From Deltaproteobacteria bacterium (GTDB lineage: Bacteria > Desulfobacterota > DSM-4660 > Desulfatiglandales > Desulfatiglandaceae), in NCBI GenBank assembly GCA_019307945.1, contig JAFDIS010000015.1:1-53733 (forward strand): a stretch of 53,733 nucleotides of DNA, written 5' to 3'. Positions 1 to 53,733 of the stretch are shown here, in pieces; position 1 is the first letter of the stretch; each line of letters opens with the position of its first letter. The position numbers and the translations under genes are program-made. Below the pieces are notes generated by a model. That model was not told the origin of the DNA. It saw only the letters and a list, made by a program, of their open reading frames with translations, and searched no databases.

Positions 1-1
1 G

Positions 2-103
2 GAACAGCGACATAAGCAGAGGCAGAAGGCTATCGAGTCTCATGCTCGCTGCCAAGAAAAGAATGTCGCCAAAAAAACTCGCGGCAATCGCCGCAAATAA
101 AAT
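2..103 (+). CDS. C-terminal fragment of an unidentified protein, cut by the window edge
   Basis: An open frame runs from the left edge to a TAA at 101-103, giving about 33 residues rich in Lys, Arg and Gln and ending in KKTRGNRRK. The start lies outside the window. A basic tail like this occurs in transposases and nucleic-acid-binding proteins, and a decayed insertion sequence follows directly, but nothing here identifies the family. It could also be chance. Confidence 0.25.
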
Positions 104-222
104 TACGAAGTCAAAATAATAAGGTGTTATAATTCATAGAAAAGGCTATTTTTTTCGAAGATACATTAAATCCCGGTCGTTTTCCTTCGCGCCCTTGCAC
201 TGTTAGGCACAGGCTCATTTGC

Positions 223-1735
223 AAACCCAATTATCGAAAACAGACATTCGAAGAGTTCCTTTTAGCCGTCAGTGGAAAGTTGCTCGGATACAATCTCTTG
301 TTTCCCTTGGCCCAGATTATCCCCCTGGGGCCGATTCGAGGGAGCCAACTTTTCACTCTTCTTGAAAAGTGGCAAGGGCCCCTGGGCCTTTCCTGGCGAA
401 TGGCGCTTGCCGCGCTGACCATCAAAGAGCGTCTCGGTGTCAGCGAAGAGGAAGGCGTTGAGCAGATCCGAGAGAATCGGTACCTGCAATACTTTTGTGG
501 GCTGAAGAAGTTACCACAAAGCCGCTCTTGCACCCCACCATGCTCGTGCACATCGGAAAAACTTTTTCTGCAGAGATCCTATCCTGGATCAACGATGTGA
601 TCATCGCCAAGGCCTTTGAGAACAAGACAGACGAGCATAAGGAGGACGAGGATGACCCGGGCGACCCGAAGGCATCCAGCAGGGGTAAGCTCTTGTTGGA
701 TGCCACCGGCGCACCTACCGACATCACTTATCCGACGGACCTGAAACTTCTGAACCAGGCCCGGTAGAAAAGCGTGTAACTCATCGATGTCCTTCACAAA
801 AGTCGGGGCGGTGGTTACAAGAAGCCTAGAACCTAAAGGGTTAAGGACCAAAAGGCCTATCTTTGCCGTTGCCAACAGCAAGAAGGTGAGCAAGAGGAAG
901 CTTCGAAAGGCGTTAAAAGCGCAGCTGGGGTACCTGCGTCGCAACCTCTCACATATCGATCAGCTGTCTCGAAGCATGAGCTTGACGCAGTTGTGCAGGG
1001 GTTTATATCGGGATCTTCTGGTGATCAGCGAGATGTATCGTCAGCAGCAGTGGATGCACGATCAGCGGAGCCGACGGATCGATGATCGGATTGTGAGCAT
1101 CAGTCACGCCCATTTCAGACCTGCCAAGAGAGGCATGGCCGGAAGTGATGTGGAGTTCTGCCACAAGGTGTCTGTGAGCCTGGTGGACGGCAACAGGTTT
1201 GTTGACCGAATCAATTGGGACGACTTCAAGGAGTGCCAGGACCTGCAGGGCAGGTGGAAGTCTACGAGAGGCGTTTAGGGTTTTGCCCGGAATCGGTGCA
1301 TGCTGATCGCATCTACCGCACGCGTGAAAACCTGCGCTGCTGCAAGGAACGTCACATCAGGTTGTGGAGGCCAAGGCTTGGCAGACAGCCAAATGTGACC
1401 CGGGAAAATGAGAACCGACTTCGTATGCAGGCCCTTGAGGCGCGCCAGGACGAGTTGGACCGGATTGCGATAGAAGAGATGTTTGCCAGGGGAAACGTCA
1501 TTTCAGCATTGGGCGCATCATGAGCAAGCCTGCCCCCAGTGGTTAAACGGCCATTATCCTCTGTTTTTTGGTGATGAATCTGGACAGATGGCTGGCAACC
1601 ATCCTGAGCACGCCTTTTTTTCAAAGAGTGAGAATCGCTGTTTCGGACTTTCAGGTGAGGTTTTCTGATCTCTCGCCCGCTTATCTCAATGACGGCCTGC
1701 TCACAGTGCTGAGTGGGTCAGGAAACTCTAATTAA
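223..1735 (+). pseudogene. Decayed IS5/IS1182-type transposase (DDE, DUF772-type N terminus)
   Basis: Pieces of one transposase appear in order in all three plus-strand frames. About 223-500 carries the N-terminal part (RMALAALTIKERLG, EEEGVEQIRENRYLQYF). About 498-764 carries HPTMLVHIGKTFSAEIL and LLLDATGAPTDITYPTDL. About 875-1260 carries QLGYLRRNLSHIDQL, RQQQWMHDQ and RIDDRIVSISHAH. About 1250-1500 carries ESVHADRIYRTRENLR. About 1502-1735 carries FSIGRIM and FLVMNLDRWLATIL. These match the conserved blocks of IS5-family (IS1182-like) transposases from memory of the family. The frame is lost near 500, 870, 1262 and 1500. In-frame stops lie at 765-767, 777-779, 834-836 and 1544-1546, so it cannot make active enzyme. 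I could not see terminal inverted repeats or a target duplication, so the element ends are not defined. Confidence 0.88.
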
Positions 1736-1758
1736 GCAAGCATGGTGGAGGGGAAAAT

Positions 1759-2928
1759 TTGATTCGCTCATTCGATCTTATTCTCGTATTTGCCAGTTTT
1801 CGCAGATCAACCATCTTTCTTCCCATTGTCAAGATGTTGAGCGCCCAATTTAAAATCGGTATTCTACCTCTGCAATTGCCCTTAAAAGAAAAAAGAAAGA
1901 CCCGGGAAACGGATTCGCTGTTTCTTGGATTGTGTGTCGAACTCGGGGCAGAGATTCTTAAAGGTGCGCGTTATCATGCAAAAATTTCCATTATTCCTCA
2001 GTGGCCTTATTCTGAAGAACAGCTTATATTTTTAGAGACCCGCCTTCAGTCTGACCGCGTTTTCTGGATGGTGGGTTTGACAATGGGAAATTTCCATTTT
2101 GATCGTCTAGGAAAAATAAAAGTGGACAAATTACTGGTCCCGGATCTGGATCTTTATCATTATCGATTGAAAGTCAGAGAAGAAGAGCAAACTGCTGAAA
2201 TAACGCCCAGTATGCTAGTGGAAATCGGTGTGCCATTTAAAAAATATCCGGTACTCCCAGACATGGGGATAGACTATCTTTGGGCGAATCCAACACCTCT
2301 GAGTTTGCCAGATGTGATCAACCGTCTCGAATATTTGGAGTGTGTAAAGCGTTTGATTGATAATATCCCTGAGAAAGATGTTATTGCACTTAAACCCCAC
2401 AATGCCATTGAGAGCCATGATTACATTGTTAGTCTACTTGCTCTGTATTTGCTGAAGTTTCCACTGATAAAGCCGTTTTCTTCAGCTATTAGTAGATTTT
2501 CAAAAAAAATTGCTCGTAAGCTTTCTAATGGTCCTCTCAAAAATGCTTTTTTGAATTTGGTCATTGCTCACACCTATATGGAAATCCTTAGGCGAGTAAC
2601 ACCGCTCAAAGCACTTACTTCGTATCACAATTTCAGTCTGGAACTGATATTGCCACAGGTAAAAAAAGGACTTATTACCGGAAGAAGCAATAGTATTTGG
2701 CATGGGCTTTACACTAAGCTACCGGTTTACAATTGCGTGGACAAAAACCAAATTATAGAAAATAAGACTAAAATGAATTACGAAAGTATGAAATATTTCG
2801 AAGTTCCATACTGCAACGGCCGTTTGGAATTTGAAGCCAAACATTTTGATGTGATTCGCGAAGAGACGCGGAAGAGGGATTTGATTAAATGGCTTTCTAA
2901 CGAATTGACTATTTGTTCAAGTGAATAG
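1759..2928 (+). CDS. Unknown protein of the glycan locus, AT-rich gene
   Basis: This 389-residue protein is not recognised. The start is a TTG at 1759, about five bases after a strong GGTGGAGGGG ribosome-binding site at 1744-1753. The N terminus (RSFDLILVFASFRRSTIFLP) and the alternating alpha/beta character resemble a GT-B-type glycosyltransferase or a polysaccharide-processing enzyme, but no catalytic motif stands out and there is no clear signal peptide or membrane segment. The gene is clearly poorer in G+C than the ABC transporter gene after it, which points to separate acquisition. Its stop overlaps the possible GTG start of the exporter. Its place at the head of the glycan genes suggests a role in building a surface glycan. 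That is inference from context only. Confidence 0.8.
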   Translation: MIRSFDLILVFASFRRSTIFLPIVKMLSAQFKIGILPLQLPLKEKRKTRETDSLFLGLCVELGAEILKGARYHAKISIIPQWPYSEEQLIFLETRLQSDRVFWMVGLTMGNFHFDRLGKIKVDKLLVPDLDLYHYRLKVREEEQTAEITPSMLVEIGVPFKKYPVLPDMGIDYLWANPTPLSLPDVINRLEYLECVKRLIDNIPEKDVIALKPHNAIESHDYIVSLLALYLLKFPLIKPFSSAISRFSKKIARKLSNGPLKNAFLNLVIAHTYMEILRRVTPLKALTSYHNFSLELILPQVKKGLITGRSNSIWHGLYTKLPVYNCVDKNQIIENKTKMNYESMKYFEVPYCNGRLEFEAKHFDVIREETRKRDLIKWLSNELTICSSE

Positions 2929-2950
2929 GCTATTTCCAAAGAGACCGAAT

Positions 2951-4750
2951 ATGAAAAATGTAAAAGAACTATCTGGCCTTCAGAGTGTTTGGCATATCTT
3001 TGGACCTTTTCGTTATCAAGCCATCTTTCTTTTTTGTATCATTTTAGTCTCCGCGTTATTTGAGACTCTCGGTATCGGCATGGTGCTTCCGCTTCTTCAA
3101 ACCGCCATGGATCCAGGGCGGTTTACCTTCCTGGGAATCCGCGTGCTTGAGGTGATTCCTGAAGAGACGCGCTTGCTTGTGGTGTGCGGCGCCACCCTTG
3201 TGCTGTTCGTGTTGAAGGGTTCAGTGACGATGCTTCGGTACTACTCTTCCTCCCTGTTCATCAACCGGCTTAGGCGGTTCTGGTCTGCTCAAATCATGGA
3301 CAGCTACCTCGGCGCCTGCTACACGGAGGTGCTAATGCATCGCCAGGGTGTGCTTCTCAACAACATGGTTCATGAGCCCACTTACGCTTCCAAGGCCATG
3401 AGAGACCTGGTGGAACTGCTGGCCAACACGTTTATGGCATTGGGGCTCGTGACCCTCCTGGTGATGGTGAACTGGCAATTGACCGCTGTGGTTGGACTTT
3501 TCTGCGCACTAGTGCTGATCGCCTTTTGGAGAATCACGCAGCGGTACGCGACCGACGTGGGGCGCCGAAAAATTGCCTTGAACCAGGAGATTACGCAGAT
3601 TGCTGCTGAGGCCATCGCAGGGATCCGGCAGCTCAAGATATTTTCCTTGGAACGGCGCGTGGGACAGGAGTTTCGGCGGAAACTAGGACGCCTGGTGCGG
3701 GTCATCGTCGGGTTTAGGGTCGTCAGTGGGATGCCGCTTATCCTGGGGGAACTGACCATCGTCATCATCGTGGTGGGCATTCTCCTCTTCTATCGATATG
3801 AGCTCGACGTGGATTTGAAGACGGTGATACCGGTCCTGGGGCTTTTCATGGTGAGTTCCGTGCGGTTTTTCATGAGCGTATCGCGGCTCATCTCTCAGCG
3901 CATGTCCATTGTCTCTTACTGGCCGTCACTGAAGCTCGTGCGGCAATTGAGCCGGAGGGCCCCGGACCGGGAGCCGGAACAAGGCGGCAGGGAGTTCCAA
4001 GGGCTTCGGGCCCGTGTCTCGTTTTCCCATGTCTCCTTCAAATTTGAGAACGGCTTCCAGCTGTTCGACGATCTTTCTCTGAATATCCCTAAGGGGAAGA
4101 TTACGGCCGTGGTGGGGCTCTCGGGGGCTGGAAAATCCACCATCTGCGATCTCCTCAGCAGGTTTTTCATACCTACTCAGGGCCAGATCCTGGTGGACGA
4201 TGAAAGACTCGAGGATCTGAGTGTTCGTTCCTGGAGGAGAAAAATCGGCTATGTCTCCCAGGAGACGTTCCTCTTCGATACCACGATCAAGGAGAACATC
4301 GCCATTGGAGTACCGGAGGGGGCGACGGATGAGCAGGTTTATGCGGTGGGCAGGATGGCCGGGGTCGATGAGTTTGTCTCGAGACTCCCGCACGGATATG
4401 ACACCCCCATCGGGGTGGACGTCAACCTTTCCGGGGGGCAGCGTCAGCGGATCGCTATCGCAAGGGCTCTCGTCCGGGACCCGGACCTTATCATCCTTGA
4501 TGAAGCCACCAGTTCCCTGGACGCAAGAATGGAAAGACGGCTGCTGGAGACGATCAAGAAAATCGCGGGAAACAAGGCGGTTCTGTTCATCACACACAGG
4601 CTTTCGAGCCTATGGATCGCCGATTACATCTATTACCTGGAAAAGGGTCAGGTGGTAGAGCAAGGCTCCTACGAGGATCTGATGGCGGAAAAGGGATCTT
4701 TCTGGCGGTTGCAGCAGCTGGCTTCCAAGGAAAGCGAGCCTGTCGAATGA
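2951..4750 (+). CDS. ABC exporter, fused membrane and ATPase domains; probable lipid-linked glycan flippase
   Basis: This is an ABC half-exporter of about 600 residues of the MsbA/PglK type. The N-terminal half holds about six membrane segments. The C-terminal half is a full ATPase: Walker A GLSGAGKST near residue 388, the Q-loop region YVSQETFLFD, signature LSGGQRQRIAIARAL near 492, Walker B DLIILDEATSSLD near 512, and the switch His in FITHRLS. The start is uncertain: GTG at 2921 overlaps the previous stop but has no ribosome-binding site, and ATG at 2951 has a weak AGAG. Its surroundings (glycosyltransferases, a WecA-type initiator, an O-antigen ligase-like protein, no Wzx) suggest that it flips an undecaprenyl-linked oligosaccharide across the inner membrane. 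Lipid A or peptide export is the alternative. The family is certain; the substrate is inferred. Confidence 0.93.
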   Translation: MKNVKELSGLQSVWHIFGPFRYQAIFLFCIILVSALFETLGIGMVLPLLQTAMDPGRFTFLGIRVLEVIPEETRLLVVCGATLVLFVLKGSVTMLRYYSSSLFINRLRRFWSAQIMDSYLGACYTEVLMHRQGVLLNNMVHEPTYASKAMRDLVELLANTFMALGLVTLLVMVNWQLTAVVGLFCALVLIAFWRITQRYATDVGRRKIALNQEITQIAAEAIAGIRQLKIFSLERRVGQEFRRKLGRLVRVIVGFRVVSGMPLILGELTIVIIVVGILLFYRYELDVDLKTVIPVLGLFMVSSVRFFMSVSRLISQRMSIVSYWPSLKLVRQLSRRAPDREPEQGGREFQGLRARVSFSHVSFKFENGFQLFDDLSLNIPKGKITAVVGLSGAGKSTICDLLSRFFIPTQGQILVDDERLEDLSVRSWRRKIGYVSQETFLFDTTIKENIAIGVPEGATDEQVYAVGRMAGVDEFVSRLPHGYDTPIGVDVNLSGGQRQRIAIARALVRDPDLIILDEATSSLDARMERRLLETIKKIAGNKAVLFITHRLSSLWIADYIYYLEKGQVVEQGSYEDLMAEKGSFWRLQQLASKESEPVE

Positions 4751-6048
4751 GGGAGTCGGGCAGGGGGGTGCGGCTGGTTAAGAAGGCGGTTCGCACTTTC
4801 GTCGGGGAAGAAAGGGCGTTCGCCTTGCTCGCCCGGTGGGCCCCGGCGGTGGGCCGTTCCCTGCGGGTATTGGGTAAAAAGGTAAAATATCACATCGGTC
4901 CGGCCTGCGCTGGAATCCGGCGGTTCGGGACGGATGACCACCACTACTTTTTCGGATACTATGACCTGATCCCGGCGGACGAAGACGACTCCGCCGTTTT
5001 GTCACTACAGGTCCCCGCGCGGATCGTCCGCGCGGGAAAGGTCCCCGCTAAAGTCGGCTACTTCAGGGCGGAAGAGCCCGCCCGTTTTCATCCTATCGGG
5101 CAAACAAGGTGCTGGTGCTGGCAGCAGGGCTGTAGACTTCAGTGGTACCCGGCCCGGGAGCGGGGCGGGAATCGATTGGTCCTGTATAACGCGGAAATGG
5201 ACGGGAGGCCAGGGGCCGTGATCCAGAATGTCGACCGACCGTCTGAGATCCTTCGTCAAATCCGCCGCCCCCTTTATTCGGTCACCCGGGACGGAAAGAT
5301 CGGACTTTCCCTGAATTTCGAGCGCCTGGGGCGATTGCGACCTGGTTACGGTTACACGGCCTTTTCGGGAACGCAAAGCGGGGAGACGAAGCCGGGAAGG
5401 GATGGGATCTGGCGCGTGGACATGGAAAGCGGCCAGGCGGACCTCATCTTTTCCCTCGAGGACATGGTGCGGCTGGACCCTCTGCCCTCCATGGGACAGG
5501 CGGTGCACTATGTAAACCATATCGCCGTCAATCCGGACGACTCCCGTTTTCTCTTTTTTCATGTATGGCTCTTGGATGGAAGACGATATACACGTCTCAT
5601 CACCCTGGACCTGGACGGTGGGAGACCTTACGCCTTGGTGAACGAAGGGCACGTTTCGCACTACACCTGGAAGAACTCCAAGGAAATTTTGTGCTTTTCG
5701 ACCCACCGGGACACGGGAATGCGCTACCACCTGTACGAGGATCAGACGGGGAAAAGGAGCGTAGTGGGCGAGGGCTTCCTGCAGGAAGACGGTCACCCCT
5801 CATTTTCCCCGGATCTTCAACTCATCGTGACGGACTCCTACCCCGACGAACAGGGGTATCGGAAGCTTTGGTTATTTGACTTTCAGGAGAACAGACTGGA
5901 AGAGCTGGGACGGTTCTACAGCCCGTTTTACTTGAAAGGGGAGTATCGATGCGACCTCCATCCCCGGTGGAATCACGCAGGGGACCGCATTTACGTCGAC
6001 ACGGCGCACCAGGGGTTGCGGTCTCTTTACGTGGTTTCCCTGAAGTGA
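4747..6048 (+). CDS. Beta-propeller-like protein (PD40/TolB-like repeats) in the glycan locus
   Basis: The start chosen is the ATG at 4747, which forms an ATGA overlap with the stop of the ABC exporter, giving 433 residues. A conserved-looking block near residue 60 (DDHHYFFGYYDLIPADED) is followed by repeated units with propeller features: HVSHYTWKNSKEILCFSTH, HPSFSPDLQLIVTDSYPDE and HPRWNHAGDRIYVDTAHQG. These resemble the PD40 blades of TolB and the fold of oligogalacturonate lyase. There is no obvious signal peptide, so it is probably cytoplasmic. Proteins of this general type occur in polysaccharide gene clusters, but I know of no established function. It may bind or cleave a sugar chain or organise the biosynthetic enzymes. 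Coupling to the exporter suggests a role close to export. Confidence 0.82.
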   Translation: MRESGRGVRLVKKAVRTFVGEERAFALLARWAPAVGRSLRVLGKKVKYHIGPACAGIRRFGTDDHHYFFGYYDLIPADEDDSAVLSLQVPARIVRAGKVPAKVGYFRAEEPARFHPIGQTRCWCWQQGCRLQWYPARERGGNRLVLYNAEMDGRPGAVIQNVDRPSEILRQIRRPLYSVTRDGKIGLSLNFERLGRLRPGYGYTAFSGTQSGETKPGRDGIWRVDMESGQADLIFSLEDMVRLDPLPSMGQAVHYVNHIAVNPDDSRFLFFHVWLLDGRRYTRLITLDLDGGRPYALVNEGHVSHYTWKNSKEILCFSTHRDTGMRYHLYEDQTGKRSVVGEGFLQEDGHPSFSPDLQLIVTDSYPDEQGYRKLWLFDFQENRLEELGRFYSPFYLKGEYRCDLHPRWNHAGDRIYVDTAHQGLRSLYVVSLK

Positions 6049-6157
6049 AGACCGCCATGAGGAAGAAGTTTGCGGGCGCAGCCGATCCCTCCCGGGGCCC
6101 TTCCGAGGATGCCATTGGGAGCCCTTCTAGGACAGGCAGCCGATCACACTGCAACCT

Positions 6158-7294
6158 GTGAAAATGAGTATACTCTACACGGCCGATTCCATCATTCCTT
6201 CCCGCGCGGCCAGCAGTATTCATGTCATGAAGATGTGTCATGCCTTGAGCCTCAATGGGCATCGCGTGACGCTCCTGGTCCCCGCCCGAAAGGGTAGCTA
6301 TGAACCCGACGTAGGGGATATATTTTCATTCTACGGGATTCCGAGGACGTTCTCCCTGGTGCGCTGTCGCTTCCCTGGGGTGGGGATCCAACCCTTTTTC
6401 GTGTTGCTCAGCCCGCTTTATGCCGGGGAGATCGGGTTCCATCTGGATCGCGTGCGCCCGGACGTGGTCTACGGGCGATCGATCCTGGGTTGCACCGTCT
6501 CCGCCTTGTGCGGATATGAAACCGTTTTTGAGCTGCACGCACCCATCTGGGAACTCAGTGTGGTCCGGCAGTTTCTCTTCAGGCTCCTGACGCGCTCACG
6601 CCATTTCAAGAAACTCGTGGTCATCAGCGGCAATCTCAAGGCCATGTTTGTGGCAAGCGGGCGCCTTCCAGCGGCAAGGATCCAGGTGGCCCACGACGGT
6701 GCAGACGAGGCTGAGAGCGTGGAGCCCGTCACGCAATGGCCCGGCCGGCCTGGCGCTCTGCAGGTGGGGTATTTCGGACACCTTTACCCCGGTAGGGGAA
6801 TCGAGACGGTGATTCGTCTGGCCGAGTCTTTTCCGGACATGGATTTTCACCTATTCGGCGGTGAAAAGGAGTCCATCGCTTACTGGGAGGAAAGGATTCG
6901 CCTCGGAAACCTCTACTTGCGGGGCTTCGTCCCGCCTGGGCAGGTCCCGGCCTATCGGTCCCGGTGCGATGTGCTTCTGGCACCCTATCAACACAACATC
7001 GGGATCTCGCGTGGGAAACGCCAGGGAGACACGCATCGCTTCATGTCCCCGTTGAAGATCTTCGAATATATGGCGAGCCGCAGGCCCATGATCGTCTCCG
7101 ATTTTCCGGTGATTCGGGAGGTGTTAAACGATGAGACGTCTTGCCTAGTAGAACCAGAGGACTTCAATGGATGGAGACGTGCATTGGAGCGCTTGCGGGA
7201 GGAGCCTGTGCGGAAAACGATAGCGGATGCCGCCTATCGAGAGTTCATGGATAAGTACCGATGGCAACGACGGGCGGAGCGGGTTATCGCTTAA
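6158..7294 (+). CDS. GT4-family glycosyltransferase
   Basis: This 378-residue protein has the GT-B fold layout of family 4 transferases, which move a sugar from a nucleotide-sugar to a lipid-linked acceptor at the inner face of the membrane. The N-terminal half has the acceptor-side loop SRAASSIHVMKMCHAL. The linker is followed by VGYFGHLYPGRGIETVI and FHLFGG. The donor-site block reads RFMSPLKIFEYMASRRPMIV with the EX7E-type region ending in VSDFPVIREVL. Start codons GTG 6158 and ATG 6164 both fit. It is a close relative of the glycosyltransferase at 10818, sharing the MSPLKIFEYMA and PVIREVL blocks. A decayed copy of its 3' end lies near 8.7 kb. The sugar donor cannot be told from the sequence. 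Confidence 0.93.
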   Translation: MKMSILYTADSIIPSRAASSIHVMKMCHALSLNGHRVTLLVPARKGSYEPDVGDIFSFYGIPRTFSLVRCRFPGVGIQPFFVLLSPLYAGEIGFHLDRVRPDVVYGRSILGCTVSALCGYETVFELHAPIWELSVVRQFLFRLLTRSRHFKKLVVISGNLKAMFVASGRLPAARIQVAHDGADEAESVEPVTQWPGRPGALQVGYFGHLYPGRGIETVIRLAESFPDMDFHLFGGEKESIAYWEERIRLGNLYLRGFVPPGQVPAYRSRCDVLLAPYQHNIGISRGKRQGDTHRFMSPLKIFEYMASRRPMIVSDFPVIREVLNDETSCLVEPEDFNGWRRALERLREEPVRKTIADAAYREFMDKYRWQRRAERVIA

Positions 7295-7678
7295 AATTTT
7301 AGGTAAAGTTTATCTAGAGCACTCATGTTGATGGAACAGTCAGGAAAACGCCTTCAAAAATTCTGCGAAAAAGGGTCTGAGGCAAAGGCGCTGGTATGGC
7401 TCTTCGGAAAGGAGGGAGGTTTGTCTGAAGCCGAAGGCAAACCCCATACAACAAGTGCCCCGATCATGGCGCGAAAAAGGACGGGAAGCGAACAGAAATC
7501 TAATCAAGCAACCCATGAATTTAGGTCCCGTGTAACAAATTTCTATAAGGATCGAGTTCCGGAACAGCATTCTGAGCTCGGTGCATAAGATGCAGAGGTT
7601 TCGACCACCGAATTTCAGGATGGGAAAACCCCATTTGGCGCAGAACTAAAACAAACGCACCCAACAAGTTGTCGATCG
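7295..7678 (+). other. Intergenic stretch without a convincing gene
   Basis: This 384-bp gap separates the glycosyltransferase from the methyltransferase. An 87-codon frame at 7325-7588 has low-complexity, basic content and no good ribosome-binding site; I do not accept it as a gene. A small hairpin (GGTTTGTC at 7418-7425 with GGCAAACC at 7436-7443, loop of 10) is visible. Sequence at 7515-7562 is similar to 9062-9118 downstream, at almost the same distance from a glycosyltransferase 3' end. It may therefore be part of an old duplication. Confidence 0.5.
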
Positions 7679-8665
7679 GTGAGGATGATGAGAAAGAATC
7701 TTACTTTCCGTTTGCTTAGGATGACGACCAAGTATGGGCGGATCAGAAAAATCTTTGATTACGATAAGGAAGAAAAGCATAATCTTGATCGTTGTCCGGG
7801 TTGTCTATCGGGGAATGATCGCCTTCATGACTTCGGAGACTTGGATAGGTATGGCTACTACGCCAAGACATCCTGGTGTGACCGGTGTGGTCTGATTTTT
7901 ATCAACCCGCGTATGGGATTAGCGGGATACAGTCGCTTCTACCAGAGCGGAGTATATCGGCAAATCATCAAATTCTACGCCGACACACCGAAAAAATTCA
8001 GTGCCGAAAAGGAGGGGATACCGCCCAGGGTTATGCCGTTCAAAGATTTATTAAGTGAGTATTTTCAACGGCATAGAAAGTTGAGCGTCCTGGATATCGG
8101 AGGGACCGGGAACATCTTCCATTTATTAAGAGAATTATTGAGCATTGACAGATACGTATGCGTCAACCCGGCGGCTAGTGAAATCGAAATCGACGAACAA
8201 GCAGGCTTCGAGGTGTTTGAAGGAGTGGTTGAGCAGTATGAAGCCACTGAGAAATTTGATTTAATATGCATGTTTGGGACCCTGAATCACCTTTTGGAGC
8301 CAAAGCTTGTTTTTAATAAAGTCTCAAAATTACTAGATCACGCTGGCATTTTTGCTTTTGATCATGTTAACCGGGTAGAAAAAATGATCAAATCTTCTCA
8401 CCCAATACAACAAATACAAATTGATCACCCGGTATATCCTGCATCGGAAACCATTTCTTATCTGGCAGGTGATTCAAGAATGAAAATTTACAAAATGGTT
8501 TCTAATATTAAGTCACAGTATTGTTATTTGCTTAAATTGGATGGTAAAATTGATGAAAGGACGTCTATTAATAAAAAAATCTTCGAAAAGCTATCGAAAA
8601 GATCAAAATCTATTTCTTTGAATTATTTAATAAAATATTTAGTTAAAAGAATGTTATTGGCATGA
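7679..8665 (+). CDS. Class I SAM-dependent methyltransferase with N-terminal zinc-ribbon-like cysteines
   Basis: The 328-residue product has an N-terminal pair of cysteine knuckles (CPGC near residue 38 and CDRCG near 67) followed by a SAM-binding domain with motif I VLDIGGTGNIFHLL near 138 and a later LICMFGTLNHLLEP block where motif IV/post-II is expected. This layout is typical of sugar or glycan methyltransferases in O-antigen clusters, which methylate a nucleotide-sugar or a glycan end. GTG 7679 and ATG 7685 or 7688 are possible starts; GTGAGG lies directly before 7685. The second half of the gene is strikingly AT-rich and Lys/Ile-rich compared with the neighbours, a sign of recent transfer. 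The acceptor is unknown. Confidence 0.85.
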   Translation: MRMMRKNLTFRLLRMTTKYGRIRKIFDYDKEEKHNLDRCPGCLSGNDRLHDFGDLDRYGYYAKTSWCDRCGLIFINPRMGLAGYSRFYQSGVYRQIIKFYADTPKKFSAEKEGIPPRVMPFKDLLSEYFQRHRKLSVLDIGGTGNIFHLLRELLSIDRYVCVNPAASEIEIDEQAGFEVFEGVVEQYEATEKFDLICMFGTLNHLLEPKLVFNKVSKLLDHAGIFAFDHVNRVEKMIKSSHPIQQIQIDHPVYPASETISYLAGDSRMKIYKMVSNIKSQYCYLLKLDGKIDERTSINKKIFEKLSKRSKSISLNYLIKYLVKRMLLA

Positions 8666-8681
8666 AATAGTTCCTGGCCCT

Positions 8682-8795
8682 AATGAGATTTTCTCCATCC
8701 TGCCTGGTACGGCCGGAGGACTTCAAGGGGTGGGAGGCCTTGGAGCGGTTGCGGGACGGGACCCTGCGGAAAAAAATTGGTGGAGGCCGTGTGTA
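8682..8795 (+). pseudogene. Decayed fragment of a GT4 glycosyltransferase 3' end
   Basis: Translating from 8698 gives SCLVRPEDFKGWEALERLR followed by DGTLRKKIG. The glycosyltransferase ending at 7294 has SCLVEPEDFNGWRRALERLR followed by EEPVRKTIA at 7138 onward. The match needs only one codon deletion and is clear at the nucleotide level. No upstream glycosyltransferase sequence is present, so this is a remnant. It places the AT-rich methyltransferase between two copies of the same glycosyltransferase end. From about 8800 to 9118 no gene is visible, only faint similarity to 7300-7562. Confidence 0.85.
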
Positions 8796-9118
8796 TACTG
8801 AATTTGAAACCCTTGCATAACCTGCCAAAAAATGTCACTGAAGAGAAGGTGGAAAAAGGTTTGAAAATTGGGAGTTGGTGAAAAGACATGCGGGTTCGGG
8901 ATATTCAGGCTGTGGTATAACATGCTGAAAAATTTGAAAAAATTATCATCCTGAGCTAGTCTTTCCCTGGATAAAATGCGATGTGGGGAGGAAGACATGG
9001 GATATAAGAAAGTCCCTCACGGGGGGCGAAGACAGGGGCGTAAGCGCCAACAATGCAGCCAATGAAATCAGGAATCTGAAAGGTTTGTGACAAATTTTGT
9101 CAAGAATCGAATCCAGGA

Positions 9119-9139
9119 GGGGCGGTTCGCGCCCGCCCC
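9119..9139. repeat. REP-like palindrome (GGGGCGG / CCGCCCC)
   Basis: A perfect 7-bp inverted repeat, GGGGCGG at 9119-9125 and CCGCCCC at 9133-9139, encloses the loop TTCGCGC. It lies about 30 bases before the membrane protein gene. It resembles the short GC-rich palindromes scattered between genes in many environmental bacterial genomes. There is no T-run after it on the plus strand, so it is a poor intrinsic terminator. Confidence 0.5.
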
Positions 9140-9170
9140 ATAAAATTCAAAAGTCTCAATTTGTGGACAT

Positions 9171-10670
9171 GTGCCGGTGGCGAAGAAGAGCGCAACAAAT
9201 CATTCCGTGAGATCTCAGAAAGGGATGCATGGGTGGTTCCCGAGTCTCTCTGACGAATCGAGGGGAAACTTTCTTCTTTGGAGTGTGCTTGTCTACGGAG
9301 CACGTTGGTTTGATGCACTTGCCTTCCAGGTCCTCGGCAAGCCCGTGGCACTCTGTTTCTTTCACCACTCCAGACGGGTTTTCTGGCTTTTTCTTCTCGC
9401 TGGCGCCTGCTGGATCGTCAAAAGAAAACGGCTCTGTACAAGCCTTTGGTTTCTTCCGGTTCCGGTCAGCTTCGTACTGGTGGAGGCATACCACGACGCC
9501 TACAACCAAGGATTCGCTTTCTGGAATGTGCTGCGGCACGTGATCGGGATCAAGATGATTTCTTCCACGCTGGCGGGGTTTGCGCTGATATGCTTTTTTG
9601 AACTCCACCGAGACGAGGTCACAGGGGACAGGTTCCGCCGGTCCCTCAGTGCTGTGATCAGCGTGAAGGCGCTGATCTTGATGGCCATAGCTGGTTTAGG
9701 GGCTGTTGATGTCCTTCATTTGGGCAATGAACATATCTACAATTACAGCCAGGCTTACGAGTCCTTGACGGTTTTATTCCTCCTGTTATTCTTTCCTCCT
9801 GAGGGAGGAAATGTTTTCCAAAGAGTCCTTTTTGTACTCAACTCCGTGAGCATCCTGTTTTTTGAATGCAGGGGAGCTTCGGTAACGTTTCTCCTTCTGT
9901 TCATGGTCTATTGCCTGGGGAGGATTTTTCGTGCCAACGGCTTTGAGAGGAATCGGACCTTGATCCCTGCGGCGACAATGGCTCTCTTTACCGCTATCCA
10001 CTGCCTTGGGGTCAACCCTATCGGTGTCACGGTGATGGAAAGAGTCCATCAGGGAGAACGCTTCTCCAGCGTCATGAAAGAACATGTGGACTGGGAGGTG
10101 AGGAAACGAACGTTTTCCCGGGTCTTCCAATTTGAGTGGAGAAGCAGTCCAGTTTCTGCCCCCGGATTCTCCGACGGGCGGGATGGGCATTCGGATGAGT
10201 CGAACCCACCGACCCTGCAAAGAGGAGAAGGAAGCAAAGAATGTGAATCGGTGGCGTTAGCCGAACGATATCTGACGCCCGCAGAGAGCAGGGCCGAAAG
10301 CGCGCGGAACCGGGTGGGCGTGATGGTAGAGGCCCTGCGTGCGTTTGTTTCCAGTCCCATTTTCGGGGTGGGGTGCGATAGGGCCTACGGGTTGAAGGTG
10401 GGAGACGACGGCCTTCATTCCTATTTGTCGCTGGTTCTTGCCGCTTTTGGGTTGTGTGGGCTAGTCCCATTGGGGGGCTTCTTCGTGCTCCAAGGGGTCA
10501 AGACGTTAAAGGAAGGGGCCGGTCTCCTGTTGACGGTTGCCAGCATTGGATATCTGCTGGCGGTGATGATGTTTAACAATGAGTTCCTTTGGTGGTACCC
10601 GCTGGTCCTCATTTGGACGATGAATTGGCAGAAGCCCCCCGAGGGACAAGTAGGATGGAGGACGATTTAG
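9171..10670 (+). CDS. O-antigen ligase/polymerase-like (Wzy/WaaL type) membrane protein
   Basis: The product (499 residues) is a multi-spanning inner-membrane protein with about ten hydrophobic segments and one large polar loop around residues 295-390. The block after the loop, RNRVGVMVEALRAF then FGVGCDRAYG and LHSYLSLVLAAFGLCGLVPL, matches the pattern of the Wzy_C/O-antigen ligase family. There a periplasmic loop with conserved Arg and His transfers or polymerises undecaprenyl-linked glycans. Only one such protein is seen here, so sequence alone cannot tell a polymerase from a ligase. The GTG at 9171 has no visible ribosome-binding site; the in-frame ATG at 9225 follows AGAAAGGG but with almost no spacing, so the start is open. 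It lies between glycosyltransferase genes. Confidence 0.83.
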   Translation: MPVAKKSATNHSVRSQKGMHGWFPSLSDESRGNFLLWSVLVYGARWFDALAFQVLGKPVALCFFHHSRRVFWLFLLAGACWIVKRKRLCTSLWFLPVPVSFVLVEAYHDAYNQGFAFWNVLRHVIGIKMISSTLAGFALICFFELHRDEVTGDRFRRSLSAVISVKALILMAIAGLGAVDVLHLGNEHIYNYSQAYESLTVLFLLLFFPPEGGNVFQRVLFVLNSVSILFFECRGASVTFLLLFMVYCLGRIFRANGFERNRTLIPAATMALFTAIHCLGVNPIGVTVMERVHQGERFSSVMKEHVDWEVRKRTFSRVFQFEWRSSPVSAPGFSDGRDGHSDESNPPTLQRGEGSKECESVALAERYLTPAESRAESARNRVGVMVEALRAFVSSPIFGVGCDRAYGLKVGDDGLHSYLSLVLAAFGLCGLVPLGGFFVLQGVKTLKEGAGLLLTVASIGYLLAVMMFNNEFLWWYPLVLIWTMNWQKPPEGQVGWRTI

Positions 10671-10817
10671 TAGGTGTGTGGGGACGGGGCCTTCGGTCAG
10701 GGCTGCGGATGATTCGCCTGGGTGCATTTTTTTACTCCGCGGGGAGGGCCTGGCGACAGGCCGAATGGGGCAACATGGAGGGCGGTACATTCCTGCAACA
10801 AAAGGGTCTGTGGATAC

Positions 10818-11987
10818 GTGTCCGGGAAAATCCATAAAATCGCTTACCTTTCCAATTCCAAGATCCCGTCCGCAGAGGCCAATGCAGTGCATGTGGTCAA
10901 GATGTGCGCAGCGTTCACTGCCTTGGGCCTGGAAGTCTCTCTTTTTGCGCGGAAGCCCCGGCTATCTTCATCGGAAATCGGAGAGTTTTACGGAGTGCAG
11001 GCTTCCTTTGAGACGGTCTATTGCCCATGGCCTCGACTCCGCGGCCTTGGTGGATGGATTTATGGAAGGGCCGTTCAAAGAGAATTGGCGCGCAGGGCGG
11101 CACCGGATTTGATCTACGCGAGGGATCTTTACAGCCTCTGGTTTGCGAGTCGCGATGGGGTTCCTTTCATATACGAGGCCCACCAGCCACCCGCCACGGT
11201 TTTTCACCGCCGCTTGCTTGGGAAGATATTGTCCCGGTCCGGATTCGTGGCTCTTGTCGTGATCTCCAGGCGCCTTGGGCAAATTCTGACAGGAATTTAT
11301 CCTGGACTTCCGAAGGAAGCTCTTGTGGTGGCACCGGATGGCGCTGACGAAGTCGACATGGGGGCCGTCGTCCTTGAAAGGTTGCTTCCCGGTCGCTCCA
11401 AGGCCTTACGGGTGGGCTATGCGGGGAGCTTCACCGCAGGCAGGGGGATCGGCCTCTTGTTGCGGGTCGCGGGATCGTTGCCAAGGGTTGATTTCCATCT
11501 GTTCGGGGGCCCCGATTACCCGGTTAAGGGCTACCAACGGCGGGCGGAGCACCATGAAAACGTCCATTTTCACGGATTCGTCCCACATGCAGTCTTGAAC
11601 GGTTACCTGGCACAGATGGATGTCCTGGTGGCACCCTATCAACCGCGTGTGACGTTGAAAGGGAATCGGGGCGATAATTCCGGATGGATGTCGCCCTTGA
11701 AAATTTTCGAGTACATGGCCGTGGGAAAAGCGATCGTTTGTTCCGATCTTCCGGTGATCCGCGAGGTCCTGTCCGACGGAGACAATGCGCTTCTGTGCCC
11801 CCCCCGGGATGAGACGGCCTGGGCGGAGGCGATTCGTTTCCTGGGCGAGAATCCGGACATCAGAAGGCGACTGGGAACCAAAGCAAGGGCCATTCACGCC
11901 GCCCGCTTCACGTGGCGGCAACGGTGCAGGAAGGTCCTGAGCGTCGCAGCGGAAAGGAGAGACAGGAGCGGAAATGGCCCCGATTAG
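10818..11987 (+). CDS. GT4-family glycosyltransferase
   Basis: I place the start at GTG 10818 because residues before it (from an ATG at 10722) look non-coding and the family fold begins at KIAYLSNSKIPSAEANAVHVVKMC. That gives 389 residues. Key blocks are LVVISRRL, VGYAGSFTAGRGIGLLL, FHLFGG, the donor-site SGWMSPLKIFEYMAVGKAIV and SDLPVIREVL. It belongs to the same subfamily as the transferase at 6158, so the two probably add sugars in the same glycan. Its end overlaps the next glycosyltransferase start by 14 bases, which indicates translational coupling. Donor and acceptor are unknown. Confidence 0.92.
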   Translation: MSGKIHKIAYLSNSKIPSAEANAVHVVKMCAAFTALGLEVSLFARKPRLSSSEIGEFYGVQASFETVYCPWPRLRGLGGWIYGRAVQRELARRAAPDLIYARDLYSLWFASRDGVPFIYEAHQPPATVFHRRLLGKILSRSGFVALVVISRRLGQILTGIYPGLPKEALVVAPDGADEVDMGAVVLERLLPGRSKALRVGYAGSFTAGRGIGLLLRVAGSLPRVDFHLFGGPDYPVKGYQRRAEHHENVHFHGFVPHAVLNGYLAQMDVLVAPYQPRVTLKGNRGDNSGWMSPLKIFEYMAVGKAIVCSDLPVIREVLSDGDNALLCPPRDETAWAEAIRFLGENPDIRRRLGTKARAIHAARFTWRQRCRKVLSVAAERRDRSGNGPD

Positions 11988-13206
11988 GATCCTCCATATC
12001 ATTACGAGCACGGATGCTGGGGGATCCGAGATGATGCTCGAAAAACTCTGCTGTCGAATGCGTCGAGACCGCTTTCAGCAGACTGTGCTTTCCTTGAAAA
12101 GAGTAGGCAGTGTCGGGCGAAGGCTTCAGGACACAGGGGTTCCGGTTCATTCGTTGGGCTTGTCCGGCGTAGTGATCAATCCAAGGGCATTCCTAGAGGC
12201 CGTGAAACTCGTGCGGTTGCTTCGGCCGCACATCATTCAGACCTGGTTGTATCACGCGGACTTTTTCGGGCTCCTCATTTCATGGGTCGTGCCAGGGGTG
12301 AGGATGGTTTGGAATATCCGTTGCGCACAGATGGAGCTGTCCCACTACCCGTTTCATACGAGGCTAACCCGCTGGTCCTGCAGGTGGCTGTCCCGGCACG
12401 CCGACGCCATACTTACCAACTCCATCGCCGCGCGGGATTATCATTTCTCGCTGGGATACACAAGATATAAATGGGTCGTGATCGAGAACGGCTTCGACCT
12501 GGATGTCTTCAGACCGGACGAATCAGCGAAATACGTGCTATCGGAGAGGTTGGGCGTCGAGGTGGATGGCCCTCTTATCGGAATGATCGCACGGTTCGAC
12601 CCGATGAAGGATCATCGGACGTTTGTTCAGACCGCCGCCAAAGTCCTCGAAAAAGAGCCGGAAGCCTACTTCCTTCTTGCCGGTAGGGGTTGTGAACCGG
12701 AAAATCGGGTTCTGCTCAGGATGCTGCCTGCGCATCTGCGGAGCCGATTCCATCTCCTGGGGGAACGGCAGGATCTGTCCCTCATCAACGCGGCCCTGGA
12801 TGTGGCTGTCTTGTGTTCGCGGGGCGAGAGCTTTCCAAACGCCGTCGGGGAGGCCATGGCCTGTGGCGTTCCGTGCGTGGTATCGGACGTGGGGGATGCG
12901 GCCCGCCTTGTGGGGGAAACAGGTATTGTCGTGCCGGCAAGGGATCCCGAGGCCTTCAGTGCCGGGATCATGCGTATCCTGGGACTGGAAAATGGGGCCA
13001 GAAGGGGTCTCGGATTGCGTGCGCGCCGAAGGATTCAGGAATGCTTCGAGATCGGAGCCATCTCCAGGCGATACGAGTTGTTCTACAGCGCGTTGATGTC
13101 ACTGGGGACTGGGCCAGGCGCTCGGGGAAACCAGGCCCTGCGGGGGAGGAATTCGAGAGAAGAGCCAGCAAGGGGGCAGCCTACTTTCGTCCTTGAAAAT
13201 CGGTAG
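11974..13206 (+). CDS. GT4-family glycosyltransferase
   Basis: The ATG at 11974 follows an AGGAG site by five bases and overlaps the end of the previous gene. The 410-residue protein has the N-terminal loop TSTDAGGSEMMLEKL, with the GG-E acceptor motif common in GT4 enzymes. The donor half follows with IARFDPMKDHRTFVQTAA, LLAGRG, FHLLGER and SRGESFPNAVGEAMACGVPCVVSDVGDA, in which the two glutamates form the EX7E-like signature. It is a different GT4 subgroup from the two others in this locus. The last 40 residues are a polar, Arg/Glu/Gly-rich tail without family features. It acts at the cytoplasmic face of the inner membrane on a lipid-linked glycan. Its sugar specificity is not visible. Confidence 0.93.
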   Translation: MAPIRILHIITSTDAGGSEMMLEKLCCRMRRDRFQQTVLSLKRVGSVGRRLQDTGVPVHSLGLSGVVINPRAFLEAVKLVRLLRPHIIQTWLYHADFFGLLISWVVPGVRMVWNIRCAQMELSHYPFHTRLTRWSCRWLSRHADAILTNSIAARDYHFSLGYTRYKWVVIENGFDLDVFRPDESAKYVLSERLGVEVDGPLIGMIARFDPMKDHRTFVQTAAKVLEKEPEAYFLLAGRGCEPENRVLLRMLPAHLRSRFHLLGERQDLSLINAALDVAVLCSRGESFPNAVGEAMACGVPCVVSDVGDAARLVGETGIVVPARDPEAFSAGIMRILGLENGARRGLGLRARRRIQECFEIGAISRRYELFYSALMSLGTGPGARGNQALRGRNSREEPARGQPTFVLENR

Positions 13207-13436
13207 GTCCCGCCCGGTTGACCTGTGACGGGAAGGTGCAATCTCCCAAGGGGCCAACGTCTGGGGGTGCCGGCTTGTGCTTTGTTGGTTAAGGACCAGA
13301 CTCCATGCCAAAATCGTACTTAAGCCGGGCGAAGACGCTTCGATGCCGGTCTTCTCTGCGGGATGGCCCGCCGGGAACGGCGCGCCGGTAGCGATGTCAA
13401 GAGGATAAGTCTTAGATCGGGAGTGGAACAGGCAAG
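13207..13436 (+). other. Intergenic stretch of 230 bp, nothing recognised
   Basis: No gene, clear promoter or terminator is visible between the glycosyltransferase and the radical SAM gene. The stretch is GC-rich, with scattered G runs. Confidence 0.5.
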
Positions 13437-14819
13437 ATGCGCAAGACGCGGTTCAAGAAAATCCTTCTTATCCAGCCGATGCATGAGAAACAGAAGAAGG
13501 CAGTCAGGACTTCAATCAATTTTCCTTGGGGCCTGGCCTCTCTTGCGACCTGTTACCGTAAGGCCGGATTCGAAGTGGAGATACTAGACGGGCAGGCCTT
13601 GCAGCTTTCTAAGGAAGAAATCCTGGCGCAAATCGCTCCACTGGATTTTGATGTCGCCGGAATCAGTGCATTTTCCACCCAGTATCCGGCTGTCAAGCTC
13701 ATTGCCGAACACATCAAGAAGCGCAGGAAAGTCCCCGTCATTACGGGGGGGGCCCTGGCCACCTATCAGGCCGAGATGGTCTTGAGGACTACCAGGGTAG
13801 ATATCTGTGTCATCGGAGAAGGTGAAATTTCCGGGATAGAGATCTTGAGATCATGGAATGACCTTGGAAAAGTCAAAGGCATTGCTTTCAAGCAGGACGG
13901 AAGGGTCTTCTTCACCCCGCCACAGGATCGGTTCATTGATTTGGACGAACTGCCACTTCCGGATTTTTGCCTCTTCGACGTAGAGAAGTATTTGAGACAG
14001 CAGAATGCGTATGCCAGAAAACAGAATCCCGGCATTCCTGCCATGGCGGTCATTACCTCCCGAGGATGCCCTTACAGTTGCAGGTTTTGCTCCAAGTCGA
14101 GCCAGCACTTCAGGAGCATGTCCCCGAAGAAGATCTATGAAATGCTCGAAGCGTTGAAACGTGAGTTCCACATAGAGGAGGTCTCTTTCGGCGACGAACT
14201 CTTTCTTTTCAGTAAGTCCAGGTTCAGAGAGTTGACGCCACTACTGGCGTCCTTGAATATTCCTTGGGGTGGGCAGGCCCGGGTCAACCTCATGGACAAA
14301 GAATTTCTCGAAATGATCAAAAGGGCGGGATGTGTCGGCCTCGGCTATGGTATCGAGTCCGGAAGCCAGAGGATCCTTGACAATATGAATAAGAAAATCA
14401 CCGTGGCCCAGATTGAGTTCGCCATGAAATACACGACGAAACTGAAGATCCCCATTAAGGTCCAATTGATCTTCGGCTACCCGGGAGAGGATGAGACCAC
14501 GGTTCAGGAAACCATCGATTTGTTCAAGAGGGTCGATCATCCGGGACGCCGTTTCAACGTGATTACCCCGATCCCCGGATCCAAGCTCTACGATGATTGT
14601 GTCAGGAAAGGCTTGATCAAAGATGAGCCCGGCTATCTCGCCGCAATCGAGAAGAGTTTCGGCGTGGGCAGGGTGCACGTGAACTTCACGCAGTGGCCGG
14701 ACGATGAAATCTATCCACGGAAACGGGAGGCGGAAGAAAAGATGATGAAGAACTACTATGGCAAGAAGATCGCAAGACGCGCGTTTTACGCAGTTTCCAA
14801 GGCACTCGGAAGGCTTTGA
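13437..14819 (+). CDS. B12-binding-domain radical SAM protein
   Basis: This 460-residue protein has two domains. Residues 1-150 form a cobalamin-binding-like Rossmann domain (KILLIQPMHE, NFPWGLASLATCYRKAGFEVEILDGQA, VDICVIGEGE). It has no DxHxxG lower-ligand motif, as is usual for class B radical SAM enzymes. Residues about 200-420 form the radical SAM barrel with the cluster motif RGCPYSCRFC (CX3CX2C), followed by FGDELFLF and GYGIESGSQRILDNMNK. Such enzymes methylate unactivated carbons or rearrange carbon skeletons. In a glycan locus the substrate may be a lipid carrier or a sugar, but this is inference. It starts at ATG 13437. A methyltransferase follows 118 bp downstream. Confidence 0.92.
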   Translation: MRKTRFKKILLIQPMHEKQKKAVRTSINFPWGLASLATCYRKAGFEVEILDGQALQLSKEEILAQIAPLDFDVAGISAFSTQYPAVKLIAEHIKKRRKVPVITGGALATYQAEMVLRTTRVDICVIGEGEISGIEILRSWNDLGKVKGIAFKQDGRVFFTPPQDRFIDLDELPLPDFCLFDVEKYLRQQNAYARKQNPGIPAMAVITSRGCPYSCRFCSKSSQHFRSMSPKKIYEMLEALKREFHIEEVSFGDELFLFSKSRFRELTPLLASLNIPWGGQARVNLMDKEFLEMIKRAGCVGLGYGIESGSQRILDNMNKKITVAQIEFAMKYTTKLKIPIKVQLIFGYPGEDETTVQETIDLFKRVDHPGRRFNVITPIPGSKLYDDCVRKGLIKDEPGYLAAIEKSFGVGRVHVNFTQWPDDEIYPRKREAEEKMMKNYYGKKIARRAFYAVSKALGRL

Positions 14820-14937
14820 CAGGGACCTGCTTGAAGCTGTCGACAGGTCGCCCTATTTTCATGGCCGGTCTAGGGTCGAAGCAAAGGTCAACAAGATGCT
14901 CAATCGGTGGCCTTAAAGAGACTTAGGGAGGCTTCCG

Positions 14938-15822
14938 TTGACCGGTCTTGAAAGGGATAGATGGGTGATCCCTTTTCGCTCTTCCGGTGAATTCCTGTCC
15001 TGGTGGTTGGAAAGCCCCCGGCTGCAGATCCCCGCACAACATACCTTTTCTCGCTACTACGGGAGCTACACGCGTCATTTCAGCGGGTACCTGGAAAGGG
15101 TCTGGTCCGCCCGTCACTGGGAATTGGAAAAGGAAATCGAGAAGTTCCTGCGACTGCGTTCCTCGGTCAGGGTGCTCGACTTGGGATGCGGAACGGGTAG
15201 CGTGGCCCTCTATGTGGCCGGAAAATATCGGCCTCACTGCCATGTCTTGGGCGTAGACATCAAGGAAGACCGGCTCGCCTGCGCCAACGAGAGAAAGGAT
15301 GTCCTGGAGGGGCTCTTGAGATCTGAAGTGACCTGCCGTTTTCTGAACGCAAACCTTTTTGAACTTGAACCCGGCCATCCCTTTGATCTCGTTTACCTGG
15401 AGGAGACCTTTCACCACCTGGAACCCAGGAGCCAAGTTTTCGGCGCATTGGGAAAGATCCTGGCCCCGGACGGAAAAGTGATCATCAGTGAGACGAACGC
15501 GGCCAATCCTCTGGTCCTGATTCGGGTTCTTGCCCAACGGGGAACCCGCAGTGTTTCCTGTATCACAGACGCCACGGGGAAAGCGGTCCCGTACGGAAAT
15601 GAGCGGGTGCTGGGCGCGGGGGCTCTGATCCGAGCATTTGAGCGGAACGGATTCAAGACCCTTTCCCTTAGGCATTTCCGGGCCTTTGGGGCCGGCAGGG
15701 GCTTTCTGGGGAAAAAGGATCGATTGCTGGAAAGGCTGGACGGCGCAGTGGGGAGGCTCGGCTGCATTTCCAGGGTGTTGACTGTCCACTACAATGCCGT
15801 CTTCGGCAGGGGGGGACTTTGA
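14938..15822 (+). CDS. Class I SAM-dependent methyltransferase
   Basis: The TTG at 14938 is preceded by GGGAGG at 14926-14931, which supports this start. The 294-residue protein carries motif I VLDLGCGTGSVALYVAG near residue 78, an acidic motif II in VLGVDIKEDRL, FDLVYLEETFHHLEP as motif IV, and GKVIISETNAANP after it, so it is a complete Rossmann-type methyltransferase. The rest is all-alpha and gives no clear substrate. Together with the B12 radical SAM protein before it and the AsnB-type amidotransferase after it, it probably belongs to decoration of the glycan or its lipid carrier. Context carries that guess. Confidence 0.88.
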   Translation: MTGLERDRWVIPFRSSGEFLSWWLESPRLQIPAQHTFSRYYGSYTRHFSGYLERVWSARHWELEKEIEKFLRLRSSVRVLDLGCGTGSVALYVAGKYRPHCHVLGVDIKEDRLACANERKDVLEGLLRSEVTCRFLNANLFELEPGHPFDLVYLEETFHHLEPRSQVFGALGKILAPDGKVIISETNAANPLVLIRVLAQRGTRSVSCITDATGKAVPYGNERVLGAGALIRAFERNGFKTLSLRHFRAFGAGRGFLGKKDRLLERLDGAVGRLGCISRVLTVHYNAVFGRGGL

Positions 15823-15851
15823 GGAGGCCACTGCTGGCTCCGCAGGAAGAA

Positions 15852-16061
15852 ATGCCAATGAATCCCCTCAAGCGGGATCTGCGAGAAACTTTTTTGAAGT
15901 CCCTCTCACTCCTGAGTTTTCGAGCGCCTGGCATCTGGCGCAAACTAGGTAGGAATTCGTTTGATTTGGGCGGGATTAGATGGAGGTTCATTTCTCGTCG
16001 CTCGATCTCCGGATCGATGCAGGATCTGGTTTTCTCGAGGGATCGAACATGTGCGGCCTAG
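15852..16061 (+). CDS. Possible small basic protein, doubtful
   Basis: An ATG at 15852 preceded by AGGAAG opens a 69-residue frame that ends inside the start of asnB (13-base overlap). The product is basic (KRDLRETFLKSLSLLSF), with no domain I recognise. It fills the otherwise empty 226-bp gap, and the overlap would allow coupling, but it may simply be leader sequence of asnB. Confidence 0.25.
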   Translation: MPMNPLKRDLRETFLKSLSLLSFRAPGIWRKLGRNSFDLGGIRWRFISRRSISGSMQDLVFSRDRTCAA

Positions 16062-17983
16062 TAGGCTTTTTCAGCCCGAAATACTACGAGGTCTTGAGCG
16101 CTGATCTTCCCCTGGCGGTAGAGGCGCTCAAACACAGGGGTCCTGATGACTCCGGTTTTTTCCTGGATTCTTCCGCAGGCGTGGGATTGGGACATAGAAG
16201 GCTTTCTGTCATTGACCCCACCCCAAAGGGCCGCCAGCCAATGGCTTCCGAGGACGCGCGCATCCAGGTAGTTTACAATGGGGAGATTTACAATTTCAGG
16301 GAGTTGCGCAGCTCGCTGGAGGCAAGAGGGCACCGTTTTCGGAGTAAAACGGACACCGAAGTGGTGTTGCGTGCTTACCAGGAATGGGGGATCGGAGCGC
16401 CGGAGCACTTCACCGGGATGTTCTCGTTTGGGATATGGGACGGCAACCGAAGGCGGCTGTTTTTGGCGAGGGACCGCCTCGGGGTCAAACCCCTTTATTA
16501 TTATTACAGAGACAATTGCATGCTGTTTGCCTCTGAACTGAAGGGGCTCATGAGTTTCCGTCACTATCGCAGGGAGGTCGATATCCAGGCCCTGGCGCAG
16601 TACCTGCAATACCAATATGTCCCCTCTCCATGGACCATTTTTCGGTACACCCGAAAACTGGAGCCGGGCCATTGCCTGTTGTTGAAAGGCGGAAATCTGA
16701 AGGTTTGGCAATACTGGGATCTTTCAGTGGGCAAGTGGGCTGATGGTGGCTCCAATGAACGAAGTGAGTATGATTTCCTGGAAGAGCTAGACGAGGTTTT
16801 GTCGAGATCTGTCTCTGGGATGTTGGTGAGTGATGTGCCGCTGGGTGCCCTCCTGAGTGGGGGTATCGACTCATCCGTTATTGTTTCGCTCATGTGCAGG
16901 GCGAGCCACAAAACTGTGAAAACCTATACTGTGGGATTTCGGGACCAGGAGTATGACGAAGCGCCACACGCTTCAAAGGTCGCCAACTACTTGGGGACCG
17001 ATCATCGAGCGCTCTATGTTTCATCGAAAAAGGCCTTGGACATCATCCCCGAGATCCCAGATATCTATGATGAACCATTTGCTGACAGCTCGGCCATACC
17101 CACCTGCCTGCTCAGCAGCCTTGCGCGGTCGAGCGTGACGGTCGCACTTTCGGGTGACGGGGGTGACGAGCTCTTCGGAGGGTACCTGCGTTATTGGGCA
17201 ACCGCGGCCATGGCGGGTTATTGCGAGCGGCTGCCCCGACTTTTCCGCCTAGCAGTGGCCAGGCTTATGCGAAGGATCCCGGCGAAGAAGGCCGAAGAGG
17301 TCAATTTCCTTGCACGAAAGATTCTGCCTCCATCGCTGCATTTCAAGAACTTCGGTGACAAGTGGGAAAAGGCAATCCGCCAGTTGGGAAGAGAGGGGCT
17401 GGAATCTCTTTATCGGGCCACCATCACCCTCTGGGATGCGGATGAGATCATGGGGATTTTGGGGCGCAAACCAGCCTCGGGTCGTTTCGAAAGGCTCTTT
17501 AGCGAGACGGAGACCCTTCCGGTGATTTCCAGGCTCATGAGGGTGGATCAACTCACCTACCTGCCCGACGCCATGCTCACCAAGGTGGATCGAGCGAGCA
17601 TGGCCTGTGGTTTGGAGGTCCGGGTGCCGCTTCTGGATCACCGTGTCGTGGAATTCGCTGCCGGGATCCCTGAAGACCTGAAGGTCCGGGACGGCCGGGG
17701 GAAATACCTTCTCAGAAAGCTCCTTGCGCGGTTCGTGCCCCCGAAGCTCTTCGACCGGACGAAAATGGGTTTCGCCCTCCCGTTAGAGCCGTGGCTTCGA
17801 ACAGATCTCAAGCCTCTTCTTAGGGACTACCTTTCAGCCGAACGTCTGGAGAAAGAGGGGCTGTTCGATACCAGGCCGGTGCACAGGATGTTGCGGGAGC
17901 ATTTTTCCGGGCGGGCCAACCACCACCATCGCCTTTGGGCCCTCCTGGTCTGGGAGATGTGGCGGGAGCGGTGGTTGACATGA
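16049..17983 (+). CDS. asnB: Asparagine synthetase (glutamine-hydrolysing) type amidotransferase
   Basis: The start is the ATG at 16049, seven bases after a GAGGGAT site, because it exposes the catalytic Cys as residue 2 (MCGLVGFF). The product is 644 residues. The N-terminal Ntn glutaminase domain includes the NGEIYNF block. The C-terminal ATP-pyrophosphatase domain has the P-loop LLSGGIDSSV near residue 270 and GDGGDELFGGY. The enzyme transfers ammonia from glutamine to an adenylated carboxylate. The canonical product is asparagine, but members of this length inside O-antigen or exopolysaccharide clusters often amidate a uronic acid on the glycan. This location favours the second role. No key residue is missing. 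Confidence 0.93.
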   Translation: MCGLVGFFSPKYYEVLSADLPLAVEALKHRGPDDSGFFLDSSAGVGLGHRRLSVIDPTPKGRQPMASEDARIQVVYNGEIYNFRELRSSLEARGHRFRSKTDTEVVLRAYQEWGIGAPEHFTGMFSFGIWDGNRRRLFLARDRLGVKPLYYYYRDNCMLFASELKGLMSFRHYRREVDIQALAQYLQYQYVPSPWTIFRYTRKLEPGHCLLLKGGNLKVWQYWDLSVGKWADGGSNERSEYDFLEELDEVLSRSVSGMLVSDVPLGALLSGGIDSSVIVSLMCRASHKTVKTYTVGFRDQEYDEAPHASKVANYLGTDHRALYVSSKKALDIIPEIPDIYDEPFADSSAIPTCLLSSLARSSVTVALSGDGGDELFGGYLRYWATAAMAGYCERLPRLFRLAVARLMRRIPAKKAEEVNFLARKILPPSLHFKNFGDKWEKAIRQLGREGLESLYRATITLWDADEIMGILGRKPASGRFERLFSETETLPVISRLMRVDQLTYLPDAMLTKVDRASMACGLEVRVPLLDHRVVEFAAGIPEDLKVRDGRGKYLLRKLLARFVPPKLFDRTKMGFALPLEPWLRTDLKPLLRDYLSAERLEKEGLFDTRPVHRMLREHFSGRANHHHRLWALLVWEMWRERWLT

Positions 17984-18011
17984 GTCCCTGTGCGGTCAGG
18001 AGGGCGGTTTC

Positions 18012-18040
18012 TTGAGCCTTGCGGGGAAACCTGCTAGGAT
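18012..18040 (+). promoter_or_regulatory. Candidate sigma-70-type promoter of lptF
   Basis: TTGAGC at 18012-18017 and TAGGAT at 18035-18040 are separated by 17 bases (four of six matches each). The pair lies 54 bp before the lptF start, in the gap after asnB. It would separate the export genes from the glycan genes. Confidence 0.45.
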
Positions 18041-18093
18041 GCGGACCCCGGCGTAGGTCGGAATGGTTGTTCAGCGAGGAGGCTTGAGGCCCT

Positions 18094-19269
18094 GTGAGAA
18101 TCACGTTACACAAATACATCTTCCAGGAAATCTGGCCCACCTTTCTGGCGAGCCTCTTCATTTCCGTCTTCATCATCGTGGCCACCAAGATGCTCTCCAT
18201 CATGGAATTGCTTGTGAACCAGGGGGGGGAACCAATTCACGTGGCGAGCATGATCCTTTTTTTGCTGCCCGACATCCTGTCATTCGCCTTTCCGGCGGCC
18301 AGCCTCATGGCGGTGGTCATTGCTTTCTTGAGGCTATCGGCAGACAATGAACTGATCGCCCTCAAGGCCTGCGGGATCAGTTTGTACCAGTTGCTTCCCA
18401 CGGTGGTGATCCTTTCTCTTGCAGGGTTCCTGGTCTCTCTGATGGTGAGTGTTGTGGCCATACCCTGGGGGAACCGTTCATTCCGGGACTTGGTCTTCCA
18501 GATGGCCGAATCCAAGACCGACCTGGGGATAAAAGAGCGCGTATTCTGTGAGCCCTTTGATGACGTGGTCTTTTATGTGGGTGGATTTTCGGGGCGCGAG
18601 AGGGTGATGAGGGACGTTTTCGTGGTGGATCGCAGGGATGAGACCGTGTCCAACACGATCGTTGCCGGCGAAGGCAGGGTGTTCGTAAACCCTGAAGCGC
18701 GCCTCATCACGATCCGTTTCAGGGACGGGACTATTTTTGTGGTGGAAAAGGGGCTTGCTTCCGCCCGGACCATCCGGTTCAAGACATACGATCTGAATAT
18801 CGGTTTGAAAGACATCATGGCCGCGCTTGCTTCCCGGAAACGAAAACCAAAGGAACTGACCGTCTCCGAACTGGTGGAGCGGCTGGAGAAGCTTCGGCCG
18901 GAGGAAGAAAAATATAACGATGTCCTCATAGAACTCCTGGGGAAATTCACCTTGCCCGTGGGTGTTTTTCTTATGGGCATCATCGGCGTGCCCCTGGGGG
19001 CCCAGTTGAAGACCCAGGGCCGCACGGCGGGCATTGGTGTGAGCCTGGCGGTTTTTCTCCTCTACTACATCTGCCTGGCCGCGACAAAAAGCCTTTGTGA
19101 GAGTGGTGTGCTGTCCCCGAAGATCGGCCTTTGGATGCCCGACCTGATCCTCGCTTCGGCATGCGTGTATCTGTTCAGGCGTGTGGCCAGGGAACAAGGG
19201 ATCATCCCCGGGTCATTCTTCAAGGGCGGCCCATGGGGGCTTCCCCCTTCCGCGGGGGCCAAGGCATGA
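18094..19269 (+). CDS. lptF: LptF/LptG-family permease of the LPS transporter
   Basis: The product (391 residues) has the family layout: membrane segments near residues 15-35, 55-80 and 95-125, a periplasmic beta-jellyroll of about 140 residues (AGEGRVFVNPEARLITIRF), and three C-terminal segments starting at LPVGVFLMGIIGVPLGAQ. The N-terminal motif RITLHKYIFQEIWPTFL is typical. With LptB and LptC it extracts LPS from the inner membrane and sends it across the periplasm. It resembles LptF more than LptG, but the two are hard to separate by eye, and no second permease lies next to it. The start is GTG 18094. It overlaps the following WecA-type gene by four bases (ATGA). Confidence 0.9.
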   Translation: MRITLHKYIFQEIWPTFLASLFISVFIIVATKMLSIMELLVNQGGEPIHVASMILFLLPDILSFAFPAASLMAVVIAFLRLSADNELIALKACGISLYQLLPTVVILSLAGFLVSLMVSVVAIPWGNRSFRDLVFQMAESKTDLGIKERVFCEPFDDVVFYVGGFSGRERVMRDVFVVDRRDETVSNTIVAGEGRVFVNPEARLITIRFRDGTIFVVEKGLASARTIRFKTYDLNIGLKDIMAALASRKRKPKELTVSELVERLEKLRPEEEKYNDVLIELLGKFTLPVGVFLMGIIGVPLGAQLKTQGRTAGIGVSLAVFLLYYICLAATKSLCESGVLSPKIGLWMPDLILASACVYLFRRVAREQGIIPGSFFKGGPWGLPPSAGAKA

Positions 19270-21104
19270 AAAACTCCTTCCTTTTCCTTTATCTGGGACC
19301 CCTGGGGGCAAGTTTCCTCCTCTGCCTGTTGCTGACCCCGCTTGTACGCCGCTATGCCCGGGCCACGGGACGGGTAGCGGTGCCCAGGGAGGATCGCTGG
19401 CACCGGAAGGAGACGGCTCTGCTGGGCGGTGTCGCCATATTTGTTTCAATGGCGTTTGTATGGATCGTGGGGACGCTCGCGGGCGGCTGGACCGCCCTGG
19501 GCAGACCCTACCTGGTGGTGATGGCGTGCGCTTCGGCCGTGTTCTTGCTGGGTCTGGTTGACGACCTGGTCAACATGGACCCCCAGCACAAGCTTGCGGG
19601 CCAGATCGTCATCGCCAGCGTGCTGCTCTTCTTCGGATATCGCCTGCCCTGGACCCAGTCCAACACGGTAAACCTTTTTTTGTCCATCCTTTGGGTCGTG
19701 GGCATCACAAACGCCTTCAATCTCCTGGACAACATGGACGGCTTGGCCGCGGGGATCGCCATGATCGCGGGCGTGTTCCTGCTCCTCTTTCATTTCCTGA
19801 ACCCCGGACAAAGCGGTTTCTCGCCCGGAAAGCTCCTCATTCTCTCTTCCTACGTGGGATCCCTGCTGGGCTTCCTGGTCTACAATTTCAATCCTGCGAG
19901 CATATTCATGGGAGACGGGGGGAGTCTTTTTATCGGGTTCGTGCTGGCCTGCCTAACCATCATGCAGGGCCCCGCTCAAGCGCCTCCCAAAGGCTTTGTC
20001 CACCTGCTTTCTATCATTGCCATCCCTATCCTGATCCTTTTCATTCCAATCCTGGACACGGGGTTCGTGAGTTTCATGAGAAAACTGTTCCGGCGGCCTA
20101 TTTCCCAGGGGGGGCGGGATCACTCCTCCCACCGGCTGGTGGCCATCGGCCTGTCCGAAAAACGGGCGGTCCTGGTCCTGTGGGGCTTTGCGGCGGTGAG
20201 CGGGCTGATGGCCCTGGCAATGGGGTATCTGGCAAGCGGAGTCAGCATTGTACTGGTGGTGTGCTATCTCCTTTTCGTGCTTTTTTTCTGGGTCTACCTG
20301 GGAAAGGTCAAGGTGTATAGCGGGGAATCGGTCCTGAGGGGCGGCGGTACCGGGCGGATCACACCCCTGCTCATCGAGGTGACCTACAGGCGACGACTAC
20401 TTGAAGTCCTCCTGGACCTGGTCCTGATAACAGTGGCCTACTATACGGCCTATCTGCTTCGATTCGAGGGTCAACTGGGCGGAAATTTTGATTTTTTCCT
20501 GAAATCCCTCCCCGTGGTGATCGCCTGCCAGATTTTTTGTATGTATATAATGGGCATCTATCGGGGCGTGTGGGAGAGTGCGGGTGTCTCGGATCTGTGG
20601 GGATACGTCAAGGCGGTTACCGCCGGGACGGTACTTGCCATCCTGCTCATCCTTTTCCTTTACCGGTTCGTGAGTTTTTCCAGGGCGGTCTTCGTGATCC
20701 ATTGGTTTTTTCTCCTGATCCTGATCGCCCTTTCGCGTTTTTCCTTCCGTTTCATAGACGAGGGTCTACAGCGCGGGAGGCGGGGCGGTAGGAGAACCCT
20801 GATTTACGGCGCGGGGATAGGGGGACAGATGGCCCAGAGGGAATTGGACACGAACCGAAACCTGGACCTTCGGCTTGTGGGGTTCATCGATGACAACCGT
20901 GATCTTCACGGAAGAAAAGTCAAGGGATATCCGGTCCTTGGTGGAGGAGAACAACTGGAAGGCCTTTTGAAGAAGCACGGTATCGAGGAGGTCATCATCT
21001 CTTTTCGCGATCACGGTCCGGAAAAGAAAAAGGAACTGGAGACCCTTTTGCAGTCAAAAGGGATCGAGGTTCGGGTCAGGCTCATGCGCCTGGTCATCAG
21101 TTGA
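19266..21104 (+). CDS. WecA/MraY-type sugar-1-phosphate transferase fused to the N-terminal part of a CapD-like protein
   Basis: The start is ATG 19266, overlapping the lptF stop as ATGA, giving 612 residues. Residues 1-370 form a polyprenyl-phosphate sugar-1-phosphate transferase with about ten membrane segments and the family motifs GLVDDLVNMDP near 97, NAFNLLDNMDGLAAG near 150, FNPASIFMGDGGSLF near 214, and a His-rich RDHSSHRL loop near 284. It would start glycan synthesis on undecaprenyl phosphate. Residues 372-612 look like the front of CapD/WbpM-type proteins: about four membrane segments (LLEVLLDLVLITVAYYTAY), then a Rossmann domain with RTLIYGAGIGGQMAQREL and LRLVGFIDDN. The protein stops there, without the catalytic dehydratase (SDR) domain of CapD. 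The second half may therefore sense or bind a nucleotide rather than make a sugar. Confidence 0.9.
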   Translation: MKNSFLFLYLGPLGASFLLCLLLTPLVRRYARATGRVAVPREDRWHRKETALLGGVAIFVSMAFVWIVGTLAGGWTALGRPYLVVMACASAVFLLGLVDDLVNMDPQHKLAGQIVIASVLLFFGYRLPWTQSNTVNLFLSILWVVGITNAFNLLDNMDGLAAGIAMIAGVFLLLFHFLNPGQSGFSPGKLLILSSYVGSLLGFLVYNFNPASIFMGDGGSLFIGFVLACLTIMQGPAQAPPKGFVHLLSIIAIPILILFIPILDTGFVSFMRKLFRRPISQGGRDHSSHRLVAIGLSEKRAVLVLWGFAAVSGLMALAMGYLASGVSIVLVVCYLLFVLFFWVYLGKVKVYSGESVLRGGGTGRITPLLIEVTYRRRLLEVLLDLVLITVAYYTAYLLRFEGQLGGNFDFFLKSLPVVIACQIFCMYIMGIYRGVWESAGVSDLWGYVKAVTAGTVLAILLILFLYRFVSFSRAVFVIHWFFLLILIALSRFSFRFIDEGLQRGRRGGRRTLIYGAGIGGQMAQRELDTNRNLDLRLVGFIDDNRDLHGRKVKGYPVLGGGEQLEGLLKKHGIEEVIISFRDHGPEKKKELETLLQSKGIEVRVRLMRLVIS

Positions 21105-21172
21105 CAACGGCCGGGATGCCGAACGGGGCCCGGTCCGCGGAGATGCGGTGAGTTTCCCCGGGGCTTTTGCCG

Positions 21173-21202
21173 TTGAAATTACTTGACGTTTTGGGCTATA
21201 AG
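21173..21202 (+). promoter_or_regulatory. Candidate sigma-70-type promoter of the acyl-CoA dehydrogenase gene
   Basis: TTGAAA at 21173-21178 and TATAAG at 21197-21202 (five of six matches each) are 18 bases apart. They lie about 90 bp before the gene at 21292. The short AT-richer patch stands out in the GC-rich gap. Confidence 0.55.
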
Positions 21203-21291
21203 GGCGTGGGTGTTGAAGTGGGTTTGTCCCGGAGGGCAGGCGACGTTGTCAGGTAGAGTTATCATCCCAAACAGTCGAGAGGTAGGTTGTA

Positions 21292-22443
21292 ATGGATTTC
21301 AGCCTTAGCATGGAGCAGGAAATACTCAGAAATTCCGTTCGCCAGTTCGCGGAGAACGAGATCAGGCCCGTGGCCCGGGAACTGGATGAAAAAGAGGTCT
21401 TTTCGTACGAGACCATGGCCAAGATGGCGGAGATCGGGCTTTTCGGCATGTTCGTCCCGGAAAAATACGGCGGGCAGGGCATGGACTATCTCTCCTATAT
21501 TATCGCCACGGAGGAGATCGCCCGGGTGGACGGCTCTCACGCGGCCACGGTGGCTGCCGGGAACAGTTTGGGGATAGGTCCCATCTATTATTTCGGGGAC
21601 GAGGAACAGAAACGGAAATACCTGCCCAAACTCTGCAGCGGGGAGGCTCTGTGGGGATTCGGCCTCACCGAGCCCAACGCGGGGTCGGATGCGAGCAATT
21701 CCAAGACCACTGCGGTGAAAGAAGGTGATGACTGGGTCATTAATGGCAGCAAGATCTTTATCACCAACGCCTCGACCCGCATCAGCGCCGGCGTCACGGC
21801 CCTTTGCAGGACCGGAACGCGGGACGACGGCCGCCCGGAGCTCTCATGTATCCTCATCGAGACCGGCACCCCCGGCTATGAGGCCAGGGAGATGCACGGA
21901 AAGATGATGTGGCGCGCCTCCAACACGAGCGAACTTTATTTCGAGGACTGCAGGGTACCGGCGGAGAATATGCTGGGACCCCGGGGGCATGGGTTTTATC
22001 AAATGATGCAGACCCTGGACGGGGGCCGCCTTTCCATAGGGGCCATGGGTCTCGGGGGCGCGCAGGGCTGTTACGAGATGGCCCTGAAATACAGCAAGGA
22101 GCGTGTGCAGTTCGGAAAGCCCATCGCCAATTTCCAGGTCAACGCCTTCAAGCTCGCAGATATGGCCATGGAGATCGAATGCGCACGCCTCCTGCTCTAC
22201 AAGGCCTGCTGGCTCCGGGACAACGATAAGCCCTTTTCCAAGGAAGCGGCAATGGCTAAACTCCATTGCTCCGAGGTCATGTATCGCTGCGCCAACCACG
22301 CGGTCCAGCTCCACGGAGGGTACGGTCTCATGAAGGAGTACGACGTGGAGCGCTTCTACAGGGATCAAAAACTCCTGGAAATCGGGGAAGGGACTTCCGA
22401 GGTTCAGCGTCTAGTGATTTCCCGGCTCATCGGCGCGGTCTAA
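21292..22443 (+). CDS. Acyl-CoA dehydrogenase, butyryl-CoA-dehydrogenase-like
   Basis: This 383-residue flavoprotein is a standard-length acyl-CoA dehydrogenase that oxidises an acyl-CoA to the enoyl-CoA and passes electrons to an electron-transfer flavoprotein. The N-terminal helical domain begins FSLSMEQEILRNSVRQFAENEI. The middle beta-domain holds GFGLTEPNAGSDAS and WVINGSKIFITNA, the two FAD/substrate signatures. The C-terminal helices carry QLHGGYGLMKEYDVERFYRD and LLEIGEGTSEVQRLV, with the catalytic Glu at the position used by short-chain enzymes (EGT). The start ATG at 21292 follows GAGAGGTAGG. It stands alone, with no ETF genes beside it. Chain-length preference cannot be read with certainty. 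Confidence 0.95.
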   Translation: MDFSLSMEQEILRNSVRQFAENEIRPVARELDEKEVFSYETMAKMAEIGLFGMFVPEKYGGQGMDYLSYIIATEEIARVDGSHAATVAAGNSLGIGPIYYFGDEEQKRKYLPKLCSGEALWGFGLTEPNAGSDASNSKTTAVKEGDDWVINGSKIFITNASTRISAGVTALCRTGTRDDGRPELSCILIETGTPGYEAREMHGKMMWRASNTSELYFEDCRVPAENMLGPRGHGFYQMMQTLDGGRLSIGAMGLGGAQGCYEMALKYSKERVQFGKPIANFQVNAFKLADMAMEIECARLLLYKACWLRDNDKPFSKEAAMAKLHCSEVMYRCANHAVQLHGGYGLMKEYDVERFYRDQKLLEIGEGTSEVQRLVISRLIGAV

Positions 22444-22474
22444 GCCCCGGGGAGGGCCTGGGGCCCTGCAGGTT

Positions 22475-23503
22475 TCATTTCGGGCCGCCCGACGATTTTC
22501 CAAAGACCGCTGTTGCTTCCTGGATCAGGCGATGGGCTTCCCCCATGTGCCGGGGGGAGAAATGAAAAAGCCTGAGGGCCTTGACGGCCGCTTGTGCGGC
22601 GATGAGTCCCGCCTCTCGGGCCGTCAGGTGATATTTGCGCCGTGCCACGTCTTTCTCGCTCTCCAGGAACGGTGCTTCGATAAATAGCACGTCCGAATTC
22701 TTCGCGAGTGCTACGATCTTTTCCCGGTTTTCACGAGTCCCGACAACATCGGTGACGTAGCAGACCTTCAGGCCCGGGGAGATCCTGGCGATTTTTTCCG
22801 AAAGGCGCCCCAAGGGAAACACCTTTTCCCATGAAGGGATCCCGCCCCTTTCACGGGTGACCGTGAAAGGGCTCTCGGGGTCCCTTTTCTCATACAGGGC
22901 CGCCTTGAACCGGGTGAGCCAGGGCCCCACCGGGAGGTCCAGGTCCGCGAGACCTTGCTTGAGGATATTGACGTGGAAATTTTCCTCGAGGCAGAGCCCC
23001 AGGCACGGGATCCGGTGATCCAGGACCGCGCATCGAACGGAAAACCCGGGTTCCTGCAGCAGGACTCCGTTGAAGTCCCTTTCCGATAATGTGCCGGGAT
23101 CCAGAGCGAACCCGTTTTTGCAAGGGTAGGTGCGGGTGAGGATTTTTTCTTCTCTGACTTCGTGAACCACGAGTTCCAGGTTCGCCTGGAACTCGTGGAC
23201 CAGATTCCACGTGTACCCGGCCAGCTTGCCTTCCACCCGGCGATGAAAATCGGCGGGGCCGAAAATGTGCAACCGTCTCTCGCGACCCAGAAAGATTCGC
23301 AGAAGAAGATCAAACCCCACGAAATGATCCATGTGGGTGTGGGTGACGAAGGCATGGCTGATCTTCAGGATCTCCCGGGGCGGTAGCGGCCCCAGATCCC
23401 CCAGATCGAACTGCAGAGCCCGTTTCCGGAACCGAAAGGGGATGAAAAGACCGGGGTCTGCGAAGGGATCATTGACCAGCCTGGGAAGGAATGAGGGTTT
23501 CAT
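22475..23503 (-). CDS. Metallo-beta-lactamase-fold hydrolase, RNase Z-like
   Basis: The start chosen is the ATG at 23501-23503 (MKPSFLPRLVND), which has GGAAG upstream; this gives 342 residues. The zinc-binding motif HTHMDHF lies near residue 75, followed by FDLLLRIFLGRERRLHIFGP, which resembles the RNase Z/ElaC pattern. Further metal ligands are likely in CYVTDVVG and FHFSPRH, near residues 255 and 325. RNase Z removes 3' trailers of tRNA, but many proteins with this layout are general phosphodiesterases, and it is longer and more divergent than the 305-residue E. coli ElaC. It is convergent with the acyl-CoA dehydrogenase gene. Confidence 0.87.
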   Translation of the reverse strand: MKPSFLPRLVNDPFADPGLFIPFRFRKRALQFDLGDLGPLPPREILKISHAFVTHTHMDHFVGFDLLLRIFLGRERRLHIFGPADFHRRVEGKLAGYTWNLVHEFQANLELVVHEVREEKILTRTYPCKNGFALDPGTLSERDFNGVLLQEPGFSVRCAVLDHRIPCLGLCLEENFHVNILKQGLADLDLPVGPWLTRFKAALYEKRDPESPFTVTRERGGIPSWEKVFPLGRLSEKIARISPGLKVCYVTDVVGTRENREKIVALAKNSDVLFIEAPFLESEKDVARRKYHLTAREAGLIAAQAAVKALRLFHFSPRHMGEAHRLIQEATAVFGKSSGGPK

Positions 23504-23578
23504 GGGACTTCCAGCCTTTACGATCCGCCGTGCCCCCGCCCGGAGGAGGCATGGGATCCGATGGGGGTGATTTGACAT

Positions 23579-23607
23579 CCTTTAGCAAATATGAGATGTT
23601 TTGCCAA
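23579..23607 (-). promoter_or_regulatory. Weak candidate promoter of the RNase Z-like gene
   Basis: Read on the minus strand, TTGGCA (23602-23607) and TAAAGG (23579-23584) are 17 bases apart in an AT-richer patch about 80 bp before the start. The -35 matches five of six bases and the -10 only three. Confidence 0.3.
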
Positions 23608-23921
23608 TATTTTGGGGAACGGCGTATTGAGTCCTCGAGGCCTTTGAAAGACGCCTCCTGTTACCCGGTTCCAGCCTTCGCCTGAGGCCATGAGGGGACA
23701 GACGGGGGCCTCCTGGGGATCGGGATTTGCCGACACGCTCAGATTTTCATTTTCGAAACATCCGAAGTATTACCGCGGTTGGAATCTTCGTGTTCCCTCG
23801 GTGGAAATCCGGGATTTTCGACTCGAATGTAAACAGAATTGAACGTTTTTCAAAGGTCTCTCCGTGTCCCGGCGGGACCTAAATGGAGAGGCGGGCTGAG
23901 CGGTCTGACGCGAGGAAGTCC

Positions 23922-24278
23922 ATGAAACTGAACAAGGGGCGGATCGTGCAGAGGGTTAGGGAAACGGTCCGTTTGAAAAGGCGAAAGAAGAGCCGGCAGC
24001 AGTATCTGTTTCCCGAGATGGACTGCGAGTTTTTGAGCCGCAGGAGAACCTCCCAGATCGTGGACACCCTTTTTGAAATTCTGAAAGACGCCTTGACTCG
24101 CGGTGAAGATGTCATGATCCGTGGGTTTGGTAAATTTCAGGTGAAGTTTCGTTGGGCCAGGACCTGGATGAACCCAAGGACCGGCGAAAAGATCATCCTC
24201 CCGTCCAGAAGGAGTGTCACTTTCAAGGCATCTCCGGTGCTCCGGCGGAAATTGAACCCCCCCCCCGGACCCACATGA
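23922..24278 (+). CDS. HU/IHF-family DNA-binding protein with an N-terminal insertion
   Basis: ATG 23922 is preceded by GAGGAAG, so I prefer it to the in-frame ATG at 23883; the product has 118 residues. The core matches IHF-alpha: IVDTLFEILKDALTRGEDVMIRGFGKF, then the DNA-contact arm MNPRTGEKI and the end RRSVTFKASPVLRRKLN. These proteins dimerise and bend DNA. The first helix region is unusual: between RVRETV and LSRRRTSQIV lies a basic stretch of about 20 residues (RLKRRKKSRQQYLFPEM) that ordinary HU/IHF proteins do not have. It stands alone and divergent from the RNase Z-like gene, with a 340-bp gap before it. It may be a specialised paralogue rather than the main IHF subunit. Confidence 0.88.
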   Translation: MKLNKGRIVQRVRETVRLKRRKKSRQQYLFPEMDCEFLSRRRTSQIVDTLFEILKDALTRGEDVMIRGFGKFQVKFRWARTWMNPRTGEKIILPSRRSVTFKASPVLRRKLNPPPGPT

Positions 24279-24388
24279 GAATTCAACCTAAGACCACCGT
24301 CCGTCCAAGGCTCCATCCACACAACGGTCCTCCTGCCTTTGTTCCTCAAGAGTAGTTTTCCGCGAAAAGTCCTCAGGCCTTCCGAAAT

Positions 24389-25315
24389 CTAGCCCCGTGC
24401 TACCCTGGGAGCGCCCAGCAGGGCGTCTGAAATGAAGTTGACTATCCCCCAGAGGGCGTCCGCGGAAAGGTGCTTTTCCACTGAACGATCGAACAGGACC
24501 GAGATCCGGGGCTCGAACTCCTCGTCCCCGAGCCACAGGAGATAATAGACGGGGATCTTGGGAAAGGGCAAGAAACGAAACGCCGTGTCTGCCAGGTCCA
24601 CCTCCGTTCCACCCAGCTCCAGGGCGGCCTTCCTGAATCCTTCGGGATCGTAACCGAAGCGGCGCAGCACGGGCTCCGTCTTCAACGTGTGTGGCCCCTG
24701 AAAAAAGTGGGACTCCTTCAGCTCCTGGGGTGCGGCCAGGCTTCCATCGGGGACGGCGGAGGTGACGTTGAGCAGGTAGACCAGGGTGAGGAGTTCCATC
24801 AGCGGGTGGCGGATCGGATCCCAGCCCGAGGGACCCCTGGTGCGGATTTCGCCCAGCTTCGGGTCCACCAGGACCTCCCGACCCAGCACCCTGAGCAGAA
24901 GCCCTCCCCCCGGCCGGCAGGAAGCGTCAGCGTCCCGGCACACGATGGACGGGTCACGCTTTCGAAGATCTTCCCAGAACTGGCGGGGAACCTTTATTTC
25001 CTGGCCCGAGGGCGTCTTTTCCGTCAATGGATTCTCCTTCCGTCTTCTTTCCTGCATTTTGAGATACGCCTCGCTGAAGGGGTAGGGTCCTGAACGGAAG
25101 TTTTCGCAGGGAAAAAGGCCGCAGTCCCTGGAGCAGTACTCCAGACGATTAGTGAAGGCGCAGTCCAGGATGGGACATGGAGCACCCAGCAGCCTCCTCT
25201 GGGCCTCGAGCTTCCGGGCCGCGTGGTCGCTGGTCCCGGGTCCGCAAGTGGAGCATATGCCGCGGGCGTGGAGCCCGCAGGCCCCGCAGTCCACACCGCA
25301 GGCGCCGGTGGGCAT
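24389..25315 (-). CDS. Cysteine-rich DUF3786-type protein
   Basis: The ATG at 25315 has an excellent GGAGGAA site; the longer upstream frame looks non-coding. The product has 308 residues. The first 80 are very rich in cysteines (CGVDCGACGLHARGICSTCG, then PCPILDC, EYCSRDCGLFPCENF), like DUF3795 proteins that probably bind Fe-S clusters or zinc. The remaining part (LMELLTLVYLLNVTSAV, FRKAALELGGTEVDLADTAFRFLPFP, IPVYYLLWLGDEEFEPRISVLFDRSVEKHLSADALW) matches my memory of the DUF3786 family, found mainly in anaerobic deltaproteobacteria and clostridia, sometimes near corrinoid or C1 metabolism genes. No such genes lie nearby here. The function is unknown. Confidence 0.85.
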   Translation of the reverse strand: MPTGACGVDCGACGLHARGICSTCGPGTSDHAARKLEAQRRLLGAPCPILDCAFTNRLEYCSRDCGLFPCENFRSGPYPFSEAYLKMQERRRKENPLTEKTPSGQEIKVPRQFWEDLRKRDPSIVCRDADASCRPGGGLLLRVLGREVLVDPKLGEIRTRGPSGWDPIRHPLMELLTLVYLLNVTSAVPDGSLAAPQELKESHFFQGPHTLKTEPVLRRFGYDPEGFRKAALELGGTEVDLADTAFRFLPFPKIPVYYLLWLGDEEFEPRISVLFDRSVEKHLSADALWGIVNFISDALLGAPRVARG

Positions 25316-25625
25316 CAGTTTCCTCCTTCGGGAGCCGGGTCCGGGAGCCGGCTCTCCGGCTTTCTGCAGATTATCTGGGCCGCGGCACGGAGGGGGCCGG
25401 ATCAAGGGCATCTGACGGCTCCGTTCCCACCACGCCATCCACCTCCCGTGCACATTCAAATCGTTTCCCCGATGGGGACCGCCACAAAAGGGGTTCCCAA
25501 GTTTCGGTCATTCTGCTACGATGCATTCATAGAATGAAGACGCCCGGGGAACGTATGGATTTCCCCTATCATTTGCTGCCTTTTCTGTCAACGATGCGGG
25601 TCACAAAGGACGAAGAACCCCTTCC
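25316..25625. other. Divergent intergenic region, 310 bp
   Basis: This gap lies between the divergent DUF3786 gene and the lytic transglycosylase gene. It must hold promoters for both, but I see no pair of boxes good enough to name. A TAGAAT box near 25530 on the plus strand lacks a matching -35. Confidence 0.4.
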
Positions 25626-27053
25626 ATGGGTGCCCACCGCGAAGCCCCCAGACCGACCATATTTCTGAGATCGTTGCTTTGTTTTCTCTGCACGGTCCCG
25701 GTGGTCTTCGGGGCGTTTTCCTGCCCCAACGCCCTGGCCGACCTCGACCTGCTTGCGGAGCAGATCGCGGCCTACAACGCGGAGTCCGGCAAGAGGAGCT
25801 TGAAACAGGGCCGCTATGCAGGGCGCGAAGGGATTCTTATGCTCCTGCCCGGTACGGCCAGGGACTTGGGGCTCCGCACCCTGGAGGACGATGTCTATCG
25901 CGAGGCCCGGGAACTCATGCGGCGCGCTCGAAGGAGCCGGGAGGCATGCGTCGAGGCCATGAAGAGCACGGACCGGGAGACGAGGCCCGGCGAGCATGCT
26001 GAACGGGTGGGCCGCTACGCCCTTGAGTACCTGGAGCTTCGGGGGAAGGCCCTGGAACTCTTCCGTGAGTACCGGGCCGGCCTCTCCCCCGATGTGGACC
26101 AGCGCCTGGACCCTGGCGCCTGCAAAGCTCTCCTTTACGATCTCCTGGAAGCGAGCCTTCAAAAGGCCCGGGGCAACCTCCGGAACGCTCTGGGACTGTT
26201 TTACGACGCAAGCCGAGGCATGCAGAACAGCCAGGGCCCCTTGAGCCCCGCGAACGTGGGTTTCGTAAACCACGTCTTCAATGCCTTTCTCCGGAACGCA
26301 GAGCCGGGGGCGCTCGCGCGATACGACCTGGATCGTCACGACTGGGCGCGGGCCGCTTCCCGGGGCGGTTCGTGGAAGCTCGCGGTCACCGGGCGGGGTG
26401 CGCGTTTCGCGGGCCTCGTGGAACGCATCCTTCGTAAGTATACGGCCGAGTCGGGCCTTGCCGTTGACCCCCTGCTGTTCCTGGCCCTCATGAAGCAGGA
26501 ATCTCGTTTCGATCCCCGGGCCGTTTCAAACGTGGGCGCGGCCGGATTGACACAGATCATGCCCAGGACCGCCGTGGGGCTCGGAATGAGGAATATCTTC
26601 CTCCCGGCCTATTTCGAGCATGCCGGGGACCTGCTGGCCCGGGAAGGGAGACTGCGGGGGAAGGCATTGCGGCTCATCGACGGGATGACGCCTGAGAATA
26701 TGCGCACCCGTGCGCTCAGGGCGCGCACCCTGATGCAGGAGTCACTCGCCGTGAGGCGGAAACGGGCCGAACTCTATGAACGCTACAGGAGAGAACTGCT
26801 GACCCGGGCCAAAGATGACAGGCTGGACCCGGAAAAGGCCGTCTCATACGGCCTCAGATACTTCGCCGCACAACTCAAGCGCCAGAAAGGAGATATCAGC
26901 CTCGCCCTGGCCGCATACAATGCAGGGCCGCACAGGGTGAACCGGTACGGCGGGATTCCTCCTTTCGAAGAAACGGTGTGTTTCAGAAACTCCGTGCTGG
27001 CCTTTTACCGGGGTTACCTCCTCCGGGTGACCGGGACCCGCCGATTGCGATAA
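25626..27053 (+). CDS. Periplasmic lytic transglycosylase, SLT domain
   Basis: The product (475 residues) starts with a signal peptide (hydrophobic core near residues 13-30, likely cleavage after ALA near 38). A helical region of about 240 residues follows, with no motif I can name. The SLT domain begins near residue 280: LFLALMKQESRFDPRAVS carries the catalytic Glu, then GAAGLTQIMPRTA, and the end reads ISLALAAYNAGPHRVNRYGGIPPFEET. The enzyme cleaves the MurNAc-GlcNAc bond of peptidoglycan. About 90 helical, charged residues separate the GLTQIMPRTA and AYNAGP blocks, more than in ordinary SLT domains. It stands alone on the plus strand. Confidence 0.92.
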   Translation: MGAHREAPRPTIFLRSLLCFLCTVPVVFGAFSCPNALADLDLLAEQIAAYNAESGKRSLKQGRYAGREGILMLLPGTARDLGLRTLEDDVYREARELMRRARRSREACVEAMKSTDRETRPGEHAERVGRYALEYLELRGKALELFREYRAGLSPDVDQRLDPGACKALLYDLLEASLQKARGNLRNALGLFYDASRGMQNSQGPLSPANVGFVNHVFNAFLRNAEPGALARYDLDRHDWARAASRGGSWKLAVTGRGARFAGLVERILRKYTAESGLAVDPLLFLALMKQESRFDPRAVSNVGAAGLTQIMPRTAVGLGMRNIFLPAYFEHAGDLLAREGRLRGKALRLIDGMTPENMRTRALRARTLMQESLAVRRKRAELYERYRRELLTRAKDDRLDPEKAVSYGLRYFAAQLKRQKGDISLALAAYNAGPHRVNRYGGIPPFEETVCFRNSVLAFYRGYLLRVTGTRRLR

Positions 27054-27102
27054 GGCAGGTTTTCGAATGCCGGGGCACGGCCCGGGGAAGGATGGGCACT
27101 CT

Positions 27103-27378
27103 TTAACGGGCCCCGTGGTAGTCTTCCACCCATTGGAGCCATATCTTTTTTCTGTTTTGAAACTTGTAGAGCACCCTGTCCAGTTGGTGGGACAATTCCG
27201 TGTCCACGATTCTCCGCCGGGAAAAGGCCAGAAGCTCACTTTCGAGCCGCATCCAGTCGGGCATTATCTTGGTTTTGCCCTGTCTGAAACGATCAAATTC
27301 CAGGTGGAGGGTGTCGATTCTCCGATCAAAGGCCCAAATGGCCTCTCGGTGGCTCTGAAGGTCTTCTGCTGCCGACAT
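27103..27378 (-). CDS. Small helical protein of unknown function
   Basis: With the ATG at 27378, which has GGGAG eight bases upstream, the product has 91 residues (MSAAEDLQSHREAIWAF...). It is predicted helical and rich in Arg, Leu and Glu, with no cysteines or membrane segment. The heptad-like spacing of hydrophobic residues suggests a small coiled-coil or adaptor. I do not recognise a family. It is convergent with the transglycosylase gene and 193 bp from purC on the other strand. Confidence 0.6.
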   Translation of the reverse strand: MSAAEDLQSHREAIWAFDRRIDTLHLEFDRFRQGKTKIMPDWMRLESELLAFSRRRIVDTELSHQLDRVLYKFQNRKKIWLQWVEDYHGAR

Positions 27379-27571
27379 GCCGGGCGTCTCCCTTGTCCTG
27401 ATGATCACCGGAGAATACCAGAAGCAGGGCACCATGAAAAGGGTTCACGAGGCGGGACGAACGCACTTGACATGTCCCCGGCGACATGGATAGAAGATAG
27501 GACCCGATCGGTGCGGTCAAACCATCTCAATTCGGCCCGCCGAAACGGCCGAAACCGCGAAGGAGAGAGGT

Positions 27572-28471
27572 ATGACGGACAGCGTGATGATAAAGAGTGA
27601 TTTCCCGGAACTAAAACTGCTGAAACGGGGGAAAGTCCGCGACGTATACGAGGTGAGTGAGCGGGAACTCCTGATAGTGGCCAGCGACAGGATCTCCGCC
27701 TTTGACGTGATCATGGATGACCCGATCCCGGACAAGGGGAAGATCCTCACCCGGATCTCTTTATTCTGGTTCGATAAACTGGGCGGAATCGTGGAAAATC
27801 ACGTCATCAGCAGCAACCCTTCAGAGTACCCCGATCCGTGCAGGACCTATGCCGACCAACTGGCGGGGCGCAGCATGCTGGTTCTAAAGACCGACCCCCT
27901 GCCCGTAGAATGCATCGTGAGAGGGTATATTTCCGGGTCCGGCTGGAAGGAATACCGGAAAGAGGGCAGCGTGTGCGGCATTCCCCTGCCCGGGGATCTT
28001 CAGGAATCAGACAGGCTTCCCGAGGCGCTTTTCACACCCTCCACCAAGGCGGAAGAAGGCCTCCATGACGAGAACATCTCCTTTGAGCGCGCTGTGGAGA
28101 TCCTGGGCCGGAAAACGGCCGAAGAGGTCAGGCGAATCAGCCTGGAAATCTATGAAACCGGACGCCGAATCGCGGAAGAGAAGGGTATCATCATTGCTGA
28201 CACCAAATTCGAGTTCGGATTTCTGGACGGCAGGTTGATCTTGATCGATGAGGTCCTGACTCCCGACTCTTCCCGATTCTGGCCCCAGGACGACTATCGA
28301 CCCGGCGGGCCTCAGAAGAGTTTCGACAAACAGTTCCTCCGGGATTATCTGCTGGGAATTGGATGGCCCCAGGAGCCGCCCCCACCGCCACTTCCAGAAG
28401 AGATCATCCGGAAGACCCGAGAAAAATACCTCGAGGCCCTTCAGAGGCTCACCGGAAAGGGTCTGGACTGA
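27572..28471 (+). CDS. purC: Phosphoribosylaminoimidazole-succinocarboxamide synthase (SAICAR synthase)
   Basis: This 299-residue protein is a full-length PurC. It joins aspartate to CAIR with ATP in the eighth step of purine synthesis. The N terminus [40 protein letters not shown] carries the glycine-rich ATP loop and the invariant SDRISAFD block. [17 protein letters not shown] and the [29 protein letters not shown] block are the other family signatures. Its length matches the longer class (about 295-300 residues) found in many bacteria and yeast rather than the 237-residue E. coli form. The ATG at 27572 follows GAGAGAGG. It is a single gene here. Confidence 0.97.
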
Positions 28472-28653
28472 GGCGGAAGCCATACTCCTCCCGGGGGACC
28501 CCGCCATACGCCCGTAAAGCCGATTCCCCCCGGCGCTCGGTCGGCCCGCCGGATGCGGTCGGTCCAGGCGCGCCGCTCCTGCCCTCCCCACGAAATCCAG
28601 CCTGCGGGTCGCGGGGGAGCGGCATCACACCATACGAAAAAGACAGGGTTATC

Positions 28654-28671
28654 GACCCGTAACTACGGGTC
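28654..28671. terminator. Small hairpin in the purC-grpE gap, possible terminator
   Basis: GACCCGT (28654-28660) pairs with ACGGGTC (28665-28671) around an AACT loop. Only three T follow on the plus strand, so termination would be weak. The rest of the gap 28472-28810 holds only the grpE promoter candidate. Confidence 0.3.
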
Positions 28672-28725
28672 TTTCGGGCGCCCTCCGGTGGGCTCCGATC
28701 GGTCAAAAACTTGGCCCGCCCATTC

Positions 28726-28754
28726 TTGACAAAGACAGGGCGGATGCTTAACGT
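28726..28754 (+). promoter_or_regulatory. Candidate promoter of the grpE-dnaK operon
   Basis: A perfect TTGACA (28726-28731) is followed after 17 bases by TAACGT (28749-28754), a poor -10 with three of six matches. The preceding bases give CATTCTTGACAAA, which partly recalls a heat-shock -35 (CTTGAAA), but no CCCCAT-type -10 is seen. No CIRCE repeat (the HrcA operator) is present. The regulator is therefore open. Confidence 0.4.
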
Positions 28755-28810
28755 ATCCCTGGTTTGTCCGGATGGATTCGGCCGGATATATCAACCTTTG
28801 AGGTGGCGTT

Positions 28811-29464
28811 GTGGTCCAGGTAGAAGTGAAAGATAAGGATGAAAAGAGTCGGAAGACGCATCCCATGACCGACGATGGAGCCCTCGCAGAGACCGATGTC
28901 CCTGACGGCGGATCGGAGGTCTCCGAGGGTAATGAAGAAAAGCCGCTCGAAAAGTTGACCCGTAAAGACCTGCTTGCCAGGGCGCGGGAGTTGAGGGAGA
29001 GTGCGAAAAAGAACTACGAACTATACTTGCGCTCCCAGGCGGAGGTGCAGAACATCAAGCGGCGTGCAAAAAAAGACAAGGAGGAGTGGGTCAAGTTTTC
29101 CAATGAGAACCTGATCAAGCAACTCCTGCCGGTCATGGACAATCTCGAAAACGCCATCTTGCACGCGAAGGACGACAATGCCGTAGGGCCGCTCAAAGAG
29201 GGCGTAGAGTTGACCCTGAAAGGTCTGCGCGACACTCTGGAAAAGGCCGGATTGGAAGAAGTCAAGGCGGCCGGGGAGGCCTTTGACCCCAATTTTCACC
29301 AGGCGGTCTCCGAACAGCCGGATGAAACCGCGGCCCCGGGACAGGTGATTCACGTCCTGCAAAAAGGATACACGCTGAACCAGCGCCTTATCCGGCCGGC
29401 GATGGTGGTGGTGAGTTCAGGTCCCGGGGCGCAGGAGTCGAGTCAGGCTCCATCCAACCAATGA
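28811..29464 (+). CDS. grpE: Nucleotide exchange factor GrpE
   Basis: The product has 217 residues, within the usual range, and works with DnaK by releasing ADP. The first 50 residues are acidic and disordered. The long dimerising helix follows (KDLLARARELRESAKKNYELYLRSQAEVQNIKRRAKKDKEEW), then the four-helix region with LLPVMDNLENAI. The C-terminal beta-wing reads EAFDPNFHQAVSEQPDETAAPGQVIHVLQKGYTLNQRLIRPAMVVVS, the PROSITE-type GrpE signature. It begins with GTG at 28811 after a GAGGTGG site. dnaK follows 60 bp downstream. No hrcA or dnaJ is seen next to the pair. Confidence 0.97.
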   Translation: MVQVEVKDKDEKSRKTHPMTDDGALAETDVPDGGSEVSEGNEEKPLEKLTRKDLLARARELRESAKKNYELYLRSQAEVQNIKRRAKKDKEEWVKFSNENLIKQLLPVMDNLENAILHAKDDNAVGPLKEGVELTLKGLRDTLEKAGLEEVKAAGEAFDPNFHQAVSEQPDETAAPGQVIHVLQKGYTLNQRLIRPAMVVVSSGPGAQESSQAPSNQ

Positions 29465-29524
29465 ACGATCCCCTCACGGCTTTGGGTCATTGGAATTTAG
29501 CTCTGCAATGAAGGAGGCAAACAA

Positions 29525-31432
29525 ATGGGCAAGATGATAGGCATAGATCTCGGTACGACGAATTCCTGTGTCGCCGTCATGGAAGGTGGTGATCCTGTGG
29601 TTATCGCCAATGCCGAGGGGAGCAGAACTACCCCGTCCATGGTCGCCTTCACGGAGAGCGGAGAGCGGCTGGTGGGCCAGACCGCTAAACGCCAGGCGGT
29701 GACCAATCCCGAGAACACTGTCTTTGCGGTCAAACGCCTGATCGGGCGGAAGTTCGATTCCCAGGAAGTCCAGAAGGATATCCAGGTGCTGCCTTACGAG
29801 ATCGTCAAGGCCCCCAACGGGGATGCGCACCTCAAGATCAAAGGCAAGGAATACAGCCCCGCGGAAATCTCCGCCATGATTCTCCAGAAGATGAAAAAGA
29901 CGGCGGAAGATTACCTGGGCGAGCCGGTGACCGAAGCCGTGATCACGGTGCCGGCATATTTCAACGACAGTCAAAGACAGGCCACCAAGGACGCGGGTCG
30001 CATCGCCGGGCTCAATGTGGAACGGATCATCAATGAACCTACCGCAGCTTCCCTGGCCTATGGCCTGGATAAGAAGGGAGATCGGAAGATCGCCGTATTC
30101 GACCTGGGAGGCGGAACATTCGATATCTCCATCCTTGAGATCGGTGAGGGCGTCTTCGAGGTGAAGTCCACGAACGGGGACACCCACCTGGGCGGCGAGG
30201 ACTTCGACCTGCGAATCGTGGATTATCTGGCCGATGAATTCAAGAAGGATCAGGGCATCGACCTCAGGAACGATAAGATGGCCCTGCAGCGCCTGAAAGA
30301 GGCTGCGGAAAAGGCGAAAATGGAGCTTTCCGGTTCCATGGAAACGGACATAAATCTGCCGTTCATAACGGCGGACGCCAGCGGCCCCAAGCATCTCAAC
30401 ATCAAGCTCACCCGCGCCAAGTTGGAAGCCCTGGTGGACGACCTGCTCGACCGGGTGGTGGCGCCCTGCAGGACGGCGCTCAAGGACGCGGGTTTCACCG
30501 CCGCCGACATCGACGAGGTGATCCTGGTGGGCGGCATGACACGGATGCCCAAGGTCCAGGCCAAAGTCAAAGAGATTTTCGGTAAGGAACCCAGCAGGGG
30601 AGTCAATCCCGACGAGGTGGTGGCCATCGGTGCGGCCATCCAGGCAGGGGTCCTGAAGGGAGACGTCAAGGACGTGCTCCTGCTGGACGTCACGCCCTTG
30701 TCCCTGGGCATCGAGACCCTGGGCGGCGTTTTCACGAAGCTCATTGAAAAGAACACCACCATTCCCACAAAGAAGAGCCAGATTTTTTCCACGGCCGCCG
30801 ACAATCAACCGGCGGTGGAGATTCACGTGCTTCAGGGCGAGCGGGAGATGGCGGCTCACAACAAGACCCTGGGCAGGTTCCAGCTCGTGGGGATCCCGCC
30901 GGCCCCCAGGGGCGTGCCACAGATCGAGGTGACCTTCGACATCGACGCCAACGGCATCGTGCATGTCTCGGCCAAGGACATGGGGACCGGCAAGGAACAA
31001 TCCATCCAGATCACCGCTTCGAGCGGTTTGAGCGAAGAGGAAATTCAGCAGCTCATCAAGGATGCTGAAATGCACGCAGAAGAAGATCGAAAACAGCGGG
31101 AGCTGGTGGATGCACGGAACATGGCCGACTCGCTGATCTACAGCACGGAGAAATCCATCAAAGAGGTGGGCGACAAGCTGGATGAAGGGACGAAGGGAGA
31201 GATAAACCAGGCCATCGAAAACCTCAAAAAGGCGATGGAGGGAGACAACGCCGAGGAGATAAAACGGCTGAGTGAGGCCCTGACCCAGGCTTCCCACAAG
31301 CTTGCGGAAACAATGTATGCCCAGGCGAGCCAGCAGCAGCAGGCCCAGGCGGGCGAGGCGCAAGGCGGGGCCCAGGAGGCCCCCAAGGACGACGACGTGG
31401 TGGACGCGGATTTCGAGGAAGTCAAGAAGTGA
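29525..31432 (+). CDS. dnaK: Chaperone DnaK (Hsp70)
   Basis: This 635-residue Hsp70 folds and protects proteins in the cytoplasm using ATP. Signatures are [18 protein letters not shown] at the N terminus, the phosphate-2 motif [16 protein letters not shown] near 195, [14 protein letters not shown] near 335, the [18 protein letters not shown] substrate-domain start near 383, and a lid ending in [14 protein letters not shown] good AAGGAGG site lies before ATG 29525. A long open frame on the opposite strand (29474-31363) is an artefact of codon bias. Downstream, the stop overlaps the start of a lipoprotein gene (GTGA), where dnaJ would often be expected. Confidence 0.99.
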
Positions 31433-33438
31433 TTCAGGGATTCTCGGACAAGATCCGGGCCGTCCTCGCCATATGTGCGGGGATGGCCCTTTTTTTTACG
31501 GCCTGCGCTCCGGTTCCCTCCCGAAAGGAGGCCGCGGCTCCCGAGGAAAAGCCGGCGGAGGCGGTGGAGGCAAAGGCCCCGCGTCCCGACTATGAAAAGG
31601 CCAGAGAGGCGGCCGACGGGTACTGGCGTCAGGGGCGGGCGCCCCAGGCCCTGGAGGCATACCGGGCCTACCTGAGGCAGGTGCCGGCGGTCTCGAGGGA
31701 CCCACTGGTCCTGGACCGCGTGGGTCGGCTCCTGCAGGATGCCGGACGTTACCGTGAGGCCCGGGCGGCCTTTCGGCGACTGTGCATGGAACATCCGGGC
31801 TACGCGGGGCTTCCGGAGGCGGAACTGCGTGCGGCCGAATGTCTCGTGAGCATGGGAGAATATGCCCAGGCGCGAAAAGAAGTCCTGGATTGGATCGAGG
31901 CCCACCCCGGCCACTCCCTCACCGCAGTGGCCTGTCTGCTGCTGGGCCGGACCGAAATCGCCCTGGGCCGGAAGGTGGAGGCCTTTCGCTGGTGGTTGGG
32001 CGCCTGGAAGGCCTTGGAAAAGGCCGAGAAAAGGGATGCCCTGCGGTCCCGGCTTCGGGAACGGATCGAAAGACTCATTCAGGCCTCGGACCTGGAACAG
32101 TTGGAGGCCATGAAGATACGTGCTGCGGGAAGCGATTTCGCGCAGCAGCTCCTCTACAGGCTCGCACTGCTGTATCTGGAGCAAAGCGATCTGGATCGCG
32201 CCATGAAAGCAGCCATGGCTTTGGTGCGTACAACGACCGAACAGCACTGGGTCACCCGGGGCCGGAGGATCATGGAACGGATCTTCGAGGAACGCGAGGT
32301 CAGGAGAAATGTCCTGGGATGCCTTCTGCCGCTTTCCGGCCCGTTTGCCATATATGGGGAACAGGTCCTCAATGGAATTCAACTCGGGCTCATGCAGAGC
32401 GCAGCCGACGGGGTGGAACTGGCCATCCGGGATACGGAGGGCAGCCCTGAACAGGCCGTCCGGGGCCTGGAGGATCTCGTCTCACACGAGAAGGTCCTGG
32501 CCGTGATCGGACCCCTGGTGAGCAAGGCGGCGGTCGCCGCCGCTGAACGCTCCGTGCCGTTGGGCATCCCTCTCATTACGGTGACCCAGAAGGAGGGCGT
32601 CACCCGGTTGGGTGAAACCGTGTTCCGGAATTTTCTCACACCGTCGGCGGAAGTCGAAAAGCTCCTCGACACGGTCCTGGCGGGAATGGGGCTGAAACGC
32701 TACGCCGTTCTGTACCCGGACAACGCCTATGGCCGGTATCTCATGAATCTCTTCTGGGATCGGCTCGAGACCATGGGAGGCACGGTGACCGCCGCAGAAT
32801 CATACGGACCCGATCAGACCGATTTCGCTCAACAGATCAAGAAGATGATAGGGATTTATTACCCGAGGCCGGCCTGGGAAGAGGAGCGGATTCGACAGAT
32901 GAAACTTCCGGAAGAAGAGGAATGCGAGATATATCCGGAAGACGAGCCCCTTCCCGTGGTGGACTTCGATGCGGTCTTCATCCCCGATGTCGCCCAGAGA
33001 GTAGTGATGATAGCCCCGCAACTCGCATTTCACGATGTGCTCTACGTGCAACTGATGGGCACCAGCCTGTGGCAGGCCCCGGAGCTGATCGAGGAGGCCC
33101 GCGATTACGTCCGGAACGCTCTTTTCCCGTCAGGCTTTTTTGCGGATGCGCGGGACCCGGACATCGCCGCCTTTGTTCATGTCTACCAGGACAACTACGA
33201 CGAACCGCCCGGGCTCCTGGCGGCCACCGGTTACGACACGATCAGGCTTTTGCTGGAAGTCATGTCGGAGCGGCAGGGCGGATTTAGGACGAGAAAAGAA
33301 TTCAGGGAAGCGCTCCGGGACTGGCCCCCCTTCCACGGTGTGACCGGAGATTTTCGCTTCGGTCCGGATGGTGACGTCATCAAGGAACCGTTCATTTTGA
33401 CGGTGCGCAAGGGCAGGATCCTGCCTTACCCCTGGTAA
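31429..33438 (+). CDS. LpoA-like lipoprotein: TPR-type N-terminal half, periplasmic-binding-protein C-terminal half
   Basis: The GTG at 31429 overlaps the dnaK stop by four bases. The 669-residue product starts with a lipoprotein signal ([13 protein letters not shown], lipidated Cys near 26), so it is membrane-anchored in the periplasm or outer membrane. Residues 45-290 are helical repeats resembling TPRs ([43 protein letters not shown]). From about 295 on, a type 1 periplasmic-binding fold begins ([25 protein letters not shown]) and continues with [16 protein letters not shown] and [18 protein letters not shown]. coli LpoA has this layout and activates penicillin-binding protein 1A. A ligand-sensing role is the alternative. 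Coupling to dnaK is unusual. Confidence 0.9.
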
Positions 33439-33482
33439 TGCCCCACTCTCGTCGGGGGGTGGGAACGGGACATCACTCCTTC

Positions 33483-34244
33483 TCAAAGCGCGGCCTCGGT
33501 ATCCTCTCCGTTCGATTCCTTTTCTCTTCTCCTGTAGGCCGTTTTGGAGACCAGAATCCCGATTTCATACAAGAGGATGAGCGGGCCCGCCATCATGCAC
33601 TGGGTGATTACATCGGGCGGGGTGAGGATCGCACCCAGAACGAAGGTCATGAGGATCGCATACTTGCGTTTTTGCTTGAGGAAATCAGGGGTGACGATCC
33701 GCATCTTGGTCAGGAAGAAGACCACCACCGGCAGTTCGAAGACCACACCAAAGGCGAAAAGCAATTTGATGGAAAATGAAAAATATTGCTTCACGCTGGG
33801 CAGCGCCTGGACCGATTCGTTGGAAAAGGCCATGAAGAACTTGAATCCGAAGGGAAACACCACGAAATAGCCGAAGAGCGCCCCCCCCACGAAAAGAATG
33901 CTGGAGGCGACCACGAAAGGAATGGCAAGGCGCTTTTCTTTCTGGTAAAGCCCCGGCGCCACAAACATCCATAGCTGATAGAAGATGAAGGGAGCCGACA
34001 GGAGCACTCCGGCCAGAAAAGCGACCTTCAGGTATGTGAGAAACATCTCCGGCAGGTTGGTGAAAATCAACCTTTCGCCCTCAGGCATCACCGCCTTGAG
34101 GGGGGCGATGAGGATCCCGAAGAGATATTCCCGGAAAAAGTAGCAGATCACGAAGCCCACGCCTGCGGCTATGGCGCAGGCGATGAGCCGCTTTCGCAGC
34201 TCTTCCAGATGACTCATGAAGGGTTGCCTGTCCTCATCCACCAT
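33483..34244 (-). CDS. tatC: Sec-independent translocase protein TatC
   Basis: The 253-residue product has six membrane segments and the TatC signatures: [13 protein letters not shown] near residue 9, [29 protein letters not shown] near 80, and [14 protein letters not shown] near 160. With TatB it binds the twin-arginine signal peptide and forms the folded-protein export pore with TatA. ATG 34244 has GGAGAC upstream. It overlaps the end of tatB by 11 bases. It converges with the LpoA-like gene across a 44-bp gap that holds a weak CCCAC/GTGGG stem. Confidence 0.97.
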
Positions 34245-34644
34245 CCCGGGGGGTCTCCTTGTCGTCGGATGGGCGATTTTCCGCCTTGTCCTTCTCTTCC
34301 TCCACCGCCGCTCCGTGCGCCTCCTGCTCCTCGTCCCGGACTTTAGCGTAGTCCTCCAGCATATCGTCGTAGTCCTTGTACTTGGACGGGGCCGCGGGAT
34401 CGGCGCTTGGAATTTCTTGGTCCACGGCCTCCTTCAGGCCGGTGATGGAATCGATCACATCCTCTTTGGCCGCTTTCAGGTCCGCCTCCACGTCCAGGCT
34501 CTCTTTCAGTTCCTGTGTGGCCTTCCTGAATTCGGCCATACCCTTGCCCAAGGCACGGGCCAGGTCCGGTAGTTTGCTGGGCCCGATGACGATCAGGGCG
34601 ATCACCATGATCAGGATGAGTTCGGGCATTCCGATGCCAAACAT
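34234..34644 (-). CDS. tatB: TatA/TatB-family protein of the twin-arginine translocase
   Basis: The protein (136 residues) has one N-terminal membrane helix ([17 protein letters not shown]) followed by the amphipathic helix [23 protein letters not shown], then a long acidic, Lys/Glu-rich tail. The Glu at position 8 and the GP hinge resemble TatB more than TatA, but in organisms with few Tat genes the two roles may overlap. It is the first gene of the tatB-tatC pair, with a GGAGG site before ATG 34644. No separate tatA was seen in the window. Confidence 0.9.
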
Positions 34645-34707
34645 GAGGTATTCCTCCTAAAAGAAAGGGGCCGCTGAGAGTCGCTCCCCTTCCGGGTGAC
34701 CCGCCCA

Positions 34708-35169
34708 TCATTTCAGGCGGATCATCATGGCCACCTCGTCGCAATTTGGGAACTTGGGGCATTTGAGGCAGTCGGCCCAGACTTTGTGCGGCAGAACGGA
34801 CTTTTCCACCTCGGAAAACCCGTATTTCTTGAAAAACTCCGGGACATAAGTCAGCGTGAACACATCATCGAGTCCCAGGGAGCGCGCCTCGTCCAGGCAG
34901 GAACAAAGCAGTTCCCCCCCAAGCCCCCGGCCCTGAAAATCCTCCGACACGGCCAGAGATCGGATCTCGGCCAGGTTTTCCCAGCAGATTCCCAGCCCGC
35001 ACACGCCCACCACCGAACGCGCGGGGTCTTCCTCGAGCACCGAGTAATCCCGAAGGTGGTCGTACAACTCGCTCAACGAGCGGGGCAGGAGCAGCCCGCG
35101 CTCGGCGAAGAAGGTGAGAATCCGATGAATCTCCGGAACATCGCGAATTACGGCCTTCCTGATACGCAC
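34708..35169 (-). CDS. argA: Short GNAT-type N-acetylglutamate synthase (ArgA-like)
   Basis: This 153-residue acetyltransferase probably makes N-acetylglutamate, the first step of arginine synthesis. It lacks the amino-acid kinase domain of E. coli ArgA and matches the stand-alone short form. Acetyl-CoA-binding features are EIRSLAVSEDFQGRGLGGELL near residue 68. The C terminus PHKVWADCLKCPKFPNCDEVAM carries the cysteine-containing tail typical of the short form. GTG 35169 has GGGGAGG ten bases upstream. It lies 63 bp upstream of tatB on the same strand, so it may be cotranscribed with the tat genes. A generic GNAT enzyme is the alternative. Confidence 0.85.
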   Translation of the reverse strand: MRIRKAVIRDVPEIHRILTFFAERGLLLPRSLSELYDHLRDYSVLEEDPARSVVGVCGLGICWENLAEIRSLAVSEDFQGRGLGGELLCSCLDEARSLGLDDVFTLTYVPEFFKKYGFSEVEKSVLPHKVWADCLKCPKFPNCDEVAMMIRLK

Positions 35170-35249
35170 GCTTCTTGATCCTCCCCGAGGAGGGCCCGTC
35201 TCCCGGCCTTCTCGGTTGCTTTCAACAGCCTGTTTGTGAGGCCCGATGT

Positions 35250-35278
35250 TTGCCCCGGGGCTGGGTGCCCCCGGGCAA
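35250..35278. repeat. Strong GC-rich hairpin between argA and the SPOR gene
   Basis: TTGCCCCGGGGC (35250-35261) pairs with GCCCCCGGGCAA (35267-35278) around a TGGGT loop. That is 12 base pairs with one mismatch. It lacks a T-run on either strand, so it is not a classical intrinsic terminator, but it lies where the minus-strand alr-argS-SPOR operon should end and before argA. The rest of 35170-35405 holds nothing I can name. Confidence 0.5.
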
Positions 35279-35405
35279 GCTGCATTAATCGATCATTCTA
35301 TACGGACCCGGCCTCTTTGCCCAGTAAGTTTTCACCACAGATCCATCCCGTGTGCCCCCGTCCCCGGACCCGGGGATCCGATCGGGCAGCCGGCGGCGGG
35401 CAGGC

Positions 35406-36041
35406 CTAAGGCGCTTCCCTGCGCGTGACAAATCCCTTGAGGCCCTCCTGCAAGGCCAGGGTGCGAGCCAGCGCCCTGGCTTTCTCGGCCGTGTCCATCC
35501 GACCGCATCGGACCCTGTAGCGGATCTTCCCATTCAGATCGACCCGGGAATAATAGGCGTCATAGCCCCGTTCAGTGAGTCGGTTGACCATCTGGAGGGC
35601 CTTCACCTCGTTTTGCAGGGAGGCCACCTGGACCGTGTAGAGTATGGAGATCGGGCTTGACTCCTTAAGGTCGGTTCGCTTCTTCCGGTTCCCCGGGGCG
35701 GGCCTCTTAATCTTCCTGCGGACCACCTCCTCTTTCTTTGAGGAGAGTTTTTCGTAGAATGCCAGCTTGGGATCCTTGGCGTGTTCGTGGATAATCTCCA
35801 TGCCCGAGGATTTCCCGTGGCCCGGAACCGTAATTTCCTTCATCAGTGATTTGAGTTTCGCCGGGGAGAGCATCCCCTCCGGCAATATCCCCCGGCCCGT
35901 GATCACGCCCAGGAAGAACGACCACCCCATCAGGAGGAACAGGACACCTCCCCACAGCACCAGGGACCGGGCCGTGAGTGGTATCTGAAGCGTCCGGCGT
36001 TTCGGCTTCTTGGTTTTTGAAGGTCCTTTTTTCCCGGGCAT
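35406..36041 (-). CDS. SPOR-domain membrane protein
   Basis: The protein (211 residues) has a basic N-terminal tail, one membrane helix near residues 28-48 (LVLWGGVLFLLMGWSFFLGVI), and a variable middle. The C-terminal SPOR domain of about 75 residues starts at LYTVQVASLQNEVKALQMVNRL and includes RVRCGRMDTAEKARALA. SPOR domains bind denuded glycan strands of peptidoglycan, often at the division septum, as in FtsN and DamX. The single-pass topology with the domain outside fits such a role. It follows argS by 15 bp on the minus strand. Confidence 0.9.
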   Translation of the reverse strand: MPGKKGPSKTKKPKRRTLQIPLTARSLVLWGGVLFLLMGWSFFLGVITGRGILPEGMLSPAKLKSLMKEITVPGHGKSSGMEIIHEHAKDPKLAFYEKLSSKKEEVVRRKIKRPAPGNRKKRTDLKESSPISILYTVQVASLQNEVKALQMVNRLTERGYDAYYSRVDLNGKIRYRVRCGRMDTAEKARALARTLALQEGLKGFVTRREAP

Positions 36042-36056
36042 AGTCGGGGGCTGCCG

Positions 36057-37733
36057 TCACATCTTTTCGGGGGCGCTCACGCCCAAGAGGGCAAGTCCGT
36101 TGGCCAGCACGGTTCTCACCCCTGCTGCGAGGAGGAGCCTTGCACCGGCCAGTTCCCTGTCCTCCACCACGATCCGATGTTGGGGATTCTTGGTCCCCAA
36201 GTTGAAATACCGGTGGAACGCCGCGGCGAGTCCCGTCAGGTAATACGTCAGGCGATGGGGTTCGAACACCCGGCAGATGTCCTCCAGGAGGGAAGGAAAC
36301 TCGGTCATCCTGCGGATCATGGCCATCTCTTCCTCCAGCACCAGGCGTGCTGCGCAGCGCTCGAGGTCCCGGGGCAGGCCGATCCCCTCCTCGCGGGCCT
36401 TGCGAAAAACACTGCAGATTCTCGCATGGGCGTACTGGACATAGTAGACGGGATTGTCACTGTCTTTCTTCTTCACCAAATCTACGTCGAAATCGAGGGG
36501 CGAATCGTGGCTCTTGGTCATGAACACAAAACGAACGGCGTCCACGCCCACCTCGTCCATGAGTTCCCGGAGCGTTACGTACGTGCCGGCCCGCTTGGAC
36601 ATCTTGACTTCATTGCCCCTTTTCCAGAGTTTGACCAACTGGATCAAGAGCACTGAAAACCATTCCCCCGGGATGTCGAAGGCCGCCATGGCCCCCCGCA
36701 GCCGGGAGACATAACCGTGATGATCCGCCCCCCAGAGGTCCACCGACCGGGTGAAGTCCCTCTCCCTTTTGTCGAGGTGGTAGGCGATGTCCGAGGCGAA
36801 ATAGGTGAACCGGCCGTCGCTCTTTCGGATCACGCGGTCCTTGTCATCCCCGAAACGGGAAGTGCGAATCCACAGCGCCCCCCCCTCCTCGTAGAGTAGC
36901 CCCGCCCGATCCAGCCTCTCCAGCGCCCTGTCCAGGCTGCCCGAGTCGAGCAGTTGTTTTTCGCTGTACCAGACATCGAATCTGACGCCGAATCGTTCCA
37001 GGTCCTCCTGGATCTCTTTCAGCATCCGGGCCTTGCCCTGTCGGGCGCAGTAGTCGATCGCATCTTCCTCCTCCATGGCCTCGATGGCCCGGTCGGCGGC
37101 GATTTCCCGGGCGAGGTCCAGGACGTAGTCCCCGTGATAACCGTTTTCAGGGAACGGCGCATCGGGATCGGTCATCTGCCGTATCCGGCTCAAAATGGAC
37201 TCACCCAGGAGACGGATCTGTAACCCGGCGTCATTGACGTAGAATTCACGTGTGACGCTGCGTCCTCTGAAGGCGAGGATACGACAGAGCGTGTCCCCCA
37301 GAGCCGCACCTCGGCCGTGACCCAGGTGAAGAGGACCTGTCGGGTTGGCGCTCACGAATTCGACGTTGAATCGATCCTCCGGTCGAGGTTTGCCCCTGCC
37401 GAAATTCTCGGCCCGCCGAACCATGTCCGCAAGGGCGCTGTGCCACCGGCCCCGGTCGATGGTAAAATTGATGAACCCTGGTCCCGCCACCTCCACCTTT
37501 TCGAAAAAATTCCCCGGATCCTGAAGATGGCCGGTCAGGACCTCTGCGATCCGGCGGGGTGCGGTCTTTTGCGTCGAGGCCAGGATCATGGGCAGGTTGG
37601 TGGCAAAATGGCCGTGATCCGGGTTGTTCGGGACTTCGATGACATAGTCGGGCACGGCCGTCTCCTTCAGGAGCCCTCCGGCCATGCAGTGGTCCAGGGT
37701 GGTGTCCAGAATTTCCTTCAGCTTTTCTTTCAT
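36057..37733 (-). CDS. argS: Arginyl-tRNA synthetase
   Basis: The start is ATG 37733, which overlaps the alr stop as ATGA; a longer reading frame upstream is just alr out of frame. The 558-residue class I synthetase charges tRNA-Arg. The HIGH motif is HLGHGRGAALGD near residue 120 in NPTGPLHLGHG. The KMSKS-type loop reads VKMSKRAGTYVTLRELMDEVG near 385, close to the usual ArgRS form. The N-terminal add-on domain (VIEVPNNPDHGHFATNLP) and the C-terminal anticodon-binding helices with LVLEEEMAMIRRM and LTYYLTGLAAAFHRYFN are present. It lies between alr and the SPOR gene. Confidence 0.98.
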   Translation of the reverse strand: MKEKLKEILDTTLDHCMAGGLLKETAVPDYVIEVPNNPDHGHFATNLPMILASTQKTAPRRIAEVLTGHLQDPGNFFEKVEVAGPGFINFTIDRGRWHSALADMVRRAENFGRGKPRPEDRFNVEFVSANPTGPLHLGHGRGAALGDTLCRILAFRGRSVTREFYVNDAGLQIRLLGESILSRIRQMTDPDAPFPENGYHGDYVLDLAREIAADRAIEAMEEEDAIDYCARQGKARMLKEIQEDLERFGVRFDVWYSEKQLLDSGSLDRALERLDRAGLLYEEGGALWIRTSRFGDDKDRVIRKSDGRFTYFASDIAYHLDKRERDFTRSVDLWGADHHGYVSRLRGAMAAFDIPGEWFSVLLIQLVKLWKRGNEVKMSKRAGTYVTLRELMDEVGVDAVRFVFMTKSHDSPLDFDVDLVKKKDSDNPVYYVQYAHARICSVFRKAREEGIGLPRDLERCAARLVLEEEMAMIRRMTEFPSLLEDICRVFEPHRLTYYLTGLAAAFHRYFNLGTKNPQHRIVVEDRELAGARLLLAAGVRTVLANGLALLGVSAPEKM

Positions 37734-38851
37734 GAAACGTAGGTCCTGTGATGTCGCAGGCCGATGGAGCATAAGATCTCATAGGAGATAGTCTCCGCCC
37801 ACCGGGCCAGTTGGTCTGGCGTAATGATTTCATTCCCGCTTCTGCCCAGGAACACTGCTTCGTCGCCGGGCATGGCGGGACCGGCCTCCGTGATATCGCA
37901 CACGGTGAGGTTCATGCAGATGGTGCCGATGATCGGGGCGCGTCTTCCGTTGATGAGCACATAGCCGCGATTGGACATCCGGCGGGGCAGCCCGTCCCCG
38001 TAACCTGCGGAGAGTACCGCTATTTTCCTGGGACCGGCAGCTCGATAGGTGCGTCCGTAACTTACGCAGGCCCCCGCAGGGAGGTCTCTTACCTGAAGGA
38101 CGACGCCCCTGAAGTGCATCACCGGCTCCAAGGGGACCGGCGCGCGAAATCCGGGGGCGGGCAGCCCTCCATAGAGCATGATGCCCGGACGGACGACCTC
38201 CATGTGGGCCTCTGGAAATCCCATGACCCCTGCGCTGTTTGCAAGGCTGTTTTCCGCGAAAGGAGCCTGCCGGGGGGCGTGAGATCCCATCACGTCTTCA
38301 AAGCATCGGATCTGGCCTGCGGTATAGGGATCCTCCGGTCTGTCCGCGCAGGACAGGTGCGACGTGATCCCTTTCACCACCAGGCCTTCGAGGCGCCCCA
38401 GGTCGTGGAGAAATGATCCCAGGTTCGTGGGGGAGACCCCCAACCGCCCCATCCCGGTATCCACCTTGATCTGAACCTCCACCTTCCTGCCCTGTTCGGC
38501 ACACTCTGAGGCCAGCATTTGCGCAGCGGACAGGTCGTAAAGCACCGGGGTCAGCCCCAGCCGGACCGCTTGCGCGGCCTCCTCGGGGGTCCCGATCCCG
38601 CCGAGAAGGGTGATGGGCACCCCGATACCCTCCTGCCTCAGGCGAAGGGCCTCGGAAAGCCACGCCACGCCGAGACGGTCGATCCCTTGCGCCTCAAGCG
38701 ACTTGGACACCGGCACGAGCCCGTGCCCGTAAGCGTCGGACTTGACCACCCCCATAATCCGGGTCCTCCTCCCCACGAGGCGGCGGACCTGCTCCAGGTT
38801 GCGGGAAAGGGCGCCAAGGTCGATTAAAACCTTGTTTTTTTCCATGTTCAT
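37730..38851 (-). CDS. alr: Alanine racemase
   Basis: The PLP enzyme converts L- to D-alanine for peptidoglycan. I place the start near 38851 (MNMEKNKVLIDLGALSRN), since the earlier residues look unlike the family; 38845 is the next choice. The PLP lysine is in VVKSDAYGHGLVPV near residue 39, where most members have KADAYGHG. The second catalytic residue, a Tyr, is in CVSYGRTYRA near 262, and PIIGTICMNLTVCDIT closes the active site. The length of about 373 residues is normal. It is the first gene of the alr-argS-SPOR run and divergent from the DUF2065 gene. Confidence 0.97.
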   Translation of the reverse strand: MNMEKNKVLIDLGALSRNLEQVRRLVGRRTRIMGVVKSDAYGHGLVPVSKSLEAQGIDRLGVAWLSEALRLRQEGIGVPITLLGGIGTPEEAAQAVRLGLTPVLYDLSAAQMLASECAEQGRKVEVQIKVDTGMGRLGVSPTNLGSFLHDLGRLEGLVVKGITSHLSCADRPEDPYTAGQIRCFEDVMGSHAPRQAPFAENSLANSAGVMGFPEAHMEVVRPGIMLYGGLPAPGFRAPVPLEPVMHFRGVVLQVRDLPAGACVSYGRTYRAAGPRKIAVLSAGYGDGLPRRMSNRGYVLINGRRAPIIGTICMNLTVCDITEAGPAMPGDEAVFLGRSGNEIITPDQLARWAETISYEILCSIGLRHHRTYVS

Positions 38852-38882
38852 TACATCATCGGCCGGGAAAAAGGATCGGTCA

Positions 38883-38911
38883 AACCTAGCGGATCTTTCA
38901 CTATTTATCAA
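38883..38911 (-). promoter_or_regulatory. Candidate promoter of alr-argS
   Basis: On the minus strand TTGATA (38906-38911, five of six) and TAGGTT (38883-38888, three of six) are 17 bases apart. The pair lies about 32 bp before the alr start. The weak -10 keeps confidence low. Confidence 0.35.
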
Positions 38912-38948
38912 GGCCAATATCCCCGTGGCACATGGGCCCAGGGGCCGG

Positions 38949-38978
38949 TTGACGCGGGCCCGAGGCAGGGTCTATGAT
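38949..38978 (+). promoter_or_regulatory. Candidate sigma-70-type promoter of the DUF2065-queA-tgt run
   Basis: TTGACG (38949-38954) and TATGAT (38973-38978), five of six matches each, are 18 bases apart on the plus strand. They lie about 117 bp before the DUF2065 gene, in the divergent gap shared with alr. Confidence 0.55.
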
Positions 38979-39094
38979 GGCTCCGGCCGGACGCTCCCAT
39001 GCCGACGCATCATCGGCCGGGTGGGCGCCCGAGAATCGCACCGCTTCTTGGGACGAGGCCCCCCTCGGGCGGTGGCGCGCGAGGTTTCAAGAGC

Positions 39095-39280
39095 ATGCAA
39101 GAACTCTTGTGTCTGTTGGGACTGCTCCTCATAGTGGAAGGATTGCCCTATTTCGCTTTTCCGGGAAGGATCAAGAGATGGATCGCGGCCATCCTGGGCA
39201 TGCCCGATGCCCATCTCAGGGCCGTGGGTTTCTGTGCCATGGCACTGGGGTTGCTCATCACCTATCTTTCCAGGAAATAA
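39095..39280 (+). CDS. Small DUF2065/YjeT-like membrane protein
   Basis: The ATG at 39095 lies ten bases after GAGG and opens a 61-residue protein with two membrane segments: LLCLLGLLLIVEGLPYFAFP and, after the loop GRIKRWIAAILGMPDAHLR, VGFCAMALGLLITYL. The loop and length match the DUF2065 (YjeT) family of small inner-membrane proteins of unknown function. The reading frame could be extended upstream to 38999, but the added residues are proline- and arginine-rich noise. It is followed by queA after 48 bp. Confidence 0.8.
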   Translation: MQELLCLLGLLLIVEGLPYFAFPGRIKRWIAAILGMPDAHLRAVGFCAMALGLLITYLSRK

Positions 39281-39285
39281 ACCAA

Positions 39286-39314
39286 TTGACTTTGATCCTC
39301 AACTTGTCTAAGTT
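39286..39314 (+). promoter_or_regulatory. Weak candidate promoter of queA
   Basis: TTGACT (39286-39291) and TAAGTT (39309-39314) are 17 bases apart just before the queA start at 39329. The -10 has only three matches, and a start codon 15 bases after it leaves almost no leader, so doubt is considerable. Confidence 0.25.
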
Positions 39315-39328
39315 ACGCCTTTTAACCG

Positions 39329-40396
39329 ATGTCACGAAGGGTGTTTGACCTAGCCGAATACGACTACCATCTGCCCCCGCATCTGATCGCCCAGGTGCCC
39401 GTGGGGCGGCGGGACGCATCCCGCCTGCTCTACCTGGATCGGGCCGGAGAAGCATGGTTCCATCATAGGTTTCATGACCTGCCCGGGCTCCTGAGGCCGG
39501 GGGATCTGGTGGTGGTGAACAACACGCGGGTGATCCCCGCAAAACTTTACGGCCGAAAAGAAAGCGGAGGGCGTATTGAAGCCCTGGTGCTTCCTCCGGC
39601 CGACGACACCGGGGCGGGAAGCAATGTCAGGTCCTGTCTGCTGAAGGCCTCCAAGCGTTGCGCCGAGGGCACCCGGCTGTTTTTTGAAGGAGGCCTCGAA
39701 GGAACGGTCCAGGGGTCCCGGCAGGACGGGCTGGTACAAGTGGCCTTTCATCTGCAAGGTTGTCTGGAAGATTTCCTGGTGGAAAAGGGGCATATGCCCC
39801 TGCCTCCTTACATCAAGAGAGACAGGGACGATCCCCGGGAGGCCCTGGACCGGGAGCGATACCAGACGATCTTCTCGTCGAGCGACGGGGCCGTTGCCGC
39901 ACCCACGGCCGGACTGCACTTTACCGCCGAAATGGTGGAGCGGTTGAAAGAGCGCGGAGTGGGGCTCTGTGCGGTGACCCTGCACGTGGGCTATGGTACG
40001 TTTAGTCCCGTGAGGAGCCGTGACATCAGGAGGCACCGGCTCGCGGAAGAGGAGTATCATATCGCGCCCGAGGCCGCGGAAGCTATCAGGAACGCCAGGA
40101 AGGGCCATGGCCGGGTGATCGCGGTGGGGACCACGGTGGTAAGGACCCTGGAATCCGCAACGGGGACGGGCGACTCGATTCAACCCGGGAGGGGCAGGAC
40201 CGACCTCCTGATCACTCCCGGGTACCGGTTCAAGGTCGTGGACGGCATGGTCACCAACTTTCACCTGCCCAGGAGTTCCTTGCTTTTTCTGGTATCCGCC
40301 TTTGCGGGGTTGGAACTGGTGAAAAAGGCCTATGAGGCGGCCGTGTCGGCAGGCTACCGCTTTTACAGTTACGGCGACGCCATGCTGATCCTGTAG
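39329..40396 (+). CDS. queA: S-adenosylmethionine:tRNA ribosyltransferase-isomerase
   Basis: This 355-residue enzyme transfers the ribosyl group of SAM to preQ1 in tRNA, the penultimate queuosine step. Family blocks are FDLAEYDYHLPPHLIAQ at the N terminus, DLVVVNNTRVIPAKLYG near residue 52, KGHMPLPPYIKR near 152, and AAPTAGLHFTAEMVERL near 190. TLHVGYGTFSPVR and the end FYSYGDAMLIL, almost invariant in QueA, are also present. The length is normal. ATG 39329 has no clear ribosome-binding site; GTG 39341 is an alternative. It starts the queA-tgt-yajC-secD-secF run found in many bacteria. Confidence 0.98.
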   Translation: MSRRVFDLAEYDYHLPPHLIAQVPVGRRDASRLLYLDRAGEAWFHHRFHDLPGLLRPGDLVVVNNTRVIPAKLYGRKESGGRIEALVLPPADDTGAGSNVRSCLLKASKRCAEGTRLFFEGGLEGTVQGSRQDGLVQVAFHLQGCLEDFLVEKGHMPLPPYIKRDRDDPREALDRERYQTIFSSSDGAVAAPTAGLHFTAEMVERLKERGVGLCAVTLHVGYGTFSPVRSRDIRRHRLAEEEYHIAPEAAEAIRNARKGHGRVIAVGTTVVRTLESATGTGDSIQPGRGRTDLLITPGYRFKVVDGMVTNFHLPRSSLLFLVSAFAGLELVKKAYEAAVSAGYRFYSYGDAMLIL

Positions 40397-40428
40397 GCGC
40401 GGGGCGGGGGCGGCCCGCCATTCGATGA

Positions 40429-41568
<1,140 letters not shown>

Positions 41569-41594
41569 AGGTCCTTGAAAGGGAGGATTGACAA

Positions 41595-41933
41595 ATGAAT
41601 TTCTTGGCGTATGCAATGGGCGGTGGATCAGGAGGTGCAGGCGGGCAGGGAGGCGGATTCGGGGCTTTCATCCCACTCATCCTCATGTTCGCCATTTTCT
41701 ACTTTCTTCTCATCCGGCCGCAACAAAAGAAGGCCAAACAGCACAAGGAGATGATCTCGGCCATCAAGAAGGGGGATCGGGTCGTGAGTTCCGGCGGCCT
41801 GCACGGCACGGTGACGGGAGTCACCGACGAGGTCGTGACCATGGAGATCGCCCCGAAGGTGAGGGTGAAGGTCTCCAGGGGTTCCATTGCCGGAGTGACG
41901 AGAAAGGACACCCCCTCCGGGCCCAACGGATAA
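41595..41933 (+). CDS. yajC: Preprotein translocase subunit YajC
   Basis: The 112-residue protein has a Gly-rich N terminus, one membrane helix (FIPLILMFAIFYFLLIRPQQ), and a cytoplasmic domain with the family blocks RPQQKKAKQHKEMISAIKKGDRVVSSGGLHGTVTGV. YajC associates with SecD and SecF and supports the SecYEG channel. ATG 41595 follows AGGGAGG. It lies between tgt and secD in the usual order. Confidence 0.96.
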   Translation: MNFLAYAMGGGSGGAGGQGGGFGAFIPLILMFAIFYFLLIRPQQKKAKQHKEMISAIKKGDRVVSSGGLHGTVTGVTDEVVTMEIAPKVRVKVSRGSIAGVTRKDTPSGPNG

Positions 41934-42002
41934 GAGGAGGCCGGGTTCCCCGGGAGTCTCGGGAACATCCAGGCGGAAAATCGGGAACGAAAGGTTTGAA
42001 TC

Positions 42003-43583
42003 GTGGCGAAGAATCTCGGCTTGCGAGCGGCGATCGTGGGACTGAGCGTGCTGGGGGCGCTGGTTTATCTGACTCCCACATTGAGCGGTGATTTGCCCGG
42101 GTGGTGGTCCGGTTTCCTACCCCAGGACAAGATCCATCTGGGGCTCGATCTGCAGGGGGGCATTCACCTCGTCCTGGAGGTCAAGGCCGAAAAGGCGGTG
42201 GAAAACAGCCTGGAAGGGGCCATCGAGGCCATCAAGAGGGACTTGAGAGAAAAAAGGATCCGGTACAAGAACCTGCGGCGGCAGGGGATCGAGGGGATCC
42301 GTGTCACCCTCATGAGAGGCAGCGACAGAGATTCCCTGGAAAACCTGGTGCGTCGGTACTATGGTGACTTCGAGTTGCGACCCATGCCGGCCGAGGGGGG
42401 GGAGCCGGTCTTTCTCCTGGCCTACTCCGTGGCCGCAAGGGAAGAGACCATGCGCACCGCCGTTGACCAGGCCCTGGAAAAGATTCGTAATCGTATAGAC
42501 GAAAAGGGACTCAAGGAACCGGATATCCGGCGCAAGGGAGCGCGTGAGATCGTGATCCAGATCCCCGGCGTGGACGAAAGGGAATACAAAGGGATACGGG
42601 CACTCATCGAACAGCAGGCCCTCCTGGAGTTCAAACTGGTGGATGAGGACAACAGCGTGCAGGCCGCAGCGGCGGGGAATATGCCGCCGGGCGACCAGAT
42701 CCTGTATGACCGGGATACGGGCAGACCCTGGCTCCTCAAGAAGCGGACCCTGCTCACCGGAGAGCGCATCATTGATGCAAGGGTGCAGTTCAGCCAGTTC
42801 AATGAACCGCAGGTCAGCCTGTCTTTCGATAAACGGGGAGCGCGGATCTTTGAGCAGATCACCGGAAAAAATGTGGGCAAGCGCCTGGCCATCGTACTGG
42901 ACAACAAGGTCTATTCGGCGCCCGTGATCCAGGATCGCATCGGGGGAGGGCGTGCGCAGATCACCGGCCGTTTCACCGACGAAGAGGCCAAGAACCTGGC
43001 CATCGCCCTTCGGTCCGGCTCCCTGGCGGCCCCCGTGGAAATACTCTACGAAAACACGGTGGGTCCTTCCCTGGGCAAGGACTCCATCGAAAAGGGCGTC
43101 CAGTCCATGCTTATCGGCGGGGCAATAGTGATCCTTTTCATGGCGGTCTACTATGGTCTTTCCGGTCTCATCGCTGATCTCGTGCTGCTATTGAACATCT
43201 TTTTCATCATGGCGGGCCTGGCCTTTTTCGGGGCCACCCTGACGCTCCCCGGCATCGCCGGCATGATTCTCACCGTGGGCATGTCCGTGGACGCCAACGT
43301 GCTGATTTTCGAAAGGATCAGGGAGGAGTCGAGACTGGGTAAACCGCCCAGGGCCTCCATCGATGCCGGCTTCGGCAAGGCGCTGATGACCATTCTTGAC
43401 GCCAATATCACCACCCTCATCGCTGCACTGGTCCTGTTTCAGTTCGGCACGGGTCCGGTCAGGGGTTTTGCCGTGACCCTGAGCCTGGGGATCATTTCGA
43501 GTCTTTTTACGGCGATTTTCGTGAGTAGGATCATTTTCGATTACCTCTATACCAAGAGGAGACTGAGGAAATTGAGCATCTAG
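42003..43583 (+). CDS. secD: Protein translocase subunit SecD
   Basis: This 526-residue inner-membrane protein uses the proton gradient to pull exported proteins through SecYEG. The N-terminal membrane helix is followed by HLGLDLQGGIHLVLEV, the first SecD signature. The P1 head includes LEFKLVDED, and NEPQVSLSFDKRGARIFEQIT continues the periplasmic part. The C-terminal six-helix bundle begins at GVQSMLIGGAIVILFMAVYYG and includes AGMILTVGMSVDANVLIFERIREE with the functional Asp near residue 428. It begins with GTG at 42003. secF follows at 43706. Confidence 0.97.
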   Translation: MAKNLGLRAAIVGLSVLGALVYLTPTLSGDLPGWWSGFLPQDKIHLGLDLQGGIHLVLEVKAEKAVENSLEGAIEAIKRDLREKRIRYKNLRRQGIEGIRVTLMRGSDRDSLENLVRRYYGDFELRPMPAEGGEPVFLLAYSVAAREETMRTAVDQALEKIRNRIDEKGLKEPDIRRKGAREIVIQIPGVDEREYKGIRALIEQQALLEFKLVDEDNSVQAAAAGNMPPGDQILYDRDTGRPWLLKKRTLLTGERIIDARVQFSQFNEPQVSLSFDKRGARIFEQITGKNVGKRLAIVLDNKVYSAPVIQDRIGGGRAQITGRFTDEEAKNLAIALRSGSLAAPVEILYENTVGPSLGKDSIEKGVQSMLIGGAIVILFMAVYYGLSGLIADLVLLLNIFFIMAGLAFFGATLTLPGIAGMILTVGMSVDANVLIFERIREESRLGKPPRASIDAGFGKALMTILDANITTLIAALVLFQFGTGPVRGFAVTLSLGIISSLFTAIFVSRIIFDYLYTKRRLRKLSI

Positions 43584-43705
43584 GCCGGTGTGGCGTACGG
43601 CCGGGTGCGCTACGAGCTTCCCATCGCCCCGGAATAAGGATCGTTCCGGCGAACGGGCCTCAGGGGGAGAAGCGATAGGCGTTTCCTCAACGACTGGAGT
43701 TCAAC

Positions 43706-44773
43706 ATGCAATTCATCAAGCCCGGTATCAACATTGACTTTATCGGCAAACGGATCTGGGCCGTGGGATTGTCCGGGACCCTGATCCTTGCGACCATTTT
43801 GATCCTTGCATGGAAGGGGGGGCCGAACTACGGCGTGGATTTTACCGGCGGCGTGCTCATCCAGGTAAAGATGGACCGGGCCCGTGCACCGGCCGCCATA
43901 AAGGACGCCCTTCGTTCCGTCGGGCTCCAGGACAGCATCATTCAGGAGTTCGGTGAGACGGGTGCGTTTGAATACCTCATCCGGGTGCGGCAGACCGATA
44001 TCCGGCTCACGGGATTGGGCGAGAAAGTCAAAAAGGCCCTGATGGAGGCCTTCGGCGGGGGAGTGGAGATCAGGCGGGTGGAGATGGTAGGTCCCAAAGT
44101 GGGCAAGGACCTCCGGCAAAAGGCCCTCTTCGCCATATTCTATGCAATCCTTTTCATAGCCATTTATATTTCCGGGCGGTTTGAACTCAAGTGGCTCATG
44201 AGCATCGTCATGGCGTTGTCCCTGGCGCTTGTGGTGTATGTTTTTTCCAGCTTCGGCGCGCCCGTCATCTGGCTCATCGTCATCGCCCTGGTGGTGACCC
44301 TGGGCCTCTGCTGGATGCTGAAACTCAAGTACGCCCTAGGCGCCATCGTGGCCCTCGTCCACGACGTGATCATCACGGTGGGCGCGTTCAGCCTGGCCCA
44401 GAAGGAGATCTCGCTGGCGGTCATTGCGGCGATTTTGACCATCGTGGGATATTCTCTGAACGACACGATCATCGTCTTCGACAGGATCCGGGAGAACCTG
44501 AGACGGTCGCGCAGGCGGCCGCTCGAACTCATCTTGAACACCAGTATCAACGAGACCCTGAGCCGAACCATCCTGACTTCGGCAACAACCCTGATCGTGG
44601 TGCTGGCCCTCTTCCTCCTGGGAGGCGGGGTGATCCATGATTTCGCCTTTGCCATCCTGGTGGGCATCATTACGGGCACCTACTCGTCCATCTTTGTGGC
44701 CAGCCCCGCCCTCCTCATCTGGGAGGGTAAGTTCTTCCCGAATACAAAGGGTGCGAAGGGCCAGGGTAAGTGA
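43706..44773 (+). CDS. secF: Protein translocase subunit SecF
   Basis: The 355-residue partner of SecD has the N-terminal motif NYGVDFTGGVLIQVKM near residue 45. The C-terminal six-helix domain shows FAIFYAILFIAIYISGRFELKW and VALVHDVIITVGAFS, ending with AAILTIVGYSLNDTIIVFDRIRENLRR. The VALVHD Asp belongs to the proton path. The length is somewhat above E. coli SecF. ATG 43706 has a GGAG site close upstream. The 122-bp gap after secD holds no feature I can identify. The TPR gene starts ten bases after its stop. Confidence 0.97.
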   Translation: MQFIKPGINIDFIGKRIWAVGLSGTLILATILILAWKGGPNYGVDFTGGVLIQVKMDRARAPAAIKDALRSVGLQDSIIQEFGETGAFEYLIRVRQTDIRLTGLGEKVKKALMEAFGGGVEIRRVEMVGPKVGKDLRQKALFAIFYAILFIAIYISGRFELKWLMSIVMALSLALVVYVFSSFGAPVIWLIVIALVVTLGLCWMLKLKYALGAIVALVHDVIITVGAFSLAQKEISLAVIAAILTIVGYSLNDTIIVFDRIRENLRRSRRRPLELILNTSINETLSRTILTSATTLIVVLALFLLGGGVIHDFAFAILVGIITGTYSSIFVASPALLIWEGKFFPNTKGAKGQGK

Positions 44774-44783
44774 GCGTGTCTGA

Positions 44784-46598
44784 TTGCAGGCGAGAAAAAA
44801 GAAAAGGCCCCTGATACGGAAGCCCCTTTTCTGGACCTCAACGGCCGTGGCGGCGGCCCTGGTCCTGGCGTGGTGGCTTTGGCAGGGCCTGTATCAAGGT
44901 CCCCACAGGCTCCATTACGTTCTGGTGGCCGTGAACGGCGAGCCCCGCAAGGTCTTGCCCGGTGAAACGCTGAATCTTCATCCCCACGACCGCGTCCGAA
45001 TCCTGGACATCTCCACGAACATTCCTCTCAACATGGGCATTCGACTGGTGGCAGATACATTCGATGTCACCGCGCTGCGATATGAAGAGATGCCGCTGAC
45101 CAGGCTCCTTCCGGGAGACCGTTTGTTTGCGAAGAGCCGCCACAGGGTTCTCATAAAGCGGGTCAATGAGGATCTGGGGGAGATGCTGTGGCAGGTGCAG
45201 CCCCTGGCCGAAGATTGGCTGGACAAGGTGAACAGGACGCTGGACCCGAAGCGCAAAGTGGCGCTCCTTTTGAAGGCCCTGGAGAGCATGCCTGAGGATC
45301 GGCGGTTCAGGCGAAGGCTCATCGAGGAGTACAAGGCCCTCGGCCGGTGGCGCAAGGCAGCCCAACTCCTGGAGCAGGCCGCAAACGCCTCGGGACCAGA
45401 CGAGGAGCTATTGGAGGAACTCCTGGAGGCCTACGAGGCCATCCCCGATGAAAAGGGGATCCTGTCGGTGCTCAAGCGCCTGGTCAAGGTGAGGCCCGAC
45501 GACCTGGAACTCCGCAGCCGACTGGCGGAGCTTCTGGACAAAGGCGGAGACGCGAAGGCGGCTATCCGGGCTTACCGGGAACTCCTGGCACGCATACGAA
45601 TCCAGGACAGCCTGTCGGTGCTCAAGCGTCTGGGATTTCTCCTGTCTCAGGCCGGCCGATACAAAGAGGCGGCCCGGGCGTACGAAAAGGCAGCGCGGCT
45701 GGATGACAGCGATCCCAATATCTATTACAATCTGGCGTTTCTTTACAGCAAGACGAAGCAAAAGAAGCGTTCCCTTCGCGCCCTGGAAACGGCCTTGAAA
45801 CTGGCGCCCGCGGACGTGGAAGGAAGGATTCGGCTCGCCGAGCAACTCCTGGCGCAGGGGGATCCTGCGGCCGCAGAGCGTTACCTTCGGCAGGTCCTGA
45901 AGAAAAAGCCCAAATCTCTGCCCGCCGTTCTCTTGCTCATGAAGGCCCTGGAGAAGCAGGGAAAGAAGTCCCAGTTGAAATCCGTCTATCGCCGTATCCT
46001 GGCTCTGGATCCCAAGAACGACACGGTGCTGTACAATCTGGGGGCAATGGAATATGAGACGGGCAGGCTGAAGGAGTGTGTGCCCTATTTTCAGCGTTAC
46101 CTAAAGGCGCACCCCCAAGACGCCGACGTGCATGCTATCCTTTACGAAGTCTTACGAAAATTGGGCAGAATCGATTCCGCTTACGAGCATGCGGTGATTT
46201 TGGCGCGCCTCAGGCCCAAGGAAGCCGATGTCTACGAATTTCTGTTCGAATATCTTGCCGCTAAGAATCGGGACACGGAGATCCTCAAAATCCTGAAACG
46301 GGCGATCAAGGCGAATCCCGAGGATGTCACCCTGCGGGAATATCTGGTGGTCACCTACCTGAAACTGGAGCAAAATGATGCGGCTGTGGTCCAGATGCGT
46401 GAAATCCTGAAGCGGCGGCCCAAAGACGTGGACCTCCGGCTCAGCCTCGCGCGGTTGTTGGAAAAGGAAGGCAGGATCAGGGAAGCGGCCGCGGCCTACC
46501 GCGAGGTGATCGAGCTTTTCCCCGGGCACGAGGAGGCCGAAGATGCCTATCTGAGATTGCGTCTGCAAGGGGTCAAGGGTGGAGAGAAAGGCTCATAA
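44784..46598 (+). CDS. Membrane-anchored tetratricopeptide-repeat protein
   Basis: The TTG at 44784 starts a 604-residue protein with one N-terminal membrane helix (LFWTSTAVAAALVLAWWLW), a periplasmic-side domain of about 120 residues (HYVLVAVNGEPRKVLPGETLNLHPHDRVRI), and about ten TPRs from residue 150 to the end. Examples are ALGRWRKAAQLLEQAANAS, QAGRYKEAARAYEKAARLDD and EKEGRIREAAAAYREVIELFP. TPRs assemble protein complexes. Coupled to secF, it may link the Sec machinery to export or outer-membrane assembly, but I do not know an established function. It overlaps the mutT-like gene by 20 bases. Confidence 0.88.
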   Translation: MQARKKKRPLIRKPLFWTSTAVAAALVLAWWLWQGLYQGPHRLHYVLVAVNGEPRKVLPGETLNLHPHDRVRILDISTNIPLNMGIRLVADTFDVTALRYEEMPLTRLLPGDRLFAKSRHRVLIKRVNEDLGEMLWQVQPLAEDWLDKVNRTLDPKRKVALLLKALESMPEDRRFRRRLIEEYKALGRWRKAAQLLEQAANASGPDEELLEELLEAYEAIPDEKGILSVLKRLVKVRPDDLELRSRLAELLDKGGDAKAAIRAYRELLARIRIQDSLSVLKRLGFLLSQAGRYKEAARAYEKAARLDDSDPNIYYNLAFLYSKTKQKKRSLRALETALKLAPADVEGRIRLAEQLLAQGDPAAAERYLRQVLKKKPKSLPAVLLLMKALEKQGKKSQLKSVYRRILALDPKNDTVLYNLGAMEYETGRLKECVPYFQRYLKAHPQDADVHAILYEVLRKLGRIDSAYEHAVILARLRPKEADVYEFLFEYLAAKNRDTEILKILKRAIKANPEDVTLREYLVVTYLKLEQNDAAVVQMREILKRRPKDVDLRLSLARLLEKEGRIREAAAAYREVIELFPGHEEAEDAYLRLRLQGVKGGEKGS

Positions 46599-46992
46599 AC
46601 CCCATTTCCATGTGACCGCCGCCATCATCCGAAGCGGCGGTAAAGTCCTCATCACCAGACGCCCCGCCGGGACGCACATGGGCGGATACTGGGAATTTCC
46701 AGGAGGAAAGCAGGAAAAAGGCGAAACCCTCTCAGGCTGCCTGCGCAGGGAACTTCGGGAGGAACTGGGAGTCGGGATCGAAAAGGCCGTATCCCTTTTC
46801 GCCATTAGGCACGAATACGCGGACCGCTCCATCACGTTGCACGTGTTCGAATGCACGGGGATCCAGGCCCCACCGCGGGCATTGGAGGCCCAGGAGATCC
46901 GCTGGGTCGCGCCCGAGGCCCTGAGGAAGTATTCTTTCCCACCGCCCGACCGTCGGATCATCCGCTTCCTGGAAGGTGGTGCGGGGGCTTAG
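46579..46992 (+). CDS. mutT: NUDIX hydrolase, MutT-like (8-oxo-dGTP diphosphatase)
   Basis: The protein has 137 residues, like MutT. The Nudix box is complete: GGKQEKGETLSGCLRRELREELGVGI near residues 42-67, with the catalytic glutamates REL-REEL. Upstream HVTAAIIRSGGKVLITRRPAGTHMGGYWEFPGGKQE is the MutT substrate-side pattern. The enzyme removes 8-oxo-dGTP from the nucleotide pool to prevent mutation; related NUDIX activities are possible. GTG 46579 lies inside the end of the TPR gene, so it is translationally coupled. Confidence 0.92.
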   Translation: MERKAHKPHFHVTAAIIRSGGKVLITRRPAGTHMGGYWEFPGGKQEKGETLSGCLRRELREELGVGIEKAVSLFAIRHEYADRSITLHVFECTGIQAPPRALEAQEIRWVAPEALRKYSFPPPDRRIIRFLEGGAGA

Positions 46993-46995
46993 CCG

Positions 46996-47029
46996 GGCTT
47001 TCCGCACGGCCGCAAGGCGGGAAAGGCTC
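46996..47029. terminator. Imperfect hairpin between convergent mutT and M48 genes
   Basis: GGGCTTTCCGC and GCGGGAAAGGCTC pair with one bulge around a GC-rich loop in the 35-bp gap between the two stop codons. It has no T-run but fits a bidirectional terminator position. Confidence 0.3.
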
Positions 47030-48440
47030 AACTCCTGATGCGACCCTTTTTCTTGCGCGCTTCCTCAATCTTCTTGATCAGTTCCTGATCGTCTCCGGCA
47101 AGCTTGCGGGCCTTGTTGAAGTGAAACCGCGCTTTTTTCCTTTCCCCCAGTTTTTTAAAGTACCGGCCGAAATTATAATGGGCAACGGCCAGTCGTCCTG
47201 TACGGCCGTAACAGATCCCCAGGTGATAAAAGACCTCAGGACGCACCGGGGGCCGGTGAGCCAGCCTCTCCAGGACGTCCGCAGCCTTTTCATACTCTTC
47301 GATGTTTTCCCGGGACAGGGCCAGCAGATAACGTGATTCCCGATCTTGGATGTCAGCTTCGGCCAGACGTTCGAAAACGGGGATGGCCTCCCGGTCCCGA
47401 CCTTTCATCTGGTAGGCCATGCCGAGATACTTGAGGATCAGAGGGGAACCCGGGTCTTTTTTGTGTGCCTCCTCCAGTTGGACCAGGGCGCTGTCCACGT
47501 CGGCCCGGTCCAGGTAGATGATCCCGAGTCCCAGTGAAGGATAGGGGCTGGCGGGATCTTTTTCCAGGTCCCTGATAAAGGCCTTTTCGGCATTGAAGTC
47601 GTCCTCCGCGGTGGCGCGCAAAAAGGTTTGAAGATAAGGGAATAGGTCCCTGAACCTCCGGGCCTCCGGGTTGTCGTGAATCGCGGGCTGTTCCTCCATG
47701 ACCAGGCTGTCCAGATTTGCCATTCTCTCGGGGCCCGTTGGATGGGTCAGGAGATAGGGGGGCATCCTCTCCGTGCCGAACCACTGTCCCTGTTCGATTT
47801 TTTTTAGGGCGTCGATCATGGCGGAAGGCCTGAACCCCGACCGCGACATGTACCGAAAGCCCAGTTGGTCCGCCTGGCGTTCGTCTTTTCGGCTGTAATG
47901 AAGTTGCGCCTGGATCCCCCCGGCCAGGGAACTGGTGATCACCGCCCCCGCAGCCTTTCCGCCGATGAGCACTCCGGCCAGGACCCCGGCCAGGGTGGCC
48001 AGCCCTATTTTCTTGTTTTGCTCGATTCTACGGGAAAGGTGTCGGGCCGAGACATGGGCGATTTCGTGGCAGATGACCGCCGCCAATTCGTCCACATTGT
48101 CCAGGGCCGTAATCAGGCCCGAGAAGACGAAGATGTGTCCACCCGGTCCTGCGAAGGCGTTCAGGGTTTCATCATTGATCAGGTAGAACCGAAATCGAAA
48201 ATATTTTGTTTCCACCGGGCGGGCGAGGTAACGTCCCAGTTCGTTGATGTAGCGTCGTGCAAAGGGGTCTTCCACCACCGGGAAATGGGATTTGATTTCT
48301 TTGAGGAATTTTTCCCCGAGCTTTTTTTCCTCCTCCGCTGACAGGGCCCGGGCGGGCGGAGGGATGGTCGGAAAGGCCGATCCCGCCAGTAAGATTCCCG
48401 CCAGTAAGATGGCGAGATATATACGAAGGCCTCTTGTCAT
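47028..48440 (-). CDS. M48-family metalloprotease with TPRs, BepA-like
   Basis: Starting at ATG 48440 the product has 470 residues, with a signal peptide (AILLAGILLAGSAFP). The zinc protease domain has HEIAHVSARH (HEXXH) near residue 128, preceded by LNAFAGPGGHIFVFSGLI. The further Glu ligand is in RKDERQADQLGFRYM near 193. From about 290 the C-terminal part is TPRs (SALVQLEEAHKKDPGSPLILKYLG, VAHYNFGRYFKKLGERKKARFHFNKA). The layout is that of E. coli BepA (YfgC), a periplasmic protease-chaperone for outer-membrane proteins and LPS assembly. A run of C at 48461-48470 separates it from rsfS. No gene overlap occurs. Confidence 0.93.
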   Translation of the reverse strand: MTRGLRIYLAILLAGILLAGSAFPTIPPPARALSAEEEKKLGEKFLKEIKSHFPVVEDPFARRYINELGRYLARPVETKYFRFRFYLINDETLNAFAGPGGHIFVFSGLITALDNVDELAAVICHEIAHVSARHLSRRIEQNKKIGLATLAGVLAGVLIGGKAAGAVITSSLAGGIQAQLHYSRKDERQADQLGFRYMSRSGFRPSAMIDALKKIEQGQWFGTERMPPYLLTHPTGPERMANLDSLVMEEQPAIHDNPEARRFRDLFPYLQTFLRATAEDDFNAEKAFIRDLEKDPASPYPSLGLGIIYLDRADVDSALVQLEEAHKKDPGSPLILKYLGMAYQMKGRDREAIPVFERLAEADIQDRESRYLLALSRENIEEYEKAADVLERLAHRPPVRPEVFYHLGICYGRTGRLAVAHYNFGRYFKKLGERKKARFHFNKARKLAGDDQELIKKIEEARKKKGRIRS

Positions 48441-48474
48441 GTTCAACGCCAAAGTCGCGGCCCCCCCCCCCGCC

Positions 48475-48819
48475 CTAACCTTCGATGCTCACCCGGGGCG
48501 CCTCGATCCAGAGACTTTCCAGATCGTAAAGCTCTCGAAAGGGCTGGTAGAAGATATGGACGATCACGTCCCCGTAGTCCATGAGAATCCAGTGGCCTTG
48601 CTGTTCTCCTTCCACCCCCCTGATCTTGAAGCCGGCCTTTTTCATCCCCTTGAGCAAGTGCTGGTAGAGGGACTGGACCTGTCTGCTGGACTGACCGCTG
48701 ACCACCAGAAAATAGTCCGTCATGGATGTGAGTTTGCCCACCTCGAACAGCACGGGGTCCTCGGCCTTGCGTTCCAGGATGATCTTGAGGCAGAGCTTTG
48801 CCTTGTCAATGGTTTCCAT
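48475..48819 (-). CDS. rsfS: Ribosomal silencing factor RsfS (Iojap)
   Basis: The product has 114 residues, using ATG 48819, which overlaps the end of nadD by 14 bases. The family signature lies in VGKLTSMTDYFLVVSGQSSRQVQSL and EGEQQGHWILMDYGDVIVHIF. RsfS binds ribosomal protein L14 (uL14) and blocks subunit joining when nutrients are scarce. It is the last gene of the minus-strand run that begins at rplU, an arrangement common in bacteria. Confidence 0.97.
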   Translation of the reverse strand: METIDKAKLCLKIILERKAEDPVLFEVGKLTSMTDYFLVVSGQSSRQVQSLYQHLLKGMKKAGFKIRGVEGEQQGHWILMDYGDVIVHIFYQPFRELYDLESLWIEAPRVSIEG

Positions 48820-49498
48820 CAATCGTGTAAAGGCCTTTTTCCTCGATGTATCGCCTTACCGCCTCCGGTACCAGGTACCGGATCGATTTGCCCGCTCGCA
48901 CGAGGTCCCGAATGCGCGTGGATGAGATGTCCATGCTGGTGCAAGACCTCAGGGCGACCCCCTTGCCGGTAGGGAGGACCTGAAATTCGGCCCCCGGCTC
49001 CTCACGAATATCCAGGCCCGCCTTTGAAAGGACCTGCCGGACCCCCGCAGGCTGTGAGCCTGGCCGTGGAATGATCACGAAATGGGCATACTCGAAGAGG
49101 CGGGGGTACTCTTTCCAGGTGTCCAATTTCATGAACGCATCCAGGCCCACGATGAAATAGAGTTCCGTTCCATTTCCCAGGCTGCGTGTCACTTCCCGCA
49201 GCGTGTCGATGGAGTAGGAGAGGCCGGGTCTGCGACCTTCCAGGTCCAGGGGCTCGAGCACCGGGTTGCCGCCCACCCCCAGTCGGACCATCTGCAATCG
49301 GTGTTGGAAGGAAGCCCAAGGCCCCCCCGATTTGTGAGGCGGGCTGCCGGTGGGAAGCAGATAGACCTTGTCCAGCCCCAGTTCCTCGGCCGTTTCTTCG
49401 GCGGCTCGCAGGTGTCCCAGGTGGATCGGGTCGAAGGTTCCTCCCAGCAGTCCGACCCGGGAGGACACCTTGTCAGTTTCTGATCTGCCCCTGTCCAT
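48806..49498 (-). CDS. nadD: Nicotinate-nucleotide adenylyltransferase
   Basis: The 230-residue enzyme makes nicotinic acid adenine dinucleotide from NaMN and ATP in NAD synthesis. The nucleotidyltransferase motif is [19 protein letters not shown] near residue 17, followed by [13 protein letters not shown]. The second ATP-binding motif is [13 protein letters not shown] near 195. ATG 49498 overlaps proA by 26 bases. The final residues reach into rsfS. Length and motifs are normal. Confidence 0.97.
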
Positions 49499-50729
49499 AG
49501 ACGATGAATTTGGTGGTGGTCAGTTCCTCCAGCCCCATGGGACCGAAGGCATGCAGCTTCGACGTGCTGATCCCGATCTCCGCTCCGAGTCCCAGTTGGT
49601 TTCCGTCGTTGAAACGCGTGGACGCATTGACCAGGACCACTGAGGAGTCCACCTCCTCCAGGAAAGCACGGGCGCGGTCGTAGCTCTCCGTGACGATGGC
49701 CTCCGTGTGCCTGGAGCCGTACCGTTCGATATGATCCAACGCTTCGTCCATTCCGGAAACCACCTTGACGGCCAGCACCAGGTCCAGAAACTCGGCGGGC
49801 CAGTCTGATTCTGCGGCCTCCACGGCCCCCGGGATGATCTCCACGGTCCGTGTGCAGCCGCGGATCTCGACGCCCGCGGCGCGCAGTCTCTCCGCGGCCG
49901 CCGGCAGGAAATCCGGCGCCACCCGCTGGTGAACGAGCAGAGTTTCCATGGCGTTGCAAACCCCCGGCCGTTGCACTTTTGCATTGAAACAGATTTCCCG
50001 GGCCATTTCGAGGTCCGCATGCTCGTCCACGTACACGTGACAGACCCCCTTGTAGTGTTTGAGAACCGGGATCCGGGAATGGTCCGCTACGAAGCGGATG
50101 AGGCCTTCCCCGCCCCGCGGTATGATGACATCCACGTATTCTTCCAGTTCCAGGAGTCGGTTTACCGCTTCCCGGTCGGTGGTGGGGATCACCTGCACGG
50201 CGTTCTGGGGAAGGCCCCCTTGCCGTAGCGCCTCCCCCAGGAGTTCTCCCAGCACCATGTTGGAATGGATCGCTTCGGATCCGCCTTTCAGGATCACCGC
50301 GTTTCCCGACTTGAGGCAGAGACCTGCGGCGTCCACGGTTACATTGGGGCGGGACTCGTAGATGAAACCGATCACTCCCAGGGGGATCCTCATGCGTCCC
50401 ACGCTCAGGCCGTTGGGCCGTTTCCACATGCCCTCCACCTTTCCCACGGGATCGGGCAGGGCGGCCACTTCCATGAGCCCGTCCGCCATGTCCCGGATCA
50501 CGCGCTCGCTGAGGGTCAGGCGGTCGATCATGGCCTCTGAGAGCCCAGCTTCCCGGGCCTGCGCCAGGTCCTTTTTGTTTTCGATCCGGATCCGTTCCTG
50601 GTTGTCCAGGAGTCCGCGGGCCATCCGTTCCAGGGCCTCGTCCTTCTTCGTGCTGGGAAGGCGTCTCAAGACCCGGGAGCAGACCCTGGCCTCACGTCCC
50701 ATTTGCTGCATCAGGTCCGCAAGTGACAT
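49473..50729 (-). CDS. proA: Gamma-glutamyl phosphate reductase
   Basis: The 418-residue enzyme reduces glutamyl-5-phosphate with NADPH to the semialdehyde in proline synthesis. The catalytic Cys lies in [18 protein letters not shown] near residue 245. The nucleotide-binding and family blocks are [29 protein letters not shown] and [36 protein letters not shown]. Length is standard. It overlaps proB by 19 bases, so the two enzymes, which pass on an unstable intermediate, are translated together. Confidence 0.98.
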
Positions 50730-51880
50730 ACTCCTTCTCCTTGTTCCATTCCATAGGTAATGACGAGGTTATCACGGTGAATCACCTCGTCTTCATGTTT
50801 GTAACCCAGAATGCCTTCGATCTGGGACGATCGGGCCCCCATGATCTTGCGCACATCCCCGGCGTGATAGTTGACCAGGCCCACGCCTATTTCCCTGCCC
50901 CCCGCCGCCGTGAGAAGCACGGCGTCTCCCATGCTGAACCGGCCGTCCACGGAAAGTATTCCCGAGGGCAGCAGGCTCTTGCCCCGCTCCACGAGGGCCT
51001 CAAAGGCACCTTCGTCCACGGCGATCTTCCCTTTGGGGGTCATGGTGAACAGGATCCAGTGTTTGCGGCTGCAAAGGGGGATTTCCTTGGGCAGAAACAG
51101 CGTCCCCACGTCATGGGCCTCGAAGACCCTGATGAGGATGTTCGACTCCAGCCCGTTTGCGATCACCGTGGGCACACCCCCCAAGGCGACCTTTTCAGCG
51201 GCCTTGACCTTGCTCAGCATCCCCCCGGTACCGAGAAATCCCGGGATACCACTTGCCGATTTAAGGAGCCGGCGGTCCACGTTTCGAACAATTCTGAGGA
51301 GGCCGGCGTCCTGGTGGGTCCTGGGATCCTTGTCGAAGAATCCGTCGATGTTCGTCAAGTTTACCAGGAGTCGTGCCTCGGTCAGGTTGGTGACCATGGC
51401 GCTCAGGTTGTCATTGTCTCCGAACTTGATTTCTTCCACCATCACAGTGTCGTTTTCATTGATGATGGGGATGATTCGCCACTTGAGAAGGGTGAAAAGG
51501 GTGTTTCGGGCGTTCAGGTACCTTCTGCGGTGATTGAGGTCGTCGCGGGTGAGCAGCAACTGAGCCACTTTTCTGCCGTACCGCCCAAAGGCCTCTTCGT
51601 AGGCCATCATGAGGCTGCTCTGCCCCACCGCTGCGGCAGCCTGCTGCTGCGAAACCGAGTTGGGACGTGTGGATAGGCCGATCTTGGCCATGCCGGAGGC
51701 TATGGCTCCGGAGGAGACCAGGATGATTTCGATCCCCCGGTCCGCCAGTTCACAGATCTGCCGGGCCAGGTCTTGCATCACTGAGAAGTTGAGCCCGCGC
51801 TCCGCGGTCAGGACCCCGCTTCCCACCTTGACCACCGCCCGACGCACGTCCTTCAAGATTTTCCGGCGGATTTCTTTCAT
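50711..51880 (-). CDS. proB: Glutamate 5-kinase
   Basis: ATG 51880 forms an ATGA overlap with the stop of obgE, which decides the start over an upstream possibility. The 389-residue protein has the amino-acid kinase domain ([11 protein letters not shown] near residue 13, [14 protein letters not shown] near 50, [24 protein letters not shown] near 140, and [20 protein letters not shown]). From about residue 285 a C-terminal PUA domain follows. It phosphorylates glutamate in the first step of proline synthesis and is normally inhibited by proline. The PUA-containing form matches E. coli ProB. Confidence 0.98.
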
Positions 51881-52950
51881 GAATCGGACCCCGTAGGCAG
51901 CACAAGGGTCGGCCCGGGCAGGGTTCCATTCCCGGCCGTGGCCGCGGGGGCGGTCACGCATCGCTCGGCGAGATACTCCTTGACGCCCTCCAGCCCCTCA
52001 CCCGTAAGCCCCGAGATCATCATGAAATCAAGCCCCAGGTCCGAAAGGGCCCTTTTCAAGGCTTCCAGGTCCCTGCAGCCGGGCCCGTACAGGTCCATCT
52101 TGTTGATGAGAATCAGTTGGGGCTTTCGAGTCAGCTCCACGCTGTATGCGAGCATCTCCTTTCGCAGGGTATGGTAGTCGGCCAACGGACCTCCCGCGGG
52201 GCTGTGGGTGATATCCAACAGATGGAAGATCATGCGGGTGCGTTCTATGTGCCTCAAAAATCGGTGCCCCAGCCCCTGCCCCTCAGCCGCGCCCTTGATG
52301 AGACCGGGGATGTCCGCGATGACCATGGAGCGCTCCTCGTCCAGCGCCAGGACGCCCAGGTTGGGGGCCAGCGTCGTAAAAGGATATGCGTCGATCTTGG
52401 GACGGGCCATGGTGAGGCGGGCGAGCAGGGTGGACTTGCCTGCGTTGGGCATTCCTACGAGGCCTATGTCGGCCAGTATTTTCAAAGTGAAGCGGAGCCT
52501 TCTTTGAACGCCCGGCATGCCGGGTTGGGCGAAACGTGGTGTCCTGCGGGTAGGCGTTGCGAAATGCTGGTTTCCCTTGCCGCCTTTTCCTCCGGGCACC
52601 AGCAGGACCATTTGCTCTTCTCGGGTGAAATCAGCCAGGGTTTCTCCCGTTTCCAGGTCCTGGACCACGGTTCCCAGCGGCACTTCGATCACCAGATCAC
52701 GGCCGCTTCTTCCGGATTGGTTCTTGCCCCTGCCGTGTCGGCCGTTTTCCGCCCTCAGCGAAGGTCGGTATCTCAGGTCTGCCAGGGTATGGAGCCTGCC
52801 CGTGGCGCGGGCGTAAATACTGCCCCCGCGGCCTCCGTCCCCGCCGTCAGGGCCGCCGCGCGGTTTGTATTTCTCCCTCCTGAAGCTGACGCATCCCCTC
52901 CCGCCATCTCCTGATCTGGCCGTGATAACCGCTTCGTCTGGAAAACCCAT
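51877..52950 (-). CDS. obgE: GTPase Obg/CgtA
   Basis: This 357-residue GTPase takes part in late 50S ribosome assembly and stress control. The N-terminal Obg fold is Gly-rich (GDGGRGCVSFRREKYKPRGGPDGGDGGRGGS). The G domain has P-loop GMPNAGKSTLLARLT near residue 166, switch region TTLAPNLGVL, DIPGLIKGAAEGQGLGHRFL, and NKMD. The C-terminal end is short and without an OCT domain. It follows rpmA, the normal order rplU-rpmA-obgE. ATG 52950 has no good ribosome-binding site, so translation may depend on rpmA upstream. Confidence 0.97.
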   Translation of the reverse strand: MGFPDEAVITARSGDGGRGCVSFRREKYKPRGGPDGGDGGRGGSIYARATGRLHTLADLRYRPSLRAENGRHGRGKNQSGRSGRDLVIEVPLGTVVQDLETGETLADFTREEQMVLLVPGGKGGKGNQHFATPTRRTPRFAQPGMPGVQRRLRFTLKILADIGLVGMPNAGKSTLLARLTMARPKIDAYPFTTLAPNLGVLALDEERSMVIADIPGLIKGAAEGQGLGHRFLRHIERTRMIFHLLDITHSPAGGPLADYHTLRKEMLAYSVELTRKPQLILINKMDLYGPGCRDLEALKRALSDLGLDFMMISGLTGEGLEGVKEYLAERCVTAPAATAGNGTLPGPTLVLPTGSDS

Positions 52951-52986
52951 TGCGACCCGTCAGTCCGGGGGGACCTCATCGGACAG

Positions 52987-53320
52987 CTACGCGGCATACA
53001 CGCTGACCTTCTTGCGGGTCTTTCCGAGGCGCTCGAAGGTAACGATTCCATCCTGTTTGGCGAACAGCGTGTAGTCCTTGCCCAAGCCCACGTTGGTTCC
53101 TGGATGGATCCTGGTGCCTTTCTGGCGGACCAGGATGCTTCCCGCCTTGACGAACTGGCCGGAATACCGCTTGACGCCATATCGCTTGCCGGCGCTGTCC
53201 CTTCCGTTACGAGAACTGCCGCCTGCTTTCGAACTGGCCGGAATACCGCTTGACGCCATATCGCTTGCCGGCGCTGTCCCTTCCGTTACGAGAACTGCCG
53301 CCTGCTTTCTTGTGTGCCAT
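52987..53320 (-). pseudogene. rpmA: Ribosomal protein L27 gene broken by a 79-bp internal tandem duplication
   Basis: The natural start is the ATG at 53320 behind a GGAGG site ([20 protein letters not shown]). After SGQF at residue 30 the frame runs into the second copy of a 79-bp tandem repeat (53152-53309), reads ESRRQFS and stops at 53207-53209, giving only 37 residues. Removing one copy gives an 84-residue L27 of normal length ending in VSVYAA. From the ATG at 53259, inside the 5' copy, a 90-residue frame reads [10 protein letters not shown] and then KAGGSSRNG to the natural end. So the body of L27 could still be made with a foreign N terminus. L27 reaches into the peptidyl-transferase centre and its N-terminal residues matter. 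An assembly error is quite possible. Confidence 0.9.
53152..53309. repeat. Perfect 79-bp tandem duplication within rpmA
   Basis: Copy 1 is 53152-53230 and copy 2 is 53231-53309, identical over 79 bases by direct reading. Both begin GAACTGGCCGG and end CCTGCTTTC. The length is 1 modulo 3, so the repeat shifts the frame. The junction shows only one base of microhomology. Confidence 0.97.
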
Positions 53321-53351
53321 GGTTTCTCACACCTCCAAGACCCTTTGTCTC

Positions 53352-53663
53352 CTATCCTTCGATGCTTTCTATCCTTACGAGGGAAAAGTGCTGCCTGTGG
53401 CCTTTTTTCCGTCGGTAGCCTTTTCTCCTCTTGAACTTGAACACGACCACCTTCCGGTCCTTGGCCTGGCGTTTGATCAAACCCACAACCTTGGATCCGG
53501 ACACAAACGGATTGCCTACCCGGACCTCCTCCCCGTCCGAGGCGAGGAGGACTTTATCGAAGACCACGGTGTCGCCGACCTCGCCCGCCAGCTTTTCCAC
53601 CTTGAGTTCATCGCCGGGCGACACCCGGTATTGCTTTCCGCCGGTTTTGATGACAGCGTACAT
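53352..53663 (-). CDS. rplU: Ribosomal protein L21
   Basis: The 103-residue protein has the whole L21 pattern: [83 protein letters not shown] 53663 has a GGAGG site eight bases upstream. It binds 23S rRNA in the large subunit near L20. It is the first gene of the minus-strand ribosomal and proline run and lies 31 bp upstream of rpmA. Confidence 0.99.
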
Positions 53664-53696
53664 GGGAATATTCCTCCAGATTGGACTGAAACAAAT

Positions 53697-53725
53697 ATAA
53701 TATAGGTGATCTTCACTGGAGTCAA
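53697..53725 (-). promoter_or_regulatory. Strong sigma-70-type promoter of the rplU operon
   Basis: On the minus strand TTGACT (53720-53725) and TATTAT (53697-53702), five of six matches each, have the ideal 17-base spacing. The -10 lies about 34 bp before the rplU start, leaving a very short leader of about 25 bases, too short for a long L21 leader RNA. Confidence 0.8.
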
Positions 53726-53733
53726 GAAGAAAC

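Follow-up and report, generated by a model that had tools for sequence, protein, structure and literature searches.

The fusion gene and its surroundings

The window, that is, the whole stretch of DNA analysed, is 53,733 nucleotides long. A surface-polysaccharide cluster is located on its forward strand, and a gene that joins an initiating enzyme to an accessory module sits at the end of this cluster.

1759..17983, + strand: surface-polysaccharide cluster upstream of the fusion (ABC exporter, three GT1 glycosyltransferases, O-antigen-ligase-like membrane protein, methyltransferases, B12 radical SAM protein, AsnB-type amidotransferase)
18094..19269, + strand: lptF (LPS export permease), whose stop codon shares ATGA with the start of the fusion
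19266..21104, + strand: whole fusion gene, 612 aa and TGA stop; polytopic phosphoglycosyl transferase (polyPGT), then a four-TM bundle and a PF13727 domain

The O-antigen-ligase-like membrane protein of the cluster scores below the Pfam cut-off. lptF and the fusion are likely to be co-translated, and an LptF/LptG-type gene is found upstream of the fusion in 22 of 30 close loci; part of this common neighbourhood reflects descent, and it carries little information on regulation.

Translation of 19266-21104 (+) gave a single uninterrupted frame of 612 aa. PF00953 scored 111 bits (cut-off 27) over residues 83-233, and PF13727 scored 55.3 bits (cut-off 25) over residues 430-580, in agreement with the original prediction of a WecA-type initiator fused to the front part of a CapD/WbpM-type protein. 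No PF02719 dehydratase or mono-PGT domain was detected in any frame behind the C-terminal module. PF02719 is also absent from the fusion's contig, the 13 PF02719 matches of the genome all lie elsewhere, and the gene directly 3' of the fusion encodes an acyl-CoA dehydrogenase. That the protein has no dehydratase domain, as had been proposed, is supported. A frameshifted longer fusion, considered at the outset, was rejected, as the contig lacks PF02719 and no stop or shift is present in dozens of homologues. Since dozens of full-length homologues with 38-66% identity exist, including some from complete isolate chromosomes, and since one occurs in the isolate Desulfosarcina alkanivorans, chance, misassembly and a pseudogene are excluded. 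Thus, the PF00953 and PF13727 fusion is a real architecture and no accident.

A search for other proteins with the same domain order, suggested earlier as a check, returned full-length examples from several phyla. Counted by full-length matches, about 65 of the 394 Desulfobacterota genomes and 52 of the 297 Acidobacteriota genomes have the architecture with the same stop point; a few Myxococcota have it too, as does every one of the 5 members of another small phylum. Many of the carriers are anaerobic sulfate reducers. An in-frame TAG occurs in some acidobacterial homologues. When four were checked, two proved to be the ordinary terminal stop; recoding was rejected for the other two, which represent an isolated nonsense codon or a truncation. 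The architecture had been put forward as undescribed, and no description of it was found in the literature searched, subscription papers and InterPro architecture listings being outside reach.

The N-terminal phosphoglycosyl transferase

The features of the N-terminal half and of the linker that follows it are given below.

19266..20306, + strand: polyPGT, residues 1-347; PF00953, MraY/WecA fold, 11 predicted TM helices, N-terminus periplasmic by the positive-inside rule
19560..19565, + strand: Asp99-Asp100 acidic pair, invariant in 59 fusions
19710..19742, + strand: NAFNLLDNMDG, residues 149-159, aligned with E. coli WecA NAFNMVDGIDG
19905..19925, + strand: FMGDGGS, residues 214-220, the polyPGT Asp217 motif
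20109..20135, + strand: GGRDHSSHR, residues 282-290, His motif of a cytoplasmic loop, in place of WecA HIHH
20307..20360, + strand: linker, residues 348-365, of low confidence in the structure model and the least conserved part

The motifs had been described as intact, and all of them aligned with E. coli WecA (D99 D100; N149..D155..D158; FMGD217GGS; DH286SSH289R). The invariant columns across 59 homologues include D99, D100, D155, D158, D217, H286 and H289. Structure prediction, also called for earlier, was carried out with AlphaFold2 (pLDDT 82) and gave an MraY/DPAGT1 fold joined to a WbaP-like bundle and domain. The MraY/DPAGT1 fold comprises residues 1-323 (VIA Z 28-30 over about 284-307 residues). 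The transferase had been assigned to residues 1-370; its motifs are all present in that segment, but the PGT ends near residue 347 and is followed by the poorly conserved linker.

By score, motifs and fold, the N-terminal half belongs to the PF00953 polyPGTs. Fold, membrane topology and all catalytic motifs are common to this half and to WecA/TagO/WbpL and MraY. Its predicted catalysis, as a sugar-1-phosphate transferase acting on undecaprenyl phosphate (Und-P), is well supported. The score against TIGR02380, the model for WecA sensu stricto, was 88.9 bits and falls short of the NCBIfam cut-off of 326. With this low score, and with DHSSHR where WecA has HIHH, the protein is not a WecA in the strict sense. 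Poly-PGTs appear as 'PGT only' in the table of PMC10942596, whereas the polyPGT of the fusion bears an accessory module.

The C-terminal module and its lineage

The C-terminal half consists of a membrane bundle and a Rossmann-like domain.

20361..20771, + strand: four-helix membrane bundle, residues 366-502, with cytoplasmic ends like the WbaP 4TMH
20781..21101, + strand: PF13727 Rossmann-like cytoplasmic domain, residues 506-612; stops at the last strand, without the WbaP beta-hairpin region
20808..20825, + strand: GAGIGG, residues 515-520, a GxGxxG nucleotide-binding loop; G515, G517 and G520 invariant in 59 fusions
20889..20894, + strand: Asp542-Asp543 at the end of the second strand, the expected ribose-binding acid; invariant in 59 fusions

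In the AlphaFold2 model, residues 372-609 match the membrane bundle and domain of WbaP. WbaP (8t53) was the top Foldseek match of the C-terminal half alone (E 6e-8) and the best full-length structural match. The module is placed on the cytoplasmic side in the topology predicted by the positive-inside rule. Conservation extends to the module: near homologues are about 64% identical over the TM bundle and 52% over the Rossmann part, against 61% over the catalytic half. Because GxGxxG and Asp542-Asp543, invariant in the fusions, are also nearly invariant in CapD (21-23 of 23), a putative ligand site is kept in the module. The nucleotide-type fold fits the earlier idea of a Rossmann domain that could sense something. 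The name 'CoA-binding' given to PF13727 was rejected as a function; it is a label only, and the work on WbaP points to uridine nucleotides (PMC10942596). An acyl signal, also raised earlier, derives solely from this name, which the same work disputes. Several solved CoA-bound proteins match the Rossmann part at middling Z.

The 4TMH and PF13727 module is common to three enzyme classes: the polyPGT fusions, mono-PGTs such as WbaP, and the CapD/WbpM dehydratases. In the large mono-PGTs (Salmonella WbaP 8t53, E. coli WcaJ, M. xanthus EpsZ), as in the fusion, a cytoplasmic module is carried by a PGT that starts a glycan on Und-P. In WbaP, however, the mono-PGT (PF02397) comes after the module, whereas in the fusion a polyPGT of unrelated fold comes before it. 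PF02397 was not found by Pfam in the fusion protein, and the only PF02397 of the genome is on contig C35. The beta-hairpin that is exchanged in the WbaP dimer is absent from the fusion, which ends precisely where CapD and WbaP run on into the linker/beta-hairpin; EpsZ likewise lacks it (PMC12802240). The CapD/WbpM/PglF membrane dehydratases (PF13727 and PF02719) have the same front half as the C-terminal half of the fusion, but in CapD the dehydratase domain comes after the module, while the fusion has none and carries its PGT domain in front. The module of the fusion stands at the opposite end of the chain from that in mono-PGT and dehydratase hosts. An HMM of the C-terminal half scored up to 233 bits against CapD front halves and up to 117 against mono-PGTs. 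A likeness to CapD alone is too narrow a reading, as the C-terminal half is also similar to the front of WbaP-type mono-PGTs.

Tree inference places the polyPGT-linked modules in a third lineage next to CapD/WbpM and WbaP (branch support 99/97). The trees, with and without long branches, reject the idea that a CapD fusion recently lost its dehydratase domain. Of the original description as a CapD front half without its catalytic domain, the missing domain is correct, but an origin by loss from CapD is not supported, the module being an old lineage of its own. The PGT halves of the polyPGT fusions do not form one clade (AU p 0.0155), which disfavours one joining event for all of them. Given a single lineage of the module, this requires either that the module moved from one PGT lineage to another or that losses occurred.

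Proposed control of the initiating enzyme

By analogy with characterised carriers of the module, we consider it moderately probable that the fusion is an initiating PGT controlled by its C-terminal module, most likely through uridine-nucleotide sensing and/or dimerisation. For the fusion we infer the following activity, substrate, ligand, direction of regulation and dimerisation. It would be an inner-membrane enzyme that initiates a surface polysaccharide, O-antigen-like judging by the neighbours. The N-terminal half would move a HexNAc-type sugar-1-phosphate from a UDP-sugar onto Und-P, and the C-terminal half would add four membrane helices and hold the Rossmann-like domain on the cytoplasmic side, where the active site also lies. 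The module would control the enzyme with no chemistry of its own; it may bind a nucleotide with a free ribose, for which UMP/UDP or a UDP-sugar is the best guess, and may help to set the dimer state. Initiation would slow when the by-product UMP builds up or Und-P must be spared.

The WbaP domain dimerises and is stabilised by UMP, UDP and UTP, and WbaP is inhibited by UMP with an IC50 of 4.1 uM (PMC10942596); these data favour a uridine nucleotide as the signal. Modelling of M. xanthus EpsZ puts an activating response regulator on the PF13727 domain, promoting the dimer (PMC12802240). The catalytic region of WbpM is reported to be fully functional without the N-terminal part (PMC8987622), which fits a module for control or targeting and not for catalysis. 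Against control by the module, dimers also form in polyPGTs that lack one, MraY among them (PMC10942596). Since the beta-hairpin, which makes most of the WbaP dimer contact, is absent, a dimer of the fusion would have to form otherwise.

The nearest structural neighbours of the Rossmann part include Rex-family chains with NAD(H) (Z 11-12.5, about 16-22% identity), which also counts against a uridine ligand. The domain could bind NAD(H) as in Rex, coupling polysaccharide initiation to the NADH/NAD state. The classical NAD fingerprint (GxGxxG after strand 1, an acid ending strand 2) is invariant, and the sulfate reducers among the carriers would suit a redox or energy sensor. The Rex-type domains match nearly as well, but we regard a redox signal as unlikely. 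The fingerprint is a sign of ribose binding generally, the likeness is at the level of the fold only, the DNA-binding domain of Rex is missing from the fusion, and occurrence in Acidobacteriota weakens an anaerobe-specific link. The only close relative tested, the WbaP domain, responded to uridine nucleotides (PMC10942596).

Equally unlikely is a pure scaffold, in which bundle and domain hold a dimer or dock the next glycosyltransferase and ligand binding is incidental. Most WbaP dimer contacts do lie in the PF13727 domain (PMC10942596). In a mainly acidobacterial set, 19 of 20 loci have a GT1 gene close to the fusion, in most cases immediately upstream, and in homologue L188 a GT1 follows the module directly within one protein. 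These GT1 neighbours, like the overlap with lptF at the end of the polysaccharide cluster, also count in favour of the main reading. A scaffold would, however, have no need of the invariant glycines and aspartates of the ligand loop, and the WbaP-type hairpin is missing.

It is very improbable that the C-terminal half is a passenger, left by accidental fusion of a WecA gene to a CapD without its dehydratase domain. Such fusions do arise, as indicated by a WbpL-type PGT fused to a full CapD in L137 and by WbpL-type PGT genes adjoining CapD genes in L138 and L189. Only the L137 module nests in the CapD lineage, however; the others stand together apart from CapD and the Lg-PGTs, and several phyla have retained the module, complete with the ligand motif and ending at the same point.

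A split enzyme, in which the module would pair in trans with a soluble dehydratase devoid of a front half and a UDP-4-keto sugar would pass directly to the PGT, can be practically dismissed: a single full-length PF02719 protein stands alone in the genome (C73:1861-2712, 310 bits), but it is soluble and PseB/FnlA-like (best NCBIfam model PseB, 264 bits, below the 408 cut-off), is on another contig than the fusion, and lies among NeuB/NeuA/NeuC-like genes, which we take to be a sialic-acid-type sugar locus. Enzymes of the soluble PseB/FlaA1 type normally lack such a front half. The detached dehydratase partner envisaged originally is thus unlikely.

Sharing of the module by mono-PGTs and PglF-like dehydratases was called 'puzzling' by Dodge et al. 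(PMC10942596), these enzymes being functionally unrelated. The module was known on two unrelated kinds of sugar enzyme; no description of it on a polyPGT was found in the literature searched. The widespread, conserved polyPGT fusion is a third, structurally unrelated host, which argues that the module serves as a common regulator or organiser and takes no part in any one chemistry. This suggests that one portable control module has been used repeatedly to restrain bacterial surface-sugar synthesis at several of its entry points. More tentatively, the 4TMH and PF13727 unit might be a general, portable brake that senses uridine nucleotides (or UDP-sugars) and that evolution has joined to three mechanistically unrelated enzymes at the start of glycan pathways, namely mono-PGTs, UDP-sugar dehydratases and polyPGTs. 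If so, WecA-type polyPGTs can be subject to allosteric regulation in cis, and what the module does in all its hosts would be to control the use of Und-P and UDP-sugars. The fusion offers a test system: the host of the module has a known fold, MraY/DPAGT1, for which assays and inhibitors are well studied.

Architecture and conservation of the fusion protein

Window 19266-21104, (+) strand: fusion gene, a single open frame translating to 612 aa.

The ATG of the fusion gene and the TGA of the upstream gene overlap as ATGA. Two Pfam families were matched far over the cut-off, PF00953 at residues 83-233 (111 bits) and PF13727 at residues 430-580 (55 bits), and no other family over cut-off was found in the protein. 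Against the NCBIfam WecA model (TIGR02380) the N-terminal half gave a partial match of 89 bits (cut-off 326). The N-terminal half was aligned with E. coli K-12 WecA as motif reference. The acidic pair D99 D100, N149-A-F-N-L-L-D155-N-M-D158-G and FMGD217GGS are all present, and a cytoplasmic DH286SSH289R occupies the place of the WecA HIHH. All these motifs of the polytopic phosphoglycosyl transferases (polyPGTs) are invariant or almost so among 59 homologues. The AlphaFold2 model of the fusion, built from the sequences of these homologues (mean pLDDT 82), can be superposed on MraY and on human DPAGT1 (Z 28-30, about 284-307 residues). From the model helices and the positive-inside rule, the loops with the motifs are predicted to be cytoplasmic, as are the linker and the C-terminal domain.

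The order PF00953 then PF13727, which the original prediction had not seen described, was found widely in other proteins. Full-length homologues were tallied by us from the match tables as one-frame matches that cover almost the entire profile. Of 394 Desulfobacterota genomes sampled throughout the phylum, about 65 carry one, as do 52 of 297 genomes in the phylum of an acidobacterial locus (L069), 3 of 141 in that of a myxococcal locus (L108) and all five genomes of a small further phylum. The fusion is also present in the complete chromosomes of two isolates, Desulfosarcina alkanivorans PL12 and Desulfonema magnum. Identity among near homologues is 61% in the PGT, 64% in the transmembrane bundle, 52% in the Rossmann domain and 49% in the linker; the C-terminal half is conserved about as well as the N-terminal half. 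The fusion family is thus a real, conserved architecture. The homologue of strain NaphS2 (L058:9977-11819) is split into frames of 500 and 125 aa, with the break in the C-terminal module.

A polyPGT with a PF13727 module is not described in the literature searched, outside which most subscription journals lay, and the architecture is apparently undescribed so far. In published work on WbaP poly-PGTs are entered as 'PGT only', and the occurrence of the module in both mono-PGTs and PglF-like dehydratases is termed puzzling (PMC10942596).

Origin of the C-terminal module

Modelled alone (pLDDT 84), residues 366-612 fold into a bundle of four long helices and a Rossmann-like domain with five strands. 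In a Foldseek search the best match, spanning bundle and domain, is Salmonella WbaP (8t53, E 6e-8). The rmsd of the whole superposition is large (12-14 A), and the two are therefore alike in the order and kind of bundle and domain, not as one rigid body. The C-terminal half had been predicted to be the front half of CapD. It gave partial NCBIfam matches to the first half of the TIGR03025, WcaJ and WbaP models, and is therefore the front half of a WbaP-type mono-PGT as much as that of CapD. When aligned with CapD and WbaP, it ends just short of their 'TVPG..ELI.G.V...IR.V..EDLLGR' linker or hairpin; the half has no intact catalytic residues, and the gene is not a frameshifted longer fusion continuing beyond 21104.

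A module tree was built from 39 polyPGT fusions, 23 CapD-type proteins and four large mono-PGTs, with long branches removed. A single branch (support 99/97) separates the polyPGT-fused modules from those of CapD and the mono-PGTs; the full-set tree, long branches included, agrees. The module is therefore a third lineage beside CapD and mono-PGT, rather than what is left of a CapD after loss of the dehydratase domain in this organism. The original prediction had proposed to look for a separate SDR dehydratase without a front half. The genome has a stand-alone PF02719 protein (C73:1861-2712), but it lies on another contig, scores best as PseB and adjoins NeuB/NeuA/NeuC-like genes. Elsewhere in this genome PF13727 occurs only in a WbaP-type mono-PGT on contig C35.

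L137:1794-4712, (-) strand: protein of 973 aa with Pfam domains PF00953-PF13727-PF02719.
L188:430-3558, (-) strand: protein of 1043 aa with PGT, module and GT1 in one frame.

In the L137 protein a WbpL-type PGT is joined to a complete CapD/WbpM, dehydratase domain included. Its module nests in the CapD lineage, and the closest grouping of its PGT is with the WbpL-type gene of locus L138; it therefore arose independently, by the joining of two genes that are neighbours in loci L138 and L189. In the PGT tree the main fusion family forms a single clade (97/94). The same module lineage is also found on a second PGT subclade, one with an HIHH-like motif, which suggests that the module moved between PGT lineages. 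Since a common single origin of all PGT halves is also disfavoured (AU p 0.0155), the module appears portable. Members of this subclade, with a DRDHIHHRLL-type or similar loop, are found at L146:1439-3313, L183:162-2099, L204 and L205. In the L188 protein the acidic PGT motifs are changed (DD to SD, GD to GE), and this copy may be catalytically abnormal.

A possible control function

In the Rossmann domain, a GxGxxG loop (G515, G517, G520) comes after strand 1 and D542-D543 stand at the end of strand 2; these five residues are invariant in 59/59 fusions. A loop of this kind, together with an acid closing strand 2, typically marks a site in a Rossmann fold that grips the ribose of a nucleotide. 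Structure comparison pairs the domain with 3nkl at Z 14 and with Rex repressors at Z of up to 12.4, and NAD(H), which Rex binds, is a serious alternative candidate for its ligand. By analogy with WbaP, the ligand would be a uridine nucleotide: UMP, UDP and UTP each stabilise the WbaP domain in isolation, and UMP inhibits WbaP with an IC50 of 4.1 uM (PMC10942596). The module also provides most of the dimer contact in WbaP (PMC10942596). In M. xanthus EpsZ, modelling puts the activating response regulator EpsW on a PF13727-type domain, which also lacks the hairpin, as in the fusion (PMC12802240). The dehydratase part of WbpM functions without its front half (PMC8987622).

With the polyPGT as a third, structurally unrelated host enzyme, the common factor is position, not chemistry: all three hosts use UDP-sugars where a glycan pathway begins. 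The favoured, plausible reading is therefore that the C-terminal half of the fusion is a cytoplasmic control module, which would act on the PGT by nucleotide sensing and/or dimerising.

Gene surroundings

Upstream of the fusion, on the same strand, lie lptF (NCBIfam equivalog match) and a surface-polysaccharide stretch with an ABC exporter, three GT1 enzymes, methyltransferases, an AsnB-type amidotransferase and a protein whose match to O-antigen ligase falls below the cut-off. Of 30 close relatives, 22 have an LptF/LptG-type gene upstream, and in a mainly acidobacterial set 19 of 20 loci have a GT1 gene close to the fusion, in most cases as its immediate upstream neighbour. These surroundings fit an initiator of LPS or another surface glycan and say little about regulation. 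In several separate clades an extended SDR lies immediately upstream of the fusion, a hint of which sugar pathway the fusion serves; for the two tested (L062 and L148) the closest solved structures are UDP-glucuronate decarboxylases. These SDR genes are at L062:2177-3142, L147:2481-3464 and L148:1978-3054.

The polysaccharide cluster also holds a B12-binding radical SAM protein (window 13437-14819), matched only partially by HpnJ/BchE-like families, and an IS5-family transposase remnant at its edge (window 787-1278). The other WecA-like protein of the genome (L141:3249-4913, contig C182) has about 200 extra membrane-helix-rich residues, which have no Pfam match. Its gene adjoins an exosortase-like gene, and the downstream frame begins with a long DRP/NRP repeat stretch.
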